Shown: in pieces, positions 1-64,000 of the stretch
How the letters are laid out: each line of letters opens with the position of its first letter
Position numbering within the stretch: the first letter of the stretch is position 1
Assembly (NCBI RefSeq): GCF_022919095.1
Contig: NZ_CP095073.1
Location: 3,596,001 to 3,660,000, forward strand
Length of the DNA: 64,000 nt
Source of the DNA: Halobacillus salinarum
GTDB taxonomy: Bacteria > Bacillota > Bacilli > Bacillales > Halobacillaceae
Direction: 5' to 3'
Position numbers and translations under genes: made by a program
Notes under the pieces: generated by a model
What the model was told of the DNA's origin: nothing
Seen by the model: only the letters and a program-made list of their open reading frames with translations
The model's database searches: none

Positions 1-120
1 ATTGATCCCATTAAATGCACATTCCCTTTTTTTCGTGTGATTAATCTTATTTTCTATCGTAATCCTTCCATTATCAATATATAATATAATTAATAACTTA
101 CCGGAAGCAGGGGGGACAAC

Positions 121-951
121 ATGCAGAGAAATAAAGATTTATATCATTATCTTATGGACAAGGCAGAGAAGCTTACGAAAGAGTGGTACGAATCATTAGA
201 TAAAAGTGACCCCACAGGCGTGTATGCCTCAAGAGATCCTGAAGTGATCCGGAACTTAAAAAAACAGAACTTTGAATTTCACCAGCATGTATGTAAAGTG
301 TTTATTGAGGAAAAGCAGGTATTTCTCAAAGATTTTGACCAGTGGCTCTATAAAATTGCTACAGATGATGGACATTTGAGGACTCCCACCCATTTTATCA
401 TGAGAGAGTTTATCAGAGTCAGAAATCAATACTTGGAATTCATTGAAATATTTAGTAAAAACCGTAACGAGCCTCAACACAAAATTGATTTATGGAAATC
501 GACCATTATTGAAGTGTTCGATACGGCGTTGCTGCGCTTTACAGAAGAAAAATCTAAATACACAGAGAAACAGCTGGAAGAACAGCAGCACGTGATTAAT
601 GATAACAGCTCCCCCGTTATCGATTTAACAAACGGAAAAGCGCTTTTACCTCTTGTCGGGGAAATTGATGAAGCCAGAGCAGCCACCATTCTGGAAAATA
701 CCTTACAGGATTGCATGAAAAAAGCAGTCAGTCATTTATTTATTGACCTATCCGGGGTATTCATGGTCGATACGATGGTCGCCCACCAGATTTTTCAACT
801 GCTGCAAGGATTAAAGCTCATTGGAGTAAATGTCACTCTTTCCGGTATCCGGCCGGAAATCGCTCAAACAGCGGTCCAACTGGGGATTGATTTCAAAAAT
901 ATACCCATCACCTCTACGCTTGCCCAGGCACTTGCAACAATGAACGAATAA
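121..951 (+). CDS. RsbR-like STAS-domain stressosome protein
   Basis: The protein has 276 residues. The N-terminal half (about 1-135) is all-helical like the non-haem globin sensor domain of RsbR co-antagonists. The C-terminal part (about 165-270) is a STAS domain with the conserved DLSG and the VDTMVAHQ segment, in which T is a candidate RsbT phosphorylation site. In Bacillus such proteins build the stressosome with RsbS and hold the kinase RsbT until stress releases it to activate sigma-B. No rsbS, rsbT or rsbX lies next to it, so this is a stand-alone paralogue like RsbRB-RD. The ATG has a strong GGGGGG ribosome site 7-12 bases upstream, and a hairpin terminator follows the stop. The family call is firm; which paralogue it corresponds to is not. 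Confidence 0.88.
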   Translation: MQRNKDLYHYLMDKAEKLTKEWYESLDKSDPTGVYASRDPEVIRNLKKQNFEFHQHVCKVFIEEKQVFLKDFDQWLYKIATDDGHLRTPTHFIMREFIRVRNQYLEFIEIFSKNRNEPQHKIDLWKSTIIEVFDTALLRFTEEKSKYTEKQLEEQQHVINDNSSPVIDLTNGKALLPLVGEIDEARAATILENTLQDCMKKAVSHLFIDLSGVFMVDTMVAHQIFQLLQGLKLIGVNVTLSGIRPEIAQTAVQLGIDFKNIPITSTLAQALATMNE

Positions 952-953
952 CA

Positions 954-993
954 AAAATGCTCCTTTTATCATTATATAAAGGGAGCATTTTTT
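954..993 (+). terminator. Rho-independent terminator after the rsbR-like gene
   Basis: The TGCTCCTTT arm pairs with AAAGGGAGCA, followed by a run of T. It lies just past the stop codon of the rsbR-like gene. Confidence 0.85.
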
Positions 994-1005
994 CAGCTAA
1001 TTAAT

Positions 1006-1031
1006 AAAACGCTAGTGGCAGCTAGCGTTTT
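1006..1031. terminator. Perfect inverted repeat, possible bidirectional terminator
   Basis: AAAACGCTAG and CTAGCGTTTT form a perfect 10-bp stem around a 6-base loop (TGGCAG). A-rich and T-rich flanks on either side would let it work in either direction. It sits between the rsbR-like gene and the coat protein gene. The rest of the 952-1260 gap holds no convincing gene. Confidence 0.45.
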
Positions 1032-1192
1032 ATTTAGGGAAATTCACAGTGTGGTAAAATTCATGATATCTAACTGTGGATAGATATGGTATAGACTATG
1101 TTCCCCGTGCTTAGGATGACTTGGCAATTGTACTAGTTTATTGAAAAAATTTCTTTCATCCTTCACCCAATCTACTAAAAATAGACTATTAT

Positions 1193-1223
1193 ACAAGCAT
1201 TTTATTCCTCTCCACATAGAATG
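1193..1223 (+). promoter_or_regulatory. Possible sigma-K-type promoter for the coat gene
   Basis: CATAGAATG at 1215-1223 resembles the sigma-K -10 consensus CATANNNTA with one mismatch. A weak AC-type -35 element lies near 1193, but the spacing is slightly long. A mother-cell promoter would suit a coat gene. The call is tentative. Confidence 0.25.
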
Positions 1224-1260
1224 ATTACGTAACACCAATACAAAAGGAGAGAAATAACTA

Positions 1261-1776
1261 ATGAGTTGTCACTCAAATAGCAAAGCTTGTGTAAAAGATG
1301 TAGTTCGCGCTATTATCGATGCACAGGATGAAGTGGCTGACCGCGATTGTTGTTCTACTGGATGTGACCAATCCATTGCTGAGCTTCTATCACCTTCTGG
1401 AACGAACGGAAACAATGCAACAACGATTCCATTTTTGCTCTACTGCGATTGCAAACCATTTATCGGAACAGGACTTGTGCGTGATAACGGGACTTACGAC
1501 TGCATCGAAACTCCAGTTTTCAAAGCCTGTAAGTTCGTAGAGGGCAGCGACACCTGTGTACAGCTTGAACTGTTGCAGCCAGTTTACGATGCAAGTGTAT
1601 CTCAAAACTGTGTTCGTAAAGATGGACTTTGCAGCCTGCTAGAAGGCGTCACGGACTTCTATTCCACTCGCGTGTGTATTACTGTAGACTTAAATTGCTT
1701 CTGCGCAATCTCCTGCCTGGATCCAATTCGTCCGCTGAGCAATCTGCCTGTCACACGCTGCTCAAGTATGGATTAA
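1261..1776 (+). CDS. CotY/CotZ-family cysteine-rich spore coat protein
   Basis: The protein has 171 residues and many cysteines spread along its length, for example CCSTGC near residue 31, CDC near 62 and NCFC near 147. The order and context of these cysteines match the CotY/CotZ/ExsY family of outer-coat (crust) or exosporium proteins, which self-assemble into disulfide-linked hexameric sheets in the mother cell. The length is close to that of CotZ (about 150-160). The ATG follows AAAGGAG at good spacing, and the gene is monocistronic with its own terminator. Whether it plays the CotY or the CotZ role cannot be told from sequence alone. It is the clearest sign that the organism forms endospores. 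Confidence 0.9.
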   Translation: MSCHSNSKACVKDVVRAIIDAQDEVADRDCCSTGCDQSIAELLSPSGTNGNNATTIPFLLYCDCKPFIGTGLVRDNGTYDCIETPVFKACKFVEGSDTCVQLELLQPVYDASVSQNCVRKDGLCSLLEGVTDFYSTRVCITVDLNCFCAISCLDPIRPLSNLPVTRCSSMD

Positions 1777-1781
1777 AAAAT

Positions 1782-1816
1782 AAAACCTAGCGCTCAACCG
1801 CTAGGTTTTATTTTTT
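1782..1816 (+). terminator. Terminator of the coat protein gene
   Basis: AAAACCTAGCG pairs perfectly with CGCTAGGTTTT around a 6-base loop and is followed by ATTTTTTT. It may also serve the convergent gene on the minus strand, whose stop codon touches its right edge. Confidence 0.88.
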
Positions 1817-2110
1817 TCATACAAATGTTTTCTTCACCCGCTGGTCCAGCCAAATGTTTCCAAATGGTATGAATGCTACAATGAAGGCACCTAATACCCA
1901 AAGCATTGACCAGCGGATTTTAATAGTGGTGTAGGCAATTACAAATAAATACGTAATAAAAAGAAAGCCATGGATCGATCCTACAACTGTTACTACTTCT
2001 GGAAGACCTGCAAAATATTTAAGCGGCATGGCAATAAATAAAAGAAACAACAATGACCCGCCCTCGACCAAACCGGCTATCCGAAAGCGCTGGACAGCTT
2101 GACCTGACAT
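1817..2110 (-). CDS. DUF3817 small membrane protein
   Basis: The protein has 97 residues, reading MSGQAVQRF at the start. Three hydrophobic helices lie at about residues 10-30, 36-58 and 66-85, with the GLVEG and GSIHGFLF motifs typical of the DUF3817 (YdzA-like) integral membrane family. Its function is unknown. The start chosen is the ATG at 2110, because GGAGGG lies 6 bases upstream of it. An in-frame ATG 18 bases earlier has no ribosome site. The gene is read towards the coat gene terminator and away from fabI. Confidence 0.8.
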   Translation of the reverse strand: MSGQAVQRFRIAGLVEGGSLLFLLFIAMPLKYFAGLPEVVTVVGSIHGFLFITYLFVIAYTTIKIRWSMLWVLGAFIVAFIPFGNIWLDQRVKKTFV

Positions 2111-2233
2111 TCTATCCCTCCATCCCATTGCTTTTGCTGCAAATTACGTTCAGTTTAACACGAATCAGCTTAAGCAAAGACGTAAGATCTATCAATTTAG
2201 TGAACAAGGCTGGTCCTTCTTTTTTTATATGGA

Positions 2234-3013
2234 CTACCCGAGAATGTTATAACCAGAATCTACATAAACAATTTCCCCTGTGACTCCCCTGGACAAATGG
2301 CTGAGCATAGCAAGGCTCATATCTCCCACTTCTTCCTGAGTAACATTTTTTCTTAGCGGAGCTTTTTCTTCAATTTCATGTAGGATCTGATTGAAAGAAG
2401 GGACCCCTTTAGCTGCTAAGGTACGAATTGCACCTGCCGAGATCGCATTAACACGAATGTTATCCACACCAACCTCACTAGCCAAATATTTGACCGTTGC
2501 TTCTAGAGAAGCTTTTGCTACGCCCATCACGTTGTAGCCTCCGACCACTCGTTCAGCTCCTAGATAACTCATGGCAATAATGGCGCCGCCTTCTGTCATA
2601 TAAGGCCTTGCTGCTTTGGCTACGGCAATAAGAGAGTAAGCGCTCGTATCCTGTGCAAAAGCAAATCCTTCTCTTGACGTGTTGATAAAATCTCCTTTCA
2701 AGTCTTCAGCATGAGCAAACGCTATCGAATGAACAATGCCGTGGATCGTTCCTGCTTTTTTCCCGATCTGGCTGAAGGCTTCCTCGATGCTGGCATCTTG
2801 GTTCACATCACATTGCACTACTAAGCCTGTCTCTATTTGATGTTCATCCAATAATTTTTCCAGCTTCTTCATCGATCTTTCTTTTCGATATGTAAAAATT
2901 AGATTCGCTCCAGCTTCGTGCAAAGACTTGGCAACACCCCACGCTATGCTCCGGGCATTGGCTACACCCATAATTACAATTGTTTTATCCTTCATTTTTA
3001 GTAAATCGTTCAT
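2234..3013 (-). CDS. fabI: Enoyl-[acyl-carrier-protein] reductase FabI
   Basis: The protein has 259 residues, the usual FabI length. It catalyses the last step of fatty-acid elongation, NAD(P)H-dependent reduction of trans-2-enoyl-ACP. The GVANARSIAWG motif near residue 16 is the dinucleotide-binding signature of FabI. The catalytic pair Y-x6-K appears in YNVMGVAK near residues 160-167, and SAGAIRTLAAKG forms the substrate-binding loop hit by triclosan-type inhibitors. The sequence follows B. subtilis FabI more closely than FabL. GAGGAGG lies 7-13 bases before the ATG. The gene appears monocistronic. The roughly 120-bp gap to the next gene downstream holds nothing recognisable. Confidence 0.95.
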   Translation of the reverse strand: MNDLLKMKDKTIVIMGVANARSIAWGVAKSLHEAGANLIFTYRKERSMKKLEKLLDEHQIETGLVVQCDVNQDASIEEAFSQIGKKAGTIHGIVHSIAFAHAEDLKGDFINTSREGFAFAQDTSAYSLIAVAKAARPYMTEGGAIIAMSYLGAERVVGGYNVMGVAKASLEATVKYLASEVGVDNIRVNAISAGAIRTLAAKGVPSFNQILHEIEEKAPLRKNVTQEEVGDMSLAMLSHLSRGVTGEIVYVDSGYNILG

Positions 3014-3071
3014 GATGTCCTCCTCATAAATAGTAATCCATTTGAAATCTTAATTGAAAACAGGCTGGCAA

Positions 3072-3587
3072 TCAACCTCTGTCCCTATTATACACAGAAT
3101 AAAGGTGGTTCATTTTTTCCCACTTGACTACATTCTTTTCTAAACGCATGCCTATTCTCTCAGCAACTTTAACAGATCGATTATTTTTTATGTCAATCAA
3201 GGAAATGAGCTTGGGCAATAACAGTTCATTAAAACCATAGTATTTACAACCCATCGCTGCTTCTGAAGCAAATCCTTTTCCCCAATAAGATCGTTTAAAC
3301 AAATAACCAATTTCAAATTCAGTTTTTCCCTCTATGCTCTGCGGAACAATGCCACACTGACCAATAAAAGCCCCTGAGGATTTTTTCTCAATTATCCATA
3401 GGCCAGCATCATACCTTTGATAATTCAATTGGTTCCATTCGATCCACTGGAGAGTCTCACTTCTGTTTTTCGTAGAAGGATAATATTTCATAGCTGCAGG
3501 ATCACTGAAAATTTCAAGTAAATGGATGGCATCAGATACACTCATTTGGCGAAGAACGAGCCGATCAGTAGCCAGAATCACGTTCAT
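3072..3587 (-). CDS. GNAT acetyltransferase (RimJ/RimL-like)
   Basis: The protein has 171 residues and the RimJ/RimL (Acetyltransf_3) form of the GNAT fold. It has an N-terminal TDRLVLR strand, the EIGYLFKRSYWGKGFASEA acetyl-CoA pyrophosphate loop (pattern R/Q-x-x-G-x-G/A) near residues 92-110, and the late INNRSVKVAERIGM-type segment. Such enzymes acetylate N-termini of proteins or small-molecule amines; the substrate cannot be read from sequence. A purine-rich AGGGGAG directly precedes the ATG. The gene is monocistronic, downstream of and divided by a terminator from proA. Confidence 0.85.
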   Translation of the reverse strand: MNVILATDRLVLRQMSVSDAIHLLEIFSDPAAMKYYPSTKNRSETLQWIEWNQLNYQRYDAGLWIIEKKSSGAFIGQCGIVPQSIEGKTEFEIGYLFKRSYWGKGFASEAAMGCKYYGFNELLLPKLISLIDIKNNRSVKVAERIGMRLEKNVVKWEKMNHLYSVYNRDRG

Positions 3588-3644
3588 CTCCCCTTCCCTA
3601 AACCACTATATCATAGTCAGTCAGCTGGTTGGATTCACAAACAA

Positions 3645-3672
3645 ATCACCCCTTCCTATTGGAAGGGGTGAT
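3645..3672 (-). terminator. Terminator of the proline operon
   Basis: ATCACCCCTTCC pairs perfectly with GGAAGGGGTGAT around the tetraloop TATT. On the minus strand the stem is followed by TTTGTTTG. It lies just after the proA stop codon. Confidence 0.75.
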
Positions 3673-3686
3673 TAATAAAAAATATT

Positions 3687-4949
3687 TTACCTGATTTGTC
3701 CGTTCCCTTTCATAAGGAACTTTATAGTTGTTAGGGCAGGAAGCCCCATCGGTCCACGGGCATGAAGTTTCTGCGTAGAAATACCGATCTCAGCACCAAA
3801 ACCTAATGCTCCGCCGTCCGTAAAACGGGTAGATGCATTATGATAAAGGGCAGCCGCATCTACAAGCTTCATAAAGGTTTCAGCAGCCTCGTCGTCTTCG
3901 GTGACAATAGCTTCAGAATGCTTTGTTCCATAGGTTTCAATATGGGCAATAGCATCTGCAATATCTTCAACAGTTTTTACAGCGATATCGGTACTTAAAT
4001 ATTCATTCGCCCAGTCTTCATGGCCGGCAGGAAGCGCGTTCTCAATGACACTGCGAGCATGTTCATCTGCGTGTACTTGAATGTTTTCCTGCTTAAATGC
4101 TTCGTTCAAAACAGCCGCATGCTGTTCAAGCCAGTCTTTATGAACGATCAGCGTTTCTGCCGCATTACAGACAGCAGGGCGATCGGTTTTCGCATTAATC
4201 ATGATCGAGATCGCTTTTTCTACATCCGCTGATTTATCAACATAAATATGGCAGTTACCTACCCCTGTTTCCAAGACAGGTACAGTCGCATTTTCTACAA
4301 CGGCTTGAATCAGCTTACCTCCTCCACGAGGGATGAGAACATCCACATGTTCTTTCATCGTAAACAATTGATTCGTTGCCTCACGATCTGTAGAAGCTAT
4401 GAACTGTACAGCCTCTTTTGGCAGCTTTGTTTCTTCAAGAGCTTTGTGCATCACTTCTACGATGGCTTGGTTGGAGTTGATCGCAGAAGAACCACCTTTT
4501 AGAATAATCGCATTTCCGGATTTCAGGGCAAGGCCAGTCGCATCAACCGTTACGTTAGGTCTTGCTTCATAAATCATTCCAATGACCCCAAGCGGGACGG
4601 TCACCTTCTGAACTTGCAGACCATTATCCAAGGTCCAGTCTGAAAGTACGTTTCCAGTCGGGTCATTTAGTTCAGAAACCTCGCGCAAGCCATTGGCGAA
4701 ATCATGAACTCGTTCTTTAGATAAGGACAACCGATCCATGAACGCTTCCGTGAACCCCTGGTCTCTGCCATTTTTCAAATCTTTTTCATTGGCAGCGAGG
4801 ATGGTTTCATATTCACGCTCTAAAACGTCAGCCAAGTGATGTAAAGCTTCATTCTTTTCTGCTTCAGAAAGGGTTAGCAGCTTTTTGGCTGCTTTTTTTG
4901 CTTCAATCGCTTGCTGCTCAACGTTTACATTACTTTTAATTTGTGTCAT
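3687..4949 (-). CDS. proA: Gamma-glutamyl phosphate reductase
   Basis: The protein has 420 residues, the standard ProA length. It reduces gamma-glutamyl phosphate with NADPH to glutamate semialdehyde, the second step of proline synthesis. The catalytic cysteine lies in DRPAVCNAAETL, and RGPMGLPALTT near the C-terminus is also typical. The start is the ATG at 4949, preceded by AAGGAGG at good spacing. A longer open frame to 5006 would run into proB and has no ribosome site. Only 20 bases separate it from proB, so it is the last gene of the proC-proB-proA operon. Confidence 0.95.
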   Translation of the reverse strand: MTQIKSNVNVEQQAIEAKKAAKKLLTLSEAEKNEALHHLADVLEREYETILAANEKDLKNGRDQGFTEAFMDRLSLSKERVHDFANGLREVSELNDPTGNVLSDWTLDNGLQVQKVTVPLGVIGMIYEARPNVTVDATGLALKSGNAIILKGGSSAINSNQAIVEVMHKALEETKLPKEAVQFIASTDREATNQLFTMKEHVDVLIPRGGGKLIQAVVENATVPVLETGVGNCHIYVDKSADVEKAISIMINAKTDRPAVCNAAETLIVHKDWLEQHAAVLNEAFKQENIQVHADEHARSVIENALPAGHEDWANEYLSTDIAVKTVEDIADAIAHIETYGTKHSEAIVTEDDEAAETFMKLVDAAALYHNASTRFTDGGALGFGAEIGISTQKLHARGPMGLPALTTIKFLMKGNGQIR

Positions 4950-4969
4950 CAAAGACCTCCTTGAGTAAT

Positions 4970-6097
4970 TTAAACACCAACGGGCATGGAAACTTCTAAA
5001 TGACAAACAAAGTCTTTTCGTTCAATTGCAGCTTTTGCATAAGACTCGAGTTCAGGTTCTGTCAGGCTGATCATTTCTTTTAGTTTCTCAGACGAATAGT
5101 TAACGACTCCAAGTCCAATTTCTTCTCCATCTAAATCATGGATTCGTACGACGGCTCCAGACTTAAAACGACCGTTTACATGGTGAACGTGCATAGGAAG
5201 AAGGCTTTTCTTCATTTCGACAATGCTTTCTTTTGCACGGTGATCAATAATCACTTCACCTTCTGGACCAGAGTTAAACGCAATCCACTGTTTTTTCTGA
5301 TCTAAATTTTCGTGTTCAGGCTTCGTTTCAAAATAAGTGCCTGTTGCATTGTGATAAACCGCATCATACACGACATTTGGTGTTCCTGCTTTACCAAGAA
5401 AGGAATTGATACCAGAAGCCATCGCAATTTTAAAAGCATCAATCTTGGACTTCATGCCGCCCGTACCCACGGAACTGCCTGGATCACCAGCTGCCGCTTC
5501 GATTTCCGGGGTGATGTCATAAACTTTATCGAGCAGCTTAGCATCTTGATTTTTACGTGGGTCTGCATCATATAAACCTTCAATATCGGATAGGATGATG
5601 AGTTTGTCAGCATCTACCAGACCCGCTACTTTTGCTGAAAGTGTATCGTTATCGCCAAATTTAAGACGATCGATCGTGATCGTATCATTTTCGTTAATAA
5701 TAGGAATAATTCCACGTTCGAGTAATACGTTGATCGTATTCCGCGCATTGTTATAACGATTTTCATCAGAGAAGTCACTGCGAGTGATTAAAATCTGTGA
5801 GCCAATATAGCCATGTGAAAGGAACAGGTCGGAATAAGATTCCATTAACAGTCCCTGCCCAATGGACGCCGCCGCTTGTTTTTCCGGTAAAGTGCTTGGG
5901 CGTGTCAGGCAGCCAAGTTTACGATAACCCGCTGCTACCGCTCCAGAGGAAACGAGTAAGACTTCGTGTCCGTCATCTTTCAATCGTACGACCTCATCTA
6001 CAAGCTTTTCTAATTTTCTTCTGCTGATTTCGCCCTGTGCGCTTGTTAAAGAACTGCTTCCTATTTTTATTACGACACGTTGTTTTTGTTTAGTCAA
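4970..6097 (-). CDS. proB: Glutamate 5-kinase (ProB/ProJ)
   Basis: The protein has 375 residues and phosphorylates glutamate with ATP, the committed step of proline synthesis. It has an amino-acid kinase domain (about 1-255) with KIGSSSLT at the N-terminus, NENDT near 147 and GTGGMKSK near 220. A C-terminal PUA domain (about 280-360) follows, as in full-length bacterial enzymes. The start codon is TTG, supported by AGGAGTG upstream. In proHJA-type operons the kinase (ProJ) is less sensitive to proline feedback than anabolic ProB, which allows osmolyte-level accumulation. Whether that holds here is inferred from gene order only. Confidence 0.94.
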   Translation of the reverse strand: MTKQKQRVVIKIGSSSLTSAQGEISRRKLEKLVDEVVRLKDDGHEVLLVSSGAVAAGYRKLGCLTRPSTLPEKQAAASIGQGLLMESYSDLFLSHGYIGSQILITRSDFSDENRYNNARNTINVLLERGIIPIINENDTITIDRLKFGDNDTLSAKVAGLVDADKLIILSDIEGLYDADPRKNQDAKLLDKVYDITPEIEAAAGDPGSSVGTGGMKSKIDAFKIAMASGINSFLGKAGTPNVVYDAVYHNATGTYFETKPEHENLDQKKQWIAFNSGPEGEVIIDHRAKESIVEMKKSLLPMHVHHVNGRFKSGAVVRIHDLDGEEIGLGVVNYSSEKLKEMISLTEPELESYAKAAIERKDFVCHLEVSMPVGV

Positions 6098-6156
6098 CTT
6101 ATCACTCCTAATTCATCGTTTTTGCATCGATTGGTTAATCGTGTTCCTTTATTCGA

Positions 6157-6999
6157 TTACTTCGATCCTACTAATAATCCTTCTAGTTCTTTACTTAATT
6201 CCTTAGAACGGCTGGCCGCACCTTTTATTGCCTCAGAAATTGCTGCCCCTCCGCCATTTCTATTTAAAGCATCAAGTCCGGCTGCTGTAGTTCCATTTGG
6301 GGAAGTCACATTTTCACGAAGTTCAGAAGGGCTTTCTTCACGCTCTAATATCATTTTTGCTGCTCCAAGTAACGTTTGAGCACCAATTTCACGGAGTGTT
6401 TCACGATCCATTCCTTCTGCACTGCCCGTTTCTTCAATGTGCTCCATTAAATAATAGAAGTAAGCCGGACCACTTCCTGCAATGCCGGTAAAGACGTCCA
6501 TCTTATCTTCTTCAATGATAAAGACTTGGCCAATCGCTTCAAGTAATTCTTTGGCGACGACGACATTATCCATGGCTGCGTATTTCCCCGGGCATACTGC
6601 CGTAGCTGATTCCCGCAGCATACTGGACGTATTAGGCATAACACGGATCACTTGCTGGTTTTCGTTCAGCCGTTCTTCCATATAAGAAGTTGAAATTCCT
6701 GCAAGTACAGAGGCCAGTACTTGATCCGGTTGAATCTTTTCCTTAATATCCTCAAGCACTGCTTCGATATCTTTTGGTTTCATAGCTAAAATGAACTGAT
6801 CCACTTCAGCGTAATTCAATTCGTCCTTCAAAACTGTTCTTACTCCATATTTATCGTGAATCTCATTTAAACGATCCTGATTACTTCTATTTGTAACAAT
6901 GATTTGCTCCTTTGGAATCTTACCGGATTCTACCATACCAGAAATCATCGCTTCGGCCATTGAACCTGCACCAAGAAAAGCAATCGTTTGTTTGATCAT
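6157..6999 (-). CDS. proC: Pyrroline-5-carboxylate reductase (ProC/ProH)
   Basis: The protein has 280 residues and carries out the last step of proline synthesis, reduction of pyrroline-5-carboxylate with NAD(P)H. The N-terminal Rossmann motif FLGAGSMAEAMISGM and the C-terminal dimerisation motif GSGPAYFYYLME are clear. VTSPNGTTAAGLDAL is the usual substrate-binding segment. It is the first gene of the three-gene operon, with a sigma-A-like promoter 65-95 bases upstream of the ATG. The order reductase-kinase-dehydrogenase is the one reported for the salt-inducible proHJA operon of Halobacillus halophilus. It differs from the B. subtilis proB-proA plus separate proC layout. Confidence 0.94.
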   Translation of the reverse strand: MIKQTIAFLGAGSMAEAMISGMVESGKIPKEQIIVTNRSNQDRLNEIHDKYGVRTVLKDELNYAEVDQFILAMKPKDIEAVLEDIKEKIQPDQVLASVLAGISTSYMEERLNENQQVIRVMPNTSSMLRESATAVCPGKYAAMDNVVVAKELLEAIGQVFIIEEDKMDVFTGIAGSGPAYFYYLMEHIEETGSAEGMDRETLREIGAQTLLGAAKMILEREESPSELRENVTSPNGTTAAGLDALNRNGGGAAISEAIKGAASRSKELSKELEGLLVGSK

Positions 7000-7065
7000 A
7001 TGAGTTCATCTCTCCCGTTCGAGTTTTTGTTCGCATCATTTGTTCGCTCTTTCATAACGTTTAAC

Positions 7066-7093
7066 ATCATAACATTAGCAAAATTTGATTCAA
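7066..7093 (-). promoter_or_regulatory. Candidate sigma-A promoter of the proline operon
   Basis: On the minus strand TTGAAT (7093-7088) and TATGAT (7071-7066) are separated by 16 bases, and a TG lies one base before the -10, giving an extended -10. No T-box-like leader follows. This fits control by osmotic strength or glutamate rather than by uncharged tRNA-Pro. The rest of 7000-7300 holds nothing else recognisable. Confidence 0.55.
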
Positions 7094-7308
7094 GGGCTTT
7101 TTTGCATGTCATGCCTATAAACGCCAATTAGTGAGTGTAAACGATTTCATGGCGAGATATTTGATATTCAGTGGCTCTCATCGCAAATAATTCTCTCTAA
7201 TGCTTTTAAATGGAGAGTGTATTTTGAAAAATACTAGATTGTCCTAATAGATACAATAGAGATAATTTTCCGAAAAGTCTGTCATGGCAGGGCTTACATC
7301 AATAAAAA

Positions 7309-7340
7309 AGTAAATCTCTAATGAAAAATAGAGATTTACT
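7309..7340 (-). terminator. Terminator of the thioredoxin-like gene
   Basis: AGTAAATCTCT and AGAGATTTACT form an 11-bp stem, followed on the minus strand by TTTTTTATT. The first arm overlaps the stop codon of the gene. Confidence 0.85.
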
Positions 7341-7662
7341 CATTTACGAGTTGATTTACTTTTGTTAGCTGAGCTTTTAACTCTTCGATAGGTACAAACC
7401 GTGCTTTTCTGAACCATTCTTTCCCATCTGCGAACACCAGCACGGCAGGGGCTGTGAAGACTGACAATTGGCCGGCTGCCTCAGGTAGTTCCGTTGCATC
7501 GATATACATCGATGGAATAAGAGGGAATTCTTCTAGTACAGTTTCCACTTGTGGAAGGAGTCCTTGACAAACCGAACAACCTGGCTGTGAAACAAAGACT
7601 AAAATCAGCCTTTCTGTTTGAATACGTGTCTGAGCCTCTTGGCTGGACGTTGGTTTTTCCAT
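7336..7662 (-). CDS. Thioredoxin-like protein
   Basis: The protein has 108 residues and a thioredoxin fold. SQPGCSVCQG near residues 28-37 carries a CxxC active site (CSVC), and FTAPAVLVF supplies the cis-proline loop. No signal peptide is seen, so a cytoplasmic thiol role is likely. The CSVC motif differs from the CGPC of TrxA and is like that of the YtpP/YdfQ-type small thioredoxin-like proteins. The start at 7662 is preferred over longer in-frame options because GAGGTG lies 6 bases upstream. It is monocistronic and divergent from argS. Confidence 0.82.
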   Translation of the reverse strand: MEKPTSSQEAQTRIQTERLILVFVSQPGCSVCQGLLPQVETVLEEFPLIPSMYIDATELPEAAGQLSVFTAPAVLVFADGKEWFRKARFVPIEELKAQLTKVNQLVNE

Positions 7663-7744
7663 TGTTTCACCTCTTTTTTTCATTATATCAGTCCTTTTTA
7701 ACATCATTCGTTCATTGATTTATTTCCGGGAGGCTGAGAAGGTA

Positions 7745-7773
7745 TTGCATTCCTTCTTTTGTTCCGATATAAT
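7745..7773 (+). promoter_or_regulatory. Sigma-A promoter of argS leader
   Basis: TTGCAT (7745-7750) and a perfect TATAAT (7768-7773) are separated by 17 bases. They lie directly upstream of the T-box leader. Confidence 0.75.
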
Positions 7774-7789
7774 CTGAACAATATCTAAA

Positions 7790-8016
7790 TTCAATGATAA
7801 AGAGAGTAACTGAACAAAGCGGCAGAAGCGAGTCAGGGATGGTGAAAGCCTGAACCGTGCAATTCAGTGAAGCGGACTTTTGAGAAGCCTTTCCGAAATT
7901 GAGTAGGAACCGGCCGGGGAGACCCCCGTTATTAACTTCGAGTGGCTGTTAAGCTGTAAATAAGAGTGGCACCGCGGGCGTCAACCTCGTCTCTTTCTTG
8001 AGACGAGGTTTTTTAT
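7790..8016 (+). promoter_or_regulatory. T-box leader of argS (tRNA-sensing attenuator)
   Basis: The hallmark T-box sequence AGAGTGGCACCGCGGG lies at 7963-7977, and GAGTAGG-type conserved bases lie near 7901. A terminator with an 11-bp stem (AACCTCGTCTC / GAGACGAGGTT, 7983-8010) and a T-run follows just before the gene. Uncharged tRNA pairing with the T-box bulge would favour antitermination. The triplet CGG at 7873-7875 lies on the expected 3' side of stem I and would be an arginine specifier. I could not fold stem I, so the exact register is uncertain. Confidence 0.9.
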
Positions 8017-8034
8017 ATTTAAGGAGGCTTATCT

Positions 8035-9717
8035 ATGGAAAAACATTACATTGCTTTGCAATTATCAAATCTGCTGGGAGAACCATTCAGCCGCGAATGG
8101 GTGTTTGAACAATTAGAGTTTCCAAAACAGGACGATTTAGGTGATGTTGCCTTTCCCTGCTTCCAGCTTGCAAAAGTTTTTAAAAAATCCCCTGCTGCCA
8201 TTGCAGAGGATCTCGCTTCCCAAATCGATCATGAAATCCTTCAGGAAGTACGCCCGTCAGGGAACTATCTTAACTTCTTTCTCAACCAGGAGTTTATAAG
8301 TGAGCACACCTTCAAGCAAATGCTATCAAAGCAAAAGAATTATGGAAGCCACTCCTTTGGAAAAGGTAAAACTGTCGTATTAGATATGTCTGCTCCCAAC
8401 ATTGCCAAGCCTTTTTCCATGGGACATCTGCGTTCTACTGTGATTGGCAATGCTTTAGCTAATCTTGCAGAAAAATGCGGATATAAAAGTGTAAAAATCA
8501 ATTACATTGGAGATTATGGCACCCAGTTCGGCAAACTGCTGGCGGCTTATAAGCTATGGGGAAATGAAGAAAAAATCCGTCAAGACCCCATTCCTGAATT
8601 AACAAAAATTTACGTAAAGTTTCATGAGCAGGCACAACAAGATCCCCAGCTTGTTGAAAAAGGAAGAGAATGGTTTAAAAAGCTGGAGGACCAGGAAGAA
8701 GAAGCCGTTTCACTCTGGAAATGGTTTAAGGAAGTTTCATTAGCCGAATTTAATCATATCTATAATCTTCTTGGAATCTCCTTTGACCTTACCCGCGGGG
8801 AAGCCTATTATAACGATAAAATGGAGACCGTCGTTCATCAGTTGAGCCGTTCTCAACTGCTGGAAGAGTCTGAGGGAGCAAAGGTCGTTCAGCTGGATGA
8901 ATTTGGGCTCCCCCCTTGTCTGATCCGCAAAAGTAATGGAACCTCCATTTATGCCACACGTGATCTGACTGCGGCTATTGATCGTTACGAGAGCTATGCT
9001 TTTAACGAAGCACTTTACGTAGTAGGAAATGAACAATCGCTTCATTTCCAACAAATCAAGCACGTTCTGGAAAAATTGAAGTTCCCCTGGGCGGAAAATA
9101 TTAAGCACATTTCTTTTGGAATGATGCTTCAAAATGGGAAGAAAATGTCCACTCGTAAGGGAAAAACGGTGCTTTTACAGGAAGTTTTAGAAAAGGCGGT
9201 CGAGCAGGCAAAAATAAATATTACGAAGAAAAATCCTCACTTGACTCATAAAGCGGAGACCGCTAGAAAGGTTGGGGTCGGAGCGGTCATATTTCACGAT
9301 TTAAAGCAGCATCGAAGAAATGATGTCGAGTTCTCCTTGGAGGATATGCTCACTTTTGAAGGGAATACAGCCCCTTATCTTCAGTACGCTTACGCCCGCA
9401 GCTGCTCCCTTCTTAAGCGCGGAACTTTTGACATTGCTTGTGCAGACACATCACTAAATGAACAGGAAGCTTGGCCGCTCATTAAACAGCTCCGCCATTT
9501 CCCAGAGGTCATTAGACAGGCTTATCATGACTACGACCCTTCTAAAGTTGCCAAGTACCTCCTTGATACGGCCAAGCAATTTAACAAATACTACTCTGAA
9601 GTAAAAATTATTGGAAGCTCACAAGAATCAAAACGGCTGACGTTGGTGTACTGCTTTTCTATTATAATAGAAGAAGGTTTGTCGCTCCTTGGAATCGAAG
9701 CACCAGCCGAAATGTAG
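8035..9717 (+). CDS. argS: Arginyl-tRNA synthetase
   Basis: The protein has 560 residues and charges tRNA-Arg. The N-terminal Add-1 domain (about 1-100) is followed by the class I catalytic core. The HIGH-equivalent is in FSMGHLRST near residue 130, followed by GDYGTQFGK. The KMSKS-equivalent KMSTRKG lies near residue 375. The C-terminal DALR anticodon-binding domain includes the NTAPYLQYAYAR segment. AAGGAGG lies at ideal distance from the ATG. The T-box leader implies that it is raised when tRNA-Arg is uncharged. B. subtilis argS is not thought to have such a leader, so this may be a second, stress-responsive copy; that is inference. Confidence 0.95.
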   Translation: MEKHYIALQLSNLLGEPFSREWVFEQLEFPKQDDLGDVAFPCFQLAKVFKKSPAAIAEDLASQIDHEILQEVRPSGNYLNFFLNQEFISEHTFKQMLSKQKNYGSHSFGKGKTVVLDMSAPNIAKPFSMGHLRSTVIGNALANLAEKCGYKSVKINYIGDYGTQFGKLLAAYKLWGNEEKIRQDPIPELTKIYVKFHEQAQQDPQLVEKGREWFKKLEDQEEEAVSLWKWFKEVSLAEFNHIYNLLGISFDLTRGEAYYNDKMETVVHQLSRSQLLEESEGAKVVQLDEFGLPPCLIRKSNGTSIYATRDLTAAIDRYESYAFNEALYVVGNEQSLHFQQIKHVLEKLKFPWAENIKHISFGMMLQNGKKMSTRKGKTVLLQEVLEKAVEQAKINITKKNPHLTHKAETARKVGVGAVIFHDLKQHRRNDVEFSLEDMLTFEGNTAPYLQYAYARSCSLLKRGTFDIACADTSLNEQEAWPLIKQLRHFPEVIRQAYHDYDPSKVAKYLLDTAKQFNKYYSEVKIIGSSQESKRLTLVYCFSIIIEEGLSLLGIEAPAEM

Positions 9718-9832
9718 AAAATATAATCATACGTTGATGCTCCTAAAATCATTCTCCCTATTCAGCATCGTCTTTTATCCTTTATAATTAATACTTGTGA
9801 GTATCAGGATTTTTTTGTTAAGGAGGGGGAAT

Positions 9833-11311
9833 ATGAACGAAAACGAATCAGGAAAGACGTATGAATTTTTAGCTGACGATCCTAATTTCAGCGTAATGCC
9901 AGTGATGATTTCATTAATTATCGGAGCGTTTTTTGCAATATTAAACGAAACACTCTTAAATATTGCACTTACTACTTTAATGGATCAATTCCACGTGTCA
10001 GCACCAGTAGTCCAGTGGATGGCCACGGGTTTTATGCTTGTAATGGGAGTGTTGATTCCTGTCTCTGCTCTATTAATTCAGACCTTTACAACACGGCAGA
10101 TGTTTTTAGGAACGATGACTATTTTCACTATAGGAACCGTGGTCTGTGCTCTTTCACCTAACTTCAGCATCCTGCTTATTGGAAGGCTTTTGCAGGCGGT
10201 AGGAACAGGACTGTTAATTCCGATCATATTCAACACATTTTTACTTCTCTTCCCTCCTGAACGACGAGGATCAGTAATGGGGATGATTGGGCTAGTCATC
10301 ATGTTTGCCCCTGCCATCGGTCCGACATTATCCGGGATTATTGTCGAGCATCTAGGGTGGCGTTATTTATTTATTACTGTCATACCCTTTGCGGTCTTTT
10401 CCATTTTGTTTGCTTTTAAATTTTTGGCAAATGTAGGCGAAGTCACGAAGCCGAAAGCGGATATTTATTCAATAATACTCTCAACGATTGGGTTTGGGGG
10501 CGTTGTACTTGGTTTCAGCTTTGCAGGAGAAGGAGATGCAGGCTTTCTTGAGCCTAAAGTATACAGTTTGATCGTAACAGGCTTGATTTGTTTAATCCTA
10601 TTCACGCTCCGCCAGCTGCGCTTACAAGAACCACTTCTTGACGTACGCGTGTTTAAATACCCAATGTTTACTTTATCAGTGGTGATTTTCATCATTATTA
10701 TGATGTCGATGTTTTCTTCTGAAATCATCCTGCCTATGTTCATGCAGGGACCACTTGCTTTAACAGCTGCTACAGCCGGGCTTGTGCTGCTTCCCGGAAG
10801 CTTACTAAATGGGTTGTTCTCTCCTGTCATGGGAAAACTGTTTGACAAATTCGGCCCAAGGAAATTAATCATTCCTGCCATGGCGATCCTTATGGTCACT
10901 CTCTTTACATTAAGCAGAGTAGGTATCGATACATCTCTTTGGCAGATTATTATCTGCTATATTTTCCTCATGCTGTCGATTTCAGCTATTATGATGCCGG
11001 CCCAGACAAATGGACTTAATCAGCTTCCTAAGCAGCTTTACCCACATGGAACCGCTATTATGAATACACTGCAGCCAGTAGCAGGGGCGATCGGTGTTTC
11101 TGTTTTTATCAGCCTGATGACGGCAAAGCAGGATCACTACTTAGCGAATGCAGAAAACCCTGATTCTCCCCAAGTTTTAACCCAGGCTTTCGTTTCAGGG
11201 GTAGAATTCGTTTATATTACAGCTTTCGGGGTAGCAGTTCTAGGTTTTGTTGTTTCGTTATTTATTCAAAAAGCAGTTCCTTCAGATATACCGTCAAAGA
11301 AAACACATTAA
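9833..11311 (+). CDS. MFS drug exporter, DHA2 (EmrB/LmrB-like) family
   Basis: The protein has 492 residues and about 14 hydrophobic helices, the DHA2 layout of EmrB/QacA/LmrB proton-driven exporters. The GRLLQAVGTGLLIP segment and the motif-C-like GPTLSGIIVEHLGWRYLF support it. The N-terminus is cytoplasmic and hydrophilic. The start at 9833 is chosen because AAGGAGGGGGA lies 3-13 bases before it; an upstream in-frame start lacks a site. A TATAAT box lies at 9783-9788 with only a poor -35. No adjacent regulator gene is present and substrates cannot be predicted. Confidence 0.88.
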   Translation: MNENESGKTYEFLADDPNFSVMPVMISLIIGAFFAILNETLLNIALTTLMDQFHVSAPVVQWMATGFMLVMGVLIPVSALLIQTFTTRQMFLGTMTIFTIGTVVCALSPNFSILLIGRLLQAVGTGLLIPIIFNTFLLLFPPERRGSVMGMIGLVIMFAPAIGPTLSGIIVEHLGWRYLFITVIPFAVFSILFAFKFLANVGEVTKPKADIYSIILSTIGFGGVVLGFSFAGEGDAGFLEPKVYSLIVTGLICLILFTLRQLRLQEPLLDVRVFKYPMFTLSVVIFIIIMMSMFSSEIILPMFMQGPLALTAATAGLVLLPGSLLNGLFSPVMGKLFDKFGPRKLIIPAMAILMVTLFTLSRVGIDTSLWQIIICYIFLMLSISAIMMPAQTNGLNQLPKQLYPHGTAIMNTLQPVAGAIGVSVFISLMTAKQDHYLANAENPDSPQVLTQAFVSGVEFVYITAFGVAVLGFVVSLFIQKAVPSDIPSKKTH

Positions 11312-11336
11312 AAGCGCAGCCAATAAAGGCTGCCCC

Positions 11337-11758
11337 AGCTTGTAGAGAAACTCCCTGTTTTTCTACAAGTTTTTCTAACCGAAAGGAGCGATTGCCCTTC
11401 CCTTTCCGCGGACGAGCGCCCGAGCTTCCTCGTGAAACCCACGCTCGGCGATCTCGGCTTACTCGTTCTTCCGCAGGAGTGGAAGGGACCTCGCCTCCTT
11501 GATATTCTTTAAACAGAAAAAGACTCTCCTTCACCTAGCCCCCCTAGCTAGATGGAGGAGAGTCTTTTTCATGTTCTGACAGACAGCTGTCATCAGCGCC
11601 TGTTCCTTTACTTCAATAACGCATCCCATGCCGTTCTTTTGAATCTGCAAAGCTACGCTCCACTTTCTCTTTTCTCATTCTATAACTCCATTCTCCCGAT
11701 ATAAATAATCACTATCCGGATCGGTCTCACTTCCTTTCACTTCTTTGGATTTCTCGAA
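11337..11758 (-). mobile_element. Decayed IS1182-type transposase remnant (copy A)
   Basis: Read on the minus strand, 11758-11690 encodes an ETDPDSDYLYREN-like stretch of an IS1182-family DDE transposase. After a stop and a deletion, 11669-11560 encodes the family's C-terminal VERSFADSKERHG segment, with a frameshift. Downstream come an AAAGACTCTCCT...AGGAGAGTCTTTTT hairpin, a GC-rich block with TCCGCGGAAAGGGAAGG, and a second hairpin (AGCTTGTAGA.../...TCTACAAGCT). The part 11337-11669 matches 38673-39028 closely in inverted orientation. No intact transposase remains. The 11312-11881 gap holds only this relic and its flanking repeats. Confidence 0.8.
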
Positions 11759-11824
11759 CAAGTTCTTCCATCGTTACGATTTCCATTTCATTTTGTCGTG
11801 TTTTTCTTGATTGAAACAAAAAAT

Positions 11825-11852
11825 CAGGCTGCCGAGACTTCTCGACAGCCTG
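11825..11852 (-). terminator. Terminator of the secreted nuclease gene
   Basis: CAGGCTGCCGAG and CTCGACAGCCTG pair with one mismatch (a G-U pair in the minus-strand transcript) around a 4-base loop. The minus-strand continuation is ATTTTTTG. Confidence 0.85.
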
Positions 11853-11881
11853 GCGCAGCCAATAAGGGCTGAGCTTTTGTA

Positions 11882-13027
11882 TTACCAAATCATGTCTGCG
11901 TATTCTGGATGATCTACAAATGGATTGCGGTTTCCCTGATAGTCATCATAAATGATATTGTTCCGGTTTCTTTCAAAATCGCTTACCGGATCTTCTTCAT
12001 TCCACTCAAGCAAAGTAGATAGTCTCCCTAAATGAGCACCTGAAGTGTTCACATAGTCTGATATTTCCAAATCTGGTTCACCTGAATGCTCCCCTTCATA
12101 CCGTACAGCCATGTAAAAGATCATGCGTGCCACGTCACCTTTCACTTCATCGCGGGGTTCCCAGGAATCAGAGTCACTGTATGTCCCAGGGGCCTCTGAT
12201 ACGGCTGATCCACCATCATCAAAATCCAGATTTCCCCGGCTTGAATTTACCGTTACATCTGTTGGTCTTAAATGATGGAGGTCAGTTCCCGGTCCCATCG
12301 CTGTACCAAAGTCACCATGGGATTTGGCCCATACATGTTCACGGTTCCACTCATCTACGCCGCCGCCATTGGTGTATTTAGATTGAGAACGGCCAGAATA
12401 GAGGAGGACAACGTTGCTGGTATTGGCCGGGTCTTCATCTGTATGACGTAAGGCGTCCCATACCTCGTCATAAGTTAATTCTGCATGCTGATCAATTAAA
12501 TCATTCAAACTATTTTTTAACGTTTGCCCTGTCATTCCTTCCACACTATCATAATAGCTCCCATCGTATGTACCTCCGCTTCCGCCGGTGTCTCCATCAT
12601 TCCCACTACCGGAGCCATCGGATGCCGTCTCAATGGAAGTCACGTATTCTACACCTTCATGACTGAAGTAATCGTCTCTCGTCCCACTTACCCGAAGGTA
12701 ATCACCCATATGTTCAGGATGGTTTTGAAGGCCGAATTCGCTGCGATATTCAGAATCCAATTTCACTAAAATCATATTACTTACAGAGGTCTCATCTGGG
12801 TCATCAGCTAAAGCCAAAGCATAATTACTCGTAAAATCACTTTGTTGTACATAGTCTACTGCAGTCGGCACTCCTACAATGTAACCTTCCAATGTTACAT
12901 CTGTTCCATTCGATTCATTCATGGCATCTTGTACGGATAAAACCGGGGCAGCTTTGGTAACACTACTTCCTCCAAATAACATTAACGTACTGACAAACAC
13001 TACGAAAAAGCTTTTCACGGCACGCAT
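11882..13027 (-). CDS. Secreted endonuclease I (Bsn/NucM-type nuclease)
   Basis: The protein has 381 residues. A signal peptide (about 1-27, ending near TKAAP) is followed by an OB-fold-like domain (about 30-135) and a Gly/Ser/Asp-rich linker. The endonuclease I domain (about 160-381) has WNREHVWAKSHG with the catalytic His, DLHHLRPTD and NSSRGN. It ends in NRNPFVDHPEYADMIW, typical of this family. It degrades extracellular DNA/RNA with a divalent metal. Many acidic residues suit a secreted protein from a salty habitat. The ATG at 13027 lies 11 bases after AAGGAG; an in-frame GTG 12 bases earlier would overlap that site. The gene is monocistronic. Confidence 0.9.
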   Translation of the reverse strand: MRAVKSFFVVFVSTLMLFGGSSVTKAAPVLSVQDAMNESNGTDVTLEGYIVGVPTAVDYVQQSDFTSNYALALADDPDETSVSNMILVKLDSEYRSEFGLQNHPEHMGDYLRVSGTRDDYFSHEGVEYVTSIETASDGSGSGNDGDTGGSGGTYDGSYYDSVEGMTGQTLKNSLNDLIDQHAELTYDEVWDALRHTDEDPANTSNVVLLYSGRSQSKYTNGGGVDEWNREHVWAKSHGDFGTAMGPGTDLHHLRPTDVTVNSSRGNLDFDDGGSAVSEAPGTYSDSDSWEPRDEVKGDVARMIFYMAVRYEGEHSGEPDLEISDYVNTSGAHLGRLSTLLEWNEEDPVSDFERNRNNIIYDDYQGNRNPFVDHPEYADMIW

Positions 13028-13168
13028 GCGAGTGGACACTCCTTTAAATTGATAGATTTAGGATGACAGGAAAAGCACCATCCATTTCTAATCATCGGGT
13101 GAATTCGGCCGCTTGTATATAAGTCGAAAGGACAAGTTCATCATTTAGTCCGTAAGTTCTACATGGTT

Positions 13169-15052
13169 TTACATTCGATTGGCTGAGAAAATATCTAAGT
13201 AGCGGTTACTTCTAACATACGAAGTGCGGTGATTGTGGTTAGAAAAAGGAAGACGTTTTTCTTCTAATTCTGGAATACAATCGATAGAACCTTCTAGAAA
13301 ACTATTCACTCGATGGAGAGCCGTTTCTGTTCTTGACAATAGTCCAGCGTATCTTACTTCCAGTACTTCCCACCCAAATGGTTTGTTTCTTTCCATCCAT
13401 TGGTCATAGTGAACACTCTTCAAGGATTCGATACGTTCTATTAGCAGAGGAAGTCTATTCCGTGCGATGTTTGCAAGCTTCTTCATGTCCTTTTGATCAT
13501 AAGCTGTTTTAAGCTCGATCCCGAGTTCACTTTTTCCTGCAAGCACAGCAGCCTGCGCCAGCGGGACACGAAATAAACAGCCCCATTGTCCAGCTTCCTT
13601 CTGCCACCTGCACAGTCTTTTCTCCAAACCTTCGTAAAATTCACGGAGCTTCAAACCTTTTAAATGCTCATCAAAAAGCCCAAGCAATGGATCCTGCCAC
13701 AAGATGTATTTTGCAGGATTTTCAGGCTCGAGCGCGGTTTGCTCAGCGCTGCCCACAGGCTGATCCAGTTCTCCAAGTACGATAAAAGCATTCATCTCAG
13801 CTCCCGTACAATACTTAAATCTCTTACGCAGCTTTTCCATGTCAAGATCGTTCGAATAGCCGTGTTCTGCATACAACTGCATTCCTAATAAACCTGTCAT
13901 TAAATCCGTTTCTGCTCCGTCATCTCCCCACAAGGCAGCAAATACTTCTTGAATCCCCTCCCGTTTACAAGCAGTTAAAGCAGCATTGGTCGTTTGAAAC
14001 GTCTTCTTATAATTCACTGCCACCCCGTTCCAAGTCCAAATTCCTCCTGCAAAGACAGGAGGAGGACCAAATTCCTTATGCGTTTGTAAAAACCGCTCGT
14101 AAACCTCCTCTTCTTCATGGTAATAATCCCAATAGACAAACTGCATCCCCTCAGGCATTCCTTCCACGACAGCTGACGGTATTGCGGCCTCCTCATCGTA
14201 ATAGTCCCCTGTAGAAGAAGCCATGCGAAAATACATGTCACTCCACATCATAGGTGACAACCCTTGTTTCATTATTAATTTCATCACTTTTTGCAGATGC
14301 TCCTCCATAATCGAAAAGCTTGGGACAAACCCATGATCATTTAAATAGTTGCCTCTTCCTAAGAAATGGGCCTCATCCATACCAATGTGAATTCGATTCG
14401 TACGAAAAGAAGCAGCAGCAGCTTGAATCATCTCATCGATCAGCTTGTAAGTTGTTTCTGCTCCGGCTAAGAGAATATCATCCGTGTCTTTGTACTGATT
14501 GTTAGCCTGCCAGCGTAAAAAAGTAGAAAGGTGAGCCAGCGTCTGAATACTTGGAATGACTTCAATCCCCAGTTTCCAACCGTAATCATCCAATTCCTCA
14601 AGCTCGTTTGGGGAATACCTTCCTCTCATATAACCAAAATAAGGCTGTTCCTTTATTTCATATGTATCTTCCATATAAAGCATCAGCATATTCAGTCCCA
14701 TTACGGCCATTTTACGCATAAGTATTTTCACTTGGTCCGTTTTCATGACTGCATTTCTAGAGCAGTCCAGCATAACTCCGTTTGTCTCAAACTTTGGCAC
14801 TTCCAAAAGATGAAAACTTGGCTGTTCAGACGCTTGCTGAATAAATAAACCGATCGCACGAAAGAAATGGATCGGTCTATTATAACGAATATACCCGTGG
14901 TCATGATGGAAATAAATTTCGAGCTTATTCTCTTTCCACTGTTCAACTTCTACTAATACTCCAGTCTCCTTCAGCTCCAAGCCAATTTCGTCAGCTACCA
15001 AGTGTAAGCCAGCCGATATTTCTTCTAGGTTTCCTTTAAAACAAACCTCCAT
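13169..15052 (-). CDS. Cytoplasmic GH20-family beta-N-acetylhexosaminidase
   Basis: The protein has 627 residues. An N-terminal GH20b-like domain (about 1-85) is followed by a TIM barrel starting at FETNGVMLDCSRN. The catalytic Asp-Glu pair characteristic of GH20 is in HIGMDEAHFLGRG (about D226/E227); Glu is the acid/base and Asp assists substrate-assisted catalysis by the 2-acetamido group. The aromatic WDYYHEEEE and WTWNG segments fit the sugar pocket. No signal peptide is present, so it must act on imported oligosaccharides. Two ATGs lie close together; the second (15052) is best spaced from AGGAGGG. It is the last gene of the minus-strand operon that begins at 21034. Confidence 0.85.
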   Translation of the reverse strand: MEVCFKGNLEEISAGLHLVADEIGLELKETGVLVEVEQWKENKLEIYFHHDHGYIRYNRPIHFFRAIGLFIQQASEQPSFHLLEVPKFETNGVMLDCSRNAVMKTDQVKILMRKMAVMGLNMLMLYMEDTYEIKEQPYFGYMRGRYSPNELEELDDYGWKLGIEVIPSIQTLAHLSTFLRWQANNQYKDTDDILLAGAETTYKLIDEMIQAAAASFRTNRIHIGMDEAHFLGRGNYLNDHGFVPSFSIMEEHLQKVMKLIMKQGLSPMMWSDMYFRMASSTGDYYDEEAAIPSAVVEGMPEGMQFVYWDYYHEEEEVYERFLQTHKEFGPPPVFAGGIWTWNGVAVNYKKTFQTTNAALTACKREGIQEVFAALWGDDGAETDLMTGLLGMQLYAEHGYSNDLDMEKLRKRFKYCTGAEMNAFIVLGELDQPVGSAEQTALEPENPAKYILWQDPLLGLFDEHLKGLKLREFYEGLEKRLCRWQKEAGQWGCLFRVPLAQAAVLAGKSELGIELKTAYDQKDMKKLANIARNRLPLLIERIESLKSVHYDQWMERNKPFGWEVLEVRYAGLLSRTETALHRVNSFLEGSIDCIPELEEKRLPFSNHNHRTSYVRSNRYLDIFSANRM

Positions 15053-15063
15053 AATCATCCCTC

Positions 15064-16047
15064 CTATAATATATGGATAAGTCCTCCTTCCTTATCCGAT
15101 TGATATACAGCTTCTATAACTTTTACAATCGATTGACCGTATAATCCTGAGTTTTCGAGTTCTTCCTTCTTAGTAACAGCATTTAGAAGCTCATAAAATT
15201 GCAGTACAAATGGAGAGGGATGGTCGGGGACAGGAATTTGTTCAAAATTGTCATACTGACTAATCCAAACCCCCTTTCCAAGCTCAACTTTCAAGATTCC
15301 GTTTGTAAAAACAAATTCAGTGATTTGTGTGGGTGGCCCATGATAGCCTGAAATCGATATAGTAACCGGAAGCCCCTCCTTCGTCTTCAGCCAAATACTT
15401 GAGCTTCCTTCTACGTTACTCTGGATCCCCAATTGTTCACTTTCATAGCTTAGCTTTGAAATAACACTTGAGAAATTCGTATCAAGCATCCATTGAATTT
15501 TGTCAATCGAGTGGGCCCCAAGGTTCATGACCACTCCTCCGCCTGATTTCTCTTTTTCCAGAAACCATGAAGGCCGCTCAGAGACAAAGTAATTCATGAA
15601 CCTCGTTTCATTTACCATGATTAATCTGCCTAGTTGACCGCTCTTAATTAGCGCTTTGGCTTTAATATTTTCAGCAAAATAGTGCTGAATATGACCGACA
15701 AGTACGTGTACTTGTGTAGAAGCATCTATGATCTCCTGGCAGTCTGAAGTGGAGACAGCCATCGGTTTTTCTAAGAGTAAGTGCACTCCTTGACAGGCAC
15801 AAAAGACCGCAGCCTCTTTATGAAGAAAATGCGGCAGAGTAATGATGGCTATGTCGGGCATTTCCTTCTTCACCATTTCCTTGTAATCTAAATAACCAGT
15901 TACCGCATATCTCGTTCTCATCGCTTCCACTTTTTCTTCATTAATGTCTGCCACTGCAGTTACTTCAACCTCAGGGACTTCAAGCAAGGATCTCATATGC
16001 TCCTCTGCAATGATTCCCGCCCCGACAATGACTACAGAATAAACCAC
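15064..16047 (-). CDS. Gfo/Idh/MocA-family sugar dehydrogenase
   Basis: The protein has about 327 residues. An N-terminal Rossmann fold (VIVGAGIIAEEHMRSL) is followed by the family's EKPMA motif, with the likely catalytic Lys, near residue 95 and a C-terminal substrate domain. Such enzymes oxidise or reduce sugar hydroxyls with NAD(P). The GTG at 16047 is taken as start because AGAAGGG precedes it at about 10 bases and the Rossmann strand begins right after. The longer open frame to 16110 would overlap the upstream gene by 28 bases. In the operon it sits next to a sugar isomerase and the GH20 enzyme, so it probably acts on a released monosaccharide. Confidence 0.85.
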   Translation of the reverse strand: MVYSVVIVGAGIIAEEHMRSLLEVPEVEVTAVADINEEKVEAMRTRYAVTGYLDYKEMVKKEMPDIAIITLPHFLHKEAAVFCACQGVHLLLEKPMAVSTSDCQEIIDASTQVHVLVGHIQHYFAENIKAKALIKSGQLGRLIMVNETRFMNYFVSERPSWFLEKEKSGGGVVMNLGAHSIDKIQWMLDTNFSSVISKLSYESEQLGIQSNVEGSSSIWLKTKEGLPVTISISGYHGPPTQITEFVFTNGILKVELGKGVWISQYDNFEQIPVPDHPSPFVLQFYELLNAVTKKEELENSGLYGQSIVKVIEAVYQSDKEGGLIHIL

Positions 16048-16082
16048 TCCATCGCATCCCTTCTGCTTATAAAAATAACTCC

Positions 16083-16853
16083 TTATGATGGAAATAAGGA
16101 GTGTACACATTCTTTATCATCCAGCGCATTAGCGTAGATTTTCTGTAAATGTTCGTCCTCCACGGCTACTCCTTTAGTAAATTCAAAAGAAAAAGTCCCG
16201 TCAAACCCCTCTGCTTGAAGAATAGAAGACCGTTCTTTTACCAGTTCCATTCTTTCTTTAAGCAGATGAAACCTATGATCTTCGTAGCAGCTGACATGAA
16301 CATGAGTAATGAGCGGGCCAAGGTAATCGAACCAACGCGTAAGATTCGTCCCGGGAAGAAATGGGTGAACGATGACCTCATATTGATCCGATCCGAGCCG
16401 CTCCAACACCTTTGCCGCATACACAGGATCTTCCATTACAGTCCCTGGATGACACTCACACAGAAGCTTGCATTCTTGAGGGAGCTGTACTCTAAGCGAT
16501 TCAATATTTTTAAGATACTGCTCGATCCGATTGAAATCATCTCCTAAATTAAATTTCACTTTTTCTACTTCGAATTCCCTGGCGAGTTGCACAGTTTCTC
16601 TTCGTTCAATTTCCTGTTCGTCTCCAAATCCCGCGTAAGAGTTTAAAATTCTTATCAATGATTTGTTTTCCAAGAGCCGTTCATTTTCCGGCTGGTTCGC
16701 TTCCCGCGCATGATTTTCCCAGAGCTCGACCCCCGAGAATCCTCCCTTTTGAAATTCTCCCATCCAGTCGCTAATGTTGATCGACGGAGTTTTATGTGAT
16801 GTCCAGCGATTTTTTTCCAACATAACCGTATTAATAATAAACTGAATAATCAT
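16083..16853 (-). CDS. Sugar phosphate isomerase/epimerase-like TIM-barrel protein
   Basis: The protein has 256 residues of the xylose-isomerase-like/AP-endonuclease-2 TIM-barrel family. GFSGVELWENHA near residue 38 is the usual second-strand metal-ligand region. LLCECHPG near residue 130, HVHVSCYEDHRFH and FSFEFTKG supply the acidic and His metal ligands further on. Members isomerise, epimerise or dehydrate sugars, inosose or keto-acids. The ribosome site AGAGGGA lies very close to the ATG, so the start is uncertain by a few codons. It overlaps no neighbour and lies between a regulator and the Gfo/Idh gene in the same operon. Confidence 0.75.
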   Translation of the reverse strand: MIIQFIINTVMLEKNRWTSHKTPSINISDWMGEFQKGGFSGVELWENHAREANQPENERLLENKSLIRILNSYAGFGDEQEIERRETVQLAREFEVEKVKFNLGDDFNRIEQYLKNIESLRVQLPQECKLLCECHPGTVMEDPVYAAKVLERLGSDQYEVIVHPFLPGTNLTRWFDYLGPLITHVHVSCYEDHRFHLLKERMELVKERSSILQAEGFDGTFSFEFTKGVAVEDEHLQKIYANALDDKECVHSLFPS

Positions 16854-16871
16854 TCCCTCTTTTCATGACGT

Positions 16872-17816
16872 TTATCCGAATGCAGGTACAAGAGACTGCA
16901 TGCTGTGGAAGTAGTTAAAATCGATATGATATACGTACCTCGGGCGTCCTCGCGTATGAAGCTGCTCCTCGCCAATAACTTGAGCAACGTTATGATCTTC
17001 GAGTGTTGTCAAAATCCTTCTGGCACTCCTCATCGTAATGGAGAACCCCCTAGCTAATTCTGCCGTCGTCAGCCGGCTGCTTCCAAGTGAAAGACACAAC
17101 TTGTAGAGCTTTTGAATCGTCGCCCCGCTTATCCCAATCTTTTTCAATTCCTGCAGGGAAGCTTCATCTTCATAACGATATGCAGATGAAGAAGGAACAC
17201 GGCTTTTGGTTTTCAATTTTTGAACCATGCCGGCGAGTGTGGAGCGGATACACTGCTGGGAAGGAGACATTAGAAAAGTTTTTACGTTTAATGCTTTCAA
17301 ACTGTCGGATACCTCAGGATGACTCGTAATGACCACCTGCACGCTTCCTGATTTCCATAATTGATAATGGTATTTCGTAAGTTCCTCTCTACTTGTATAG
17401 CAATTTTCACAAACTTTTAAAACCAGATGCTGTCCAAGAATACCTTCTTCCCGCAAATGATCTTTTATATCTTCATCTCCAAAAAAATCGACACTGAATT
17501 GAAGTGGAGAACTTAAATTCTGCTGATAGATACAGCGGAACAGCGAAGCGTAGAGAGCTGTGGAAGTATAGCGCACAAAAAATACAGGCAGTCCCCGCAC
17601 CAGTTCTCTAAAAGGATGACGATCAGGCAGGGGACTCGTGCATAAAACCGCATCCATATGGTTCCATTGTATCTGCATGAGTGCTGACTCCATGTCCTCA
17701 TTGGGATCTAGTGGAACAAAAGACAGCTGAGTGTACGATTGGCCAATGGTTTTCACTTTTTTAAATGTGCTTTCTTTCCCAATAACCAGCACTTTATAAC
17801 TCACTTTCACCCACAT
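16872..17816 (-). CDS. Winged-helix transcriptional regulator with unrecognised N-terminal domain
   Basis: The protein has 314 residues. The last ~90 residues form a winged helix: LTTAELARGFSITMRSARRI is a helix-turn-helix, and RGRPRYVYHI is the wing and following strand. The first ~200 residues look like an alternating alpha/beta ligand-binding domain, with MDAVLCTSPLP and LPVFFVRYTS strands. I do not recognise the family. Position between permease and isomerase genes suggests a local regulator of this sugar locus, in addition to the YesM/YesN pair. The start is uncertain: ATG at 17816 has a weak site, and in-frame GTGs follow within 12-18 bases. Confidence 0.65.
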   Translation of the reverse strand: MWVKVSYKVLVIGKESTFKKVKTIGQSYTQLSFVPLDPNEDMESALMQIQWNHMDAVLCTSPLPDRHPFRELVRGLPVFFVRYTSTALYASLFRCIYQQNLSSPLQFSVDFFGDEDIKDHLREEGILGQHLVLKVCENCYTSREELTKYHYQLWKSGSVQVVITSHPEVSDSLKALNVKTFLMSPSQQCIRSTLAGMVQKLKTKSRVPSSSAYRYEDEASLQELKKIGISGATIQKLYKLCLSLGSSRLTTAELARGFSITMRSARRILTTLEDHNVAQVIGEEQLHTRGRPRYVYHIDFNYFHSMQSLVPAFG

Positions 17817-17835
17817 CCTATCAAATGGAATTATC

Positions 17836-18663
17836 CTATTTCAGACCAGATGAACTGGCCCCTTTTACAAAGAATTTCTCTGTAAATAAGAACACAATCA
17901 AAATAGGTACAAGGGTCATCAAGGCTGCTGCCACTAAGTATTGTTCCTGTCCAAACCAGGCACCGGACATCGATAACACTCCAATCGGCAAAGTGAATTT
18001 TTCTTCTGAAGACAGATAAATGACTGGAGCCATGATCTCATTCCACTTGGTCATAAACGTAAAAATCGTCAACGTTGCAAGCTGCGGCTTGCACATTGGC
18101 AGAAAGATTCTCCAGTACGTTTGAAAAGGAGAGCACCCATCAAGCTTTGCCGCTTCTTCATACTCCTTTGGAATTGCTAAAAACGCCTGACGCATTAAGA
18201 ATATACCAAAAGGCTGAGCGAGCCATTCCAGCAGCCATAAAGGGACAAGAGTGTCAAGAAATCCCATGTTTTTAAAAATTATAAACTGCGGGATGATCAT
18301 GACAACAGGTGGAATCATTAATGTACCCAGTACCATGAGGAACAAAGACTGCTTGAAAGGGAAATCGAGTCTGGCAAAAGCGTAGGCAACCATAGAGCAG
18401 GAGAGTAAAGCTCCTGCCACGGACAATACGGTAACAATCATGCTGTTTAAGCCGTATTGGGCGAAGTCCGTCATCTGCCAAACCTCTAAATAGTTTTTCC
18501 AGTGGAAAGGATTAGGAATCCATTCCACTGGGATAGCTGTGTACTGGGAATAAGATTTCAAAGAATTTAAGGCTGCAGTTACAAACGGAGTAAGCATTAG
18601 AATCGCACTTAATGTGATGACAAGATAGCTTACAATTTTTCTTTTTTTGTTCGGCTTTTTCAT
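17836..18663 (-). CDS. ABC sugar transporter permease (YesQ/UgpE type)
   Basis: The protein has 275 residues with six predicted membrane helices. The EAA loop reads EEAAKLDGCSPFQTYWRIFL, the motif that docks to the ATPase. It belongs to the MalG/UgpE/YesQ group of CUT1 carbohydrate permeases. GAGGTG lies before the ATG. It partners the permease at 18695-19654 and the binding protein at 19688-21034. No ATPase gene is in the locus, as in B. subtilis yesOPQ, where a shared MsmX ATPase powers several CUT1 importers. Confidence 0.9.
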   Translation of the reverse strand: MKKPNKKRKIVSYLVITLSAILMLTPFVTAALNSLKSYSQYTAIPVEWIPNPFHWKNYLEVWQMTDFAQYGLNSMIVTVLSVAGALLSCSMVAYAFARLDFPFKQSLFLMVLGTLMIPPVVMIIPQFIIFKNMGFLDTLVPLWLLEWLAQPFGIFLMRQAFLAIPKEYEEAAKLDGCSPFQTYWRIFLPMCKPQLATLTIFTFMTKWNEIMAPVIYLSSEEKFTLPIGVLSMSGAWFGQEQYLVAAALMTLVPILIVFLFTEKFFVKGASSSGLK

Positions 18664-18694
18664 ATATCCACACCTCTAAGGTTAGATTCAATCT

Positions 18695-19654
18695 CTACTT
18701 TTCATAGTGCACCCACTTGTTTTGCAATTTGACCTGAATGAGGGTAATGATAAATAACATAATAAAGAGGATCCAAGCGATGGCAGATGCATAACCCATT
18801 TTCAAAAATGCGAAGCCCTGCTGGAACAAGTACAGCATCAGTACCATGCTTGAGTTATCTGGTCCGCCTGCTGCGGTGATATCTCCAGAATTTCCTGTCA
18901 TTACGTAAATCTGTTCAAACGCCTGAAAAGTAGTAATGGTGCTGAGCACCAAAACGAGGAATGTAGTTCCTGAAATCAGCGGAATCGTTACATGCCTGAA
19001 TTTCTGCAGCACACCTGCTCCTTCAATATCTGCTGCTTCATACAAGTCTTCGGGCACATTCTGCAGGCCGGCTAGAAAAATAACCATCATATAACCGATT
19101 CCTTTCCAAACCGCTACGACAACAAGTACAGGAATAACGAGATGTTCGTCGTTCAACCATTGTTGCGGCTGCATGCCAAGTTTGAGCAGCAGATCATTGG
19201 CTAAACCGAATCTAGGGTTAAAAATAGCATCCGCTACATAAAGAACCACTGTCCAGGAGGAAATGACCGGGATAAAGTGAGCCATCCGATACAGCTTCAA
19301 GCCTCTTAATTGTTGATTTAAAGCAGAAGCAAGAATTAAGGCAAGAATGGTTTGGGCTGGAACAAACAAAACGGTAAAATAAACGGTATTCCCTAACGCC
19401 TTCCAAAAGACTGTATCATTTACAAGTTTCGTGTAGTTTTCCAGGCCAACCCATTGGGGAGCGTTGAGCATATCGTAATGGGAAAAACTAAAATACAGGG
19501 AAGCAAACATCGTAAATAAAATAAATACAATAAAATGAATGAGGTATGGGGAAATCATCAGAATTCCCCATTTACCCTCATTGCTTAATTTAAAAGGTTT
19601 TGTGTGTGTTCGTTCGCGAGCCTTTCCGAGTCTCATCAATAATGATCTCATCAT
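18695..19654 (-). CDS. ABC sugar transporter permease (YesP/UgpA type)
   Basis: The protein has 319 residues with six membrane helices after a basic cytoplasmic N-terminus. The EAA loop is EAADIEGAGVLQKFRHVTIP. It belongs to the MalF/UgpA/YesP group. The gene follows the binding-protein gene by 33 bases and precedes the second permease by 31, so the three are co-transcribed. The extracytoplasmic loop GNSGDITAAGGPDNSS, typical of CUT1 permeases, is intact. Confidence 0.9.
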   Translation of the reverse strand: MMRSLLMRLGKARERTHTKPFKLSNEGKWGILMISPYLIHFIVFILFTMFASLYFSFSHYDMLNAPQWVGLENYTKLVNDTVFWKALGNTVYFTVLFVPAQTILALILASALNQQLRGLKLYRMAHFIPVISSWTVVLYVADAIFNPRFGLANDLLLKLGMQPQQWLNDEHLVIPVLVVVAVWKGIGYMMVIFLAGLQNVPEDLYEAADIEGAGVLQKFRHVTIPLISGTTFLVLVLSTITTFQAFEQIYVMTGNSGDITAAGGPDNSSMVLMLYLFQQGFAFLKMGYASAIAWILFIMLFIITLIQVKLQNKWVHYEK

Positions 19655-19687
19655 ATAGCTACACTCTCTCTTTATCGGTTTCGTTTA

Positions 19688-21034
19688 TTATTGGTTATTA
19701 TAAAATTCATCGAGTACTTTCTGAACGTCCTTATCCGCTTGTTCAAGGGAATCATCTACAGAAGTTTCACCTAAAAAGGCACGATCGATGTTGTCACCAA
19801 ATTTTTTCACCCATTCAGACCATACAGCATTGACGTCTAATGTACCTGCAAAATCGAAGCTGTCCAGAAATGCTTGTTTGTTATCAGGCTTCTCCCCTGA
19901 ATCAAGGAATAAATCTGAATTAGCTACTGATTTTTTCACCGGTACTGCTTCACCAAGTGCCGCCCATTCCTTCTGTACTTCGTCTTCAGAAACCCAATAC
20001 TTGATCCACTCCCAGGCAGCTTTAGCTTTTTCATCAGAAGCACTATTGCTGATAATCCAGGAGTTAGCAATTACTGGAGAGAAACGCTTTCCATCTGGAC
20101 CTTTAGGTAGAACGGTAACATCATAGTTTACGCCCGTTTCATTGGCAGCAAGGGCACGAGCGTAAATCCCTATTCTCATCGCAGCTGTTTGACTTGGGAA
20201 AGGAGCCATAGGACTTTGAAATGCCTGTAAATCGGATGGATCAGTGAAAATCCCTCGCTGCATTCCGTCTACGATATAATTTACAGCTTCTTTATTTTCA
20301 GGAGAGTCAACGATAGAATTTCGCAGTTCTTCATCAAGTACTCCCCCGCCATACGACTTAAGTACAGGCATCCAGCCCTCGGTAATATTAAAAAATGTGA
20401 GGCCATATTGCTTTACGCTATTTGCGTTATAACCAGAATCATTTGCTGTTTTTCCTGTTGAATCAATAGAAAGTTGCGCGCCGGCTTCTTTCAGATCCTC
20501 CCAAGTCCAGCTGTCATCGGGATAGTCTACACCAGCCTTATCAAACATATCCTTGTTGTAAAACAAGGCACCTATTTGAATCCCTTGCGGTACGGCCCAA
20601 TATTTTCCATCAGAATCTTTATTGAAGTCCAAACCATAATAATCATCTTTGTTTAAATCGTTATTAATCCATTCTGTTAAATCCTTCGCTGCCCCACGTT
20701 CTGCGTATTTTTGAACAAAAACACCATCGGATAGCCACACATCAGGAGCATTCCCTCCTGCAATCTGCGTATCAAGCTTCTGGAAGAATTGCTGGTAGGG
20801 AGCATTCTGTGTTTTGACTTTGATGTCTGGGTGCTGCTCTTCAAACTTCTTAATTAGTTCATTCATTTTTTCATCCGCACTGCCTGAGGAGTAAAAACCC
20901 AAGGTTATTTCCGTTGTAGAACCGTCTGAAGTAGCACTTGCTTCCTTGTCATCTTTACTCGAACAACCGGCTAGTACGAGAATAAAGGCCATGATTCCCA
21001 AAAGAATAGATAAACCCCAATTTTTCTTAGCCAC
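19688..21034 (-). CDS. Lipoprotein sugar-binding protein of ABC importer
   Basis: The protein has 448 residues and a lipoprotein signal with lipobox LAGC (Cys24), so the mature protein is anchored on the outer face of the membrane. It has the bacterial extracellular solute-binding family 1 pattern: EITLGFYSSGSADEKMNEL, then a WLSDG hinge and FYNKDMFDKAGV. The start is GTG at 21034 with GAGGAGG 7 bases upstream. The longer open frame to 21115 lacks a site and would hide the signal peptide. First gene of the operon, divergent from the yesM-like kinase gene, with a possible cre site just upstream. Confidence 0.9.
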   Translation of the reverse strand: MAKKNWGLSILLGIMAFILVLAGCSSKDDKEASATSDGSTTEITLGFYSSGSADEKMNELIKKFEEQHPDIKVKTQNAPYQQFFQKLDTQIAGGNAPDVWLSDGVFVQKYAERGAAKDLTEWINNDLNKDDYYGLDFNKDSDGKYWAVPQGIQIGALFYNKDMFDKAGVDYPDDSWTWEDLKEAGAQLSIDSTGKTANDSGYNANSVKQYGLTFFNITEGWMPVLKSYGGGVLDEELRNSIVDSPENKEAVNYIVDGMQRGIFTDPSDLQAFQSPMAPFPSQTAAMRIGIYARALAANETGVNYDVTVLPKGPDGKRFSPVIANSWIISNSASDEKAKAAWEWIKYWVSEDEVQKEWAALGEAVPVKKSVANSDLFLDSGEKPDNKQAFLDSFDFAGTLDVNAVWSEWVKKFGDNIDRAFLGETSVDDSLEQADKDVQKVLDEFYNNQ

Positions 21035-21056
21035 TATAAATCCTCCTCTAATATAT

Positions 21057-21070
21057 TGGTAACGTTTACA
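21057..21070. promoter_or_regulatory. Possible CcpA cre site upstream of the sugar-import operon
   Basis: TGGTAACGTTTACA matches the cre consensus TGWAANCGNTNWCA with two mismatches and has the central CG. It lies 23 bases upstream of the GTG start, next to a TACAAT -10-like box on the minus strand. Binding there would block transcription when better sugars are present. Confidence 0.4.
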
Positions 21071-21188
21071 AGCTAATTGTAGGTCTTTTTTCTGAGAACG
21101 GAAATGGAATTTCATTTGAAAGTTTGTGTTTTTTTCAATAAAATGAAAATAAACAATATTCTAAATTTTATAATCAGGGGGATGGCGA

Positions 21189-23027
21189 ATGCAGACATTC
21201 TCGTTCAATCATCGTTCTATTAACTCGAAATTGATCGTTATTATTCTTGTATTTGTCTGTGCTCCATTACTAATATTGGGATATATTTGGTATGAAAGAT
21301 CCACTTCCACAATTGAGCACAATGCTGTGCAGTACAGTCAATATTTGTTAAAGCAGACGAATGAATACTTAGACTTTTATTTAAATGATTTAGAAAAAGC
21401 CACCGTCCCTTTTCTTTCCAAACCTGAAGTGCAATCCTTCCTGAAGCTGGATTCCAAATCGACTGATCGTTATGACAAATATGTACTTACAGATAAAATT
21501 CAGAATGAAGCTTTTGGTGATATTCTGGAAGGTCGTTCGGATATCTACGGCATTTCCTTGATTAACCAAAACGGACTGCAAGTGAACAACTACATCCACG
21601 TCAGCGATTTCTTAAATATGAATGAAATCAAAGGCAGAAACATCCAGTTATGGGAAGAAGCCGATCAGCTGGACAGCTATCAAATCCTGAATATTGATTT
21701 CATTCACTCCACCCCGGTTCTTACAATTGTAAGAAAAGTCTATGACAAGAACACCTATGCAAACACCGGCCTTCTTGTCGTAAACCTCCGCCTTAACCAA
21801 ATCGCCAACATTATAAATGAAGTAACCTTAAGTCACTTTGACAACGTTTGGATCGTTAATAAGCAGAACAAAATCATTTATCACCCAGATACCGAACAGC
21901 TTGGCCAGACGTTTACATATGAAAGGAAAAACGAACAGCAGCAGGAACCTCAGTTTTTTATCAATCGAAGCAGTGTATTGAATACCCTGCAAGTATATGA
22001 CCATTCACCGGAATCGAATTGGACAATGGTAGCGACCGTACCGATGAGAAATGTGATGCATGAATTGATCTCTCTGCGTAATTCCACTATGTGGATCGGA
22101 CTGCTTTTAATTGGAGTAGCTCTCTTATTTGTGGGAGGTTTTTCTCTATCGGTCACTTATTCGTTAACCGGACTGCAGAAGTTGATGAAAAAGGCCCAGC
22201 TCGGAGACTTAAATATTAAGAAAACGAAGCCTCCACGTATTCATAAAGAGGATGAAATCAGTGATCTGTATGACAGCTTTTACTCGATGACCAGTGAGCT
22301 TAATCGACTGATGGCTGCGGTTCAGTATTCGAAAATGAAAGAAAGTGAATTAGAATTAAAGAATCGCGAATCTGAACTCCAAGCCATGCAGTCCCAGATC
22401 AATCCACACTTTCTCTACAACACGCTGGAAATTATTAATTCTTATGCCATTATTGAAAACCAGATGATGATCAGCCGTATGACTACGTCGCTTGCCGACA
22501 TGTTCCGATATAACGTGGGCAATACGAAAACGATTGTTACCTTGCAGGAAGAGATTCAACAAATCAAGTCGTATTTAGATATCCAAAAGGAAAGATTTGA
22601 AGATTTATCAGTAGTGTTCGATATTGATGATTCTGAAATTTCACATGTATTAACCGCCAGACTGACACTTCAGCCAATTATTGAAAATGCGTTCATTCAC
22701 GGGTATGAAGATTATGAGCTTAAGCCTAATTTCATCGGGATTTACGGGGTTAAAGAAGCTTCTCATTATAACGTTTATATCGTTGATCAAGGTAAAGGAA
22801 TGAATGAAAAAACAAAGGCCGTCTTCAACACATCTTTTGAAAATAACGAAGATCCTCCTTCCGCAAACAAAACTACGAAGCGGATTGGTTTAATTAATGT
22901 TCATAAGCGGATTTCAGCCAATTTTGGTTATTCCTATGGTCTTCATATCAATCAATCCAATGAAAGAGGAACCGTGATACAAATTATTTTGCCTTTTGAC
23001 CATGTCCACAATAAAAAGGAGGCGTAA
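21189..23027 (+). CDS. YesM-type sensor histidine kinase
   Basis: The protein has 612 residues. The first membrane helix lies at about 15-33. A large extracytoplasmic sensor domain (about 36-298, Cache-like) follows, then a second helix at about 301-325 and a HAMP linker. The His_kinase domain has phospho-accepting His407 in INPHFLYNTLE, and the ATPase domain has its N-box Asn in PIIENAFIHG (about N500). This is the layout of YesM/LytS-like kinases that sense extracellular oligosaccharides or the loaded binding protein. GGGGGATGG precedes the ATG. It overlaps the response regulator gene by one base and diverges from the import operon. Confidence 0.92.
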   Translation: MQTFSFNHRSINSKLIVIILVFVCAPLLILGYIWYERSTSTIEHNAVQYSQYLLKQTNEYLDFYLNDLEKATVPFLSKPEVQSFLKLDSKSTDRYDKYVLTDKIQNEAFGDILEGRSDIYGISLINQNGLQVNNYIHVSDFLNMNEIKGRNIQLWEEADQLDSYQILNIDFIHSTPVLTIVRKVYDKNTYANTGLLVVNLRLNQIANIINEVTLSHFDNVWIVNKQNKIIYHPDTEQLGQTFTYERKNEQQQEPQFFINRSSVLNTLQVYDHSPESNWTMVATVPMRNVMHELISLRNSTMWIGLLLIGVALLFVGGFSLSVTYSLTGLQKLMKKAQLGDLNIKKTKPPRIHKEDEISDLYDSFYSMTSELNRLMAAVQYSKMKESELELKNRESELQAMQSQINPHFLYNTLEIINSYAIIENQMMISRMTTSLADMFRYNVGNTKTIVTLQEEIQQIKSYLDIQKERFEDLSVVFDIDDSEISHVLTARLTLQPIIENAFIHGYEDYELKPNFIGIYGVKEASHYNVYIVDQGKGMNEKTKAVFNTSFENNEDPPSANKTTKRIGLINVHKRISANFGYSYGLHINQSNERGTVIQIILPFDHVHNKKEA

Positions 23028-23029
23028 TG

Positions 23030-24082
23030 ATGTATAAGACGATCGTAGTTGATGATGAGAAAATGATTAAACGCAGTATCTCCGCTTTAATCCAATCTCA
23101 TTCCACAGGATTTACTATCGTGGGGGAAGCCAAAGATGGAGAGGAAGCCTTTCAACTTAATGAAGAGACTGCTCCTCACTTAATTATAACGGATATCCGT
23201 ATGCCAAAGATGAACGGACTGTCTTTTATCCAAAAAGTAAAAGAAACCAATTCCAAAGCAAAATTTATTATTATTTCAGGCTATGATAAATTTGAGTACG
23301 CCCAGACGGCCTTGCGTTGTGGAGTGGTGGACTTTCTTTTAAAGCCGTTAAAACCGGATCAATTTCTTCAAAGTTTAGAAAAAGTACGAGAGGAACTGGA
23401 GAAAGAACAGGAAGGTGCGAAATCAAGAAGCAAATGGATCTGGATGGTTAAATCGAGTGCAGAGCAACTAGCTGAACGAGTGTGGCTGTTAGAGGAAAAA
23501 GACAGTGAAGCTATTATTGAAGACTTTCACAAAGAGGTGTTTTCACATGTGGATTCGCCGCTTCTAAAAAATTTATACCTGGACTTGTTAGCCCACTTGA
23601 AAGGAGAGCTCATCAAACAAAACGATTCGCTGACGTCCTTCGATGCGTTTAACGAGTCGGAGTTTTCAAATGAAGGAGAGCAGATGAAGCTGGAAGTTAA
23701 TAACCTTTGCAGCAGGATTATGGAAGAAATCAAAGCTGCGAGAAATATCGGCCATAGAAACAGCATTCTAACAGCAGTTAAATACATCGACACCCACTTT
23801 AGAGAAGAATCACTGTCCTTACAAGAAGTAGCTGGAACCATCCAAATGTCTCCTTCCTATTTCAGCATGGAATTTAAAGCAGAAATGGGAATCAGTTATA
23901 AACAATACATCACGAAGCTTAGAATTAATAAAGCGAAAGAACTTCTTAACAATCCGATTTATAAAACATACGAAATTGCACATTCCATTGGTTATGGTGA
24001 CTATCCCCATTTCACAAAAACCTTTAAAAAATATATAGGAATCACCCCAACCCAGTATCGAAAACGAATTGGGAATTCCTAA
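23030..24082 (+). CDS. YesN-type response regulator (REC + AraC HTH)
   Basis: The protein has 350 residues. An N-terminal receiver domain has the phospho-accepting Asp in IITDIRMPKMNG (about D55) and the conserved Lys in LLKPLKP. A linker of about 120 residues follows, then a C-terminal double helix-turn-helix of the AraC type with the signature KTFKKYIGITPTQYR. It would activate the divergent import and degradation operons once phosphorylated. Two adjacent ATGs occur; the second is 7 bases from AAGGAGG. If the first is used, the stop of the kinase gene and this start overlap as TAATG. The 3' end nearly touches the convergent lyase gene, with no terminator between. Confidence 0.92.
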   Translation: MYKTIVVDDEKMIKRSISALIQSHSTGFTIVGEAKDGEEAFQLNEETAPHLIITDIRMPKMNGLSFIQKVKETNSKAKFIIISGYDKFEYAQTALRCGVVDFLLKPLKPDQFLQSLEKVREELEKEQEGAKSRSKWIWMVKSSAEQLAERVWLLEEKDSEAIIEDFHKEVFSHVDSPLLKNLYLDLLAHLKGELIKQNDSLTSFDAFNESEFSNEGEQMKLEVNNLCSRIMEEIKAARNIGHRNSILTAVKYIDTHFREESLSLQEVAGTIQMSPSYFSMEFKAEMGISYKQYITKLRINKAKELLNNPIYKTYEIAHSIGYGDYPHFTKTFKKYIGITPTQYRKRIGNS

Positions 24083-24090
24083 TAAAGACA

Positions 24091-26118
24091 TCAGACTTTA
24101 ACCGTCCATGTTTGTTCTGTGCCATTTCTTCTTTTTACAAGCAAAACTTCCCCCGTTAAGTGGGTATCAGCAAATTGGTAGCTATTTGGCCCCTGGTGGG
24201 AAAACAGTACAGTATCTGAACCGTCCGCTGTCTTAATCTCAATGGCTGCTGCCTTATTTGGAGGAACTTTATTGCCGCGGGTATCCCGTACCTCCATTTT
24301 TTTTATGGAAATATCCGGTTCTTCGTAAAAAGGAGAAAGGATCGTAAACAGTTGAGTCAACCCGCTCCCTTTCAGTTGAGCATTAATCTTCTTTGACTGT
24401 GTTTTTTGATTGTAATGCCTGGAAATTGAACATTCTCCTCCCGTTATTTGAACGGGATCGAGCCATTTCATTGATAATCCCTGGCCCTCGCTATGTTTCA
24501 TAGTCGCGGAACCGGAACTCTCGTCCACAGTCAGACTAATTTCTTCAGCTAAATGGAAGTGCTGGGTATATAAATGCTCTTTGTGCGAGCGGAAGCTGTC
24601 GAGTATGATCCAATAATCTGGTTTAACAAATAAAAGCTGCCTTTGAACTTGGACAGGATCTTCAAGCCTCATGTAGCCATTATGGCCAGCCTGCACATAA
24701 TCAAAATGTGCTGTGCTGTTCCAAAATTGATTTACGGGGACAGCTGTCTGGTCCCAGTTCCAGGAATCCACATAGTTAGAAATGCTTTTCCCATCAACAC
24801 TCGTTGTGTTGTGCTGAAAAGATTCTTTAAAATATTTTCTGAATGGATTCTCTTTGTACGTGTATCTTCCCGTATCGACAAGAAACTCTTTGCCGCCGGC
24901 AGCAAGTTCCACATGTAGAAAATCATCGTGCCCATGAGCTTGAATAATGTCCATATGCCCACCATCGAATAATAAATAATTCCCTTGGTCCGACCACTCA
25001 CTTCTTAAGATAGACAAGCCCGCTTGCGGAAGATAAGCAGACACAAAAAGAGGATCTTTTGATTCAAGAGCCGAATAATGTTCAGCCCCCTCTTTCCCAA
25101 AATACCAGAGGCTATCAAAGTCCAGTACCGGATACCCTTGGGCTTTTAAATCACCACGCTGAAAAAACTGGGCTCCACGCGTCAGGATATCACGAATATC
25201 CGTATCATCACTGTCACTTAACATCGGCTGGTGTCCGTTCGGCTTAACCATAGCCAGCGAAGCTGTTAACATGCGTTCTAAAGACACAATGACTGTCTCA
25301 GGTAAAGTGATATTATTGAGCTTACTGAGCAACACGGGTTCAAATAGACAGTGGAGCACCTCGTGATGATACATAGGACTTTGCTCGTTATGCATCCCGT
25401 CACTAAACACTTGAAGGCGGCACATCTTCTCAAGCCTTTCGGCGGCCAACTGTAACCAGTCTGTTGACTCCTCGAAATCAGGAAATAATAAAGCAATTTG
25501 AAACAACCCATTCGTCTCAAGAAAGCCCCAATTGCTTTGCTTATCGTGGGGAGTGTAAGCAATTGCCAGATATCTGCCATGCATGTGGACTGACTCAGAA
25601 AAAATCCGTTCCTCCGCTTCCCCCCACAGACTGGACTGAGATACACAAACATACCCTTTAAGCCAATTTGTTATTCTAATTCCGCTATCCAGCTTTCTCC
25701 AAGTGTCTTTGACGTTGTAATGTGAGCTGGCACTTTGATGGATCTCCTCTATCGTTAAAGGGTTTTGGGAAATCCAATCTTTTAACAACCGGATGTAGGC
25801 AGAAGCAAAGCGTTCCTCCCCAGTTAACCAGTAAGCCTGCCCCAGTTCAGCCATAAAGCGGGAACGATTTAAATTTACGGTCCATTCAAAATCATTGTTC
25901 CATTGATACGTCCAATCGATGGTCTCTGTAAAATGGACCGGCTCTTCACAACGTTCCATATCCCATCGATGAGTAAAAATGAAGGTGTTCTGACAGGCCA
26001 AATCCGCCCGGTTCAATAATTCATTTACCTCTTCGGGCCACATTTCCTTAGAGAGCCTGGTGATTTCTTTACTTTGGTCATAGGAATAAAAAAACCTCGG
26101 TTCACTTAAGGTTTGCAA
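24091..26118 (-). CDS. Heparinase II/III-family polysaccharide lyase (cytoplasmic)
   Basis: The protein has 675 residues. An N-terminal (alpha/alpha) toroid domain (about 1-330) contains SNWGFLETNGLFQIAL with the Asn, and QSPMYHHEVL with the Tyr-His of the catalytic site. A C-terminal beta-sandwich (Heparinase_II_III, about 350-675) includes QAHGHDDFLHVELAAGGKEF and DTGRYTY. The architecture is that of PL12/PL15/PL21-type lyases, which cleave uronic-acid-containing chains by beta-elimination. No signal peptide, so it must act on imported oligosaccharides. The start is TTG with AAGGAGG 7 bases upstream, and it overlaps the aldolase gene by 13 bases. The exact substrate cannot be read from sequence. 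Confidence 0.88.
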   Translation of the reverse strand: MQTLSEPRFFYSYDQSKEITRLSKEMWPEEVNELLNRADLACQNTFIFTHRWDMERCEEPVHFTETIDWTYQWNNDFEWTVNLNRSRFMAELGQAYWLTGEERFASAYIRLLKDWISQNPLTIEEIHQSASSHYNVKDTWRKLDSGIRITNWLKGYVCVSQSSLWGEAEERIFSESVHMHGRYLAIAYTPHDKQSNWGFLETNGLFQIALLFPDFEESTDWLQLAAERLEKMCRLQVFSDGMHNEQSPMYHHEVLHCLFEPVLLSKLNNITLPETVIVSLERMLTASLAMVKPNGHQPMLSDSDDTDIRDILTRGAQFFQRGDLKAQGYPVLDFDSLWYFGKEGAEHYSALESKDPLFVSAYLPQAGLSILRSEWSDQGNYLLFDGGHMDIIQAHGHDDFLHVELAAGGKEFLVDTGRYTYKENPFRKYFKESFQHNTTSVDGKSISNYVDSWNWDQTAVPVNQFWNSTAHFDYVQAGHNGYMRLEDPVQVQRQLLFVKPDYWIILDSFRSHKEHLYTQHFHLAEEISLTVDESSGSATMKHSEGQGLSMKWLDPVQITGGECSISRHYNQKTQSKKINAQLKGSGLTQLFTILSPFYEEPDISIKKMEVRDTRGNKVPPNKAAAIEIKTADGSDTVLFSHQGPNSYQFADTHLTGEVLLVKRRNGTEQTWTVKV

Positions 26119-27212
26119 GCTCTTCCCTCCTTACTGTTCATTGACAGACTTCCCAACCATTGCTGCACGTTTTCCTTTACAAATTCATCGTCATGCAAAT
26201 GAGGGTAGACACGATGAACACGAGAGAGCTCCTCCCATTGGCCCGGGCTTAATGTTTCGTGATCACTTAAGCAGATGTTTTCCTTAAGTAATCCCTGACG
26301 CTTCAACACTTCGTTTATTCCAGCAATGCTTCCTTTGAAATCATTGCCGGCATCAAAAATCGCACGATTTGCATCTGTCAGTTCATTTCCCAATATGAGC
26401 AGCTCTTGAGGGATGAGACCTTCTTTTTTGGCTTTTTTTACTTGGTCCAACAACTCCACTGCCTTCGTTGTCCATACTGCCCACTGACCAAGCAGTCCCC
26501 CTGCAAAGCCTTTAGTTCTCACTTCGCTGCCTACCTTAAATTTATAATCGGATAATAAATCAGCGACAATGTGATCATCATTCCCGGTGTAGAGAGCGAT
26601 TTCCTGGTAACGTGTTGAATGGCATACCGCCCTCACAACTTCCAGGGTAGCGTATCGATTAAAAGGGGCAAGCTTAATCGCTTCAACCCCTGGAATCTCT
26701 GCGAATTCTCGCCAAAATTCATAACTAAATAACCGGCCGCCTACTGCCGGCTGCAAATAAAATCCAAACACGGGGATAATGGAAGCTACTTCTTTGACTC
26801 TCTCTAAATGTTCTTTTTCTGAAAGATGTTTTAATCCCCCCATGCTTAATAAGCCTAATTGATACCCCTCTTCAAGAGCGATTTCCGCTTCTTTTTCTGC
26901 CTGAGACAATGGACCGGCAAGCCCCGCAACCTTAATAATAGGTTGGTTTAGAGAGGCTTTATTTACTTCTTCAGCAGCCAGTCTTAACACCTTCTCATAC
27001 AAATTGATTTGCGGATCCCTGATTTCGAATTGGGTCGTGTGGACACCTACAGCTATTCCACCAGCACCACTTGCTAAGTAATAATTTGTAAGCGCCCGTT
27101 GATAGGGCTCGTTAAGGGTGCGATCTTTATTTAATGCTAGAGGGTGCGCAGGAATGACCAAGCCTTCTAATAGAAGTTCCTTCAAAGGAAGGTCGAGCTT
27201 TGCAAAGGACAT
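26106..27212 (-). CDS. Dihydrodipicolinate synthase-superfamily aldolase (possibly DUF993)
   Basis: The protein has 368 residues, longer than DapA (about 290). The DapA/NAL TIM barrel is visible: GGIAVGVHTTQF corresponds to the GTTGE region, the Tyr in FGFYLQPAVGG (Y152) to the YNVP tyrosine, and the Lys in VEAIKLAPFNRY (K180) to the Schiff-base lysine. It is therefore probably a class I aldolase or dehydratase acting on a 2-keto or keto-sugar compound. The start ATG overlaps the stop of the SDR gene as TAATG, implying translational coupling. The reaction is not known; its place between an SDR and a lyase suggests sugar-acid breakdown. Confidence 0.75.
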   Translation of the reverse strand: MSFAKLDLPLKELLLEGLVIPAHPLALNKDRTLNEPYQRALTNYYLASGAGGIAVGVHTTQFEIRDPQINLYEKVLRLAAEEVNKASLNQPIIKVAGLAGPLSQAEKEAEIALEEGYQLGLLSMGGLKHLSEKEHLERVKEVASIIPVFGFYLQPAVGGRLFSYEFWREFAEIPGVEAIKLAPFNRYATLEVVRAVCHSTRYQEIALYTGNDDHIVADLLSDYKFKVGSEVRTKGFAGGLLGQWAVWTTKAVELLDQVKKAKKEGLIPQELLILGNELTDANRAIFDAGNDFKGSIAGINEVLKRQGLLKENICLSDHETLSPGQWEELSRVHRVYPHLHDDEFVKENVQQWLGSLSMNSKEGRACKP

Positions 27213-28228
27213 TAATAATTCCCCTTTCTCTCCTGGAAATGAGTTGGTTTGCCCAGAAGCTCGCCATTATGCTTCAGCCACTCTGCTGTCCATTCAATCA
27301 TTTCCCTAATCGATACTTTTGGATAGCCAAACAGCTGATGAGAGCGTGAAGCATTATTTAAAAGTGCTTTTTCCTGCTCTTCCCCTGAAAACATTGGTTT
27401 TTTTCCAAGTTGTTCTCCAAATCGCTCTGCTAACCAGCGGACAGAAAGGGTTTCTGGTCCAGTAATATTGAGGGTTAATGGCGGAGAATCGCAGTGGAGC
27501 AAAGAGCGTAATGCCATTTCATTGGCATCTCCTTGCCAGATTACATTCACAAATCCCATAGCAAGATCAATCGGCCGCTCCTCTATTACTGCTTTTGCTA
27601 TCTCAACTAACACGCCGTACCTTAAGTCAATAGCATAATTCAAACGAAAATGGACCTGTGGCATACGATAAGCATGCGAAAAATAGGTTAATACTCTTTC
27701 TCTGCCCAAGCAGGATTGTGCATATTCGCCAACTGGCCCGGGCCTATTTTCTTCTGAGGATCCTCCTCGTCCAACCAAACTGTGAGGGTACACATTGCCA
27801 GTTGAAAAAGCAACCATCCGTGAATTTTTGAACTTTTCTGCCACTCTTCCCGGCAAGTAGGCATTCATAGCCCAAGTAAAATGCTCGTTCCCATTGGTAC
27901 CGAATTTGTTGCCAGCCATGTAAATAATATTGTCTACTTCAGGAAGACCCTGCAATTCTTCATCTTGTAATAAATCAGCTTTTAACGTTTCGATTCCGAA
28001 GTCTTCCAACTCCGCTTGTAATGAACCGCTGGAAAATCTCGAAACCCCAATAATTCTTCTATTCACTTGCCCGGAGCGGACCGCGTTTTTAGCAAGCATC
28101 GCTAAAGTCGGCCCCATTTTCCCTCCCACTCCCAAAATCATGATATCTCCTTGAAGCTGGGATAAATCATGAATAAGTTCTTTGGATGGCTGACACATTT
28201 TTAATTCGAGTTCTTCAATCGTTTCCAT
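27212..28228 (-). CDS. Atypical extended SDR / NAD-dependent epimerase-like protein
   Basis: The protein has 338 residues. The N-terminal nucleotide-binding motif IMILGVGGKMGP fits a Rossmann fold, and IIYMAGNKFG and FSTGNVYP correspond to the NAG and active-site Ser/Thr strands of extended SDRs. The expected YxxxK is replaced: GEYAQSCLGRE has Tyr but Cys at the Lys position. Catalysis may thus differ from normal epimerases, or the protein may bind cofactor in another way. AGGAGGG lies 7 bases upstream of the ATG at 28228; the longer open frame upstream is not supported. First gene of the operon with the aldolase and the lyase. Confidence 0.78.
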   Translation of the reverse strand: METIEELELKMCQPSKELIHDLSQLQGDIMILGVGGKMGPTLAMLAKNAVRSGQVNRRIIGVSRFSSGSLQAELEDFGIETLKADLLQDEELQGLPEVDNIIYMAGNKFGTNGNEHFTWAMNAYLPGRVAEKFKNSRMVAFSTGNVYPHSLVGRGGSSEENRPGPVGEYAQSCLGRERVLTYFSHAYRMPQVHFRLNYAIDLRYGVLVEIAKAVIEERPIDLAMGFVNVIWQGDANEMALRSLLHCDSPPLTLNITGPETLSVRWLAERFGEQLGKKPMFSGEEQEKALLNNASRSHQLFGYPKVSIREMIEWTAEWLKHNGELLGKPTHFQERKGNY

Positions 28229-28265
28229 TCGTTTCCCTCCTACTCTTCTCTTACAGTTACCATAA

Positions 28266-28294
28266 ATAGTAGGGGATCGATTAAGAACAAACAA
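28266..28294 (-). promoter_or_regulatory. Candidate promoter of the SDR-aldolase-lyase operon
   Basis: On the minus strand TTGTTT (28294-28289) and TACTAT (28271-28266) are separated by 17 bases, about 40 bases before the ATG. The rest of 28295-28500 shows no other recognisable element. Confidence 0.45.
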
Positions 28295-28500
28295 CGACTT
28301 TAATTCGTCCTTTAATCGCAGCCGCTGAAAGCATGTGCAGATCAGCCCCAAAAAAAGAAGCTTTCCTCCTTACTGAATGAAACAGTTACAGAGAGAAAGC
28401 ATGTATTGTCAGCTATGTAGTGAAACTCAAGTCGCTATTTTCAAATAAATGAATAAAACAGTGCCACCGCCAATTTTTCAATAATAAAAGATTTCCACTT

Positions 28501-29001
28501 TTATACTTTAGGGACTTTCATTCCTAATGCGCCCCATTCCTCTCTGGATGGTCCATAGATACCAGGGACATTTAAACCAGCTTGACGCATCAACACCGTT
28601 ATCTGGCCCCGATGGTGGATCTGATGACGAATCAGGGTCATGAGAAAAAAACGATTGGGCATTTCCTTGCCAAACAGTGAATTCTTTTCTTGTAAAGATT
28701 GATCTGTCCATTGCGTATAAATCTCTTTCTTTAAAGATTCACACGTATTTTCGTATTCTTGAATGATGACGGAAGCTGAATAAATAATTTCCTCTTCTTC
28801 GGGTGCTTCAATATTTAATCCTGTGTGATTCATTAACTCTTTTATCGAAATAATTAAGTGCCAGGCGATTCTCCCTAAATCTCTGTCATCTGCTGTGATT
28901 TTCTGCTGCAAAGCTTCATCAGATAAACATTGAAACAACTTTTTTGTTTGATCACATTCAAATTCCCAGGAAGCAAAGAACCCGTTCAAAGATTGATACA
29001 T
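28501..29001 (-). CDS. DinB-like four-helix metalloprotein
   Basis: The protein has 166 residues and the DinB/YfiT-like fold. IAWHLIISIKELM near residue 46 and LIRHQIHHRGQITVLMRQAG near 125-145 supply the metal-binding histidines. The C-terminal GIYGPSREEW is common in this subgroup. Members include thiol transferases and stress-induced proteins; the function here is unknown. The start at 29001 has GGGAGG 8 bases upstream, in preference to an ATG five codons earlier. Confidence 0.8.
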   Translation of the reverse strand: MYQSLNGFFASWEFECDQTKKLFQCLSDEALQQKITADDRDLGRIAWHLIISIKELMNHTGLNIEAPEEEEIIYSASVIIQEYENTCESLKKEIYTQWTDQSLQEKNSLFGKEMPNRFFLMTLIRHQIHHRGQITVLMRQAGLNVPGIYGPSREEWGALGMKVPKV

Positions 29002-29160
29002 TGCGCAGCCTCCCACCCTGGATTATGAATTCATTATAATATTCATTTCTAGGCTTCAACGTCTATTACCTTTATTACGCATAAATAAACTAACTTTTCG
29101 CTTTACGGAAGGAATTCCCTTTATAATGGAAATACTTACGGAGGAAGTGAGGGGAGAAGA

Positions 29161-29385
29161 ATGAACTCCATTTACTATTTGATTATCGCCATTCTTTGTG
29201 CGGCGGCTTTAATAGGAACTCTTTGGATCGCCAGACGCGTGTTAAATAGAGAAGAAAAATCCAAGGAAGAAGAAGTAAAGAGCCTGGTAGAAGCGGATAA
29301 GCATTCAAGTATTCCACTTCTTACACTGATTTATGCCATAACATTTCTTATTATTGTCATTCTCTTTTGGGTGTTTGTTTTCTAA
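29161..29385 (+). CDS. Small two-helix membrane protein of unknown function
   Basis: The protein has 74 residues: a hydrophobic helix at about 4-24, a charged stretch rich in Lys and Glu (EEKSKEEEVKS), and a second helix at about 53-73 ending at the C-terminus. The hairpin topology would place the charged loop in the cytoplasm or outside depending on charge; RRVLNR after helix 1 suggests the loop is cytoplasmic. GAGGGGAG precedes the ATG. I do not recognise the family. No terminator is evident. Confidence 0.6.
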   Translation: MNSIYYLIIAILCAAALIGTLWIARRVLNREEKSKEEEVKSLVEADKHSSIPLLTLIYAITFLIIVILFWVFVF

Positions 29386-29769
29386 CTTAAGTGTTCAGAT
29401 AAGCCTTACAAAGGAATGATTTCTTCTTTTTTTCATATGTTGATAGTAATCAAGGATAAAGTGAGGGATTTGAATAATAAGAAGTACACTAGGCATACTA
29501 TCTTATATTAAACCTTACTTAACCGGACAAATTGTTAAGGTTTTGAAAAAAGAAGGCAATGCTACGCTCTTTGTGAAGGGAAATTGTTATGGACAGCGAA
29601 TGAAATAGGATATGAGCCGGGATCATCCAGACGAATGAATAAAAACAACATACACTATGGGTAAGATCTTTACTGCAGTTGACACTTTCATACATTATAC
29701 GGATCACCATTTACTAGTAATACTGCTTGAAATAACAGAAAGATCATTTCTATTACTGAGGTGTTTAAA
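29386..29769. other. Intergenic region without recognisable gene
   Basis: This is 384 bases of AT-rich sequence. A TTGACA at about 29677 has no matching -10 at 16-18 bases. Short open frames on both strands look random, with no ribosome site. No structured RNA was recognised. Confidence 0.5.
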
Positions 29770-30294
29770 GTGGACCAGCAACTTACTTTTCAGAACATTG
29801 CCCGGGACAAGATGAATTTTTCAGAAGTGTATGAACATATCTATCGCTTTGTAAGCTCGGACCCCTTAGGAAATTACAGGCTCATGTTAGGTACAGATTC
29901 CCAAATCCACCGTGACTATACATTATTCATCACTGGAATTGTCATTCAAAGGGTAGGAAAAGGGGCATGGGCCTGTTTCCGTAAAGTGAAAATACCAAGA
30001 AAAATGACCGTCCTTCATGAAAGAATCTCTTTTGAGACCACTTTAACGGAAGAAGTAGCTGCCTTATTTACTCCGGACAAAATTAATCAGCTTATTGACC
30101 TGATCCTTCCTTATATTTATAAAGGTTCGACTTTTACTATGGAAGGCCATATCGATATTGGTGCAGGGGACCGAAACAGGACCCGTGTTTATGTAAATGA
30201 AATGATTGCAAGAATCGAATCCCTGGGCATCGAACCCAAAATCAAACCTGATTCTATCGTAGCCAGCAGCTATGCGAACAGATATACGAAATAA
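29770..30294 (+). CDS. YkuK-family (DUF458) RNase H-like protein
   Basis: The protein has about 174 residues. Segments such as YRLMLGTDSQIHRDYTLFITG and RKMTVLHERISFETTLTEE, and the late EGHIDIGAGDRNRTR, match the B. subtilis YkuK family (RNase H-like fold, with Asp residues in GTDSQ and GHIDIG). The biochemical role is unknown. A GTG at 29770 is chosen because GAGGTG lies 6 bases upstream; an in-frame GTG three codons earlier would overlap this site. A terminator follows directly. Confidence 0.82.
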   Translation: MDQQLTFQNIARDKMNFSEVYEHIYRFVSSDPLGNYRLMLGTDSQIHRDYTLFITGIVIQRVGKGAWACFRKVKIPRKMTVLHERISFETTLTEEVAALFTPDKINQLIDLILPYIYKGSTFTMEGHIDIGAGDRNRTRVYVNEMIARIESLGIEPKIKPDSIVASSYANRYTK

Positions 30295-30319
30295 AGCAGC
30301 TAATTAATGCTGCTTTTTT
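30293..30319 (+). terminator. Terminator after the YkuK-like gene
   Basis: AAAGCAGC and GCTGCTTT form a stem around an 8-base loop, followed by further T residues. Confidence 0.8.
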
Positions 30320-30325
30320 GTGGTT

Positions 30326-31234
30326 TCAGCCGGCTTTTTTTGATTTAATGGCCGTCCTGAAACGGACGGATTTTCTGCCAGCCAAGTAAACTCCGGTAAA
30401 GATAATTACTAATCCTAGAGCCAGGCGGCTTGTTAGTTGTTCATGCAATAAGATAAAGCCCCAAATCATGGCTGTAATTGGAATTAAATACGTAACTGAA
30501 GTAGCAAACTCCGCACTGCCTCTTGTAACGAGATAATAAAAAAGTAAATGAGCGATCCCTGAGCCAAAACAACCTAGACCAATAATGGCAATTAATACTT
30601 TCGGATCTAAAAATGGCACATGGACAAATGCCTTAAATGAACCAGTTACTCCCATGCCTATGAGACCGACTATGGCTCCGACAGTTAATGTGCATGCAGC
30701 AATCAACAAAACTCCAGTTTCTTGTAAGTTCTTCTTTGTGTACTGGGAAGAGAATCCATAACAAATCGCAGCAAGGATCATCGTTCCCATCCCAATAAAG
30801 TTTTCTTTCAATAATTCCCCTGCCTCAAAATTCATAAGGACGAGAATTCCTAGAAACCCAAGAACCACCCCTCCCCACTGCTGGGGCTTCAGCTTGATTG
30901 AGAAAAACAAAAAGCCGATAAAAGCTGTGCAAATAGGAGTTAAAGCGTTAAGTACAGCGGCAGTAGTACTATTGATTTGTGTCTCGCTAAGGGCAATTAG
31001 TCCCCAAGGGAGTCCTGCATTAAACACTCCTACTACCAACAAATCTTGATACGGTACCCGTCGAATGAATTCCCGCCTGTTTTTCCATAGAAGCGGAAGT
31101 ACTACCACAGCTCCAGCAGTACACCTAATAAAAACAGTACCCCACAGCCCTGCTGGTTCGACCAGCCACTTGATAAAAACAAACGATAATCCCCATATTA
31201 AACTTAAAGCTCCAAGCGCCACATATAGCCGCAT
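30326..31234 (-). CDS. EamA-family (DMT) transporter
   Basis: The protein has 302 residues and ten hydrophobic helices in two EamA repeats (about 5-140 and 150-290). SLIWGLSFVFIKW and the later TYLIPITAMIWGFILLHE are hallmark segments of drug/metabolite exporters, and the C-terminal RKS is basic and cytoplasmic. Such proteins export amino acids, purines or metabolites; the substrate is unknown. AAGGAGAG precedes the ATG. Monocistronic, ending tail to tail with the YkuK-like gene. Confidence 0.88.
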   Translation of the reverse strand: MRLYVALGALSLIWGLSFVFIKWLVEPAGLWGTVFIRCTAGAVVVLPLLWKNRREFIRRVPYQDLLVVGVFNAGLPWGLIALSETQINSTTAAVLNALTPICTAFIGFLFFSIKLKPQQWGGVVLGFLGILVLMNFEAGELLKENFIGMGTMILAAICYGFSSQYTKKNLQETGVLLIAACTLTVGAIVGLIGMGVTGSFKAFVHVPFLDPKVLIAIIGLGCFGSGIAHLLFYYLVTRGSAEFATSVTYLIPITAMIWGFILLHEQLTSRLALGLVIIFTGVYLAGRKSVRFRTAIKSKKAG

Positions 31235-31324
31235 ATGTATCTCTCCTTAAAAGTTACGAACTGTCCATAGCTAATTATAGGACAAAATTCTTTTCACGTA
31301 ACCTGCTTAAATTGCTCAATAAAA

Positions 31325-31347
31325 AAAGAGCCGTTCGAAGGCTCTTT
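31325..31347 (-). terminator. Terminator of msrA
   Basis: AAAGAGCC and GGCTCTTT form a stem around a 7-base loop. On the minus strand it is followed by a run of seven T. Confidence 0.85.
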
Positions 31348-31353
31348 GCTTGA

Positions 31354-31827
31354 TCAGCCAATCCCGCAAGCTACTGATCCATTTTTTTGAAAATATTTTT
31401 GGTGGTATTCCTCAGCTCTATAAAAAGTGTCTGCTTGCTGCAATCTTGTCACAATTGGACGTTTGAAAATTCCTTTTTGACCCCATTCTTTAATCTTTTC
31501 TTCTCCAATATATTTTTGACTTGCATCGTTATAAAAAATAACTGAACGGTACTGATGCCCGATATCTGCACCTTGCTGATCCTTGGAGGTTGGGTCGTGG
31601 GCTTCAAAGAATATGTTTACCAGTTCATTAAAAGTAATGATAGAAGGGTCGTAAGTAATTTTCACAGCTTCTGCATGCCCTGTCTCTCCAGTCTTCACTT
31701 GTTCATATGTTGGATTTTGTACAGTTCCGCCTGTGTACCCCACTTCAGTGGCTGTTACCCCTTCAAACCTTTCAAAGAAGGCTTCTACTCCCCAAAAGCA
31801 TCCTGCACCAAAAATCGCTGTCGCCAT
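31354..31827 (-). CDS. msrA: Peptide methionine sulfoxide reductase MsrA
   Basis: The protein has 157 residues. It reduces methionine-S-sulfoxide in proteins. The catalytic motif GAGCFWG (Cys10) is at the N-terminus, and EVGYTGG, TGHAEAV and DIGHQYRS are all present. A second Cys (SVACGIG) at the C-terminus may resolve the disulfide. The ATG at 31827 is 9 bases after AAAGGA; another ATG two codons upstream is closer to the site. No msrB is adjacent. The gene is preceded by a complete SAM-I riboswitch, so expression should rise when S-adenosylmethionine falls. Confidence 0.95.
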   Translation of the reverse strand: MATAIFGAGCFWGVEAFFERFEGVTATEVGYTGGTVQNPTYEQVKTGETGHAEAVKITYDPSIITFNELVNIFFEAHDPTSKDQQGADIGHQYRSVIFYNDASQKYIGEEKIKEWGQKGIFKRPIVTRLQQADTFYRAEEYHQKYFQKNGSVACGIG

Positions 31828-31893
31828 CCTCATCTTTCCTTTCGTTAACGCAACTTCTTCATTCGAGAGCTGGACGGTTTAAACTACCAAAAA

Positions 31894-32070
31894 GACCCCT
31901 TTTCTTATCCAAATAAGAAAAGGGGTCGTAATATCCGTACGATCCTCTCATCTCTTAGGATGCTTACACATCCTACAGGAATTGGCACCGTTCTCTTCAA
32001 TCAGTGATTGAATCGATGGTTGCCGGGCATCAAAGGGCCAGTCCCTCCGCCTCTCTGGATAAGAAGTTTC
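31894..32070 (-). promoter_or_regulatory. SAM-I riboswitch (S-box) controlling msrA
   Basis: Read on the minus strand, the conserved S-box elements appear in order: CTTATCCAGAGAGGCGGAGG (32066-32047), then GGCCCTTTGATGCCCGGCAACC (split over 32042-32019), GGTGCCAATTCC near 31988 and GATGAGAGGA near 31945. A 15-bp terminator stem (GACCCCTTTTCTTAT / ATAAGAAAAGGGGTC, 31894-31927) followed by TTTTTGG completes it. SAM binding would stabilise the anti-antiterminator and stop transcription before msrA. Confidence 0.95.
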
Positions 32071-32092
32071 CGTTATTATTTTGATAGTTCTC

Positions 32093-32121
32093 ATCTTACA
32101 ATGATTTCGTTCTGAAGTAAA
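32093..32121 (-). promoter_or_regulatory. Promoter upstream of the SAM riboswitch
   Basis: On the minus strand TTTACT (32121-32116) and TAAGAT (32098-32093) are separated by 17 bases. The start point would fall about 20 bases before the S-box aptamer. Confidence 0.55.
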
Positions 32122-32215
32122 GGAAGAAGCACGAAATTTTTTTATTAATTAATGTATGTTTGTCGAGGAAATAAAATGACGGCGGTTGCACCACCTGTAA
32201 CATCGGTTCATTAAG

Positions 32216-32911
32216 TCATGAATTTCGTCCTTCCGAATACACTTCTTCAAAAGGCTGGACAATGACAAATCCTTCGCCGGAAAATTCCATTTGTATCGAT
32301 TCTCCACTACCTCTGCCAAAAAAAGTCTTCAAATTGATATCCGTGCGAAATTCCGGCTGCAGATGGCCGGACCAGGCAACTGTGGCATGAGGATCCGTAA
32401 TGATTGGTTCTCCAGGACTAACAAGTAAAGACAACGGTTCATAATGAGAAGTGACAGCCACCAGCCCGGTACCTTGCAGCGTAATATTAAAGAGACCACC
32501 AGATAACATCCCGGCGACTTTCTTCATTAACTTAATGTCCCATTCAATACCAGGCTCAAATGCCAGCAGGTCATTTCCATTTACAGTGATCGATTCATTG
32601 TTCAAATCAAAAATAGTAATTTTCTTACCCTGATCGGCTAAGTAAAGACGTCCGCTACCTTCTGCTTTCATTAATGAAGTTCCTTCGCCGGAAAAGGCTT
32701 TTTTAAACATCCGCCCAACTCCGTGCTCGAGGATTCCTTCACGTTCAAATTTGATTTGACCAATATAAGAAATCATGGAACCTGCTTTCGCCCATACACG
32801 ATCGGTTAAATTTACTTCTAGTATTCTAGGGGTTTCCAGCTCAAAAAATTCATTCTCTGCATCATCCTGCTTCGTTTGGGATACAAAATCATTAATGGAA
32901 AATGTTGTCAT
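32216..32911 (-). CDS. AIM24-family (DUF124/TIGR00266-like) protein
   Basis: The protein has 231 residues of mainly beta-strand character. VWAKAGSMISYIG, GSGRLYLAD and the repeated Gly-rich strands (SGGLFNITLQGTG, GRGSGESIQMEF) match the AIM24 family, a beta-prism fold without assigned enzymatic role in bacteria. No signal peptide. AAAGGGG precedes the ATG. The gene lies upstream of the msrA riboswitch but has its own untranscribed gap, so read-through is unlikely to matter. Confidence 0.82.
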   Translation of the reverse strand: MTTFSINDFVSQTKQDDAENEFFELETPRILEVNLTDRVWAKAGSMISYIGQIKFEREGILEHGVGRMFKKAFSGEGTSLMKAEGSGRLYLADQGKKITIFDLNNESITVNGNDLLAFEPGIEWDIKLMKKVAGMLSGGLFNITLQGTGLVAVTSHYEPLSLLVSPGEPIITDPHATVAWSGHLQPEFRTDINLKTFFGRGSGESIQMEFSGEGFVIVQPFEEVYSEGRNS

Positions 32912-33101
32912 ATCATCTACCCCTTTCTAAATTTGTTTTGACTTTTAGGTTTATACGTGTGTAAAATGGGTTAAGTTTCATAAGAGTACATTGTAACAAA
33001 TCTTTCATAATTTAGTTCTTCTTACTTGTTTACTTAATGTAAAATTTTTGTTAATTTATATTATTATACAATTCATGAAAGAATAATTTAGGAGGTTCAT
33101 C

Positions 33102-35015
33102 ATGAATCAGGACAAAAAACAACTTTTAAACAAAGGGTGGGTTTTCTTTGCAGCAGCCATAGTGTTCCTATGGGCAAAAACCTACTATGCCTTACAAACA
33201 GCGTTTACTCTAGATATTGAAAATGGTATTCAACAGTTCATATTAGTCATCACTCCGATTAGTTCTATTCTTTTCTTTTTAGGACTATCATTTTTCTTTT
33301 CACCGAAAAAACGAAATAAAGCGTTTATGACGATTTATTTCCTTATGTCTTTCGTGTTGTATGCCAATGTAGTGTATTATAGATTTTTCAATGATTTTAT
33401 TACATTACCCGTTCTCATGCAGTATAAAAACTTCGGAGATCTTGGCGGAAGCACTAAAGCCCTTACCCATCCAATGGACATCCTTTATTGGATTGACGTT
33501 GTTATCCTTCTCGTATGGGTAATGCGTAAAAAAACACGTCCAGCGATGGAATTCCGCAAACGTACAATTGCAATGGTTTATGCAGCTGTTCTTGGGTTTG
33601 CAGCAGTGAATTTAAGCCTTGCTGAGGTAGAACGTCCACAACTGCTCGTTCGTACGTTTGACAGAGCAAAACTAGTAAAACTTCTAGGAATCTATAATTA
33701 TCACGTCTATGATAGTGTCATGACGGCTAAAACTTCATCACGCCGTGTATTCGCAGATAGTAACGAATTGACCGAAATCTTGAACTACGTGAACTCCCAG
33801 CAAGGGAAAATGGGTGTGCACGGTAAATACTTCGGGAAAGCAAAAGGAAAGAATGTCGTACTTGTTTCATTGGAGTCCACCCAAAACTTTGTCATGGACC
33901 GTAAACTGCACGGGCAGGAGATTACGCCGTTCCTTAACGATCTTGCCGATGACAGCTTTTACTTTGATAACTTCTATCATAATACCGGACAAGGTAAAAC
34001 TTCAGATGCAGAGTTCTTAATTGACAACTCTCTGTATGGCTTGCCGCGTGGCGCCGTATATACAACAAATGCCAGCAATGAATATAATGCAACACCTGAG
34101 ATATTAAAGGATAATGGATACAATCCAATTGTCTTCCACGGAAACCATGACAGTTTCTGGAACAGGGATGTCATGTATCAAACCCTTGGCTATGACAAGT
34201 TTTATTCTAAAGAGGAATACCACGTTACAGACGAGAACTCTGTAAACTATGGACTGAAGGATATTCCATTCTTCGAACAGTCCATGCCTATGTTAAATAA
34301 GGAAAAACAGCCTTATTATGCCAAGTTTATTACGATGACGAACCACTATCCTTATATTACCAATAATAAGAACATGGAAATGATAGAACCTGCGAACACC
34401 GGAGATGGTTCTGTAGACCGTTATTTCCAAACGGTTCGATATGAAGATGAATCCATTAAAAAGTTCTTCAAGCTTATGAAAGAAAATGGACAGTACAAAG
34501 ATACGATCTTCGTTCTTTATGGGGATCACTATGGTATATCTGAAAACCATAACCGTGCCATGAGTGAGATCCTTGGTAAAGATATTCGTCCATTCGAGCA
34601 TGTCCAGCTTCAAAAAGTACCATTGATCATTCACATCCCTGGTATGAAAGGGAAAGATATGCATACTGTTGGTGGAGAAATTGATTTGAAACCCACCATC
34701 CTTCACTTGCTTGGAATTGATGAGAAGAATGATGTCCAGTTTGGCACAGACTTGTTCTCTAAAAACCGGGAAGACTTTACTATTCTTCGTGATGGCAGTG
34801 TTGTTACCGATAAGTATGTGTATGCTGCTGAAGGCAACAAATGTTATGACAAATCAACAGAGAAAGAAATTGAGGCAGAAACCTGCGCACCTCTAAAAGA
34901 AAAAGCGGATAAAGAACTCGACTATTCCGATAAAGTTGTTTACGGCGATCTACTACGATTTATGGACAGCGAGCAGAAAGAAAAAGCGGATAAAGAAAAA
35001 GAAGAATCAAAATAA
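33102..35015 (+). CDS. ltaS: Lipoteichoic acid synthase LtaS
   Basis: The protein has 637 residues. Five membrane helices (about 12-170) are followed by a long linker and an extracellular sulfatase-fold domain (about 240-580). The catalytic Thr300 in NTGQGKTSDAEF, Glu258 in SLEST, and the later YGDHYG and HNRAM metal ligands are intact. It polymerises glycerol-phosphate from phosphatidylglycerol onto a glycolipid anchor. The C-terminal tail is Lys/Glu rich. AGGAGG precedes the ATG. A perfect terminator follows. Monocistronic, likely constitutive; several LtaS paralogues are common in Bacillaceae. Confidence 0.94.
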   Translation: MNQDKKQLLNKGWVFFAAAIVFLWAKTYYALQTAFTLDIENGIQQFILVITPISSILFFLGLSFFFSPKKRNKAFMTIYFLMSFVLYANVVYYRFFNDFITLPVLMQYKNFGDLGGSTKALTHPMDILYWIDVVILLVWVMRKKTRPAMEFRKRTIAMVYAAVLGFAAVNLSLAEVERPQLLVRTFDRAKLVKLLGIYNYHVYDSVMTAKTSSRRVFADSNELTEILNYVNSQQGKMGVHGKYFGKAKGKNVVLVSLESTQNFVMDRKLHGQEITPFLNDLADDSFYFDNFYHNTGQGKTSDAEFLIDNSLYGLPRGAVYTTNASNEYNATPEILKDNGYNPIVFHGNHDSFWNRDVMYQTLGYDKFYSKEEYHVTDENSVNYGLKDIPFFEQSMPMLNKEKQPYYAKFITMTNHYPYITNNKNMEMIEPANTGDGSVDRYFQTVRYEDESIKKFFKLMKENGQYKDTIFVLYGDHYGISENHNRAMSEILGKDIRPFEHVQLQKVPLIIHIPGMKGKDMHTVGGEIDLKPTILHLLGIDEKNDVQFGTDLFSKNREDFTILRDGSVVTDKYVYAAEGNKCYDKSTEKEIEAETCAPLKEKADKELDYSDKVVYGDLLRFMDSEQKEKADKEKEESK

Positions 35016-35021
35016 AGAAGG

Positions 35022-35053
35022 AAAGCTGGAGAAATCATTTTCTCCAGCTTTTT
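35022..35053 (+). terminator. Terminator of ltaS
   Basis: AAAGCTGGAGAAA and TTTCTCCAGCTTT form a 13-bp perfect stem with a TCAT loop, followed by more T. Confidence 0.92.
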
Positions 35054-35251
35054 TTATATGAATCTTGTAATAACAAAGGACTATGGACAGAACTAGGACT
35101 ATTAAAAGACAACTATGAAAATCGTATAAATCAAAGGACGATTGAAAGTGTAGTCAATACAAACAAATTCAGTAAGAGCACGAGTCGAAGACCCTGGTTG
35201 AAAGCGGAGAATGTAGACGAAGTGGTACGTACACATGTATAGCTGAAATAA

Positions 35252-35288
35252 GGAAACCCGAACCAATACGTAAATGGTTCGGGTTTCC
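35252..35288 (-). terminator. Strong hairpin, terminator of the DUF4395 gene
   Basis: GGAAACCCGAACCA and TGGTTCGGGTTTCC form a perfect 14-bp stem around a 9-base loop. The T-tract on the minus strand is weak (TTATTTC). The 35054-35251 stretch upstream holds one open frame without a start codon and nothing else. Confidence 0.7.
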
Positions 35289-35319
35289 GTCTGTATCACT
35301 TGTTTTTGTGCAGGCGTGT

Positions 35320-35736
35320 TTACTCAGAAGAAGTACGCGATCGTTTGTACTTCCACATCATAAATCGATAACGTATTGTACAACCTATACAGAAGCCTAA
35401 AAGGGCAGCTCCCGCAGCCCCAGTGACCATCAATGCAAAGGCATACCCTAGTAAAGGCTGGCCTGCGTAAAAGCAAATCAGAGCTAATCCGAGACTGATC
35501 GTTGCAATCCATTGGTTAAACAACTGTTGGTCTTTGTCCTCTGGAACGTAGTGGTGAGCGGGTTTTCTTAAAAACCATTTCCCAGCTTTAATAACTGGAT
35601 TATGTTTAGTAAACAGCGTGTACACACCTACTGCAAATGGAATAACGAGTATTGTTTTATAAGAAAACAAAGCGGCCAAAACACTTATAACAATAAAAGC
35701 TTGATTAAGTTGCACGAGCGGTTTTGGAATACTCAA
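35320..35736 (-). CDS. DUF4395 membrane protein
   Basis: The protein has 138 residues and four hydrophobic helices. The C-terminal GFCIGCTIRY with paired cysteines is the signature of DUF4395, a family often linked to thiol or rhodanese proteins. Function unknown. The start is taken as TTG at 35736, because AAAGGAGG lies 7 bases upstream; no ATG in frame has a ribosome site. Its 3' end abuts a strong hairpin. Confidence 0.78.
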   Translation of the reverse strand: MSIPKPLVQLNQAFIVISVLAALFSYKTILVIPFAVGVYTLFTKHNPVIKAGKWFLRKPAHHYVPEDKDQQLFNQWIATISLGLALICFYAGQPLLGYAFALMVTGAAGAALLGFCIGCTIRYRFMMWKYKRSRTSSE

Positions 35737-35851
35737 ATACCTTCCTCCTTTATTAATACATATTATACATGGTGTTTTAGTCGGATTAAAGATAAATACT
35801 CCGTACATAAAGTTTTAGTATTTCTTTTCATTTTTTTCCCTGACATAATGG

Positions 35852-35879
35852 TTCAAATGTTCTGAAAAGAGAGTATAAT
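35852..35879 (+). promoter_or_regulatory. Candidate promoter of the YocS-like gene
   Basis: A perfect TATAAT (35874-35879) lies 16 bases after TTCAAA (35852-35857) and about 35 bases before the ATG. Confidence 0.5.
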
Positions 35880-35914
35880 TTGAAATTATATTTACATAGA
35901 TAAGGAGTGAAAAA

Positions 35915-36883
35915 ATGAAAAGCTTAGAAAGAATCAGCAGCTTTGTAGGAAGCACCTTTGCCTTGTGGGTGGTACTTTTTGCCATTTTAGCCTTCGCCTT
36001 TCCGGAAGGATTTACTTGGATTGCCCCCTACATTGTTCCATTATTAGGAATAATCATGTTTGGTATGGGATTGACTTTGTCAAAAAATGACTTCCAGGAG
36101 GTATTTAAGCGTCCTAAAGACGTAGCTATAGGTGTAGCTGCTCAGTTTGTTATGATGCCTTTGATTGCCTTTTTACTTGTTTCCGTACTGCCCGTCTCAA
36201 AAGAAGTGGCTGTCGGGGTTATTTTAGTAGGGTGCTGTCCTGGTGGGACTTCTTCTAATGTAATGACTTATCTATCTAAGGGAGATACCGCATTATCTGT
36301 TTCAATTACGGCAGTTTCAACACTGCTTGCTCCTTTTCTTACACCTGCTCTCATATTATTATTTGCCAGTCAATGGCTGCCGGTATCTGCTTCGGCATTA
36401 TTCCTATCGATTGTAAAAATAGTGATTGTACCTATTGTGCTGGGACTTATTGTTAAAGCTCTTCTCGGAAATAAAGTGGAAGCTGGAATAAAAGTGCTTC
36501 CTCTTGTATCCGTGATCGCCATTGTAGCAATAGTCGCAGCGGTCATTGGAGTAAATCAGGAACAGATTGCTCAAACGGGGGCATTCATCTTCGCAATCGT
36601 TGTTCTGCACAATGTTATAGGATATGCTGCTGGTTATGGTCTAGGAAAGCTGTTTAAAATGGAACCAGCTAAGAAACGGGCCGTTTCTATCGAAGTAGGA
36701 ATGCAAAACTCTGGTCTTGGAGCTTCCCTTGCTGCCGTTCATTTCTCCCCGCTAGCTGCTGTTCCAAGTGCTATCTTTAGTGTTTGGCATAATATATCAG
36801 GTCCTATTATTGCAACGATATTTAGAAAGCAGAAGGAAAAGGATGATCAAGCGGAAAAAAAACAGATGAGAACCGTTTCATAA
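35915..36883 (+). CDS. Bile acid:sodium symporter-family transporter (YocS-like)
   Basis: The protein has 322 residues and nine to ten membrane helices. VGCCPGGTSSNVMTYLSKGD near residues 108-127 is the crossover/substrate motif of the SBF family, and EVGMQNSGLGASLAAVHF near 260-278 is the second Na+ site region. The family moves organic anions with sodium; B. subtilis YocS is closest in appearance. AAGGAGTG precedes the ATG, and a terminator follows. Confidence 0.92.
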   Translation: MKSLERISSFVGSTFALWVVLFAILAFAFPEGFTWIAPYIVPLLGIIMFGMGLTLSKNDFQEVFKRPKDVAIGVAAQFVMMPLIAFLLVSVLPVSKEVAVGVILVGCCPGGTSSNVMTYLSKGDTALSVSITAVSTLLAPFLTPALILLFASQWLPVSASALFLSIVKIVIVPIVLGLIVKALLGNKVEAGIKVLPLVSVIAIVAIVAAVIGVNQEQIAQTGAFIFAIVVLHNVIGYAAGYGLGKLFKMEPAKKRAVSIEVGMQNSGLGASLAAVHFSPLAAVPSAIFSVWHNISGPIIATIFRKQKEKDDQAEKKQMRTVS

Positions 36884-36885
36884 GG

Positions 36886-36915
36886 AAAGGATGACCTTGT
36901 CGGTCATCCTTTTTT
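36886..36915 (+). terminator. Terminator of the YocS-like gene
   Basis: AAAGGATGACC and GGTCATCCTTT form an 11-bp stem with a 5-base loop and a trailing T-run. It may also end the convergent small gene. Confidence 0.88.
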
Positions 36916-36917
36916 AT

Positions 36918-37103
36918 TCATTGGACAATTTTTTGTTTATTGGACGAGTGACGGTGTAAATACGAATATTCTTTTTCAAGTTCACGAAATGTCATATCAA
37001 AAAGCTTTTGTTTATCATTATTCTTGTAAATGTGTGAGTTTGACAGTTCTCTAATCAAAAATGTTCGACGCTGAATTAACCCTTTTCTAAGCTGTTTCGA
37101 CAT
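36918..37103 (-). CDS. FbpA-like Fur-regulated basic small protein
   Basis: The protein has 61 residues and is basic. LRKGLIQRRTFLIRELSN followed by KLFDMTFRELEKEYSYL has the K-Q-x-L-x-x-x-T-x-x-E-L-E-x-E pattern of the FbpA family (Fur-regulated basic proteins), which in B. subtilis support the iron-sparing response. The start at 37103 follows GGAGAGGAG; an upstream ATG in the same frame is not supported. Only a weak Fur-like half-site (ATTTATCATT, 37208-37217) is seen upstream. Iron control is therefore inferred from family only. Confidence 0.65.
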   Translation of the reverse strand: MSKQLRKGLIQRRTFLIRELSNSHIYKNNDKQKLFDMTFRELEKEYSYLHRHSSNKQKIVQ

Positions 37104-37212
37104 TTTGATATGTCTCCTCTCCTCAATATGCTGAACATAAGGGGTATTGTTCACTTACCAGATAACCGAATGCCCCTGCTTTGAAACCTACTTCACAATA
37201 TCCTCACATTTA

Positions 37213-37961
37213 TCATTTTTTAACTTTATTAATGTGAGCTTGTTTATGCCGAAAGGGGCATTTCCCTATCATAGGCTCTACGTCATCACCGATAAAATAC
37301 TGCTTCCATTCCCTATGTTCCGGATCTCCATAATGACTGATATTCGGATGCTTAGGCAGCTGATCCCATTGTTCTACACGTTCTCTGACTTTTTCCCGGG
37401 ACATGTGGCCGCCTGGTGTAGTCCCTTCCAGTCCTTCAAATATTCGTCTTGGCTGAAATCCGATCACTAAACTTTTTCCTAAATCCCTTGTTTTCCTCTG
37501 CTTATAGGCAGGAGCATTACCAAAAGCAAAAAAAGGCTCCCACCAAAAGAAAAAGCCCATAAGTAATGATCTGGATCCTTTGGATAATCACTTGGCCATG
37601 GTTTAGAGTCCTCCTCATGTAAATATTGAAGAATCCTCCAAAAATACTCCCTGTAATAATCAATCGACTGCTCCTGTACCTCTGGTTCTACGAATAAGAA
37701 TAAACCATGTCGAATACGGGGGGAATTCCGTTCTGCCAAAAGAATGAACTCTTCCAATGTATGGGGAAGGTGACTCCAGTCCTGATGAGTAATATAAGAA
37801 TAACGCAGTTCCCCACGCTTTTCCGCTGACATTCCGAAGTAACAAGGAAAAGTTTTATCTGTGACCACTCGGTGGAAACTCTCATATTCTTTTAAGACCC
37901 AGTTCGGGACAATGTGTTTATCGTGTATCTGCTCTTTCTGATATAACTTACTTTCTCTCAC
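37213..37961 (-). pseudogene. YqcI/YcgG-family gene with a frameshift
   Basis: Two overlapping frames together give one YqcI/YcgG-type protein of about 249 residues. The first frame runs from a GTG at 37961 (GGAGG 8 bases upstream) to WAFSFGG. The second continues EPFFAFGNAPAYKQRK... through SLVIGFQPRRIFEGL to IGKCPFRH. Joining needs one extra G in the run at 37539-37541 (minus strand GGTGGGAGCC, where GGTGGGGAGCC would restore frame). It is therefore either a recent pseudogene or a homopolymer sequencing error. Family function is unknown; YcgG-like proteins have a conserved cysteine region. Confidence 0.85.
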
Positions 37962-38119
37962 TCTAACTCCCTCCATTTAAAAAATGACATGCTTAACTTT
38001 TATTCTAAGCTCATAGAAAATATGAAAACTCTCTGCGTAGCTTAAGCATTTTAAATACAATGTGTTCTTTCCGTGTGATAAACTTCAGGAAATAGGATTT
38101 ATTGGGAGTGATATGATTT

Positions 38120-38608
38120 ATGTATGGACTAGAAGAAAAAAGAGAAGAAGTTCTTAATTTTATTCATAGTATCCCTGAAGAAGAGACGGTAAAAAAGCCT
38201 GATTCTGAGTCATGGTCAATGCTTGAAATATTAGAGCATCTTTATTTAATGGAGAAGGTAATCATTCAACAAATTAATCAATCCATTAAAAAAGGAGAGG
38301 TTAAGAAAACCTCCAGTAAACCATTGCATAAGACAAAAAACCGCACTTACAAAGTTCAAGCCCCAGAGTCTGTGCGTCCGAATGGAAGGTTTACCTCCAC
38401 CCAGGAGGCTCTTGAAGGGCTCGAACACACACGAGAAGCTACTCTTTTTCTAATTCATAACAAGGACAGGCAGACACTTCGCAGTCACACCTATCCGCAT
38501 CCCGCATTTGGAGACCTGGATTTAGAACAATGGGTTGAGTTTATTGGCTGGCATGAATTACGTCACCTTGACCAAATGAAAGAAGTAAAAAGACTCGTAG
38601 ATAACTAA
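38120..38608 (+). CDS. DinB-superfamily protein
   Basis: The protein has 162 residues with the DinB_2-like four-helix layout. SWSMLEILEHLYLME near residue 31 and WHELRHLDQMKEVKR near 145 provide the metal-binding His residues. This subgroup (with the central HPAFGDLDLEQW) is widespread in Bacillus and uncharacterised. GGGAGTG lies 9 bases before the ATG. It differs in sequence from the other DinB-like gene at 28.5-29.0 kb. The copy B IS relic begins about 65 bases downstream. Confidence 0.82.
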   Translation: MYGLEEKREEVLNFIHSIPEEETVKKPDSESWSMLEILEHLYLMEKVIIQQINQSIKKGEVKKTSSKPLHKTKNRTYKVQAPESVRPNGRFTSTQEALEGLEHTREATLFLIHNKDRQTLRSHTYPHPAFGDLDLEQWVEFIGWHELRHLDQMKEVKRLVDN

Positions 38609-38672
38609 ACGACAACTGGTTATCTGCTATGATCCGGCCCGTTTCCTTATTAAATGCCGTAAAAAAACTGTC

Positions 38673-39028
38673 GAGAAAGTGGAGCGCAGCTTCGCAGATT
38701 CAAAAGAACGGCATGGGCTGCGCTATTGCCGTTTGCGTGGAAAAGAAAAAGTAAAGGAACCGGCGCTGATGACAGCTGCCTGTCAGAACATGAAGAAGAC
38801 TCTCCTCCATCCAGCTAGGGGCAGCGAGGTGAAGGAGAGTCTTTTTCTGTCTTTAAAAAATCCCTAGGAGCGAGGTCCTTCCACTCCTGCGGAAGAACAA
38901 GTGAGCCGAGACCGCCGAGCGTGGGTTTCGCGAGGAGGCTCGGGCGCTCGTCCGCGGAAAGGGAAGGGGCAATCGCTCCTTAAGGTAAGAAAAAAAGCTT
39001 GTAGAAAACACGGGTTTCTCTACAAGCT
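38673..39028 (+). mobile_element. IS1182-type transposase tail with downstream module (copy B)
   Basis: From 38679 the sequence encodes VERSFADSKERHGLRY, then KVKEPALMTAACQNMKK, the C-terminal end of an IS1182-family transposase, still open here. It lacks the rest of the gene. After it come the AAAGACTCTCC...GGAGAGTCTTT hairpin (about 38796-38845), a GC-rich block (38866-38980) and an AGCTTGTAGA/TCTACAAGCT hairpin ending at 39028. It matches 11337-11669 in inverted orientation along its full length, but keeps about 23 bases that copy A has lost. The rest of the 38609-39075 gap is its flanks. Confidence 0.8.
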
Positions 39029-39029
39029 G

Positions 39030-39056
39030 AAACTGTCGAGCATCGCTCGACAGTTT
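39030..39056 (-). terminator. Hairpin, likely terminator of the peroxiredoxin gene
   Basis: AAACTGTCGAG and CTCGACAGTTT form a perfect 11-bp stem around CATCG. AACTGTCGAG also occurs at 38667-38676, at the left edge of the IS relic. Confidence 0.65.
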
Positions 39057-39075
39057 CTTGAAAGGCAGCATGTTT

Positions 39076-39729
39076 CTATTCATCTATATCCTTTTTGCAA
39101 TAATACCAATCTACACATTCATAATCTTTGCTGTTAAGTCGTTCCTCTGCTCCTTCCTTCGTTTTGGGTGGAGGAGCAATTACTTTATCCCCTGGACTCC
39201 AGTCCGCAGGCGTAGATACGCCATGCTCATCAGAGGTTTTTAATGCATGGACAAGGCGCATAATCTCCCTCATATTTCTCCCGATCGTCAGTGGATAATA
39301 AATGATGGAGCGGATCATTTGTTTATCATCGATCACAAAAACAGCTCGTGAAGTTTCCGTATTATTACTCTCTGGCATAACCATGCCATACTTCGCAGCT
39401 ACTTCTTTATTTAAATCTGCAATAATGGGGAACTCAATTTTCGTGTCCAGTTTCTCTTCAATATTCCTTATCCAGGCAATGTGCGAACTGACACTGTCAA
39501 TACTCAGCCCCAACAGTTCTATCCCCATCTCTTTTAATTCAGGATAGATCTTTTGAAAACTCACAAATTCACTAGTACACACAGGGGTAAAATCAGAAGG
39601 ATGGGAAAATAAAATATACCATTGGCCGTCATAATCATGATTAGAAATTTCTCCGTGAGTAGTTTTAGCTTTGAATTCCGGAGCTCTTTCACCAATCCGC
39701 GGTAAACTAATCGTTTGCGTTTGTTCCAA
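39076..39729 (-). CDS. Peroxiredoxin, Prx6/archaeal-type
   Basis: The protein has 217 residues. The peroxidatic Cys51 is in SHPSDFTPVCTSEF, and the C-terminal CVDWYYC motif near residues 206-212 corresponds to the CxDWWFC of archaeal-type Prx6 enzymes, where one Cys resolves the disulfide. It reduces H2O2 and organic peroxides. The start is TTG at 39729 with AAGGAGG 8 bases upstream; longer in-frame versions have no site. No alkyl hydroperoxide reductase (AhpF) gene is nearby, and no PerR box was recognised. Confidence 0.92.
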   Translation of the reverse strand: MEQTQTISLPRIGERAPEFKAKTTHGEISNHDYDGQWYILFSHPSDFTPVCTSEFVSFQKIYPELKEMGIELLGLSIDSVSSHIAWIRNIEEKLDTKIEFPIIADLNKEVAAKYGMVMPESNNTETSRAVFVIDDKQMIRSIIYYPLTIGRNMREIMRLVHALKTSDEHGVSTPADWSPGDKVIAPPPKTKEGAEERLNSKDYECVDWYYCKKDIDE

Positions 39730-39872
39730 TGTAGTCTCCTCCTTATCATTTAACTTCCAAATACCGTGTACCCTATTTCTTAGTGAAGTAACCTCGGCAG
39801 GAATAAAATCCAACCATTTTCTTATTTTGAGTACCTTTCTTCATTAACGAACACTTGACATTCTCCATAATA

Positions 39873-39902
39873 AAACCGCTCCCCGAAAGAGGAGCGGTTT
39901 TA
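39873..39902 (-). terminator. Terminator of the subtilase gene
   Basis: AAACCGCTCC and GGAGCGGTTT form a 10-bp stem. The minus-strand continuation is TTATTATGG after the TTTT of the stem. Confidence 0.85.
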
Positions 39903-39905
39903 CAT

Positions 39906-42437
39906 TTAATTCATTCTTTCCAGCAGTTGTGCACCTACTTCTTGATTAACGGCCCCATCACCGCCGAGAACCGTAAATTTGTTTATACCGGTGTTGTCTA
40001 TATAATTAAGAATTTCAGCAGGTATTTCGTTTTTCTTAACGAGGAGAATGGGTTCATTCAACTTAGCTGCCAATACAGAGCCCGTTAACGCATCCGCGAA
40101 ATTGTAACCTGTTGCGACTATTGCAGCTTGATAAGTTACCTGCATTCCGTTTAGAAGAGCAGCTGCAGAGGCAAAACGATTTGTACCTGCGTAGCGTAGA
40201 GCGTTTGGCAGTTCCTGAACAACTTCCTCACTGACGACTCCTTCACCTCCAACAACAATGGTTTCCGGGACTCCTCTTACCATTCGTTCTGTTTCAGCTG
40301 GGAGCTCATCCTTCTCAGTAAGGAGAATTGGATAACCATTTCGGGCAGCGTAAGAAGCAGATGACAAGGCATCCGGGAATTTTTCACCATAGGAAACGAT
40401 GGCTTTATCAAAGTGATCCTTCCCTTGCATCGATAAGAGCTCTTCAGCAATAGCTGCCGATGTTTCATAACGATTCGTGCCGGAAATCCTGGTCACACTC
40501 AGCCCCATGTTCTCCAAGGTGTTTTCTACTTTTTCTGAGACAGCCCCTTCTCCTCCCAGAATATATACGTTTTTAGCTTTTAACCGCTCGATTTCCTTTT
40601 TTGCCTCAGTGACTAAATAAGAAGTCCGTGTTAACAGAATCGGAGCATCTAATTGATAAGCAAGAGGAGAACCGGATAAAGCATCGGGAAAATTTTCACC
40701 CGTTGCTAAGACTACAGCTTCCGCCCCTTTATCCCATCCTTTTTTAGAAATGGCAGCAGCGGTGGCATACCTGCTGTTTCCTTTCAGGCGCTCAGGCTGG
40801 TCAAGCTGTCTTTGTACTTCTACTTTGTACTTCTGTTTCGACCAGTTACCATAATAATCTGAGATTCCTAAATAGTAGCTCCCAGGCTTTATATCAAAGG
40901 TGAACTGTTCAGGTTCTCCTTGTAAACCTTGATCGCTTGTCAAAGTTTTGTAGAGTTTTCCATCCTTCTTTTCATAGAGACGGACGGTAAGGTCCATAAA
41001 TGATGCCGGATGAGTTACCGTTACAGACGCCTTTCCTGTGTATTTCACTTCAAGTTTCAACAGGTCCTGATCATTTGGAAAGTTTAATCCTTCTTTTGAA
41101 AAAGGGAGCTCTGTCATAAGCTCTGCGCTATTAAGGGAAAAACCTGCTCGATCCTCTCCAATATTCTTTAAAGACGCTGACACTGCCTTCTCCCCGTTGA
41201 CTTCACCAAAGCCCGTTTCATTGTTAAATTCCTGCTTACTCATCGAATCTGTCCCATATTCAAGGGCAAATTCAACTTGAGAGGGTGTCCAGTCTTTATG
41301 TTTTGTCTTGATTAAAGCTGCCAGACCACTCACAACTGGAGCAGAAAATGACGTACCGCTCTTAAAATCATACGAACCATCTAAGCTCGTGCTGAACAGC
41401 TCCACTCCTGGTGCCATTAAATCTAAATGACCACCGTAGTTAGAGAAGCCGGCCTTAACAAACTTCCCGTTTCTCGTATCAGTTGCTCCAACGGCGATGA
41501 CCCATGGGTACGCACCAGGATATTCGACCGTAGAACTGCCATCATTCCCTGCTGAGGCAACTAGAGTAATTCCTGCCTTGTGTGCATCCCACAAAGCAGC
41601 TTCGATTTCTTCGTTTGATTCATAACCACCAAAGCTCATATTAATAATATCGACATGCTTATCAATCGCGTAATAAATTCCTTTGACAATCGCATCGACA
41701 GACAAAATGTCTTCTTTACCGGTTTTTATCGGCAGTACGGAGATCCCCGGTGCGATTCCTGTAATGCCGCGGGTATTCGTATTAGCTGCAATAATTCCGG
41801 CTACTTGTGTACCATGACCTGCATTATCCTTAGGAGAACTTCCCGGTGAAGTAGCATTATACCCTTCTATAAGTCTGCCTTTAAGATCAGGATGATTTTC
41901 ACTTACACCCGTATCAATGACTGCCACCTTTACTTCTTTACTTCCTCTTGAGATATTCCATGCGTCTTCCATTCCAATTAAATGTAAGTATTTTTGATTA
42001 TCTTTGTAATATGTATCCTTAGGTAAAAAGTCTGTATGATAATAATGATTGGGCACAGCTGAAACTACTTCTTTAAGACTCTTCAATTTCCTGAGCGTTT
42101 TTTCGTAATCATATGAGTCAGGAACTTGTACCGTCACCAGGCTGAATTTTTTATTGAGTTCCTGCTTGTTCACCACATGGTATGTAGAAAAATTCAAGTC
42201 AGCATCCTGTTTTAATCTGAGGACGATTTCTCTGTCTTTTACGTTGTCAAGTCTTACTGACTCAACGTTTTGCGTAGACAGGGAGATTTTTGAATCTTCC
42301 CGCTGAATATTCTCGGATTCCTTTTTAAAACTTTCTATCGGTTTTTCCTGCTTCTTTGCAGCTGCATTCGAAGTCCCTGATAAAATAATAAATGAAAATA
42401 GGACTATCATTGCGCATCTTAAGCCAAACCTACTCAC
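39906..42437 (-). CDS. Secreted subtilisin-like protease with three CWB2 cell-wall repeats
   Basis: The protein has 843 residues. A signal peptide (about 1-26) and an I9-like propeptide (about 60-135) precede an S8 catalytic domain with Asp175 (VIDTG), His208 (GHGTQ), oxyanion Asn297 (AGNDG) and Ser363 (GTSFSAP). A beta-sandwich pre-peptidase C-like domain follows (about 440-545). Three CWB2 repeats begin near residue 555 (RLKGNSRYATA, RISGTNRYETS, RYAGTNRFASA), which bind anionic wall polymers. The start is GTG, with AAGGTGG upstream, and a TATAAT box lies at 42490-42485 on the minus strand. It would act at the cell surface on matrix or feed proteins. Monocistronic. Confidence 0.93.
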   Translation of the reverse strand: MSRFGLRCAMIVLFSFIILSGTSNAAAKKQEKPIESFKKESENIQREDSKISLSTQNVESVRLDNVKDREIVLRLKQDADLNFSTYHVVNKQELNKKFSLVTVQVPDSYDYEKTLRKLKSLKEVVSAVPNHYYHTDFLPKDTYYKDNQKYLHLIGMEDAWNISRGSKEVKVAVIDTGVSENHPDLKGRLIEGYNATSPGSSPKDNAGHGTQVAGIIAANTNTRGITGIAPGISVLPIKTGKEDILSVDAIVKGIYYAIDKHVDIINMSFGGYESNEEIEAALWDAHKAGITLVASAGNDGSSTVEYPGAYPWVIAVGATDTRNGKFVKAGFSNYGGHLDLMAPGVELFSTSLDGSYDFKSGTSFSAPVVSGLAALIKTKHKDWTPSQVEFALEYGTDSMSKQEFNNETGFGEVNGEKAVSASLKNIGEDRAGFSLNSAELMTELPFSKEGLNFPNDQDLLKLEVKYTGKASVTVTHPASFMDLTVRLYEKKDGKLYKTLTSDQGLQGEPEQFTFDIKPGSYYLGISDYYGNWSKQKYKVEVQRQLDQPERLKGNSRYATAAAISKKGWDKGAEAVVLATGENFPDALSGSPLAYQLDAPILLTRTSYLVTEAKKEIERLKAKNVYILGGEGAVSEKVENTLENMGLSVTRISGTNRYETSAAIAEELLSMQGKDHFDKAIVSYGEKFPDALSSASYAARNGYPILLTEKDELPAETERMVRGVPETIVVGGEGVVSEEVVQELPNALRYAGTNRFASAAALLNGMQVTYQAAIVATGYNFADALTGSVLAAKLNEPILLVKKNEIPAEILNYIDNTGINKFTVLGGDGAVNQEVGAQLLERMN

Positions 42438-42587
42438 GTAATTCCACCTTTCTTCGTTACATTTTATCTTTTGTTACCTCTTTCATTATACATGAATCCT
42501 ATGAGGAAAAGGGCACTGGGAGGGAATTAGTTCCTGATATTAAATAACCAGAATCATAGGATTACCTTCCTATTTTACAAAAAAAGA

Positions 42588-42612
42588 ATGAAGCTCAGCT
42601 ATTGAGCTTCAT
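42588..42612 (-). terminator. Terminator at the end of the exopolysaccharide locus
   Basis: ATGAAGCTCA and TGAGCTTCAT form a perfect 10-bp stem, followed on the minus strand by TCTTTTTTTG. The stem overlaps the last codons of the 42595-43497 gene. Confidence 0.88.
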
Positions 42613-43497
42613 CCACTTTTTCCAGTGACTATAGTCGTGAACGGCTACTCCTCCGTAACCAGGATGACCTTTGAATTCTTTCTTTAAATCATTCAGTTCT
42701 CTGTTCATTTTGATCGGACTGCTGTCGTAAAACGTAGTATGCTTTCCTTCATCCGTATTAATGACATTTACTCCGATAATCACTGACTTCTTCTGATTGG
42801 CTGCCGTTTCAACTAGAGGAGTCACAAGATGTTTAATTCCATTTTTCCCATTAGTTGAATCACGATAAGCCATGATTGTAATGGAATCCAAGTGCCCGAC
42901 CATCCATTCACCTAGGCTTTCATGAGTTTTCGCAACTTCCACTTGATTCAACCAAAATGGAAAATCGCCACTGACGTGCAAATCTGTTCCCTGCTTTATT
43001 TTGTCCTTCAAGTACTCCATATTACCAACCCACTGGTTTACGACCTCCTGCTGGTTCCTTTCCCATTCCGGAAGCAGATACGGTTCAATATCTAAATGCA
43101 CGCCTTTAAACTGTTGATCTTTCCGGGATTCATCGTTGTAGTTTTTAATACGATCCGCAAACTTATCCAGGCTTTTCCGGTTATCCTCAAGTCCCCAGCT
43201 TGGATCGCCTCCAAGAGCATAGACTTCAATATTTTCTGAACTCGCTTCTTTAATAAAAGTCTGGTAAGCTTCTTCATCAAACTTCTTTAGGCTTACATGC
43301 AGATAAATGAGATTCACATTCTTGTCCTTCGCAAATTCAATGGTTTCTTCTTCTTTCCCTTTGATTTGGGAAACATCCCATATCCAAGTGGCTGTCGTTT
43401 TTGGTTTTTCCAACAATTGTACCGCTGCATATATAACGATCCCAATAATAAGCACGGCTATAGGAATAAGCTTGTAGTGTTTTTTTAGTCGTTTCAT
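42595..43497 (-). CDS. Membrane-anchored GH-like TIM-barrel protein (single domain)
   Basis: The protein has 300 residues. A membrane anchor at about 10-30 is followed by an extracytoplasmic domain. GVHLDIEPY near residue 132 is an HxDIE strand like the catalytic strand of GH18-type barrels, and ITIMAYRDS near 208 is the next typical strand. About 265 residues match each half of the tandem protein at 54064-55755 (WIWD/WIWH starts, GGDPSWGLE/GGHPTWALE, DIEPY). I do not recognise a named family; a polysaccharide hydrolase or binding role is inferred. It follows a terminator-like hairpin after the glmU-like gene, and its ribosome site is weak. Confidence 0.7.
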   Translation of the reverse strand: MKRLKKHYKLIPIAVLIIGIVIYAAVQLLEKPKTTATWIWDVSQIKGKEEETIEFAKDKNVNLIYLHVSLKKFDEEAYQTFIKEASSENIEVYALGGDPSWGLEDNRKSLDKFADRIKNYNDESRKDQQFKGVHLDIEPYLLPEWERNQQEVVNQWVGNMEYLKDKIKQGTDLHVSGDFPFWLNQVEVAKTHESLGEWMVGHLDSITIMAYRDSTNGKNGIKHLVTPLVETAANQKKSVIIGVNVINTDEGKHTTFYDSSPIKMNRELNDLKKEFKGHPGYGGVAVHDYSHWKKWMKLNS

Positions 43498-43513
43498 AGT
43501 TTTTATAAAGAAA

Positions 43514-43543
43514 GATCCTTCAGGACGAACGCCCTGAAAGATC
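43514..43543 (-). terminator. Terminator after the glmU-like gene
   Basis: The arms GATCCTTCAGG and CCTGAAAGATC pair over 11 positions, with one G-U pair in the minus-strand RNA, and TTTCTTTATA follows. It would limit transcription into the TIM-barrel gene. Confidence 0.75.
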
Positions 43544-43560
43544 CTCCTCCTTTCCTAGAA

Positions 43561-44535
43561 TTAAACATATGGAATGGCGCTGATGTCGTTGGTCATTGAA
43601 AAGTTTTGAATTTTAGTATTATGATCACATCGATAGTCGATCAAATCTACGTTCGGACCAATCACACACTTTTCTCCAATCCTCGTATGACCTCTCAGGT
43701 AGGAATGTGGTTGAATTACGGTGTCTTTTCCTATGGTTACTTCTGTTTCTATATACGTCGAATCGGGATCAATAATCGTTACTCCATTTTTCATATGTCC
43801 AACCAAGATGCGCTTTTGAAGGATTTTTTCTGCTCTCGCCAGTTGAGTTCTATCATTGATTCCAAATCCCTCTTCAAGGTTATGAACTCCGATCGCTGCA
43901 ATCTTTCGGCCTTGTTCTTTAAGAATTTCGATGACATCAGGCAGATAATATTCTCCCTGGCTGTTATCGGAAGAAACTTGCTCAAGGGACGCAAATAAGA
44001 GCTCATTGTCAAAGCAGAAGATGCCTGTGTTCACTTCTTGAATCTGAAGTTCTTTCTCATCAGCATCTTTATGCTCGACAATCCTCTCTACCCCGCCTTG
44101 ATCATTTCGAACAATTCTGCCATAACCGGAAGGATCCTCTGGAGACATCGTGATCACAGTAGCCGCTGCTTTAGACTCTTCATGATAATCAAAGCATCTT
44201 TCCAGTGTTTCACTGGTAATGAGCGGAGTGTCTCCTGTGATTACTAAGGTTGTTCCTTTTTTATCTTCCAGAAGACTGGAACTCATTTTTACGGCATGAG
44301 CAGTCCCCAGCTGTTCCTCCTGAAAAGCATAGTGAACTGAAGGACCGATCTTATTTTTCACCATTTCACTTTGATGCCCAACGATCGTAATGATTTCTTT
44401 AACACCGGTGGCCGTTAACTGATCAATCACATGCTGAACCATTGGCTGGCCGCATATCGTATGAAGAACTTTCGGCAAATCCGACTTCATTCGTGTCCCT
44501 TTTCCTGCCGCTAAGATGACGGCGAATCTCTGCAT
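43561..44535 (-). CDS. Truncated GlmU-like UDP-GlcNAc pyrophosphorylase
   Basis: The protein has 324 residues against about 456 for GlmU. The N-terminal uridyltransferase domain is complete: LAAGKGTRMKSDLPKVLH, EQLGTAHAV, TGDTPL and the EVNTGIFCF loop. The left-handed beta-helix begins (VTIIDPDSTYIE) but stops after about 80 residues, before the acetyltransferase active site. The protein can therefore only make UDP-GlcNAc from GlcNAc-1-P and UTP, and must get acetylated substrate from elsewhere. GGAGG precedes both a GTG (44538) and the ATG (44535). Probably a dedicated paralogue of the exopolysaccharide operon. Confidence 0.88.
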   Translation of the reverse strand: MQRFAVILAAGKGTRMKSDLPKVLHTICGQPMVQHVIDQLTATGVKEIITIVGHQSEMVKNKIGPSVHYAFQEEQLGTAHAVKMSSSLLEDKKGTTLVITGDTPLITSETLERCFDYHEESKAAATVITMSPEDPSGYGRIVRNDQGGVERIVEHKDADEKELQIQEVNTGIFCFDNELLFASLEQVSSDNSQGEYYLPDVIEILKEQGRKIAAIGVHNLEEGFGINDRTQLARAEKILQKRILVGHMKNGVTIIDPDSTYIETEVTIGKDTVIQPHSYLRGHTRIGEKCVIGPNVDLIDYRCDHNTKIQNFSMTNDISAIPYV

Positions 44536-44569
44536 CACGATATTTCCTCCATTCTTTTCATCCTCTTTA

Positions 44570-44758
44570 TTAGGCAAGACGACGAGTGTTAATATGATGA
44601 TCCTGGTAGATTGGCTCCAGCCCTTGCATGACTTCCTTCATCATTTGCTGATCGTTTTGGATTTGGTTTTTCTCCACTTTTTCATGAATTCCTTCCATGA
44701 TTTCCAGTAAAGTATCCTTGTCCAAACGCGTCTCTTTGCGTTCTGCTGTTAACGTCAT
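44570..44758 (-). CDS. 62-residue operon-internal protein of unknown function
   Basis: The protein is hydrophilic and predicted helical, with many Glu, Lys and Gln, and has no membrane segment. Its ATG directly follows the glmS stop codon (TAAATG), so translation is likely coupled; a GGTGG lies 5 bases upstream within glmS. It ends 34 bases before the glmU-like gene. I do not recognise it. Its place between two UDP-GlcNAc-forming enzymes suggests a helper or regulatory partner, which is inference only. Confidence 0.65.
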   Translation of the reverse strand: MTLTAERKETRLDKDTLLEIMEGIHEKVEKNQIQNDQQMMKEVMQGLEPIYQDHHINTRRLA

Positions 44759-46591
44759 TTATTCCACCGTCACACTCTTAGCTAGATTTCTAGGCTTGTC
44801 TACATCATTACCTAATGCTAAAGAAGTGTAATAGGCAATTAATTGCAGTGGGATTACGGTTAATAAAGGCGTAAGAATGGAGAAAGCAGCTGGGATGAAA
44901 CACGTTTCATCTACGTAATCCCAGATTTTCATATCTCCTTCAACCGCAATACCAAGAACTTGTGCGCCACGCGCTTTTACCTCTTTAATATTTCCGAGCA
45001 TTTTCTCACTTACAGCTTCTTGAGTCATTAATGCCACTACAGGAGTCCCTTCTTCAATCAAAGCAAGAGTCCCGTGCTTTAATTCGCCCGCTGCATACGC
45101 TTCAGAATGAATATAAGAGATTTCTTTAAGTTTAAGAGATCCTTCAAGAGATACAGCATGATCTGCTCCTCTCCCAAGGAAGAACACGCTGTCTGCATCT
45201 TTGATGGATTCTCCGTACCATTGAATTCCTTTGGTATGTTCAAGAATTTCTTCTATTTTCTCCGGAATGGCTGTAATAGCCTCTACCAGCTGTTCCTTAA
45301 ATTCATCATTTAAAGTTCCTTTGGCTTCGGAAAGGTAAATGCCTAACAGATAAAACGACAGCACTTGAGTCGTATAAGCTTTCGTAGAAGCAACCGCAAT
45401 TTCCGGTCCTGCCATAGTTAATATGACTTCATCCGCTTCCCGAGCAATAGAACTTCCTACTACATTCGTAATCGCAAGTACATGGGCACCTAAGTGCTGG
45501 CTTTGTCTTAATGCTGCTAGAGTATCCGCTGTTTCTCCGGATTGGCTGACTACAATGACGAGTGTTTTTTCATCAATAATCGGATTTCGATAACGGAATT
45601 CAGAAGCTACTTCGACCTCTACTGGAATTCTTGTTAATTCTTCGATCACATGCTTACCGATCAGGCCGGCATGATAAGCTGTTCCGCAAGCGACAATAGA
45701 AATCTTATTCCAATTTTTGATTTGTTCATGCGTCCAGTTTAATTCTTCAAATTCAACTTGTTTAGCTTCCTTATTTAAGCGCCCTGTCATCGTCTTTTCC
45801 AAAGCTTTCGGCTGTTCAAAAATTTCTTTCAGCATAAAATGATCGTAACCATTTTTCTCGGCCTGTTCCATATCCCAGTTGACTTTAAATATTTCACGCT
45901 GAATCGAATTCCCGGAATCTACTCCTAAAAGAGTGACCTCTTCAGGAGTAATGACGGCCATTTCCCCATCGTTAAGAATGTACACGTCACGAGTATATTC
46001 TAATACTGCTGGAATATCTGAACTGATGAGGTTTTCTTCTTCGCCAGCCCCGATGATTAATGGGCTGTCCTGCCGTACGGCATAGAGCTTTTCAGGTTCA
46101 TATTGGGAAACAATCCCTAGTGCATAGGCACCTTCAAGCTCACGAACTACTTTTTGAATAGTAGATACCATATTTCCATCAAACAGATCAGAGAACAAGT
46201 GGGAGATTACCTCGGAGTCAGTTTCTGATTGAAATTTATATCCTTTTTCAATCAGGTCTTTTTTAATTTGCAGGTAATTTTCAATGATTCCGTTATGAAC
46301 AACAGCAAATTCTTTTTGAGAATCGGTGTGGGGATGGGAGTTCTCATTCGATGGGCGTCCATGCGTCGCCCACCGTGTATGACCAATCCCTACAGTCCCT
46401 GCAACTGGAGATTCTTTCACTTGACTATCAAGATCAGAAAGTCTTCCTTCTGTTTTTCTTACATGAACGGATTCACCGTCATGAACTGCTATCCCTACTG
46501 AATCGTAACCTCGATACTCAAGCTTTTTTAACCCTGCAGTTAGAATGTTTTGTGTCTGTTTCGTACCAATATAACCAATGATTCCGCACAT
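44759..46591 (-). CDS. glmS: Glutamine-fructose-6-phosphate aminotransferase (isomerising)
   Basis: The protein has 610 residues. The catalytic Cys2 is at the N-terminus (MCGIIGYIG), followed by a GATase-2 domain (about 1-220) and two SIS domains with SQSGETADT and SLEGSLKLKEISYIHSEAY. It makes glucosamine-6-P from fructose-6-P and glutamine. Only 51 bases separate it from the dehydrogenase gene, so there is no room for the glmS ribozyme that precedes housekeeping glmS in Bacillus. This copy therefore escapes that feedback, which fits a dedicated polymer pathway. GGGAG precedes the ATG. Confidence 0.94.
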   Translation of the reverse strand: MCGIIGYIGTKQTQNILTAGLKKLEYRGYDSVGIAVHDGESVHVRKTEGRLSDLDSQVKESPVAGTVGIGHTRWATHGRPSNENSHPHTDSQKEFAVVHNGIIENYLQIKKDLIEKGYKFQSETDSEVISHLFSDLFDGNMVSTIQKVVRELEGAYALGIVSQYEPEKLYAVRQDSPLIIGAGEEENLISSDIPAVLEYTRDVYILNDGEMAVITPEEVTLLGVDSGNSIQREIFKVNWDMEQAEKNGYDHFMLKEIFEQPKALEKTMTGRLNKEAKQVEFEELNWTHEQIKNWNKISIVACGTAYHAGLIGKHVIEELTRIPVEVEVASEFRYRNPIIDEKTLVIVVSQSGETADTLAALRQSQHLGAHVLAITNVVGSSIAREADEVILTMAGPEIAVASTKAYTTQVLSFYLLGIYLSEAKGTLNDEFKEQLVEAITAIPEKIEEILEHTKGIQWYGESIKDADSVFFLGRGADHAVSLEGSLKLKEISYIHSEAYAAGELKHGTLALIEEGTPVVALMTQEAVSEKMLGNIKEVKARGAQVLGIAVEGDMKIWDYVDETCFIPAAFSILTPLLTVIPLQLIAYYTSLALGNDVDKPRNLAKSVTVE

Positions 46592-46642
46592 ATGTCTTCA
46601 TCTCCCTTACATTAATAGTGATGGTGAAAAAAAGGCCCCGAG

Positions 46643-47998
46643 TTACAATGCAATAGAATTATGACGCTTGTTTACTTTCGTCGCCGTACCAAGCTTGTGG
46701 ATATGCGGCTTATCAAATTCAGTAAACGCATTTCGTGTATCAACGATCGGTACTCCAAGTTCAGCTAGCTCTACATAATCAAAGTCGCTATGATTAGTCA
46801 CTAGAACCATGCAGTCATACTGTTTGAAATTCTCTTTGTTATAAGAAACCGAATGAACAATTTCCCCGTCTCCACCAATGAAGCTGTGAGCATGTGGGTC
46901 ATAGTAATCTACGTTTGCTCCGTTTTCTTTATAGATTTCATAAAGGTACAGACCTGGAGACTCTCTCAAATCACTAATGTTCGGCTTATAAGCCATCCCA
47001 AGAATGAGAATCTTTGAGCTATTGATGGAACGACCGTACAGGTTAAGGACTTGAGAAGTCTTCCCTGTTACGACTTCCGGCATGTTGTTATTAATAGATT
47101 GGGCAAGATCAATAAATTTACTATAAAAGCGGAATCCTTTTGCCTTCCATGATAGATACATAGGATCAAGCGGGATACAGTGACCTCCAATTCCAGGTCC
47201 TGGCTGAAACTTCATAAATCCAAATGGTTTGGTTGCAGCTGCATTAATGACTTCCCATACGTCAATATCCATCCGCTCACACATCATGGCAATTTCATTG
47301 ACAAAGGCAATATTAATACTGCGGAATGTATTTTCCAGAAGCTTTGACATTTCGGCCACTTTAGGAGAAGAGACGCGTACCACATTGTCCAGCATATTGC
47401 CGTAAAGCTCGGCACCAAGCTCGCTGCACGTATCAGTCATACCTCCCATAACCTTTGGCATATTTTGAGTGTTGAACTGTTCATTACCAGGATCTACACG
47501 CTCCGGGGAATAGCATAAGAAAATATCTTTTCCGGATTCATAACCCATTTTGTGAAATTCCCTGTAAATAAGTTCTTCTGTAGTTCCAGGATAAGTCGTA
47601 CTCTCCAAAGTAATGAGCATGCCTTTTTTCATATGAGGCTTCATATTCTCTATTACCCCGGTAATATAGGAAGTATCAGGATCCTGATTTTCACTTAAAG
47701 GGGTCGGAACACAAATGCTGACTGCGTCTAATTCTTTTACCACTTCGTAATTCGTCGTTGGGAGAAAGCGGTTGGTAGCAAGACAATGCTGCAGATCCTC
47801 ATCTGAAACGTCATTAATATAGGATTCACCTTGTTGAAGGGATTGAACTTTATCTTCATCCAGGTCAATTCCACAGACCGTATAACCGGCTTTCACCATT
47901 TCTACCGCCAGCGGCAATCCGACATATCCCATGCCAACTACTCCTACATTAACTTTCTTCACATCAATTTTTTGCTTAAGTTGTTCAACATATCCCAT
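46643..47998 (-). CDS. UDP-N-acetyl-hexosamine 6-dehydrogenase (WbpA/WecC type)
   Basis: The protein has 451 residues. VGMGYVGLPLAVEMVKAGY is the NAD-binding loop, STTYPGTTEE the middle segment, and PGPGIGGHCIPLDP holds catalytic Cys274. The GGHCIPLDP form is typical of enzymes that oxidise UDP-GlcNAc or UDP-ManNAc; UDP-glucose dehydrogenases have GGSCFPKD. The product would be UDP-GlcNAcA (or ManNAcA). With glmS and the glmU-like gene in the same operon, it points to an acidic amino-sugar polymer. AAAAGGGG precedes the ATG. The exact epimer cannot be told from sequence. Confidence 0.9.
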   Translation of the reverse strand: MGYVEQLKQKIDVKKVNVGVVGMGYVGLPLAVEMVKAGYTVCGIDLDEDKVQSLQQGESYINDVSDEDLQHCLATNRFLPTTNYEVVKELDAVSICVPTPLSENQDPDTSYITGVIENMKPHMKKGMLITLESTTYPGTTEELIYREFHKMGYESGKDIFLCYSPERVDPGNEQFNTQNMPKVMGGMTDTCSELGAELYGNMLDNVVRVSSPKVAEMSKLLENTFRSINIAFVNEIAMMCERMDIDVWEVINAAATKPFGFMKFQPGPGIGGHCIPLDPMYLSWKAKGFRFYSKFIDLAQSINNNMPEVVTGKTSQVLNLYGRSINSSKILILGMAYKPNISDLRESPGLYLYEIYKENGANVDYYDPHAHSFIGGDGEIVHSVSYNKENFKQYDCMVLVTNHSDFDYVELAELGVPIVDTRNAFTEFDKPHIHKLGTATKVNKRHNSIAL

Positions 47999-48025
47999 TT
48001 CAAAGTCCCCTTTTCATAGAATTTA

Positions 48026-48862
48026 TTATTCACTTACTGCTTCTGCTTTATTTTCAAGAACTTTCTTAATACGTGCTTCGAGCTCAATAAGCGAGAATGG
48101 TTTCGTAATATACTCCGAAACTCCATATTCAAAAGTCCGCTTAATATCATGCTCAAGCTGCTTGTTTGTCAGCACCATAATTTCAGAGGAACCTTTTGTA
48201 TACGTATCAATATTTCTAATTTGATTAATAAATTGATACCCATTTAAAGCAGAAAGATTGATTTCAGTAATGACGAGGTCAGGAAGAATCTGTTCATATT
48301 TTTCAATCCCTTCTTTACCGTCAACAGCTGTATGAATGATGTAACCTTTTCTTTGGAAGTATGACTTTAACAACTGATGAATACTGTCATCACTGTCTAC
48401 TAATAGGATGGATGGCTTCCAATCTTCTGTTCCAGACTGACTTGAATAAATGCGAATATCATGTTGTGTGGCTTTACTCTCTACCAGTTCCCATATCATG
48501 CTGAACAGCATTTGCTCGGATTGTTCCCGGCTTTTTGTGAAGCTGTTTACTAATATAGGTCCTCTAAGCTTGTCATGGTTTTCCAAATATTCTTTAACAT
48601 GGAGAGAGTAATAATGAGTAAATCCAAGACTGCAGCCATCGAGGATGATTCCAGCCATACCTTCAGCACGGTCATAGCTGACTTGAACTTTTACTTCTTG
48701 TTCCTCTTGTTCCAGATGGTTTTTTAATTTATCCACCCAGCCTTGGTTCAAGTCTGCCCTGCAGATAATAACGCCGCATGAAACGCTGTTTGCCTGATAG
48801 TTTTGAATAAAATGGTTAAAGGTTTGAATAATCCTTGAACCTACATTTTCCTTTTGAGCCAT
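48026..48862 (-). CDS. Pseudo-receiver protein with divergent N-terminal domain
   Basis: The protein has 278 residues. The C-terminal REC domain (about 150-270) has the acidic pair (LLVDSDDS) and the conserved Lys (ITKPFS), but the phospho-accepting Asp is Glu: VITEINLSALNG, E200. That can mimic a permanently phosphorylated state. The first ~130 residues show VQVSYDRAEGMAGIILDG followed by helices and may be a degenerate GGDEF-like fold; this is weak. No DNA-binding domain is present. GGGAGGTAAAGG precedes the ATG. It lies between the glycosyltransferase and the dehydrogenase, so it may modulate the synthase. Confidence 0.8.
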   Translation of the reverse strand: MAQKENVGSRIIQTFNHFIQNYQANSVSCGVIICRADLNQGWVDKLKNHLEQEEQEVKVQVSYDRAEGMAGIILDGCSLGFTHYYSLHVKEYLENHDKLRGPILVNSFTKSREQSEQMLFSMIWELVESKATQHDIRIYSSQSGTEDWKPSILLVDSDDSIHQLLKSYFQRKGYIIHTAVDGKEGIEKYEQILPDLVITEINLSALNGYQFINQIRNIDTYTKGSSEIMVLTNKQLEHDIKRTFEYGVSEYITKPFSLIELEARIKKVLENKAEAVSE

Positions 48863-48883
48863 TCTCCTTTACCTCCCTTATGG

Positions 48884-50304
48884 TTATGCTGACTTTTTGT
48901 TTTCCTCATCCCAGCTGGTTCGCACCATGGTACCCCATGAGTTGTTCTTTCTCATAAAATCAATATGTCCTAGAAAGCGCCATAAAATCCCAAGCTGGCG
49001 GTATCCAAAAAACATGAGGATCGTATAAAACAGCATTTTGAAATAGTGTCGAATTTTTGGATACCTTTGAAACGCCATTTCTTCTAACAACAACGACCCT
49101 AATCCAAGCAGGGTACCGTATAAAACGTTGATTAATCCAAACACAGCCATGATCTTCCAACCTGACATATCCATTAAGCTGTAGCCGACAAGTGCCAAAA
49201 AACCAGTAATTCTAAAATAAGGGCTGAGCGTTTCAAAAATTATATTGTAAGGAATGGTTAACCATCCCATTACTTTGTACTTCGGCCTCATAAACATATA
49301 CATGCCTTCTTCAAGCATATTTTTCAGATTTCCGCGGCCCCAGCGTTTACGCTGACTGCCAAGAACCTTGAAGGTATCCGGCGCCTGCGTCCAGCAAACG
49401 GCATCCGGGCAGAAATCAATTTTATAAGGCAATTTATTATCCAGCATATACCGGTGAAGCTTGATGATAATGTTCATATCTTCCCCAGGGTAGCCGCCTC
49501 GATATCCGCCGACTTTGATGACATATTCTTTCTTGAAAACACCAAATGCACCAGAAACGATAATTAATCCATTGATCGCGCTCCATCCGATTCTTCCCCT
49601 AGAAAGGCTTTCATATATTCCACGGTTTGAAGCATAGGGAGCAGTTTCTTTGGAGGCTTTACTTTTTTCACCATGCCATTTTCTATGTGGCAGCCGTTGG
49701 CGATTCTGACATTCCCTCCAATAGCGACGGATTCTTCGGGATTTTCCATATACTTTCTCGCAATTCTGATTAGAGCATCCTGCTCAAGCAGGGAATCTGC
49801 ATCGATGGAAGAAATAAGCGAATAATTCGAAACATTGATTCCTGCATTTAAAGAATCTGCTTTTCCGCCGTTTTCTTTATCCACAACGTACAGATTTGGA
49901 AAATCAGGATTGTAATAGATTCCCCGGACATCGGCTGTCTTAATGATTTTCTTAACCATTGAAGGTTTTTTGTAAGCGAGTTTAAATTCATCAATTAATA
50001 CGTTCAACGTTTCGTCAGAGGAACCGTCGTTTACGACAATGACTTCAAATTCCGGGTAGTGAAGAGCAAGCAGGCAGCGTACATTTTCCTTAACCGTGAG
50101 CTCTTCATTAAAAGCCGGAACAAGTATTGAAATCGGCGGGACTTGCTTGGAGCCCGAAAGCGACTCATATTTTGAATAAACCGTTCCTTTAATAATTCCA
50201 AATATCTTCTTGAACGAAAAGAGAATGATAGTGAAGTAAATGCTGTTGATGGCCAGGACGTAATACATCGCGAATACTCCATAAGCCAGTAGAATCTCTC
50301 TCAT
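48884..50304 (-). pseudogene. Processive GT2 family glycosyltransferase, frameshifted
   Basis: Two frames together encode a membrane glycosyltransferase of about 473 residues. The first part has an N-terminal membrane helix, VNDGSSDE and SIDADS (the two Asp motifs that bind UDP-sugar). The second has GAFGVFKKEY, YPGED (base) and QRKRW, the product-binding motif of processive synthases like IcaA/PgaC and hyaluronan synthases, followed by four or five membrane helices. The frames join if the G-run at 49596-49599 (plus-strand CCCC) had one more base, giving AFLGGRIGWSAING. It is the only synthase of the operon, so a true lesion would inactivate polymer formation. AAAGGAG precedes the ATG. Confidence 0.88.
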
Positions 50305-50321
50305 CGAATGCTCCTTTCAAG

Positions 50322-51488
50322 TTATATAGCTTCCACAAGCGAACGATCTTTTCCGAAGAATTTTTTATACAGAAACTGCTTTTGGTTGAAATGATTTAGT
50401 TGCTCGACATCTTCTTCAGCGTTTTCATATTGGTCAAGTTCTTCGTGGACCGCATCCAAAGCGATTTTTGAGCCTGAGGCACTGTCCGTTTCCAATGCTG
50501 CTTTACAAAGAATCGAAAACCCAACGTTGCCAAGTCCAAGCAGACTCTTTGCACAAGTCCTTGCTACCTCAAGATTGCGGCTGTGAAGTCCTTCCTCCAG
50601 AAGTTCAGTAAACCGAAGCTGTTCCGTTTCGCCGATCCATTCGAAGATCAGCATCCGTACCTGGTCGTCGGTCGCTTTCGCAAGGGTAACTACTTCTTTC
50701 GCTGACAATGCCATGGATGCTGTTAGGATTTGGATGGTCAGCATTCTAGTAGCTTTGTCATTAGAAGTCATTAATTTCCTAACGGAGGCAGGTACTTCCG
50801 GCCCCACTTCATCCCGTAAACCTATAAGTCCGACTTTTATAAGAGCAGGGTTTTGGGAAGTGAGAAACCTGAAATAACACTCTTTTAAATCGACTGACGC
50901 TTCTTTCGCAATATCAGCAAGGAGCTGGTACGTACTCTTCTTACCGTCCGCCAGATATTCAAGCATCTCTCCCACTTCCTCCGGCTTCTCTGAAGCCTGG
51001 GCAATGGAGCGTCCGATGATGTAAATAGTAGAGTCAAATTTATTTTTTCGGAGCAGCGTGAACAAATGTGGAACTGCAGGTGTATGTCTCATCGTCCCAA
51101 GATAGTAAGCTGCATCGATGCGGTTAATATGCATCGAACTGTTCAGCCGTTTAAGATTAAAAGCTGTCAGTCCCATATCCTCACACAATTGAATGAGTTT
51201 TTCCTTGTGTATTCCTGATAATCGATTAATCCATTCGGAAAGCAGTTGCTGAAAGACTTTCCTTTCAAATTTATTTAAGGCACTTGCCGGCGGCTGAATG
51301 TCCTCTCTAAGGTCCATAGCTGTTTGTACGTAATCTAAATAATTTTGATGTTTCTGAAGACACTCCTGGGTTTTCTTTTCTTTTCTTATCTTGCCGATTT
51401 TTATTGTCAAAGTAATCGCCATGATCACTGCCATAAGAGTGAGCAGAATGACAGCCATTCCCATAGCTAGCTCTAGATTTACAAACAT
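50322..51488 (-). CDS. Membrane-anchored HEAT-repeat protein
   Basis: The protein has 388 residues. An N-terminal membrane helix (about 8-30) is followed by a coiled, basic stretch (KIRKEKKTQ) and then alpha-helical repeats of HEAT type, for example AAYYLGTMRHTPAVPHLFTLL and VGLIGLRDEVGPEVPASVRKL. Such proteins often sit beside GT2 synthases of Bacillaceae and may act as scaffold. The gene is 17 bases upstream of the GT2 gene, with AAGGAGG before its ATG. No catalytic motif is seen. Confidence 0.82.
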   Translation of the reverse strand: MFVNLELAMGMAVILLTLMAVIMAITLTIKIGKIRKEKKTQECLQKHQNYLDYVQTAMDLREDIQPPASALNKFERKVFQQLLSEWINRLSGIHKEKLIQLCEDMGLTAFNLKRLNSSMHINRIDAAYYLGTMRHTPAVPHLFTLLRKNKFDSTIYIIGRSIAQASEKPEEVGEMLEYLADGKKSTYQLLADIAKEASVDLKECYFRFLTSQNPALIKVGLIGLRDEVGPEVPASVRKLMTSNDKATRMLTIQILTASMALSAKEVVTLAKATDDQVRMLIFEWIGETEQLRFTELLEEGLHSRNLEVARTCAKSLLGLGNVGFSILCKAALETDSASGSKIALDAVHEELDQYENAEEDVEQLNHFNQKQFLYKKFFGKDRSLVEAI

Positions 51489-51506
51489 AATATCCTCCTC
51501 CTTCCG

Positions 51507-53657
51507 CTAATCTATTGATTGAAATGCTTTTTTTAATAGTTTATAGCCTGCTTTTTTCCGTTCTGTGTACTTTACCTTGTCCCAGTTGTCCCACTGATAG
51601 CTTTCAAAGTCAGATACTTGAATGGTATCCATTCCAGCGTAGTCCTCGACTCCGCTCTCTTTTTTTACCATCCACGGCACGAATGTAATGCCTTTGGCAG
51701 TGGCCATAGGTAATTTTTCAGCATTCGCAGATTTTTCTTTATAACTCACAACCTGGTGTCTGCTAGGATCTGAAAATCCTAACAACGCCCAGGGGATTTT
51801 CATTTCAATGATGTCGTCTTTTATTTGCCAAAGAGCCTGTGCACTCGGATTGTCCAATTGTGCTTTTTGCATGTTTCCGACGACAGTTTCTTTAAACGGA
51901 AGCGACATATTGGCTTGCGGGGGCTCTAATTTATGACTAACCGCTAATCTCCACGGTTCAAAGCAATTGTTGTTATTACAAGTGGAATCGGCTTCCTCGT
52001 AGAGACGCTGGTGGAAATCATAATCAGAAGCTATGCGAATTTCTCCCTCTTTTCCTAGATGAATTAATGTTTCCAAACCTTTGCTTAGTTTCTTTCCTTT
52101 CAGCTGCTCAGGCTGCTGAATTCCCCCGTCAATCGTGTCAACTCCAAAGTAGAGCGTATCTTCTTCAGGCTCAAAGGAGCGAGCCAGCTTAGCTGTGATA
52201 TAAACAAATCCCTCATCATGGCTCACTTGCATACGATTAATAGTATTGGAAGACACATCCATTTTTTGCTTTTCATCATCCGGCAGCTTTTCCCAGTCCT
52301 GCTGCTTGCCGTCAATTTTAATTTCATCTGTCTTTTCAGGATCCATCGCAAGCACACCAAAGGACATTTCAGGAGATAAATCATTGTACCAGCGTGGTCT
52401 GCTGCTCGATTTGACAAATGGCATTGTATTCCATGTTTTCTTAAACCACTCATCCTGCCAGCTGAACAGAACGGCTCCTGCATAACCTTCGTTGTGAATT
52501 TCTTTTAATAAAGCGGCATCTTGTTTTCCTTGTTCCTTCTCACTGTGGCCGCCCTGATCTCGACCAAGATTTCCAAAATGTGCATTACCAAGTGATGAAG
52601 GAACACCAAATTCTGTAATCATGACGGGGATATCTTTATGATATTTTTTTAGATCCTGCAAGTAGCCTTTATAAGTATCTGTTTTACCTTGACTATTTTT
52701 TACATCCTCATATTTATCCGTCTCGTTTAAAAAATCCGGATAGTAAGGATAAGCGTGAAAAGAAGCAAAATAACCCGCCTGCCAATTTTCCACGTTTAAA
52801 TGAGTGGCATCTACACTTACGGAATCTTCACTCGGTAGAGGTTCATTCGGATGTTCAAGAGGATCAGTGGTGATCCAGTTCGTAAATGTTAACGGATGCT
52901 GCCAGCCCTTAATAGCTTCTTTTCGTGCCGTGTAGTTCAGAAGCTCGGCAAGCCAGCTTTCGAATGGAGAAGCTGCTTTCTTTGCCGATATCTTTGATCC
53001 GTTAAAAACTTTTGCTTGTTGATTTTTTTGATTGGTACTCTTCACAATTTTAGGATTCCATTCTGTCCCAACGTGCCAAGCTATTAAATACGGGCTTGCA
53101 TCCGCTGTGTATTTTCCACTAGCCTTTCCAGGATTATCCGGAAGCGTCACACTTCCATAAACAGCTCCAATAGCATGATCGATCTCTTTTTTAAATGCTT
53201 TTGTAACTTCTTCTGAAGAGGCATTCTTAGTTTTATTCATCAAGTTGACGGGAGACCATATGCCTTGCATGAAATAGAGTGGATCGTCCTTATTATCCTC
53301 GTTGAATTCCACAAGCGCCTCGTAAAACACAGGTTTATGAATGGTATAAATGCGTATGGTGTTGACCCCCATATCTTGAATCATCTGAAACCAATTCATA
53401 TAATCTTTTTTCGATATGGGCATCTCACCTGGGAAATGTCCAGGTAAAGTAGCTCCAAGATTTACTCCTTTTATAAAAAATGGAGACCATGATCCATCCT
53501 TGTAGATTTGAATTTTTTTATCTGACGTCTTGAATTTGATGTGTGTGCCGTCTTGAATCTGTTTGCTCTCTGTTACAGATTGCGTACTGAGAAACACATA
53601 GCTCCCAATTCCAATAATCACGAGTAATATGGCAGCTGCTTTACCCTTCCACTTCAC
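51507..53657 (-). CDS. Membrane-anchored glycoside-hydrolase-like protein with C-terminal CBM9-like domain
   Basis: The protein has 716 residues. A signal-anchor helix lies at about 7-28. A TIM-barrel domain of clan GH-A type (about 50-440) begins with FFIKGVNLGATLPG. IAWHVGTEW has a Glu at the acid/base strand and PVMITEFGVPSS a Glu at the nucleophile strand. The C-terminal part (about 460-690) starts IKIDGKQQDWEKL and resembles CBM9/DOMON sugar-binding sandwiches. It may trim or release the secreted polymer. The GTG at 53657 has GGGGGAAG about 9 bases upstream; the open frame to 53729 is less likely. First gene of the exopolysaccharide operon. Confidence 0.78.
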   Translation of the reverse strand: MKWKGKAAAILLVIIGIGSYVFLSTQSVTESKQIQDGTHIKFKTSDKKIQIYKDGSWSPFFIKGVNLGATLPGHFPGEMPISKKDYMNWFQMIQDMGVNTIRIYTIHKPVFYEALVEFNEDNKDDPLYFMQGIWSPVNLMNKTKNASSEEVTKAFKKEIDHAIGAVYGSVTLPDNPGKASGKYTADASPYLIAWHVGTEWNPKIVKSTNQKNQQAKVFNGSKISAKKAASPFESWLAELLNYTARKEAIKGWQHPLTFTNWITTDPLEHPNEPLPSEDSVSVDATHLNVENWQAGYFASFHAYPYYPDFLNETDKYEDVKNSQGKTDTYKGYLQDLKKYHKDIPVMITEFGVPSSLGNAHFGNLGRDQGGHSEKEQGKQDAALLKEIHNEGYAGAVLFSWQDEWFKKTWNTMPFVKSSSRPRWYNDLSPEMSFGVLAMDPEKTDEIKIDGKQQDWEKLPDDEKQKMDVSSNTINRMQVSHDEGFVYITAKLARSFEPEEDTLYFGVDTIDGGIQQPEQLKGKKLSKGLETLIHLGKEGEIRIASDYDFHQRLYEEADSTCNNNNCFEPWRLAVSHKLEPPQANMSLPFKETVVGNMQKAQLDNPSAQALWQIKDDIIEMKIPWALLGFSDPSRHQVVSYKEKSANAEKLPMATAKGITFVPWMVKKESGVEDYAGMDTIQVSDFESYQWDNWDKVKYTERKKAGYKLLKKAFQSID

Positions 53658-53809
53658 CTTTTTCTTCCCCCTTTCATAAAAACTCCTGAAATATTCCCAA
53701 TAAATTACCAGTTGAAAAATTAATACCAAACGGTTAACTTGAAATTGTCATTTTCTTTGCCCACATTTAACCTATCACGGACCAACCGTACGTTCATCGA
53801 AAACTAAAG

Positions 53810-53835
53810 TTCGGAACTCCGAATTTCTATTTCGG
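53810..53835. promoter_or_regulatory. ComA-box-like palindrome with third half-site
   Basis: TTCGG-AACT-CCGAA (53810-53823) is a perfect inverted repeat with a 4-base spacer. A third TTCGG follows at 53831-53835. The B. subtilis ComA box is TTGCGG-N4-CCGCAA, with a further recognition element next to it. The site lies about 150 bases upstream of the exopolysaccharide operon and about 240 bases upstream of the divergent TIM-barrel gene. A ComA-type regulator is encoded 2 kb away. The 11-mer AAAGTTCGGAA that starts here recurs at 60330-60340 upstream of comQ. Confidence 0.5.
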
Positions 53836-53969
53836 TACCCCCACATTTTCAGACCCGGTTTTTGGATTTTTTCCAAACTTTGCGAAATGTGCATGGATCA
53901 TAAAAAGACCAAGCTTACAATAAATGAAACGCTTACTTTTTTTGCCCTTGATCCTCAGGGAAACCCCGG

Positions 53970-54005
53970 ACATACCGAAACGAAACGCGCACATACCAAA
54001 CGAAG
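53970..54005 (+). repeat. Direct repeats spaced by two helical turns upstream of the TIM-barrel gene
   Basis: ACATACCGAAACGAA (from 53970) and ACATACCAAACGAAG (from 53991) are 21 bp apart, so a protein bound to both would sit on one face of the DNA. CGGTAC-like words recur nearby (53778-53786, 53833-53838, 54011-54016). They lie 60-95 bases before the ATG at 54064, where an activator would bind. Confidence 0.5.
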
Positions 54006-54063
54006 TTGAACGGTACTTTTAAAGAAGACGATTGGTAAAAAATTCTACTTGGAGGGTAAAATA

Positions 54064-55755
54064 ATGAAGCAAACGATGATCCCCTTGATTCTTCTACTCA
54101 GTTTTTCCTGGGTTTTAGCAGGTTTTTCAAATCCTGATCAACACCATAAAGCGATGTGGGTAGAAAAATCAGAATGGAACAAAGAAACGGATAACCTATT
54201 ATCTAAAGCTAAATCAAACGATATCGATGTTCTTTACTTGAAAGCCAATACCGACATCCCAGCAGATCAATACCAACAATTTATTCAAAAAGCATCCAAT
54301 AATGGGATCGCTGTTCACGCTTTAAATGGAGAACCTTCTTGGGCGCTGAAAGAGAACCAAGGTAAAATAAAATCCTTCATCCAATGGGTAAAGGATTATA
54401 ACCAGTCCGCAGCCAAGAATGAAAAATTTAAAGGGGTTCACTTTAAAATTCAACCTCAATATTTAAGTGAATGGTACAGTAATGCAAAAGATGTAAGGAA
54501 GCAATGGAAGAATAATGTCACATTCATAAACGAGCAGACCGCTGACAGCAGTTTGGAAGTTAGTGCTTCAATTCCTTTCTGGCTGGACAACACCCCGACC
54601 CCGGGAAACAGTGACGTCCCGTTCAGCACCTGGCTAATTAAACATTTTGACCATACGGCCATTCTTGCCTATCGGGATACACTGGAAGGGGACAATGGCA
54701 TTGTCACTCTTGTAAAAGATGAGCTGAATGCAGCAGATAAAGCAGGGAAACAAATCATGGTCGGTGTTACATTGAAGGATACCGGAGACGATTACACGAC
54801 CTTTTATGAGGAAGGCGTAGATGACATGGACATGCATCTTTCGTTGATCGATGAGTACCTTGGCAAATGGTCCTCTTATGTAGGAAAAGCCATTGATAAC
54901 TTTAAATCCTATCAAGTGAAGGCAGCTGAAAAGGAAACGCCTTCAGCGGAATCTGAGGATACTAAAAAACGGGGCACGTACATCTGGCACGCAGACACCT
55001 TGATTTCCGAGCAGGACAGCATTATCGAATTTGCTAAAGAAAAAAATATTAATATGCTGTATACAAGACTGGATCTTACTCAGCCGTTTAGTGCTTATCA
55101 GGATTTCGTAGAGAAAGCGACAAAAGCAGGAATTGAAGTTCATGCCATGGGCGGGCACCCTACTTGGGCACTTGAAGAAGGAAAACCTCATATTGAAAAG
55201 CTTGTAAACTATGTAAAAGACTACAACAGCCAGTCTGCTGACAGTCAGAAATTCACAGGAATACACTTGGATATTGAACCGTATGTAAACCCGCAATGGA
55301 CTTCTAACGAGCAGGAAGTTCTTAAATCCTGGATGAAAAATATTACTATGTTTGAAGAGGAAACGAATAAAGCAAATTTAGAGTCCAGTATGGATCTAGC
55401 CATGTGGTTTGATGATACGAAGACTCCTGGTCACCCGGACACACCATTTAATAAATGGGTCATCGAAACGGTCGACCATGCTTCTGTGATGGCCTTTAGA
55501 GACTTCGCTGAAGGTTCAGGCGGAATCGTGGACATGGCTGAAGACGAAGTGAAGTATGCAGACGAACTAGGAAAGGATATTATTATTTCCGTGGAAATGA
55601 AAGATGTTCAAAATAAGGACATCACATTCCATGACGAAGGAAAAGAAAAAATGAAAAAACAGCTTCATACTGTAGAAGATAATTTAAGCAAATATTCTTC
55701 TTATAACGGTTACTCTATCCACGCTTATAAGTATTGGAAAAGCGCTAAAGAATAA
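54064..55755 (+). CDS. Secreted tandem-duplicated GH-like TIM-barrel protein
   Basis: The protein has 563 residues: a signal peptide (about 1-20), then two homologous domains of about 265 residues, each like the single-domain protein at 42595-43497. Domain 2 keeps GIHLDIEPY and VMAFRDF. Domain 1 has GVHFKIQPQY, so the acidic pair D/E is replaced by K/Q, and it is probably inactive and binding only. The start is ATG at 54064 with GGAGGG upstream; a TTG five codons earlier is in frame. It diverges from the exopolysaccharide operon and shares the regulatory region. Likely acts on or binds the secreted polymer. Family not recognised by name. Confidence 0.75.
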   Translation: MKQTMIPLILLLSFSWVLAGFSNPDQHHKAMWVEKSEWNKETDNLLSKAKSNDIDVLYLKANTDIPADQYQQFIQKASNNGIAVHALNGEPSWALKENQGKIKSFIQWVKDYNQSAAKNEKFKGVHFKIQPQYLSEWYSNAKDVRKQWKNNVTFINEQTADSSLEVSASIPFWLDNTPTPGNSDVPFSTWLIKHFDHTAILAYRDTLEGDNGIVTLVKDELNAADKAGKQIMVGVTLKDTGDDYTTFYEEGVDDMDMHLSLIDEYLGKWSSYVGKAIDNFKSYQVKAAEKETPSAESEDTKKRGTYIWHADTLISEQDSIIEFAKEKNINMLYTRLDLTQPFSAYQDFVEKATKAGIEVHAMGGHPTWALEEGKPHIEKLVNYVKDYNSQSADSQKFTGIHLDIEPYVNPQWTSNEQEVLKSWMKNITMFEEETNKANLESSMDLAMWFDDTKTPGHPDTPFNKWVIETVDHASVMAFRDFAEGSGGIVDMAEDEVKYADELGKDIIISVEMKDVQNKDITFHDEGKEKMKKQLHTVEDNLSKYSSYNGYSIHAYKYWKSAKE

Positions 55756-55773
55756 GCTGTTTTGAATTCATTT

Positions 55774-55808
55774 AAGGCTGTCGGGATAGTTCTCGACAGC
55801 CTTTTTTT
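55774..55808 (+). terminator. Terminator of the tandem TIM-barrel gene
   Basis: AAGGCTGTCG and CGACAGCCTT form a 10-bp stem, followed by TTTTT. Confidence 0.9.
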
Positions 55809-55852
55809 CATTGGGTATTTCCATAGCTTAGTCCGCACTTCTGTACACAAAA

Positions 55853-55877
55853 ACGTGCAGAGAAATTCTCTGCACGT
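55853..55877 (-). terminator. Terminator of the comQXPA operon
   Basis: ACGTGCAGAGAA and TTCTCTGCACGT are perfectly complementary. On the minus strand the stem is followed by TTTTTG. It lies about 95 bases after the comA stop. Confidence 0.85.
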
Positions 55878-55970
55878 CAGCGTTGTGGGGAAACCATCCT
55901 CTTTCCTCAAGATTTTCATTTTGCCATCAGGAGCGAATGATTCTTTCCTTTGTACTTGAAGTGGCTTTTT

Positions 55971-56630
55971 CTAATCTATTTCTTCTGGAAGAATGCCCCA
56001 TTGTTTCGATTTCAGTACTGCTTCGGCTCTCGTTTTCACCTGCAGCTTTTTAAAGATTTCTGTCAGATTATATTCGATGGTTCGAGGGCTTTTGAAAAAT
56101 TCTTTAGCAATTTCCTTGTTGCTTTTTCCCTTTGCTACTTCTTTCAAAATTTCCTGTTCTTTAGAGGTTATGGAAACCTCCTCCATCATATCCTTGCTTT
56201 GTTTTTCCTCTTCCACACGTACTTCCATTTTTCGAAGCTGAGCGAATAAGGAGACAGGCACAATTGATTTCCCTTGAATGCCGCATCGAATGGCCTGAAT
56301 CAGATTCTCTCTTGATTCGGTTTTACTAATAAATCCTGAAACCCCCGCTTCAACTAACGTATTGAAATACGGTCCAATATCATAGCCGGTATAAATAAGG
56401 ATCGGGTTCTCATTTCCTGTTGAACGCATTTTCTTACTTAATTCAATTCCATTCATTCCCGACATTCTAAGATCAAGCAGCATAATATCAAACGTTTTCT
56501 TTCCAATGATTTCAAGTGCCTCCCCTGGAGACTCCACATTCGTTACAATCATATCTTCTTCTTTCTCAATCATGAGTTTCGTCCCCGCTCCTACAGAAGG
56601 GTGATCATCCACCAATAGAATTTCTATCAT
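55971..56630 (-). CDS. comA: ComA-type response regulator (NarL/LuxR family)
   Basis: The protein has 219 residues. The receiver domain (about 1-120) has the acidic pair DD8-9 and phospho-accepting Asp53 (LLDLRMSGMNG), with Lys in ISKTES. The C-terminal LuxR-type helix-turn-helix (about 150-210) reads SITSKEQEILKEVAKGKS, then NKEIAKEFFKSPRTIEYNL. It is the last gene of a cassette with comQ, comX and comP, which supports the ComA assignment over DegU or other NarL members. AAGGAAG precedes the ATG. Targets are unknown but may include the exopolysaccharide operon 2 kb downstream. Confidence 0.9.
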   Translation of the reverse strand: MIEILLVDDHPSVGAGTKLMIEKEEDMIVTNVESPGEALEIIGKKTFDIMLLDLRMSGMNGIELSKKMRSTGNENPILIYTGYDIGPYFNTLVEAGVSGFISKTESRENLIQAIRCGIQGKSIVPVSLFAQLRKMEVRVEEEKQSKDMMEEVSITSKEQEILKEVAKGKSNKEIAKEFFKSPRTIEYNLTEIFKKLQVKTRAEAVLKSKQWGILPEEID

Positions 56631-56646
56631 ACCTATCTTCCTTTCC

Positions 56647-58977
56647 TTACATTACTTCAAAGAAATTCTTCATCCGTAAATCCGCCCGGAGAAGAATGGC
56701 AATTTCGACTCCGTCACCGGAAGAAAACATTTCCATACTGCCTTGCATGCTGTTTACACGCTGTTTAATCCCAGCTAAGCCCATACTTTTGGAAGATTGA
56801 TTAGCAGGATCATTTTGAAAACCCACTCCATCATCTTCATAGTTAAGAATGACTAATTCGCCTTCACTTTTTAAATCTAAGGTGACTTTACTTGCTTTGG
56901 AATGTTTGGATGCATTATTGATAAGTTCCTGTACAATACGGTAGATGGTAAGGGACTGATCGTCCCCCAGGTTCGCAGTAAAATGACTGGAAGTAAACGT
57001 TATCTCAAACTGTTCTCTCCCCTGATGCCGGTGTATTAAATAAGTGAGCGCTTCTACTACCCCGGTTTCTTTTAGAAAAGGAGGCCTTAGCAGGGTACAG
57101 GTTTCCCTGATCTGCTGAACGACACCAAGCAATCCTTCACGTATTTGCTCGAGATGTGGAGTATAGTGGACTGGAAAACTCTTATCTTCGATAAATTCAT
57201 CAATTTTCCGGTACCACACTAATTGCTCCTGCAAAGCAGAGTCATGAAGATCACTGGCAAGCCTGGACCTCTCTTTTTCCGACAAATTAAACAGTAAACG
57301 CAGCATCCAAGCTGGAGTATCCTGCTGCTGATGCATGGATTGTTTTAATTCTTCCGTTACTCCTTCAATAAGCAGAAAATTCTCATAGACCATGCTTGTA
57401 TAATGGGATAAAGTTTTCAACCACCTTTGTTCATCCTGGTTGAAAGGCGTATAATTAATTTTTTGGTCGATCCAAAGAAGTCTGATTGATTCCTGCCTTT
57501 CACTTATGACGTAGCATATCCCCTGGTCAACGAAGAAAGAATCACTCGTCTTAAGCTCCGCTTGTTTATAATGAAGAAAACTTTTTATAAGCTGGATTGG
57601 AAATTCATAGTCCCCATTTTCCAGTTTCACAAAGCCATCTTTTTTTCGATAAGTTAATAGAGATACTGAATTTACAGGCAGCACATCCCTGATCTCTTCT
57701 ACTAATCTTAGATCCAGTTCTTCCCGTTTGACGATCTTGGATAAGTCCTTTGCAAAACGGTCAATACTCATTTGGAAATTAAATTTGTCCCTGAACAATA
57801 ATGGTCGTAAGTTCAGCTTTTCCTCTAAATAGAAAAAAACGACCATGGAGACGTAAATAATGATCATCAGTCTCGCCCACTGAATCCAAGTTAAATTCAC
57901 AAAAAATACAAAGAGACCGACAATAATCGTCGTTAAAAGTAAAGAAACAAGGGAGTAATAGCGAAGTCTGCTGTTAATAAAGTCAATATCGAAAATTCGG
58001 TTTGTCATAACCAAATAAAAGAAAAAGATCGGCAGAAAAATCAAAAATGCAGCAGTCACTGAAGGAGGAAGCAGTTCCACCCCAAAGATCGTACTAGGAA
58101 GCACCGTCAAAAAGATAAATGGAAAAAAAGAAATGATAATACTAAAAATCGTATTTTGAAAAATGGGCTTATGTATGGTTTTTCTGAAACGAAAATAATA
58201 ATACAAAAGCAGGAATAAACCAAGCAGCATTTCTAAAGAAAACAGCATCAGCTGAAGGTTTCGAATAATGGAATAGACACCACCGATGAAAACAAACATA
58301 GAAATCGTATCTAAAAGTACAGTGGTCAAGTTGATGATGTAAAGAAACAGCAGCAGACGCCCTTGAATCAGTTTAATATTGTATCTGGCAAAGTATTGAT
58401 AATAAAAATGCAAAAACAGGACTGGAACACACAGTAAGGAAAACCCATTCATAAACCTTCCGATATAATCCGTACGTGCAGAGGCTCCGGCACTTAAGTA
58501 ACCCAATCCTACTGCAAGCAGCAACGCGATCAGGTAAAGAGAGAGCTTTTCATTATTTTTTTTATAATAAATATATACCGACAAGACAAATAATACAGTA
58601 AACACTAGAAAAGGGATGACCGTGTGATAGAGCAAAGTGTTGTAATTCAATGGTTCCTGAACTTTATATTCCAACACTTCTCCGTCTCTCAAGACCTTTA
58701 ACTGATCCAATTTGCCAATGACCCCATATTTCTTAATTGAGGAGTAGAATTCAGGGGGCTGATGGTTTACTTCAAGGACGATATCGTCCGGTTCAACCTT
58801 TCGCTTTTCAGCCCATCCTATTTGGTCTACAGCAGTAATCTTCCACTGATCATCTTCTGTTTTTTTAACATCAATCCCTGCATACGTAACGGAAAGAGTA
58901 ACGTATATTAAATAAAGTGCGATTAAGCAAATACCCGCAAAAAAAAAGATCGGTTTCTTGTTGTCTACTTTTTTCAT
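56647..58977 (-). CDS. comP: ComP-type membrane sensor histidine kinase
   Basis: The protein has 776 residues. The first helix (about 10-31) is followed by an extracytoplasmic PDZ-like loop (about 35-110, with AVDQIGWAEKRKVEPDDIV). About nine more membrane helices follow up to residue 385, then a cytoplasmic part. The phospho-accepting His578 is in KERSRLASDLHDSALQEQ, and HATPase motifs INNASKHSK and DDGVGF complete it. This is the ComP layout for sensing prenylated ComX pheromone. AGGGGGAAGGG precedes the ATG. The membrane part is expected to be strain-specific. Confidence 0.92.
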   Translation of the reverse strand: MKKVDNKKPIFFFAGICLIALYLIYVTLSVTYAGIDVKKTEDDQWKITAVDQIGWAEKRKVEPDDIVLEVNHQPPEFYSSIKKYGVIGKLDQLKVLRDGEVLEYKVQEPLNYNTLLYHTVIPFLVFTVLFVLSVYIYYKKNNEKLSLYLIALLLAVGLGYLSAGASARTDYIGRFMNGFSLLCVPVLFLHFYYQYFARYNIKLIQGRLLLFLYIINLTTVLLDTISMFVFIGGVYSIIRNLQLMLFSLEMLLGLFLLLYYYFRFRKTIHKPIFQNTIFSIIISFFPFIFLTVLPSTIFGVELLPPSVTAAFLIFLPIFFFYLVMTNRIFDIDFINSRLRYYSLVSLLLTTIIVGLFVFFVNLTWIQWARLMIIIYVSMVVFFYLEEKLNLRPLLFRDKFNFQMSIDRFAKDLSKIVKREELDLRLVEEIRDVLPVNSVSLLTYRKKDGFVKLENGDYEFPIQLIKSFLHYKQAELKTSDSFFVDQGICYVISERQESIRLLWIDQKINYTPFNQDEQRWLKTLSHYTSMVYENFLLIEGVTEELKQSMHQQQDTPAWMLRLLFNLSEKERSRLASDLHDSALQEQLVWYRKIDEFIEDKSFPVHYTPHLEQIREGLLGVVQQIRETCTLLRPPFLKETGVVEALTYLIHRHQGREQFEITFTSSHFTANLGDDQSLTIYRIVQELINNASKHSKASKVTLDLKSEGELVILNYEDDGVGFQNDPANQSSKSMGLAGIKQRVNSMQGSMEMFSSGDGVEIAILLRADLRMKNFFEVM

Positions 58978-59002
58978 ACCCTTCCCCCTGACACAATAGA
59001 TA

Positions 59003-59033
59003 AGAAAAAGCCAGAAGGACTCTGGCTTTTTCT
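59003..59033 (-). terminator. Hairpin attenuator between comX and comP
   Basis: AGAAAAAGCCAGA and TCTGGCTTTTTCT form a perfect 13-bp stem with a 5-base loop, with U-rich sequence inside and after the second arm. It would end most transcripts after comX and leave comP-comA at a lower level. Confidence 0.85.
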
Positions 59034-59041
59034 CAGGTTAT

Positions 59042-59215
59042 TTATTTCCAGTAGCACATTTCGATATTTAAGCCGTTTTGATCTTCGTCTCTTAATACAT
59101 CAAGCAGAGCCGTTTTTTCTAGTTCGGAAACCCCTACGAGACTAAGCTGCCCGTTCTCCAATTTCTCAAGAAGATTGGGATGGTTCCCTACATATTCCAT
59201 CATATTCTTTAACAT
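59042..59215 (-). CDS. comX: ComX pre-pheromone
   Basis: The protein has 57 residues, the usual ComX size of about 55. MLKNMMEYVGNHPNLLEKLENG is split between a helical leader and a variable tail; the C-terminal end NIEMCYWK has a single Trp close to the end, as in ComX, where ComQ prenylates that Trp. AAAGGAGG lies 7 bases before the ATG at 59215; a longer frame would overlap comQ. It follows comQ by 31 bases. The exact mature peptide cannot be predicted, but the Trp-containing last 6-10 residues are expected. Confidence 0.88.
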   Translation of the reverse strand: MLKNMMEYVGNHPNLLEKLENGQLSLVGVSELEKTALLDVLRDEDQNGLNIEMCYWK

Positions 59216-59246
59216 GATTTTTCCTCCTTTATTTAAAACCATCGAC

Positions 59247-60185
59247 TTAAGTGTCTTCCAAGACACTTCTCAGCTTTGCTTTCCATTCATTCTCAGCTTC
59301 TAAATCATCGGCAAGTTGAACGGCTTTTAATTGGTAAAGCCTTTTTACTACTTTTGTGTATTTCAAAGATGATGAATTTTCAAGCCATTGAAACAACTGG
59401 TTCTTCTTCTCTAACAGCATTTCCTTCGTAATCGTTCCTCTATAATAATCTCTAATCCATTGAGCTTGCGGCTCCTTCTCTTGTAACAAGTAAAGGATAG
59501 GTAGAGTTTTTTTCTTATGAAGTAAATCATTTTTTTCATCTACTCTAAGAACGTCATGGAGATCATTATTCAGCTGTGCAGCAATTCCTAAGTACTCTGA
59601 ATAACGTTTGATAATTTCAAACTGCTTTTTAGTAGCGCTGACAGCCCCTAACAGGGAAGCACATGCCATTAGTGAACCAGATTTTTCTTTAACCATTTGC
59701 AAATACCCATCCTCGGATTGAACGTCAGCTGCTAAGTCTTGATGCTGTCCTTGAACAGCTTTTAGAACTTGTTGATGTAAAAGCGAAAGAGACCTTTCTT
59801 TGATGTTCTCTTCCACAGGAGCTTTATGGAGAATATTCATACTTAACATAAGCAGACCTGTAGCAATATTCATAGTTGAAGCGTAAGGGGACTGAGTCCA
59901 GGGCTTATCCCGGGTATCTTGATCCTGCAAATCATCAAAAATATCCAAGGCAAGGATTAACACTTCCACAGCTGCTGAAGAATGAAGAGAAGTTAATTCG
60001 GTCGGATTGAAAAACATCTCGCTATGAAGGTAAGTTAAGGCAGAAAACGAGAAACCTTCCTCCCGTTTATATCGAATAAATGCAGCTGCCTCATTGACAA
60101 GTGACTCGTTCCTCCATGTTCTCTGTAACGAATGGATCATAACCTCTTCCATGGCCACAGCAGTATGGCTAGGAATCCTTCCCAT
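59247..60185 (-). CDS. comQ: ComQ isoprenyl transferase
   Basis: The protein has 312 residues of the polyprenyl synthase fold. The first Asp-rich motif is FDDLQDQD (D84, D85, D88) and the second is NDLHD (207-211). The normal second motif DDxxD is altered to ND, as seen in ComQ. It prenylates the Trp of ComX and probably processes or exports it. AGGAGG lies 6 bases before the ATG. First gene of comQXPA. No degQ gene was found upstream. Confidence 0.92.
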   Translation of the reverse strand: MGRIPSHTAVAMEEVMIHSLQRTWRNESLVNEAAAFIRYKREEGFSFSALTYLHSEMFFNPTELTSLHSSAAVEVLILALDIFDDLQDQDTRDKPWTQSPYASTMNIATGLLMLSMNILHKAPVEENIKERSLSLLHQQVLKAVQGQHQDLAADVQSEDGYLQMVKEKSGSLMACASLLGAVSATKKQFEIIKRYSEYLGIAAQLNNDLHDVLRVDEKNDLLHKKKTLPILYLLQEKEPQAQWIRDYYRGTITKEMLLEKKNQLFQWLENSSSLKYTKVVKRLYQLKAVQLADDLEAENEWKAKLRSVLEDT

Positions 60186-60716
60186 ACGTCACCTCCTATT
60201 CAAATGAGATGAACAATTTCACGGATAAGATTATCATACAATGTATACAGTGAATAGGTAGTAAAGTATTACGAAGATAGTAAGAAACGCTCGTTTATTG
60301 ACGAATAATAAATGTCATAAACTGTAATAAAAGTTCGGAAGGATTTGGTAAATAAAGCGTTTTCTATTACAAATAAATAAAGTTATGTAACAAATGTGTA
60401 ATTTAATCTCCCTCCTCTATTTCGTTAGCGTGTTAAAATAAAAGATATATTAAATATGTATCTTAAGGCAACTTTCCACGATTCCCCCGATTTCTAATTT
60501 GATTTATTTTGAATCTATTTTTTAATTCCTTGTAAAAAAAAAGTAACATAAATGGCAAGGACTAATTATATCCCCACCTCCTAAAACTTTAGTCACTAGC
60601 AGAGAATTTCCCCGGACTTAATTTTCCATTATTTAACTTAAAAACATTCCAAAAAACCTATACTTATACAGGGGTTTTTTCTTACTTTTACAAAAAATTA
60701 ATGAAAAATTCTTTAG
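60186..60716. other. AT-rich intergenic region upstream of comQ
   Basis: This 531-base stretch has no supported gene. On the minus strand a TATGAT box near 60230 could serve comQ but has no good -35. The 11-mer AAAGTTCGGAA at 60330-60340 matches the left part of the ComA-like box at 53.8 kb, but without the second arm. The only other structure noticed is the hairpin near 60651-60680. Confidence 0.5.
60651..60680 (-). terminator. Terminator of the ZIP transporter gene
   Basis: AAAAAACC and GGTTTTTT form the outer stem of a hairpin with a partly paired TATACTTATACAGG interior. On the minus strand T-rich sequence follows. Confidence 0.65.
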
Positions 60717-61436
60717 TTATCGCAGATTTACAGTTAAAACCGTCATAATTAGAAAGCCAAGGATAAACGAGAATGTCGAAGTTCGTTCATTTCCATCCCC
60801 GTGACTTTCAGGAATAAGTTCTTTATAAACAACAAAAAGCATAGCTCCTGCAGAAAATGCCAAACCGTACGGAACTAAAGAAGTAAAGCTTTCTCCAAAG
60901 TATAACCCTGCCATTCCTGCCAGAAATTCAGCCATAGCAGTTGCTGAAACGAGGATAACCATTTTTACCCCTCTAACACTTTGCATGAATAAAAACAGAG
61001 CAATTAAAAAACCTTCAGGCAGATTCTGCAAGCCAATGGCAAAAGCCACTACAGGACCAAGGTCACTGTAATGACTTGCATAACTCATTCCAACGGAGAT
61101 GCCTTCGGGCAGATTATGAAGGGCCATCGCTATTAAAAATAAATGAATATTGACATGCCTGTTATTTTTCGAATGCTGAAGGTCATGATGGGGAACCACA
61201 ATTTCCAATAACATCAAAGTAAATGTACCGAGCAAAATACCAGCTGCTAACACCGACATACTAGAAAGCTTTAATGCGGATGGAATTAATCCATATGTAG
61301 AAGCCGCCACCATAATTCCAGCTGTAAATGCGAGCAGGCTGTCTTTCCATCTATGAGATAGATTCCTGATCAGTAATACCGGCAATGCTCCAATAGTCGT
61401 AGTAAATGTAGTGATAAAAATATGAACCGCATCCAT
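60717..61436 (-). CDS. ZIP-family divalent metal transporter
   Basis: The protein has 239 residues and eight membrane helices. HNLPEGISVG (about 107) and LQNLPEGFLI (about 136) are the metal-binding helices IV and V of ZIP proteins, and a His-rich loop HHDLQHSKNNRH lies between helices III and IV. It imports zinc or related metals into the cytoplasm. GAGGTGG precedes the ATG. No Zur or Fur box was recognised. Divergent from the secreted CWB2 protein. Confidence 0.92.
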   Translation of the reverse strand: MDAVHIFITTFTTTIGALPVLLIRNLSHRWKDSLLAFTAGIMVAASTYGLIPSALKLSSMSVLAAGILLGTFTLMLLEIVVPHHDLQHSKNNRHVNIHLFLIAMALHNLPEGISVGMSYASHYSDLGPVVAFAIGLQNLPEGFLIALFLFMQSVRGVKMVILVSATAMAEFLAGMAGLYFGESFTSLVPYGLAFSAGAMLFVVYKELIPESHGDGNERTSTFSFILGFLIMTVLTVNLR

Positions 61437-61514
61437 AGACGACCACCTCTTCGTTTAATATATGGCCAATTCTATAAATGCATGTCCCAAAATAAATCGA
61501 CAAAAATTCTTAGT

Positions 61515-61540
61515 TTTACAAAGTTTTAAATTCATTTAAT
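61515..61540 (+). promoter_or_regulatory. PhoP-box-like direct repeats
   Basis: TTTACA (61515), TTTAAA (61525) and TTTAAT (61535) recur with a 10-bp period. Pho boxes of Bacillus are TT(A/T)A(C/T)A direct repeats about 11 bp apart. A TATTAT -10-like box lies at 61551-61556 without a -35, as in PhoP-activated promoters. The gene downstream looks like a phosphatase/esterase. Confidence 0.4.
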
Positions 61541-61600
61541 CTAGTCTTCATATTATGCTTTCATAGTTGTAGGTAACTTGAATTAGAAGGAGGAAAAATA

Positions 61601-64000
61601 ATGAAGAAAACCTCGTTCGTATTATCAACAGTTCTGACAGCAGCATTATTCTCTTCATCTGCCGTTGCTGCTTCCCCAGCAGAATCTATTTCTACATACC
61701 ATAGCGACAAGGATGAGCTGGCCATTTCATTTGCAGGCAGATACGATAGTGGCGCTGAACTTGATAGTGGAGGCTCGGAAATTGTAGAGTACGATAAAAA
61801 ACACCAGCGTGCCTTTTCTATCAATGGAGATGCAAATGCTCTTGACATACTGGATCTTTCTGACACAGAAAAGAGAGGTGAGATCTCCTTATTTAAAAGG
61901 GTAAAGTTCGCTGATTTGGCTCTTGGTGATTTCAGCGTTGATGGGCCAACTAGTGTAGCCGTACACCCAGATAATGATTTTATTGCTGTTGCCATTGTGA
62001 ATGACACAAAGACAGAAAATGGTGAAGTCGTTTTCCTTAATACAGATGGTGAATTAATTGCATCCTATCAAGTTGGAGCACTGCCGGACATGCTTACTTT
62101 TACAAGCGATGGAAGCAAACTATTAGTTGCAAATGAAGCAGAACCCAATGATGACTATACTAAAGATCCGGAGGGCAGTGTATCGATCATTGACATCAGC
62201 TCCGGTCCTGCTAACGGAAAAGTAGCAACGGCAGGCTTTAAAAATCTTGATAACAGCAAAGTTGATGACAATGTTCGTACCTTTGGACCTGAAGCGACAG
62301 CTGCACAAGATTTTGAACCGGAATATATAACTGTGAGCGATGATAACAAAAAAGCTTATGTATCCTTACAAGAAAACAACGCGATTGCAGAGCTGGATTT
62401 AATGAATGGTGAGTTTACAGCTGTACATGGCCTGGGTTTCAAAGACCACTCGCTCGAAAGAAACGCACTGGACGCTTCCAATGATACGAATTCGATTAAC
62501 ATGAAGCCGATGCCCGTACTCGGTATGTATCAGCCAGACGCTATTGCATCTTATACAGTAGATGGAAAAACCTATATCATTACACCAAATGAAGGAGATT
62601 CTAGAGATTATGACGGTTACTCCGAAGAAACACGCGTCGGGGATTTAGAAGAAGATACCGGGAAAGACGTTCATTTAAATGCTGATTTTTATGAAGGGTT
62701 CAACCAGGACGAATTAGATAAAATGGTTGAAAATGGATTGTTTGACGATGACCAGCTTGGCAGGCTTCATGTCACGACCGCAAACGGCTTGAATGAAGAC
62801 GATGAATATGAAGCACTGTACAGCTTTGGCGGCCGTTCCTTTTCTATATACCAGGCAGATCAATTTCAACAAGTATACGACAGCGGAGATGAATTTGAAA
62901 ATATCATTGCAGATGCCCGCCCTGAATACTTCAATACGAATAATGATGACAATGGTTTCAAAAGCCGCAGTGACGATAAAGGGCCAGAACCTGAATCCGC
63001 CGAAGTAGGTAAGATCAATGGGAAAACTTATGCCTTTATCGGATTGGAACGACAAGGAGGCATTATGGTGTACAACATTGATAACCCCGAGAAGCCATAT
63101 TTCGTCAATTATTTTTCAACGAGAGACTTTTCTTCAGAAGATGAAGCGATCAAAGGCGACAGCGCTCCAGAAGGATTGACTTTCATTGCTGCTGAGGATA
63201 GTCCTACCGACAAACCTATGCTTCTAGCAGGATATGAAGTATCTGGTACAGTAGCCGCTTACAACGTAGAGAGCTTACTCGGTGAAAAACGGCTTGCTGG
63301 AAAAAATAGATATGAAACAGCTGTTGAAATTTCAAAAGAAGGCTGGGAACAGGCAGATACAGTAGTTATTGCCCGTGGGGATATTTTTGCGGATGCACTC
63401 GCCGGTACCCCACTTGCCTATAAAGAAGATGCGCCTATTTTGCTTAGCCATAACGAGTATTTAGACGATTCAATTCGTGAAGAAGTAAGCCGGCTTCAAG
63501 CAAAGCACGCGATTATCTTAGGAGGACCAAATGCTGTCTCCAGTCATGTCCAATATCAACTCAGCGGTTTAGGGCTCTCCGTTGAACGGATTTACGGGGA
63601 CACACGCTTCGGAACAGCCGCTAATGTCGCGGCACGTTTGGATGGACAACCAGAAAAAGCGATCGTCGTCAATGGTGATCGATTTGCTGATGCTTTAGCT
63701 GCAGCCCCTTATGCAGCCAAACATGGCTATCCTATTCTCTTGAGCAAAGAAAATAAAATTCCTGAAAAAACGGAATTAGGGCTTACCAATATTGATTCTT
63801 CCATCGTAATTGGAGGAGAGGGCGTAGTGGGTCCTAAGGTTATGTCCATGCTTCCTGATGCGAAACGCTATGCCGGAACGAATCGCTTCGAGACAGCAGC
63901 AAAGGTTGTGAACGAATTATACGAATCGGGCAATACAGCCTTTGTCAGCACAGGTTATGAATTTGCCGACGCTCTTACCGGATCCGTGCTTGCAGCGAAA
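61601..64000 (+). CDS. Secreted choice-of-anchor-I protein with CWB2 repeats (partial)
   Basis: The frame stays open from the ATG at 61601 to the window end (800 codons). A signal peptide (about 1-25) leads into a beta-propeller-like choice-of-anchor-I domain (about 40-550): SVDGPTSVAVHPDND, GALPDMLTFTSDGSKLLVAN and PDAIASYTVDGKTYIITPNE, often labelled alkaline phosphatase or esterase-like. From about 560, CWB2 repeats follow (RLAGKNRYETA, RIYGDTRFGTA, RYAGTNRFETA), the third cut by the window edge. The same repeats are in the subtilase at 39.9-42.4 kb. AGAAGGAGG precedes the ATG. Enzymatic activity is not shown by sequence. Confidence 0.9.
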   Translation, partial: MKKTSFVLSTVLTAALFSSSAVAASPAESISTYHSDKDELAISFAGRYDSGAELDSGGSEIVEYDKKHQRAFSINGDANALDILDLSDTEKRGEISLFKRVKFADLALGDFSVDGPTSVAVHPDNDFIAVAIVNDTKTENGEVVFLNTDGELIASYQVGALPDMLTFTSDGSKLLVANEAEPNDDYTKDPEGSVSIIDISSGPANGKVATAGFKNLDNSKVDDNVRTFGPEATAAQDFEPEYITVSDDNKKAYVSLQENNAIAELDLMNGEFTAVHGLGFKDHSLERNALDASNDTNSINMKPMPVLGMYQPDAIASYTVDGKTYIITPNEGDSRDYDGYSEETRVGDLEEDTGKDVHLNADFYEGFNQDELDKMVENGLFDDDQLGRLHVTTANGLNEDDEYEALYSFGGRSFSIYQADQFQQVYDSGDEFENIIADARPEYFNTNNDDNGFKSRSDDKGPEPESAEVGKINGKTYAFIGLERQGGIMVYNIDNPEKPYFVNYFSTRDFSSEDEAIKGDSAPEGLTFIAAEDSPTDKPMLLAGYEVSGTVAAYNVESLLGEKRLAGKNRYETAVEISKEGWEQADTVVIARGDIFADALAGTPLAYKEDAPILLSHNEYLDDSIREEVSRLQAKHAIILGGPNAVSSHVQYQLSGLGLSVERIYGDTRFGTAANVAARLDGQPEKAIVVNGDRFADALAAAPYAAKHGYPILLSKENKIPEKTELGLTNIDSSIVIGGEGVVGPKVMSMLPDAKRYAGTNRFETAAKVVNELYESGNTAFVSTGYEFADALTGSVLAAK

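Follow-up and report, generated by a model that had tools for sequence, protein, structure and literature searches.

The comQXPA locus described here raises the question of what this quorum-sensing system controls outside Bacillus subtilis. A census by Dogsa et al. in 2014 reported 20 comQXPA loci outside B. subtilis (PMC4008528) and, in its accessible text, gives loci and not targets. We analysed a 64,000-nt stretch of Halobacillus salinarum DNA (the window), in which the locus lies beside a polysaccharide-type operon. The new part is this linkage; comQXPA outside B. subtilis is itself already known.

A comQXPA locus of known type

The genes comQ, comX, comP and comA are adjacent on one strand of the window, running from 60185 to 55971 on the minus strand.

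59247–60185, minus strand: comQ, ComX isoprenyl transferase, 312 aa, with FDDLQDQD (PF00348, polyprenyl_synt, 79.3 bits)
59042–59215, minus strand: comX, pheromone precursor, 57 aa, tail NIEMCYWK (PF05952, 66.3 bits, cut-off 25)
59001–59035, minus strand: terminator-like hairpin between comX and comP, stem including GCCAGA/TCTGGC
56647–58977, minus strand: comP, sensor histidine kinase, 776 aa (HATPase_c, 34.4 bits; HisKA_3, 23.7 bits)
55971–56630, minus strand: comA, NarL/LuxR-type response regulator, 219 aa (Response_reg, 91.1 bits; GerE, 56.4 bits)

A first-pass annotation made from the sequence had read this region as a complete set in the usual order, with a prenyl transferase carrying FDDLQDQD, a 57-residue ComX ending in CYWK and a LuxR-type ComA, and each of these points is confirmed here. 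The same order was seen again in related genomes, indicating that the arrangement is not due to chance. The HisKA_3 match of ComP falls slightly below the Pfam cut-off of 24, and its N-terminal half is hydrophobic as judged by eye. The comX ATG is immediately preceded by AAAGGAGG, and a PF05952 profile search of the 4.24 Mb genome returned comX as the single place (E = 2.9e-17). ComX is present in 52 of 397 genomes of the order, and none was found in viral contigs. A GCCAG/CTGGC stem with a T run occurs in the comX–comP gap of 7 of the 12 halophile loci examined, namely the window and L031, L033, L035, L036, L037 and L046.

Phylogeny places the window ComQ inside a 12-row clade of halophile ComQs (support 100/99), with the HepT and IspA of the same genome outside it, on long branches whose exact placement is unsure. 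The check proposed for the first-pass annotation, ComQ against housekeeping synthases, thus came out in favour of ComQ. ComP and ComA are 51–59% and 65–75% identical, respectively, to their counterparts in halophile-clade loci. The locus shares with that of B. subtilis its four genes, their order and strand, a PF05952 ComX with a C-terminal Trp, a PF00348 ComQ, a HisKA_3/HATPase kinase and a NarL-type ComA, but ComQ is 27% identical in the alignment to that of the B. subtilis-group locus L068, and ComA 38%. It is the same kind of locus, with a divergent ComX, as the non-B. subtilis-like clade of Dogsa et al., whose census, as far as its accessible text goes, names neither a linked target operon nor the halophile genera found here (PMC4008528). 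The earlier placement outside the B. subtilis group stands, the nearest relatives being halophilic Bacillaceae, but not as a novelty, as such loci were published in 2014. Taken alone, the comQXPA of this genome is of an ordinary, known type.

The ComX tail had also been called unusual, which it is not, and the set had been expected to form its own specificity group, which the comparison does not support. The Trp of the window ComX is at position −2, the commonest position (64 of 87 distinct ComX tails, and 41 of 53 in a smaller set), and Trp position was consequently dropped as a novelty; a Cys two residues ahead of the Trp (CYW) occurs in 7 of the 87. All 16 halophile ComX proteins end in [YF]W[KQ], and the window shares its final five residues, MCYWK, with Halobacillus kuroshimensis (L157) and with another member of the family (L103). 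A pherotype shared among these three is, from the tails, at least as likely as a specificity group of its own.

A polysaccharide-type operon linked to comA

Downstream of comA lie a convergent gene and then an operon divergent from it, which together with comQXPA span approximately 17.6 kb (window positions 42595–60185). The operon was absent from the first-pass annotation.

54067–55755, plus strand: barrel-type protein of ~562 aa, convergent with comA, whose start looks by eye like a signal peptide; ORF from TTG at 54049
51507–53657, minus strand: operon gene 1, glycosidase-like protein, likely GTG start at 53657 (Glyco_hydro_72, E = 0.003, below cut-off)
50322–51488, minus strand: 388-aa protein (weak HEAT-repeat match, below cut-off)
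49564–50304, minus strand: N-terminal part of a processive GT2 synthase, frame interrupted 3' of the ORF
48884–49477, minus strand: C-terminal part of the processive GT2 synthase, in another frame
48026–48862, minus strand: 278-aa protein with a C-terminal receiver domain
46643–47998, minus strand: nucleotide-sugar dehydrogenase (TIGR03026, 416 bits, cut-off 190)
44759–46591, minus strand: GlmS, glutamine-fructose-6-phosphate transaminase (TIGR01135, 807 bits, cut-off 418)
43561–44577, minus strand: short GlmU-like uridyltransferase, 338 aa (PRK14354, 451 bits, cut-off 450, profile positions 2–311 of 447)
42595–43497, minus strand: 300-aa TIM-barrel protein, glycosidase-like fold (predicted model, pLDDT 88)

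The ~562-aa protein resembles, in sequence pattern judged by eye, the 300-aa protein at the far end of the operon. It has a 47–61% identical counterpart beside comA in halophile-clade loci and is absent from that position in all other ComX-positive loci compared. The dehydrogenase is probably of the UDP-aminosugar type and is 77–82% identical in 12 of 12 relatives. In the same 12 the GT2 synthase is a single ORF of 472–476 aa, whereas in the window it is two; the one-ORF version of L252 is closest to PgaC/IcaA, at 139 bits and thus below the curated cut-off of 422. Structure searches with the 300-aa barrel gave numerous hits at Z 17–20, including GH18-type barrels and the C-terminal barrel of PgaB; as many TIM-barrel enzymes match at this level, we claim no enzyme activity for it. 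The predicted model of operon gene 1 has a pLDDT of 66, too low for a fold comparison. Collectively, the operon resembles the pga/ica clusters for poly-N-acetylglucosamine in its GT2 affinity, its GlcNAc precursor genes and the PgaB-like barrel among its fold matches, and differs in the sub-cut-off PgaC/IcaA score, the extra UDP-sugar dehydrogenase and the lack of a deacetylase match to Pfam and NCBIfam profiles.

The same genes, the barrel-type protein followed by the divergent operon, were found 3' of comA in the window and in 12 of 12 related ComX-positive genomes examined, from three families, and no module-type neighbour of comA was found in other ComX-positive clades. Across the 397 genomes of the order, module-type operon gene 1 (803–1652 bits) was detected in 12, all of them ComX-positive; the next-best genome scored 513 bits, and lower scores came mainly from longer ORFs. 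None of the 345 ComX-negative genomes had a high-scoring copy; these include 16 members of the family as well as G160 and G161, which belong to module-carrying genera. The association with ComX has a Fisher p of 8e-12 in a test that is blind to kinship, and the 12 positive genomes are related to one another and are not independent events. Tree distances of ComP and operon gene 1 correlate at 0.96 over 13 taxa, and ten pairs gave 0.77–0.96; these correlations may reflect only shared descent. Upstream of comQ, the window has two genes that are unmatched in the available flanking sequence of all 6 related loci compared, so that the comQXPA–operon unit seems to occupy differing genomic places.

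A conserved promoter block and a resident TTGCGG box

Between the two divergent units, the operon and the barrel-type gene, lies a conserved sequence block.

53797–53823, minus strand: candidate ComA site TTCGGAGTTCCGAACTTTAGTTTTCGA, a conserved block in the promoter whose pattern is exact in each of the 14 divergent regions aligned

Mean identity across the aligned regions is 80% in the block, compared with 40% and 53% in its flanks. Two inverted hexamers with a 4-nt spacer are present in all 14 loci, the left half-site being ATTCGN in 13 and TTTCGT in 1 and the right CCGAAN in 14 of 14; in the window, an additional CCGAAA half-site directly precedes the block, which was also found in G186 (L260). 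As a search pattern the block can be written TTCGNNNNTCCGAANNNNNNTTTTCGA. The exact block occurs in 40 of 282 loci, all from module genomes, in a set whose ComX-negative loci are few and short. In the available text of Wolf et al. 2015 (PMC4797271), B. subtilis ComA promoters have two inverted hexamers separated by 4 nt and followed downstream by another half-site. The window block shares the N4-spaced inverted hexamers and a downstream half-site with the promoters described there, but is of TTTCGG type rather than TTGCGG, has its third half-site 6 nt from the palindrome and shows no clear fourth element. Because the hexamers do not match the B. subtilis consensus, we term the block ComA-like and not a member of the TTGCGG-N4-CCGCAA class.

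That class is represented elsewhere. An exact TTGCGG-N4-CCGCAA occurs once in the H. salinarum genome, before a putative small RNA, and exact boxes are present in 5 of the 14 ComX-positive genomes searched. In the window, boxes with at most three mismatches number 13, where 18 were expected. Before the conserved RNA, the exact box was found at 19 of 22 ComX-negative and 5 of 11 ComX-positive loci; as RNA and box are also present in genomes without ComX, the box was dropped as a ComQXPA target. No DegQ-like or other short ORF is conserved 3' of it by eye, Rfam returned only ncr1241 (25 bits against a gathering threshold of 60, via the terminator) and TarB (17 bits), and literature searches found nothing related on ncr1241 and nothing on ComA with a small RNA. 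Retention of the box with or without ComX suggests that a second ComA-type reader probably exists.

Readings of the linked module

Gene order, conservation of the module, its co-occurrence with ComX and the conserved block are direct results of computation. Based on these comparisons, we consider it probable that comQXPA forms the signalling part of a quorum-sensing and exopolysaccharide module that is inherited together and in which ComA controls the operon. In this scheme, ComQ would prenylate the Trp in the ComX tail, and a short tail peptide would be released and accumulate. ComP would sense the peptide and phosphorylate ComA, and ComA~P would bind the candidate block at 53797–53823 between the divergent units, where it would control, and most likely switch on, an operon for a putative GlcNAc- and aminouronate-type exopolysaccharide (GT2 synthase, UDP-sugar dehydrogenase, GlmS, GlmU-like and glycosidase-like proteins); the divergent barrel-type gene is perhaps also under ComA~P. 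With the synthase frame interrupted in H. salinarum, the polysaccharide output may be off in this genome. Another regulator could read the block. The sign of control could also be repression, by analogy with B. subtilis mutants lacking ComX, which form thicker pellicles according to the accessible text of PMC7463575.

A different arrangement would be an ordinary comQXPA with B. subtilis-like control of competence and dispersed genes, the polysaccharide operon being a passenger. All four proteins are typical of their families, and linkage, which is observed, is not regulation; that ComA controls the operon, and with which sign, is what we infer. The H. salinarum genome also holds 113 B. subtilis boxes with at most two mismatches compared with 77 reversed-pattern controls. 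However, boxes with at most one mismatch were no more frequent than controls in three family genomes, G403, G405 and the ComX-negative G370 (7, 5 and 4 versus 6, 7 and 5), and the operon promoter carries a block with the conservation of a regulatory site and ComA-type spacing, making a passenger operon unlikely. Alternatively, ComQXPA acts elsewhere and the block is read by some other regulator or by a ComA-like paralogue, which, at 44–49% identity and besides any ComA, is present in 44 of 44 family genomes and belongs to a resident ComP/ComA-like pair near sdh and racE. The box at the small RNA makes such a second reader plausible, but the confinement of the exact block to module genomes among the 282 loci, the difference between block and box at half-site position 3 and the differing recognition helices of ComA and the paralogue all argue against its acting here, and we regard this as improbable.

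It is very improbable that the unit is simply decaying in this genome, with signalling genes intact and output dead through the broken synthase. The two GT2 ORFs in different frames, set against one ORF in 12 of 12 relatives, point that way; the remaining module genes nevertheless read through, and in a single assembly so small a difference could stem from a sequencing error or be reversible.

The co-inherited quorum-sensing and exopolysaccharide module would supply a named candidate target for ComQXPA, testable in several cultured halophiles, and would be an instance in which a signal travels with what may be a public good. Comparative evidence also suggests that the site preferred by ComA has changed in nature. 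Title and abstract searches, in which subscription journals are thinly covered, found no comQXPA–polysaccharide link in halophiles among the papers listed, and PMC8389477 and PMC12167742 mention com genes without such a link in their accessible text. More tentatively, and with some doubt, the unit might be a quorum-gated exopolysaccharide cassette that can be transferred, and its ComA might have shifted in half-site from TTGCGG to TTTCGG and so be insulated from the resident TTGCGG-reading pair. If so, two parallel ComA-type circuits would be separated by one half-site base, with the resident pair acting at the promoter of the highly conserved small RNA.

The comQXPA cassette and the ComX tail

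The four genes comQ, comX, comP and comA were found on the minus strand (window 60185-55971), where the first-pass annotation had placed them. ComX scored 66.3 bits to its Pfam family (PF05952) and is the sole PF05952 place in its own genome of 4,240,228 bases. Pfam domains were also found in ComQ (polyprenyl_synt, 79.3 bits), ComA (Response_reg, 91.1 bits; GerE, 56.4 bits) and ComP (HATPase_c, 34.4 bits; HisKA_3, 23.7 bits against a cut-off of 24). The genome encodes three PF00348 proteins, and the alternative that ComQ belongs among the housekeeping synthases, raised with the original call, was tested in a 78-row tree. Window ComQ fell in a 12-row clade (support 100/99) with proteins from Pontibacillus, Halobacillus, Salibacterium, Aquibacillus and Gracilibacillus, and the genome's own housekeeping prenyl synthases, HepT and IspA, lay outside the ComQ clade. 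A terminator-like hairpin separates comX and comP (59001-59035), and 6 of the 11 further halophile loci compared have a related stem; it could set the expression of signal versus receptor.

The gene call is right and its novelty overstated: comQXPA outside B. subtilis has been in print since 2014 (PMC4008528). At E up to 0.001, ComX was present in 52 of the 397 genomes sampled from the order (49 above the Pfam cut-off); in its own family the count was 3 of 44. The tail, described as unusual, proved ordinary: Trp occupies position -2 in 41 of 53 ComX and, in a set of 87 distinct tails from which loci L065, L073, L078 and the duplicate L104 were excluded, in 64; the Cys two residues before Trp recurs in seven of the 87, every one from the halophile clade. 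The expectation that each ComQXP set forms its own specificity group is disfavoured because the ending MCYWK is common to the window, H. kuroshimensis (L157) and locus L103, and the ending [YF]W[KQ] is found in every one of the 16 distinct ComX compared from halophiles. Desulfosporosinus ComX precursors (L163, L165, L167 and L171) follow a different tail rule, with Trp as the last residue (position -1).

A linked polysaccharide operon

What merits follow-up is a polysaccharide operon that is linked to comQXPA, inherited with it and preceded by a ComA-like block. Genes beyond comA were common to halophile loci (flanks of seven compared, window included), and in 12 stretches of 19.5-19.9 kb from relatives, the gene order after comA was the same throughout. 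In each, a gene for a protein of 560-641 aa runs convergent with comA (two copies in genomes G136 and G076), followed by a divergent operon for, in order, a glycosidase-like protein, a HEAT-like protein, a GT2 synthase, a receiver protein (short in G213 and G258), a UDP-sugar dehydrogenase, GlmS, a GlmU-like protein and a barrel of ~300 aa. These genomes come from three families and include Pontibacillus, Salibacterium and Halobacillus. The convergent protein was found at none of the other ComX-bearing loci examined, mostly over some 1.5-3 kb past comA. For the two window genes that precede comQ, the few kb of upstream flank compared contained no match in any of six loci, and the unit therefore seems to sit in differing surroundings. 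A subtilase with three cell-wall-binding (CWB2) repeats adjoins the module (39906-42437); among the 12, only G213 and G258 have a match near it (39-40%). Among the papers listed by searches of open-access literature, which takes in few subscription papers, none was seen to describe a comQXPA-linked polysaccharide operon.

The likeliest product is predicted to be a polymer containing GlcNAc and an aminouronate. For the H. kuroshimensis GT2, the nearest types were PgaC/IcaA (139 bits, cut-off 422) and then the XrtG-associated synthase (131 bits, cut-off 364). The dehydrogenase exceeded the TIGR03026 cut-off, its best named type being UDP-N-acetylmannosamine dehydrogenases, under their cut-offs. 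GlmS exceeded its cut-offs, and the GlmU-like protein, which is short, barely did so. A model of the 300-aa barrel (pLDDT 88) matched many TIM-barrel glycosidases; the top matches, at Z 17-20, included GH18 enzymes and the C-terminal domain of PgaB. The GT2 gene (48884-50304) is interrupted in this genome, its frame broken near 49,565-49,600, whereas all 12 relatives have it as a single ORF; this may be either a real change or a sequencing error.

The operon's first gene, placed by position in the 12 stretches and then confirmed by further searches, was sought in the same 397 genomes as ComX. Scores separated into a high set of 12 genomes, at 803-1652 bits (51-58% identity, the query itself aside), and a low set of 126 others that reached at most 513 bits, the latter mostly in longer ORFs of about 1,040-1,130 aa, with some of 700-820. 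All 12 high-scoring genomes carry ComX, and no high-scoring gene was found in the 345 genomes lacking ComX or the 40 others with it. Genomes without the high-scoring gene include G160 and G161, which lack ComX and belong to genera that have the module, and all 16 other family members in the 397-genome sample, five of which have a low-scoring relative. The association gave a Fisher p of 8e-12, a statistic blind to kinship. Tree distances for ComQ, ComP, ComA, the first gene and the dehydrogenase correlated at 0.77-0.96 over 13 taxa, highest for ComP and the first gene; in this comparison among five module genes, the result fits joint inheritance and falls short of proof. Each of the five trees places the window's branch ahead of a group of Salibacterium, G403 and G405, so the family's own three ComX-bearing genomes do not form one clade, which points to transfer or uneven loss.

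A conserved block in the divergent region

In an alignment of 14 divergent regions, from the 12 genomes, from the window and from Aquibacillus locus L156, the sequence TTCGNNNNTCCGAANNNNNNTTTTCGA was exact in every one, and G186 (L260) also has it.

53797-53823, minus strand: promoter block, sole exact match in the window

Mean pairwise identity was 80% in the block's 27 columns versus 40% upstream (about 150 columns) and 53% downstream. The exact pattern occurred in 40 of 282 loci examined, all 40 from module genomes. At up to three mismatches the window held three matches versus 0.34 expected, among them the block itself read on the opposite strand and a place at 32224-32250 with two mismatches.

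The window half-sites read CCGAAA, 5 nt, ATTCGG, 4 nt, CCGAAC, 6 nt, TTTCGA. As described in PMC4797271, the B. subtilis ComA site comprises TTGCGG, 4 nt, CCGCAA and a further direct repeat downstream, the second element of which has consensus T at position 3; on that description the palindrome spacing agrees, whereas the hexamer differs. The recognition helix also differs, being RTIEYNLTEIF in ComA of this clade and RSIEYSLTSIF in the B. subtilis group. We infer that ComA may bind this candidate block, and its putative control over the operon may be of either sign: B. subtilis mutants lacking ComX form thicker pellicles (PMC7463575).

A ComA-like paralogue and a putative small RNA

A ComA-like regulator (44-49% identity, E up to 1e-30) occurs in all 44 family genomes, and the three with ComX carry it together with true ComA. 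In the window genome it is paired with a ComP-like kinase (L149:5459-8529, contig C1), with no comQ or comX beside the pair; its neighbours are presumably sdhCAB, a MarR-type gene and racE. This paralogue and a box upstream of a putative RNA, both read from sequence, may point to a second ComA-type circuit.

C1:3172647-3172868, minus strand: putative small RNA, about 200 nt (fold z -6.1; loci L085 and L130)

Its 31-nt core, TTCCCTCACTCAAAAGTTAACCAGTCGTCTC, was found in 37 of 44 family genomes (exact in 32 of these 37 matches) and, across the order, in 26 of 397; pattern search did not find it in seven of the 44, including all five of g138. No Rfam family reached its gathering score in five loci scanned, the best there scoring 25 bits. 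Exact TTGCGG-N4-CCGCAA lies upstream of the RNA in 24 of 33 loci (19 of 22 from genomes without ComX, 5 of 11 with it), and this box may be the paralogue's target.

Within the window, two features reached Rfam gathering scores:

7785-7997, plus strand: T-box leader
31945-32065, minus strand: SAM riboswitch
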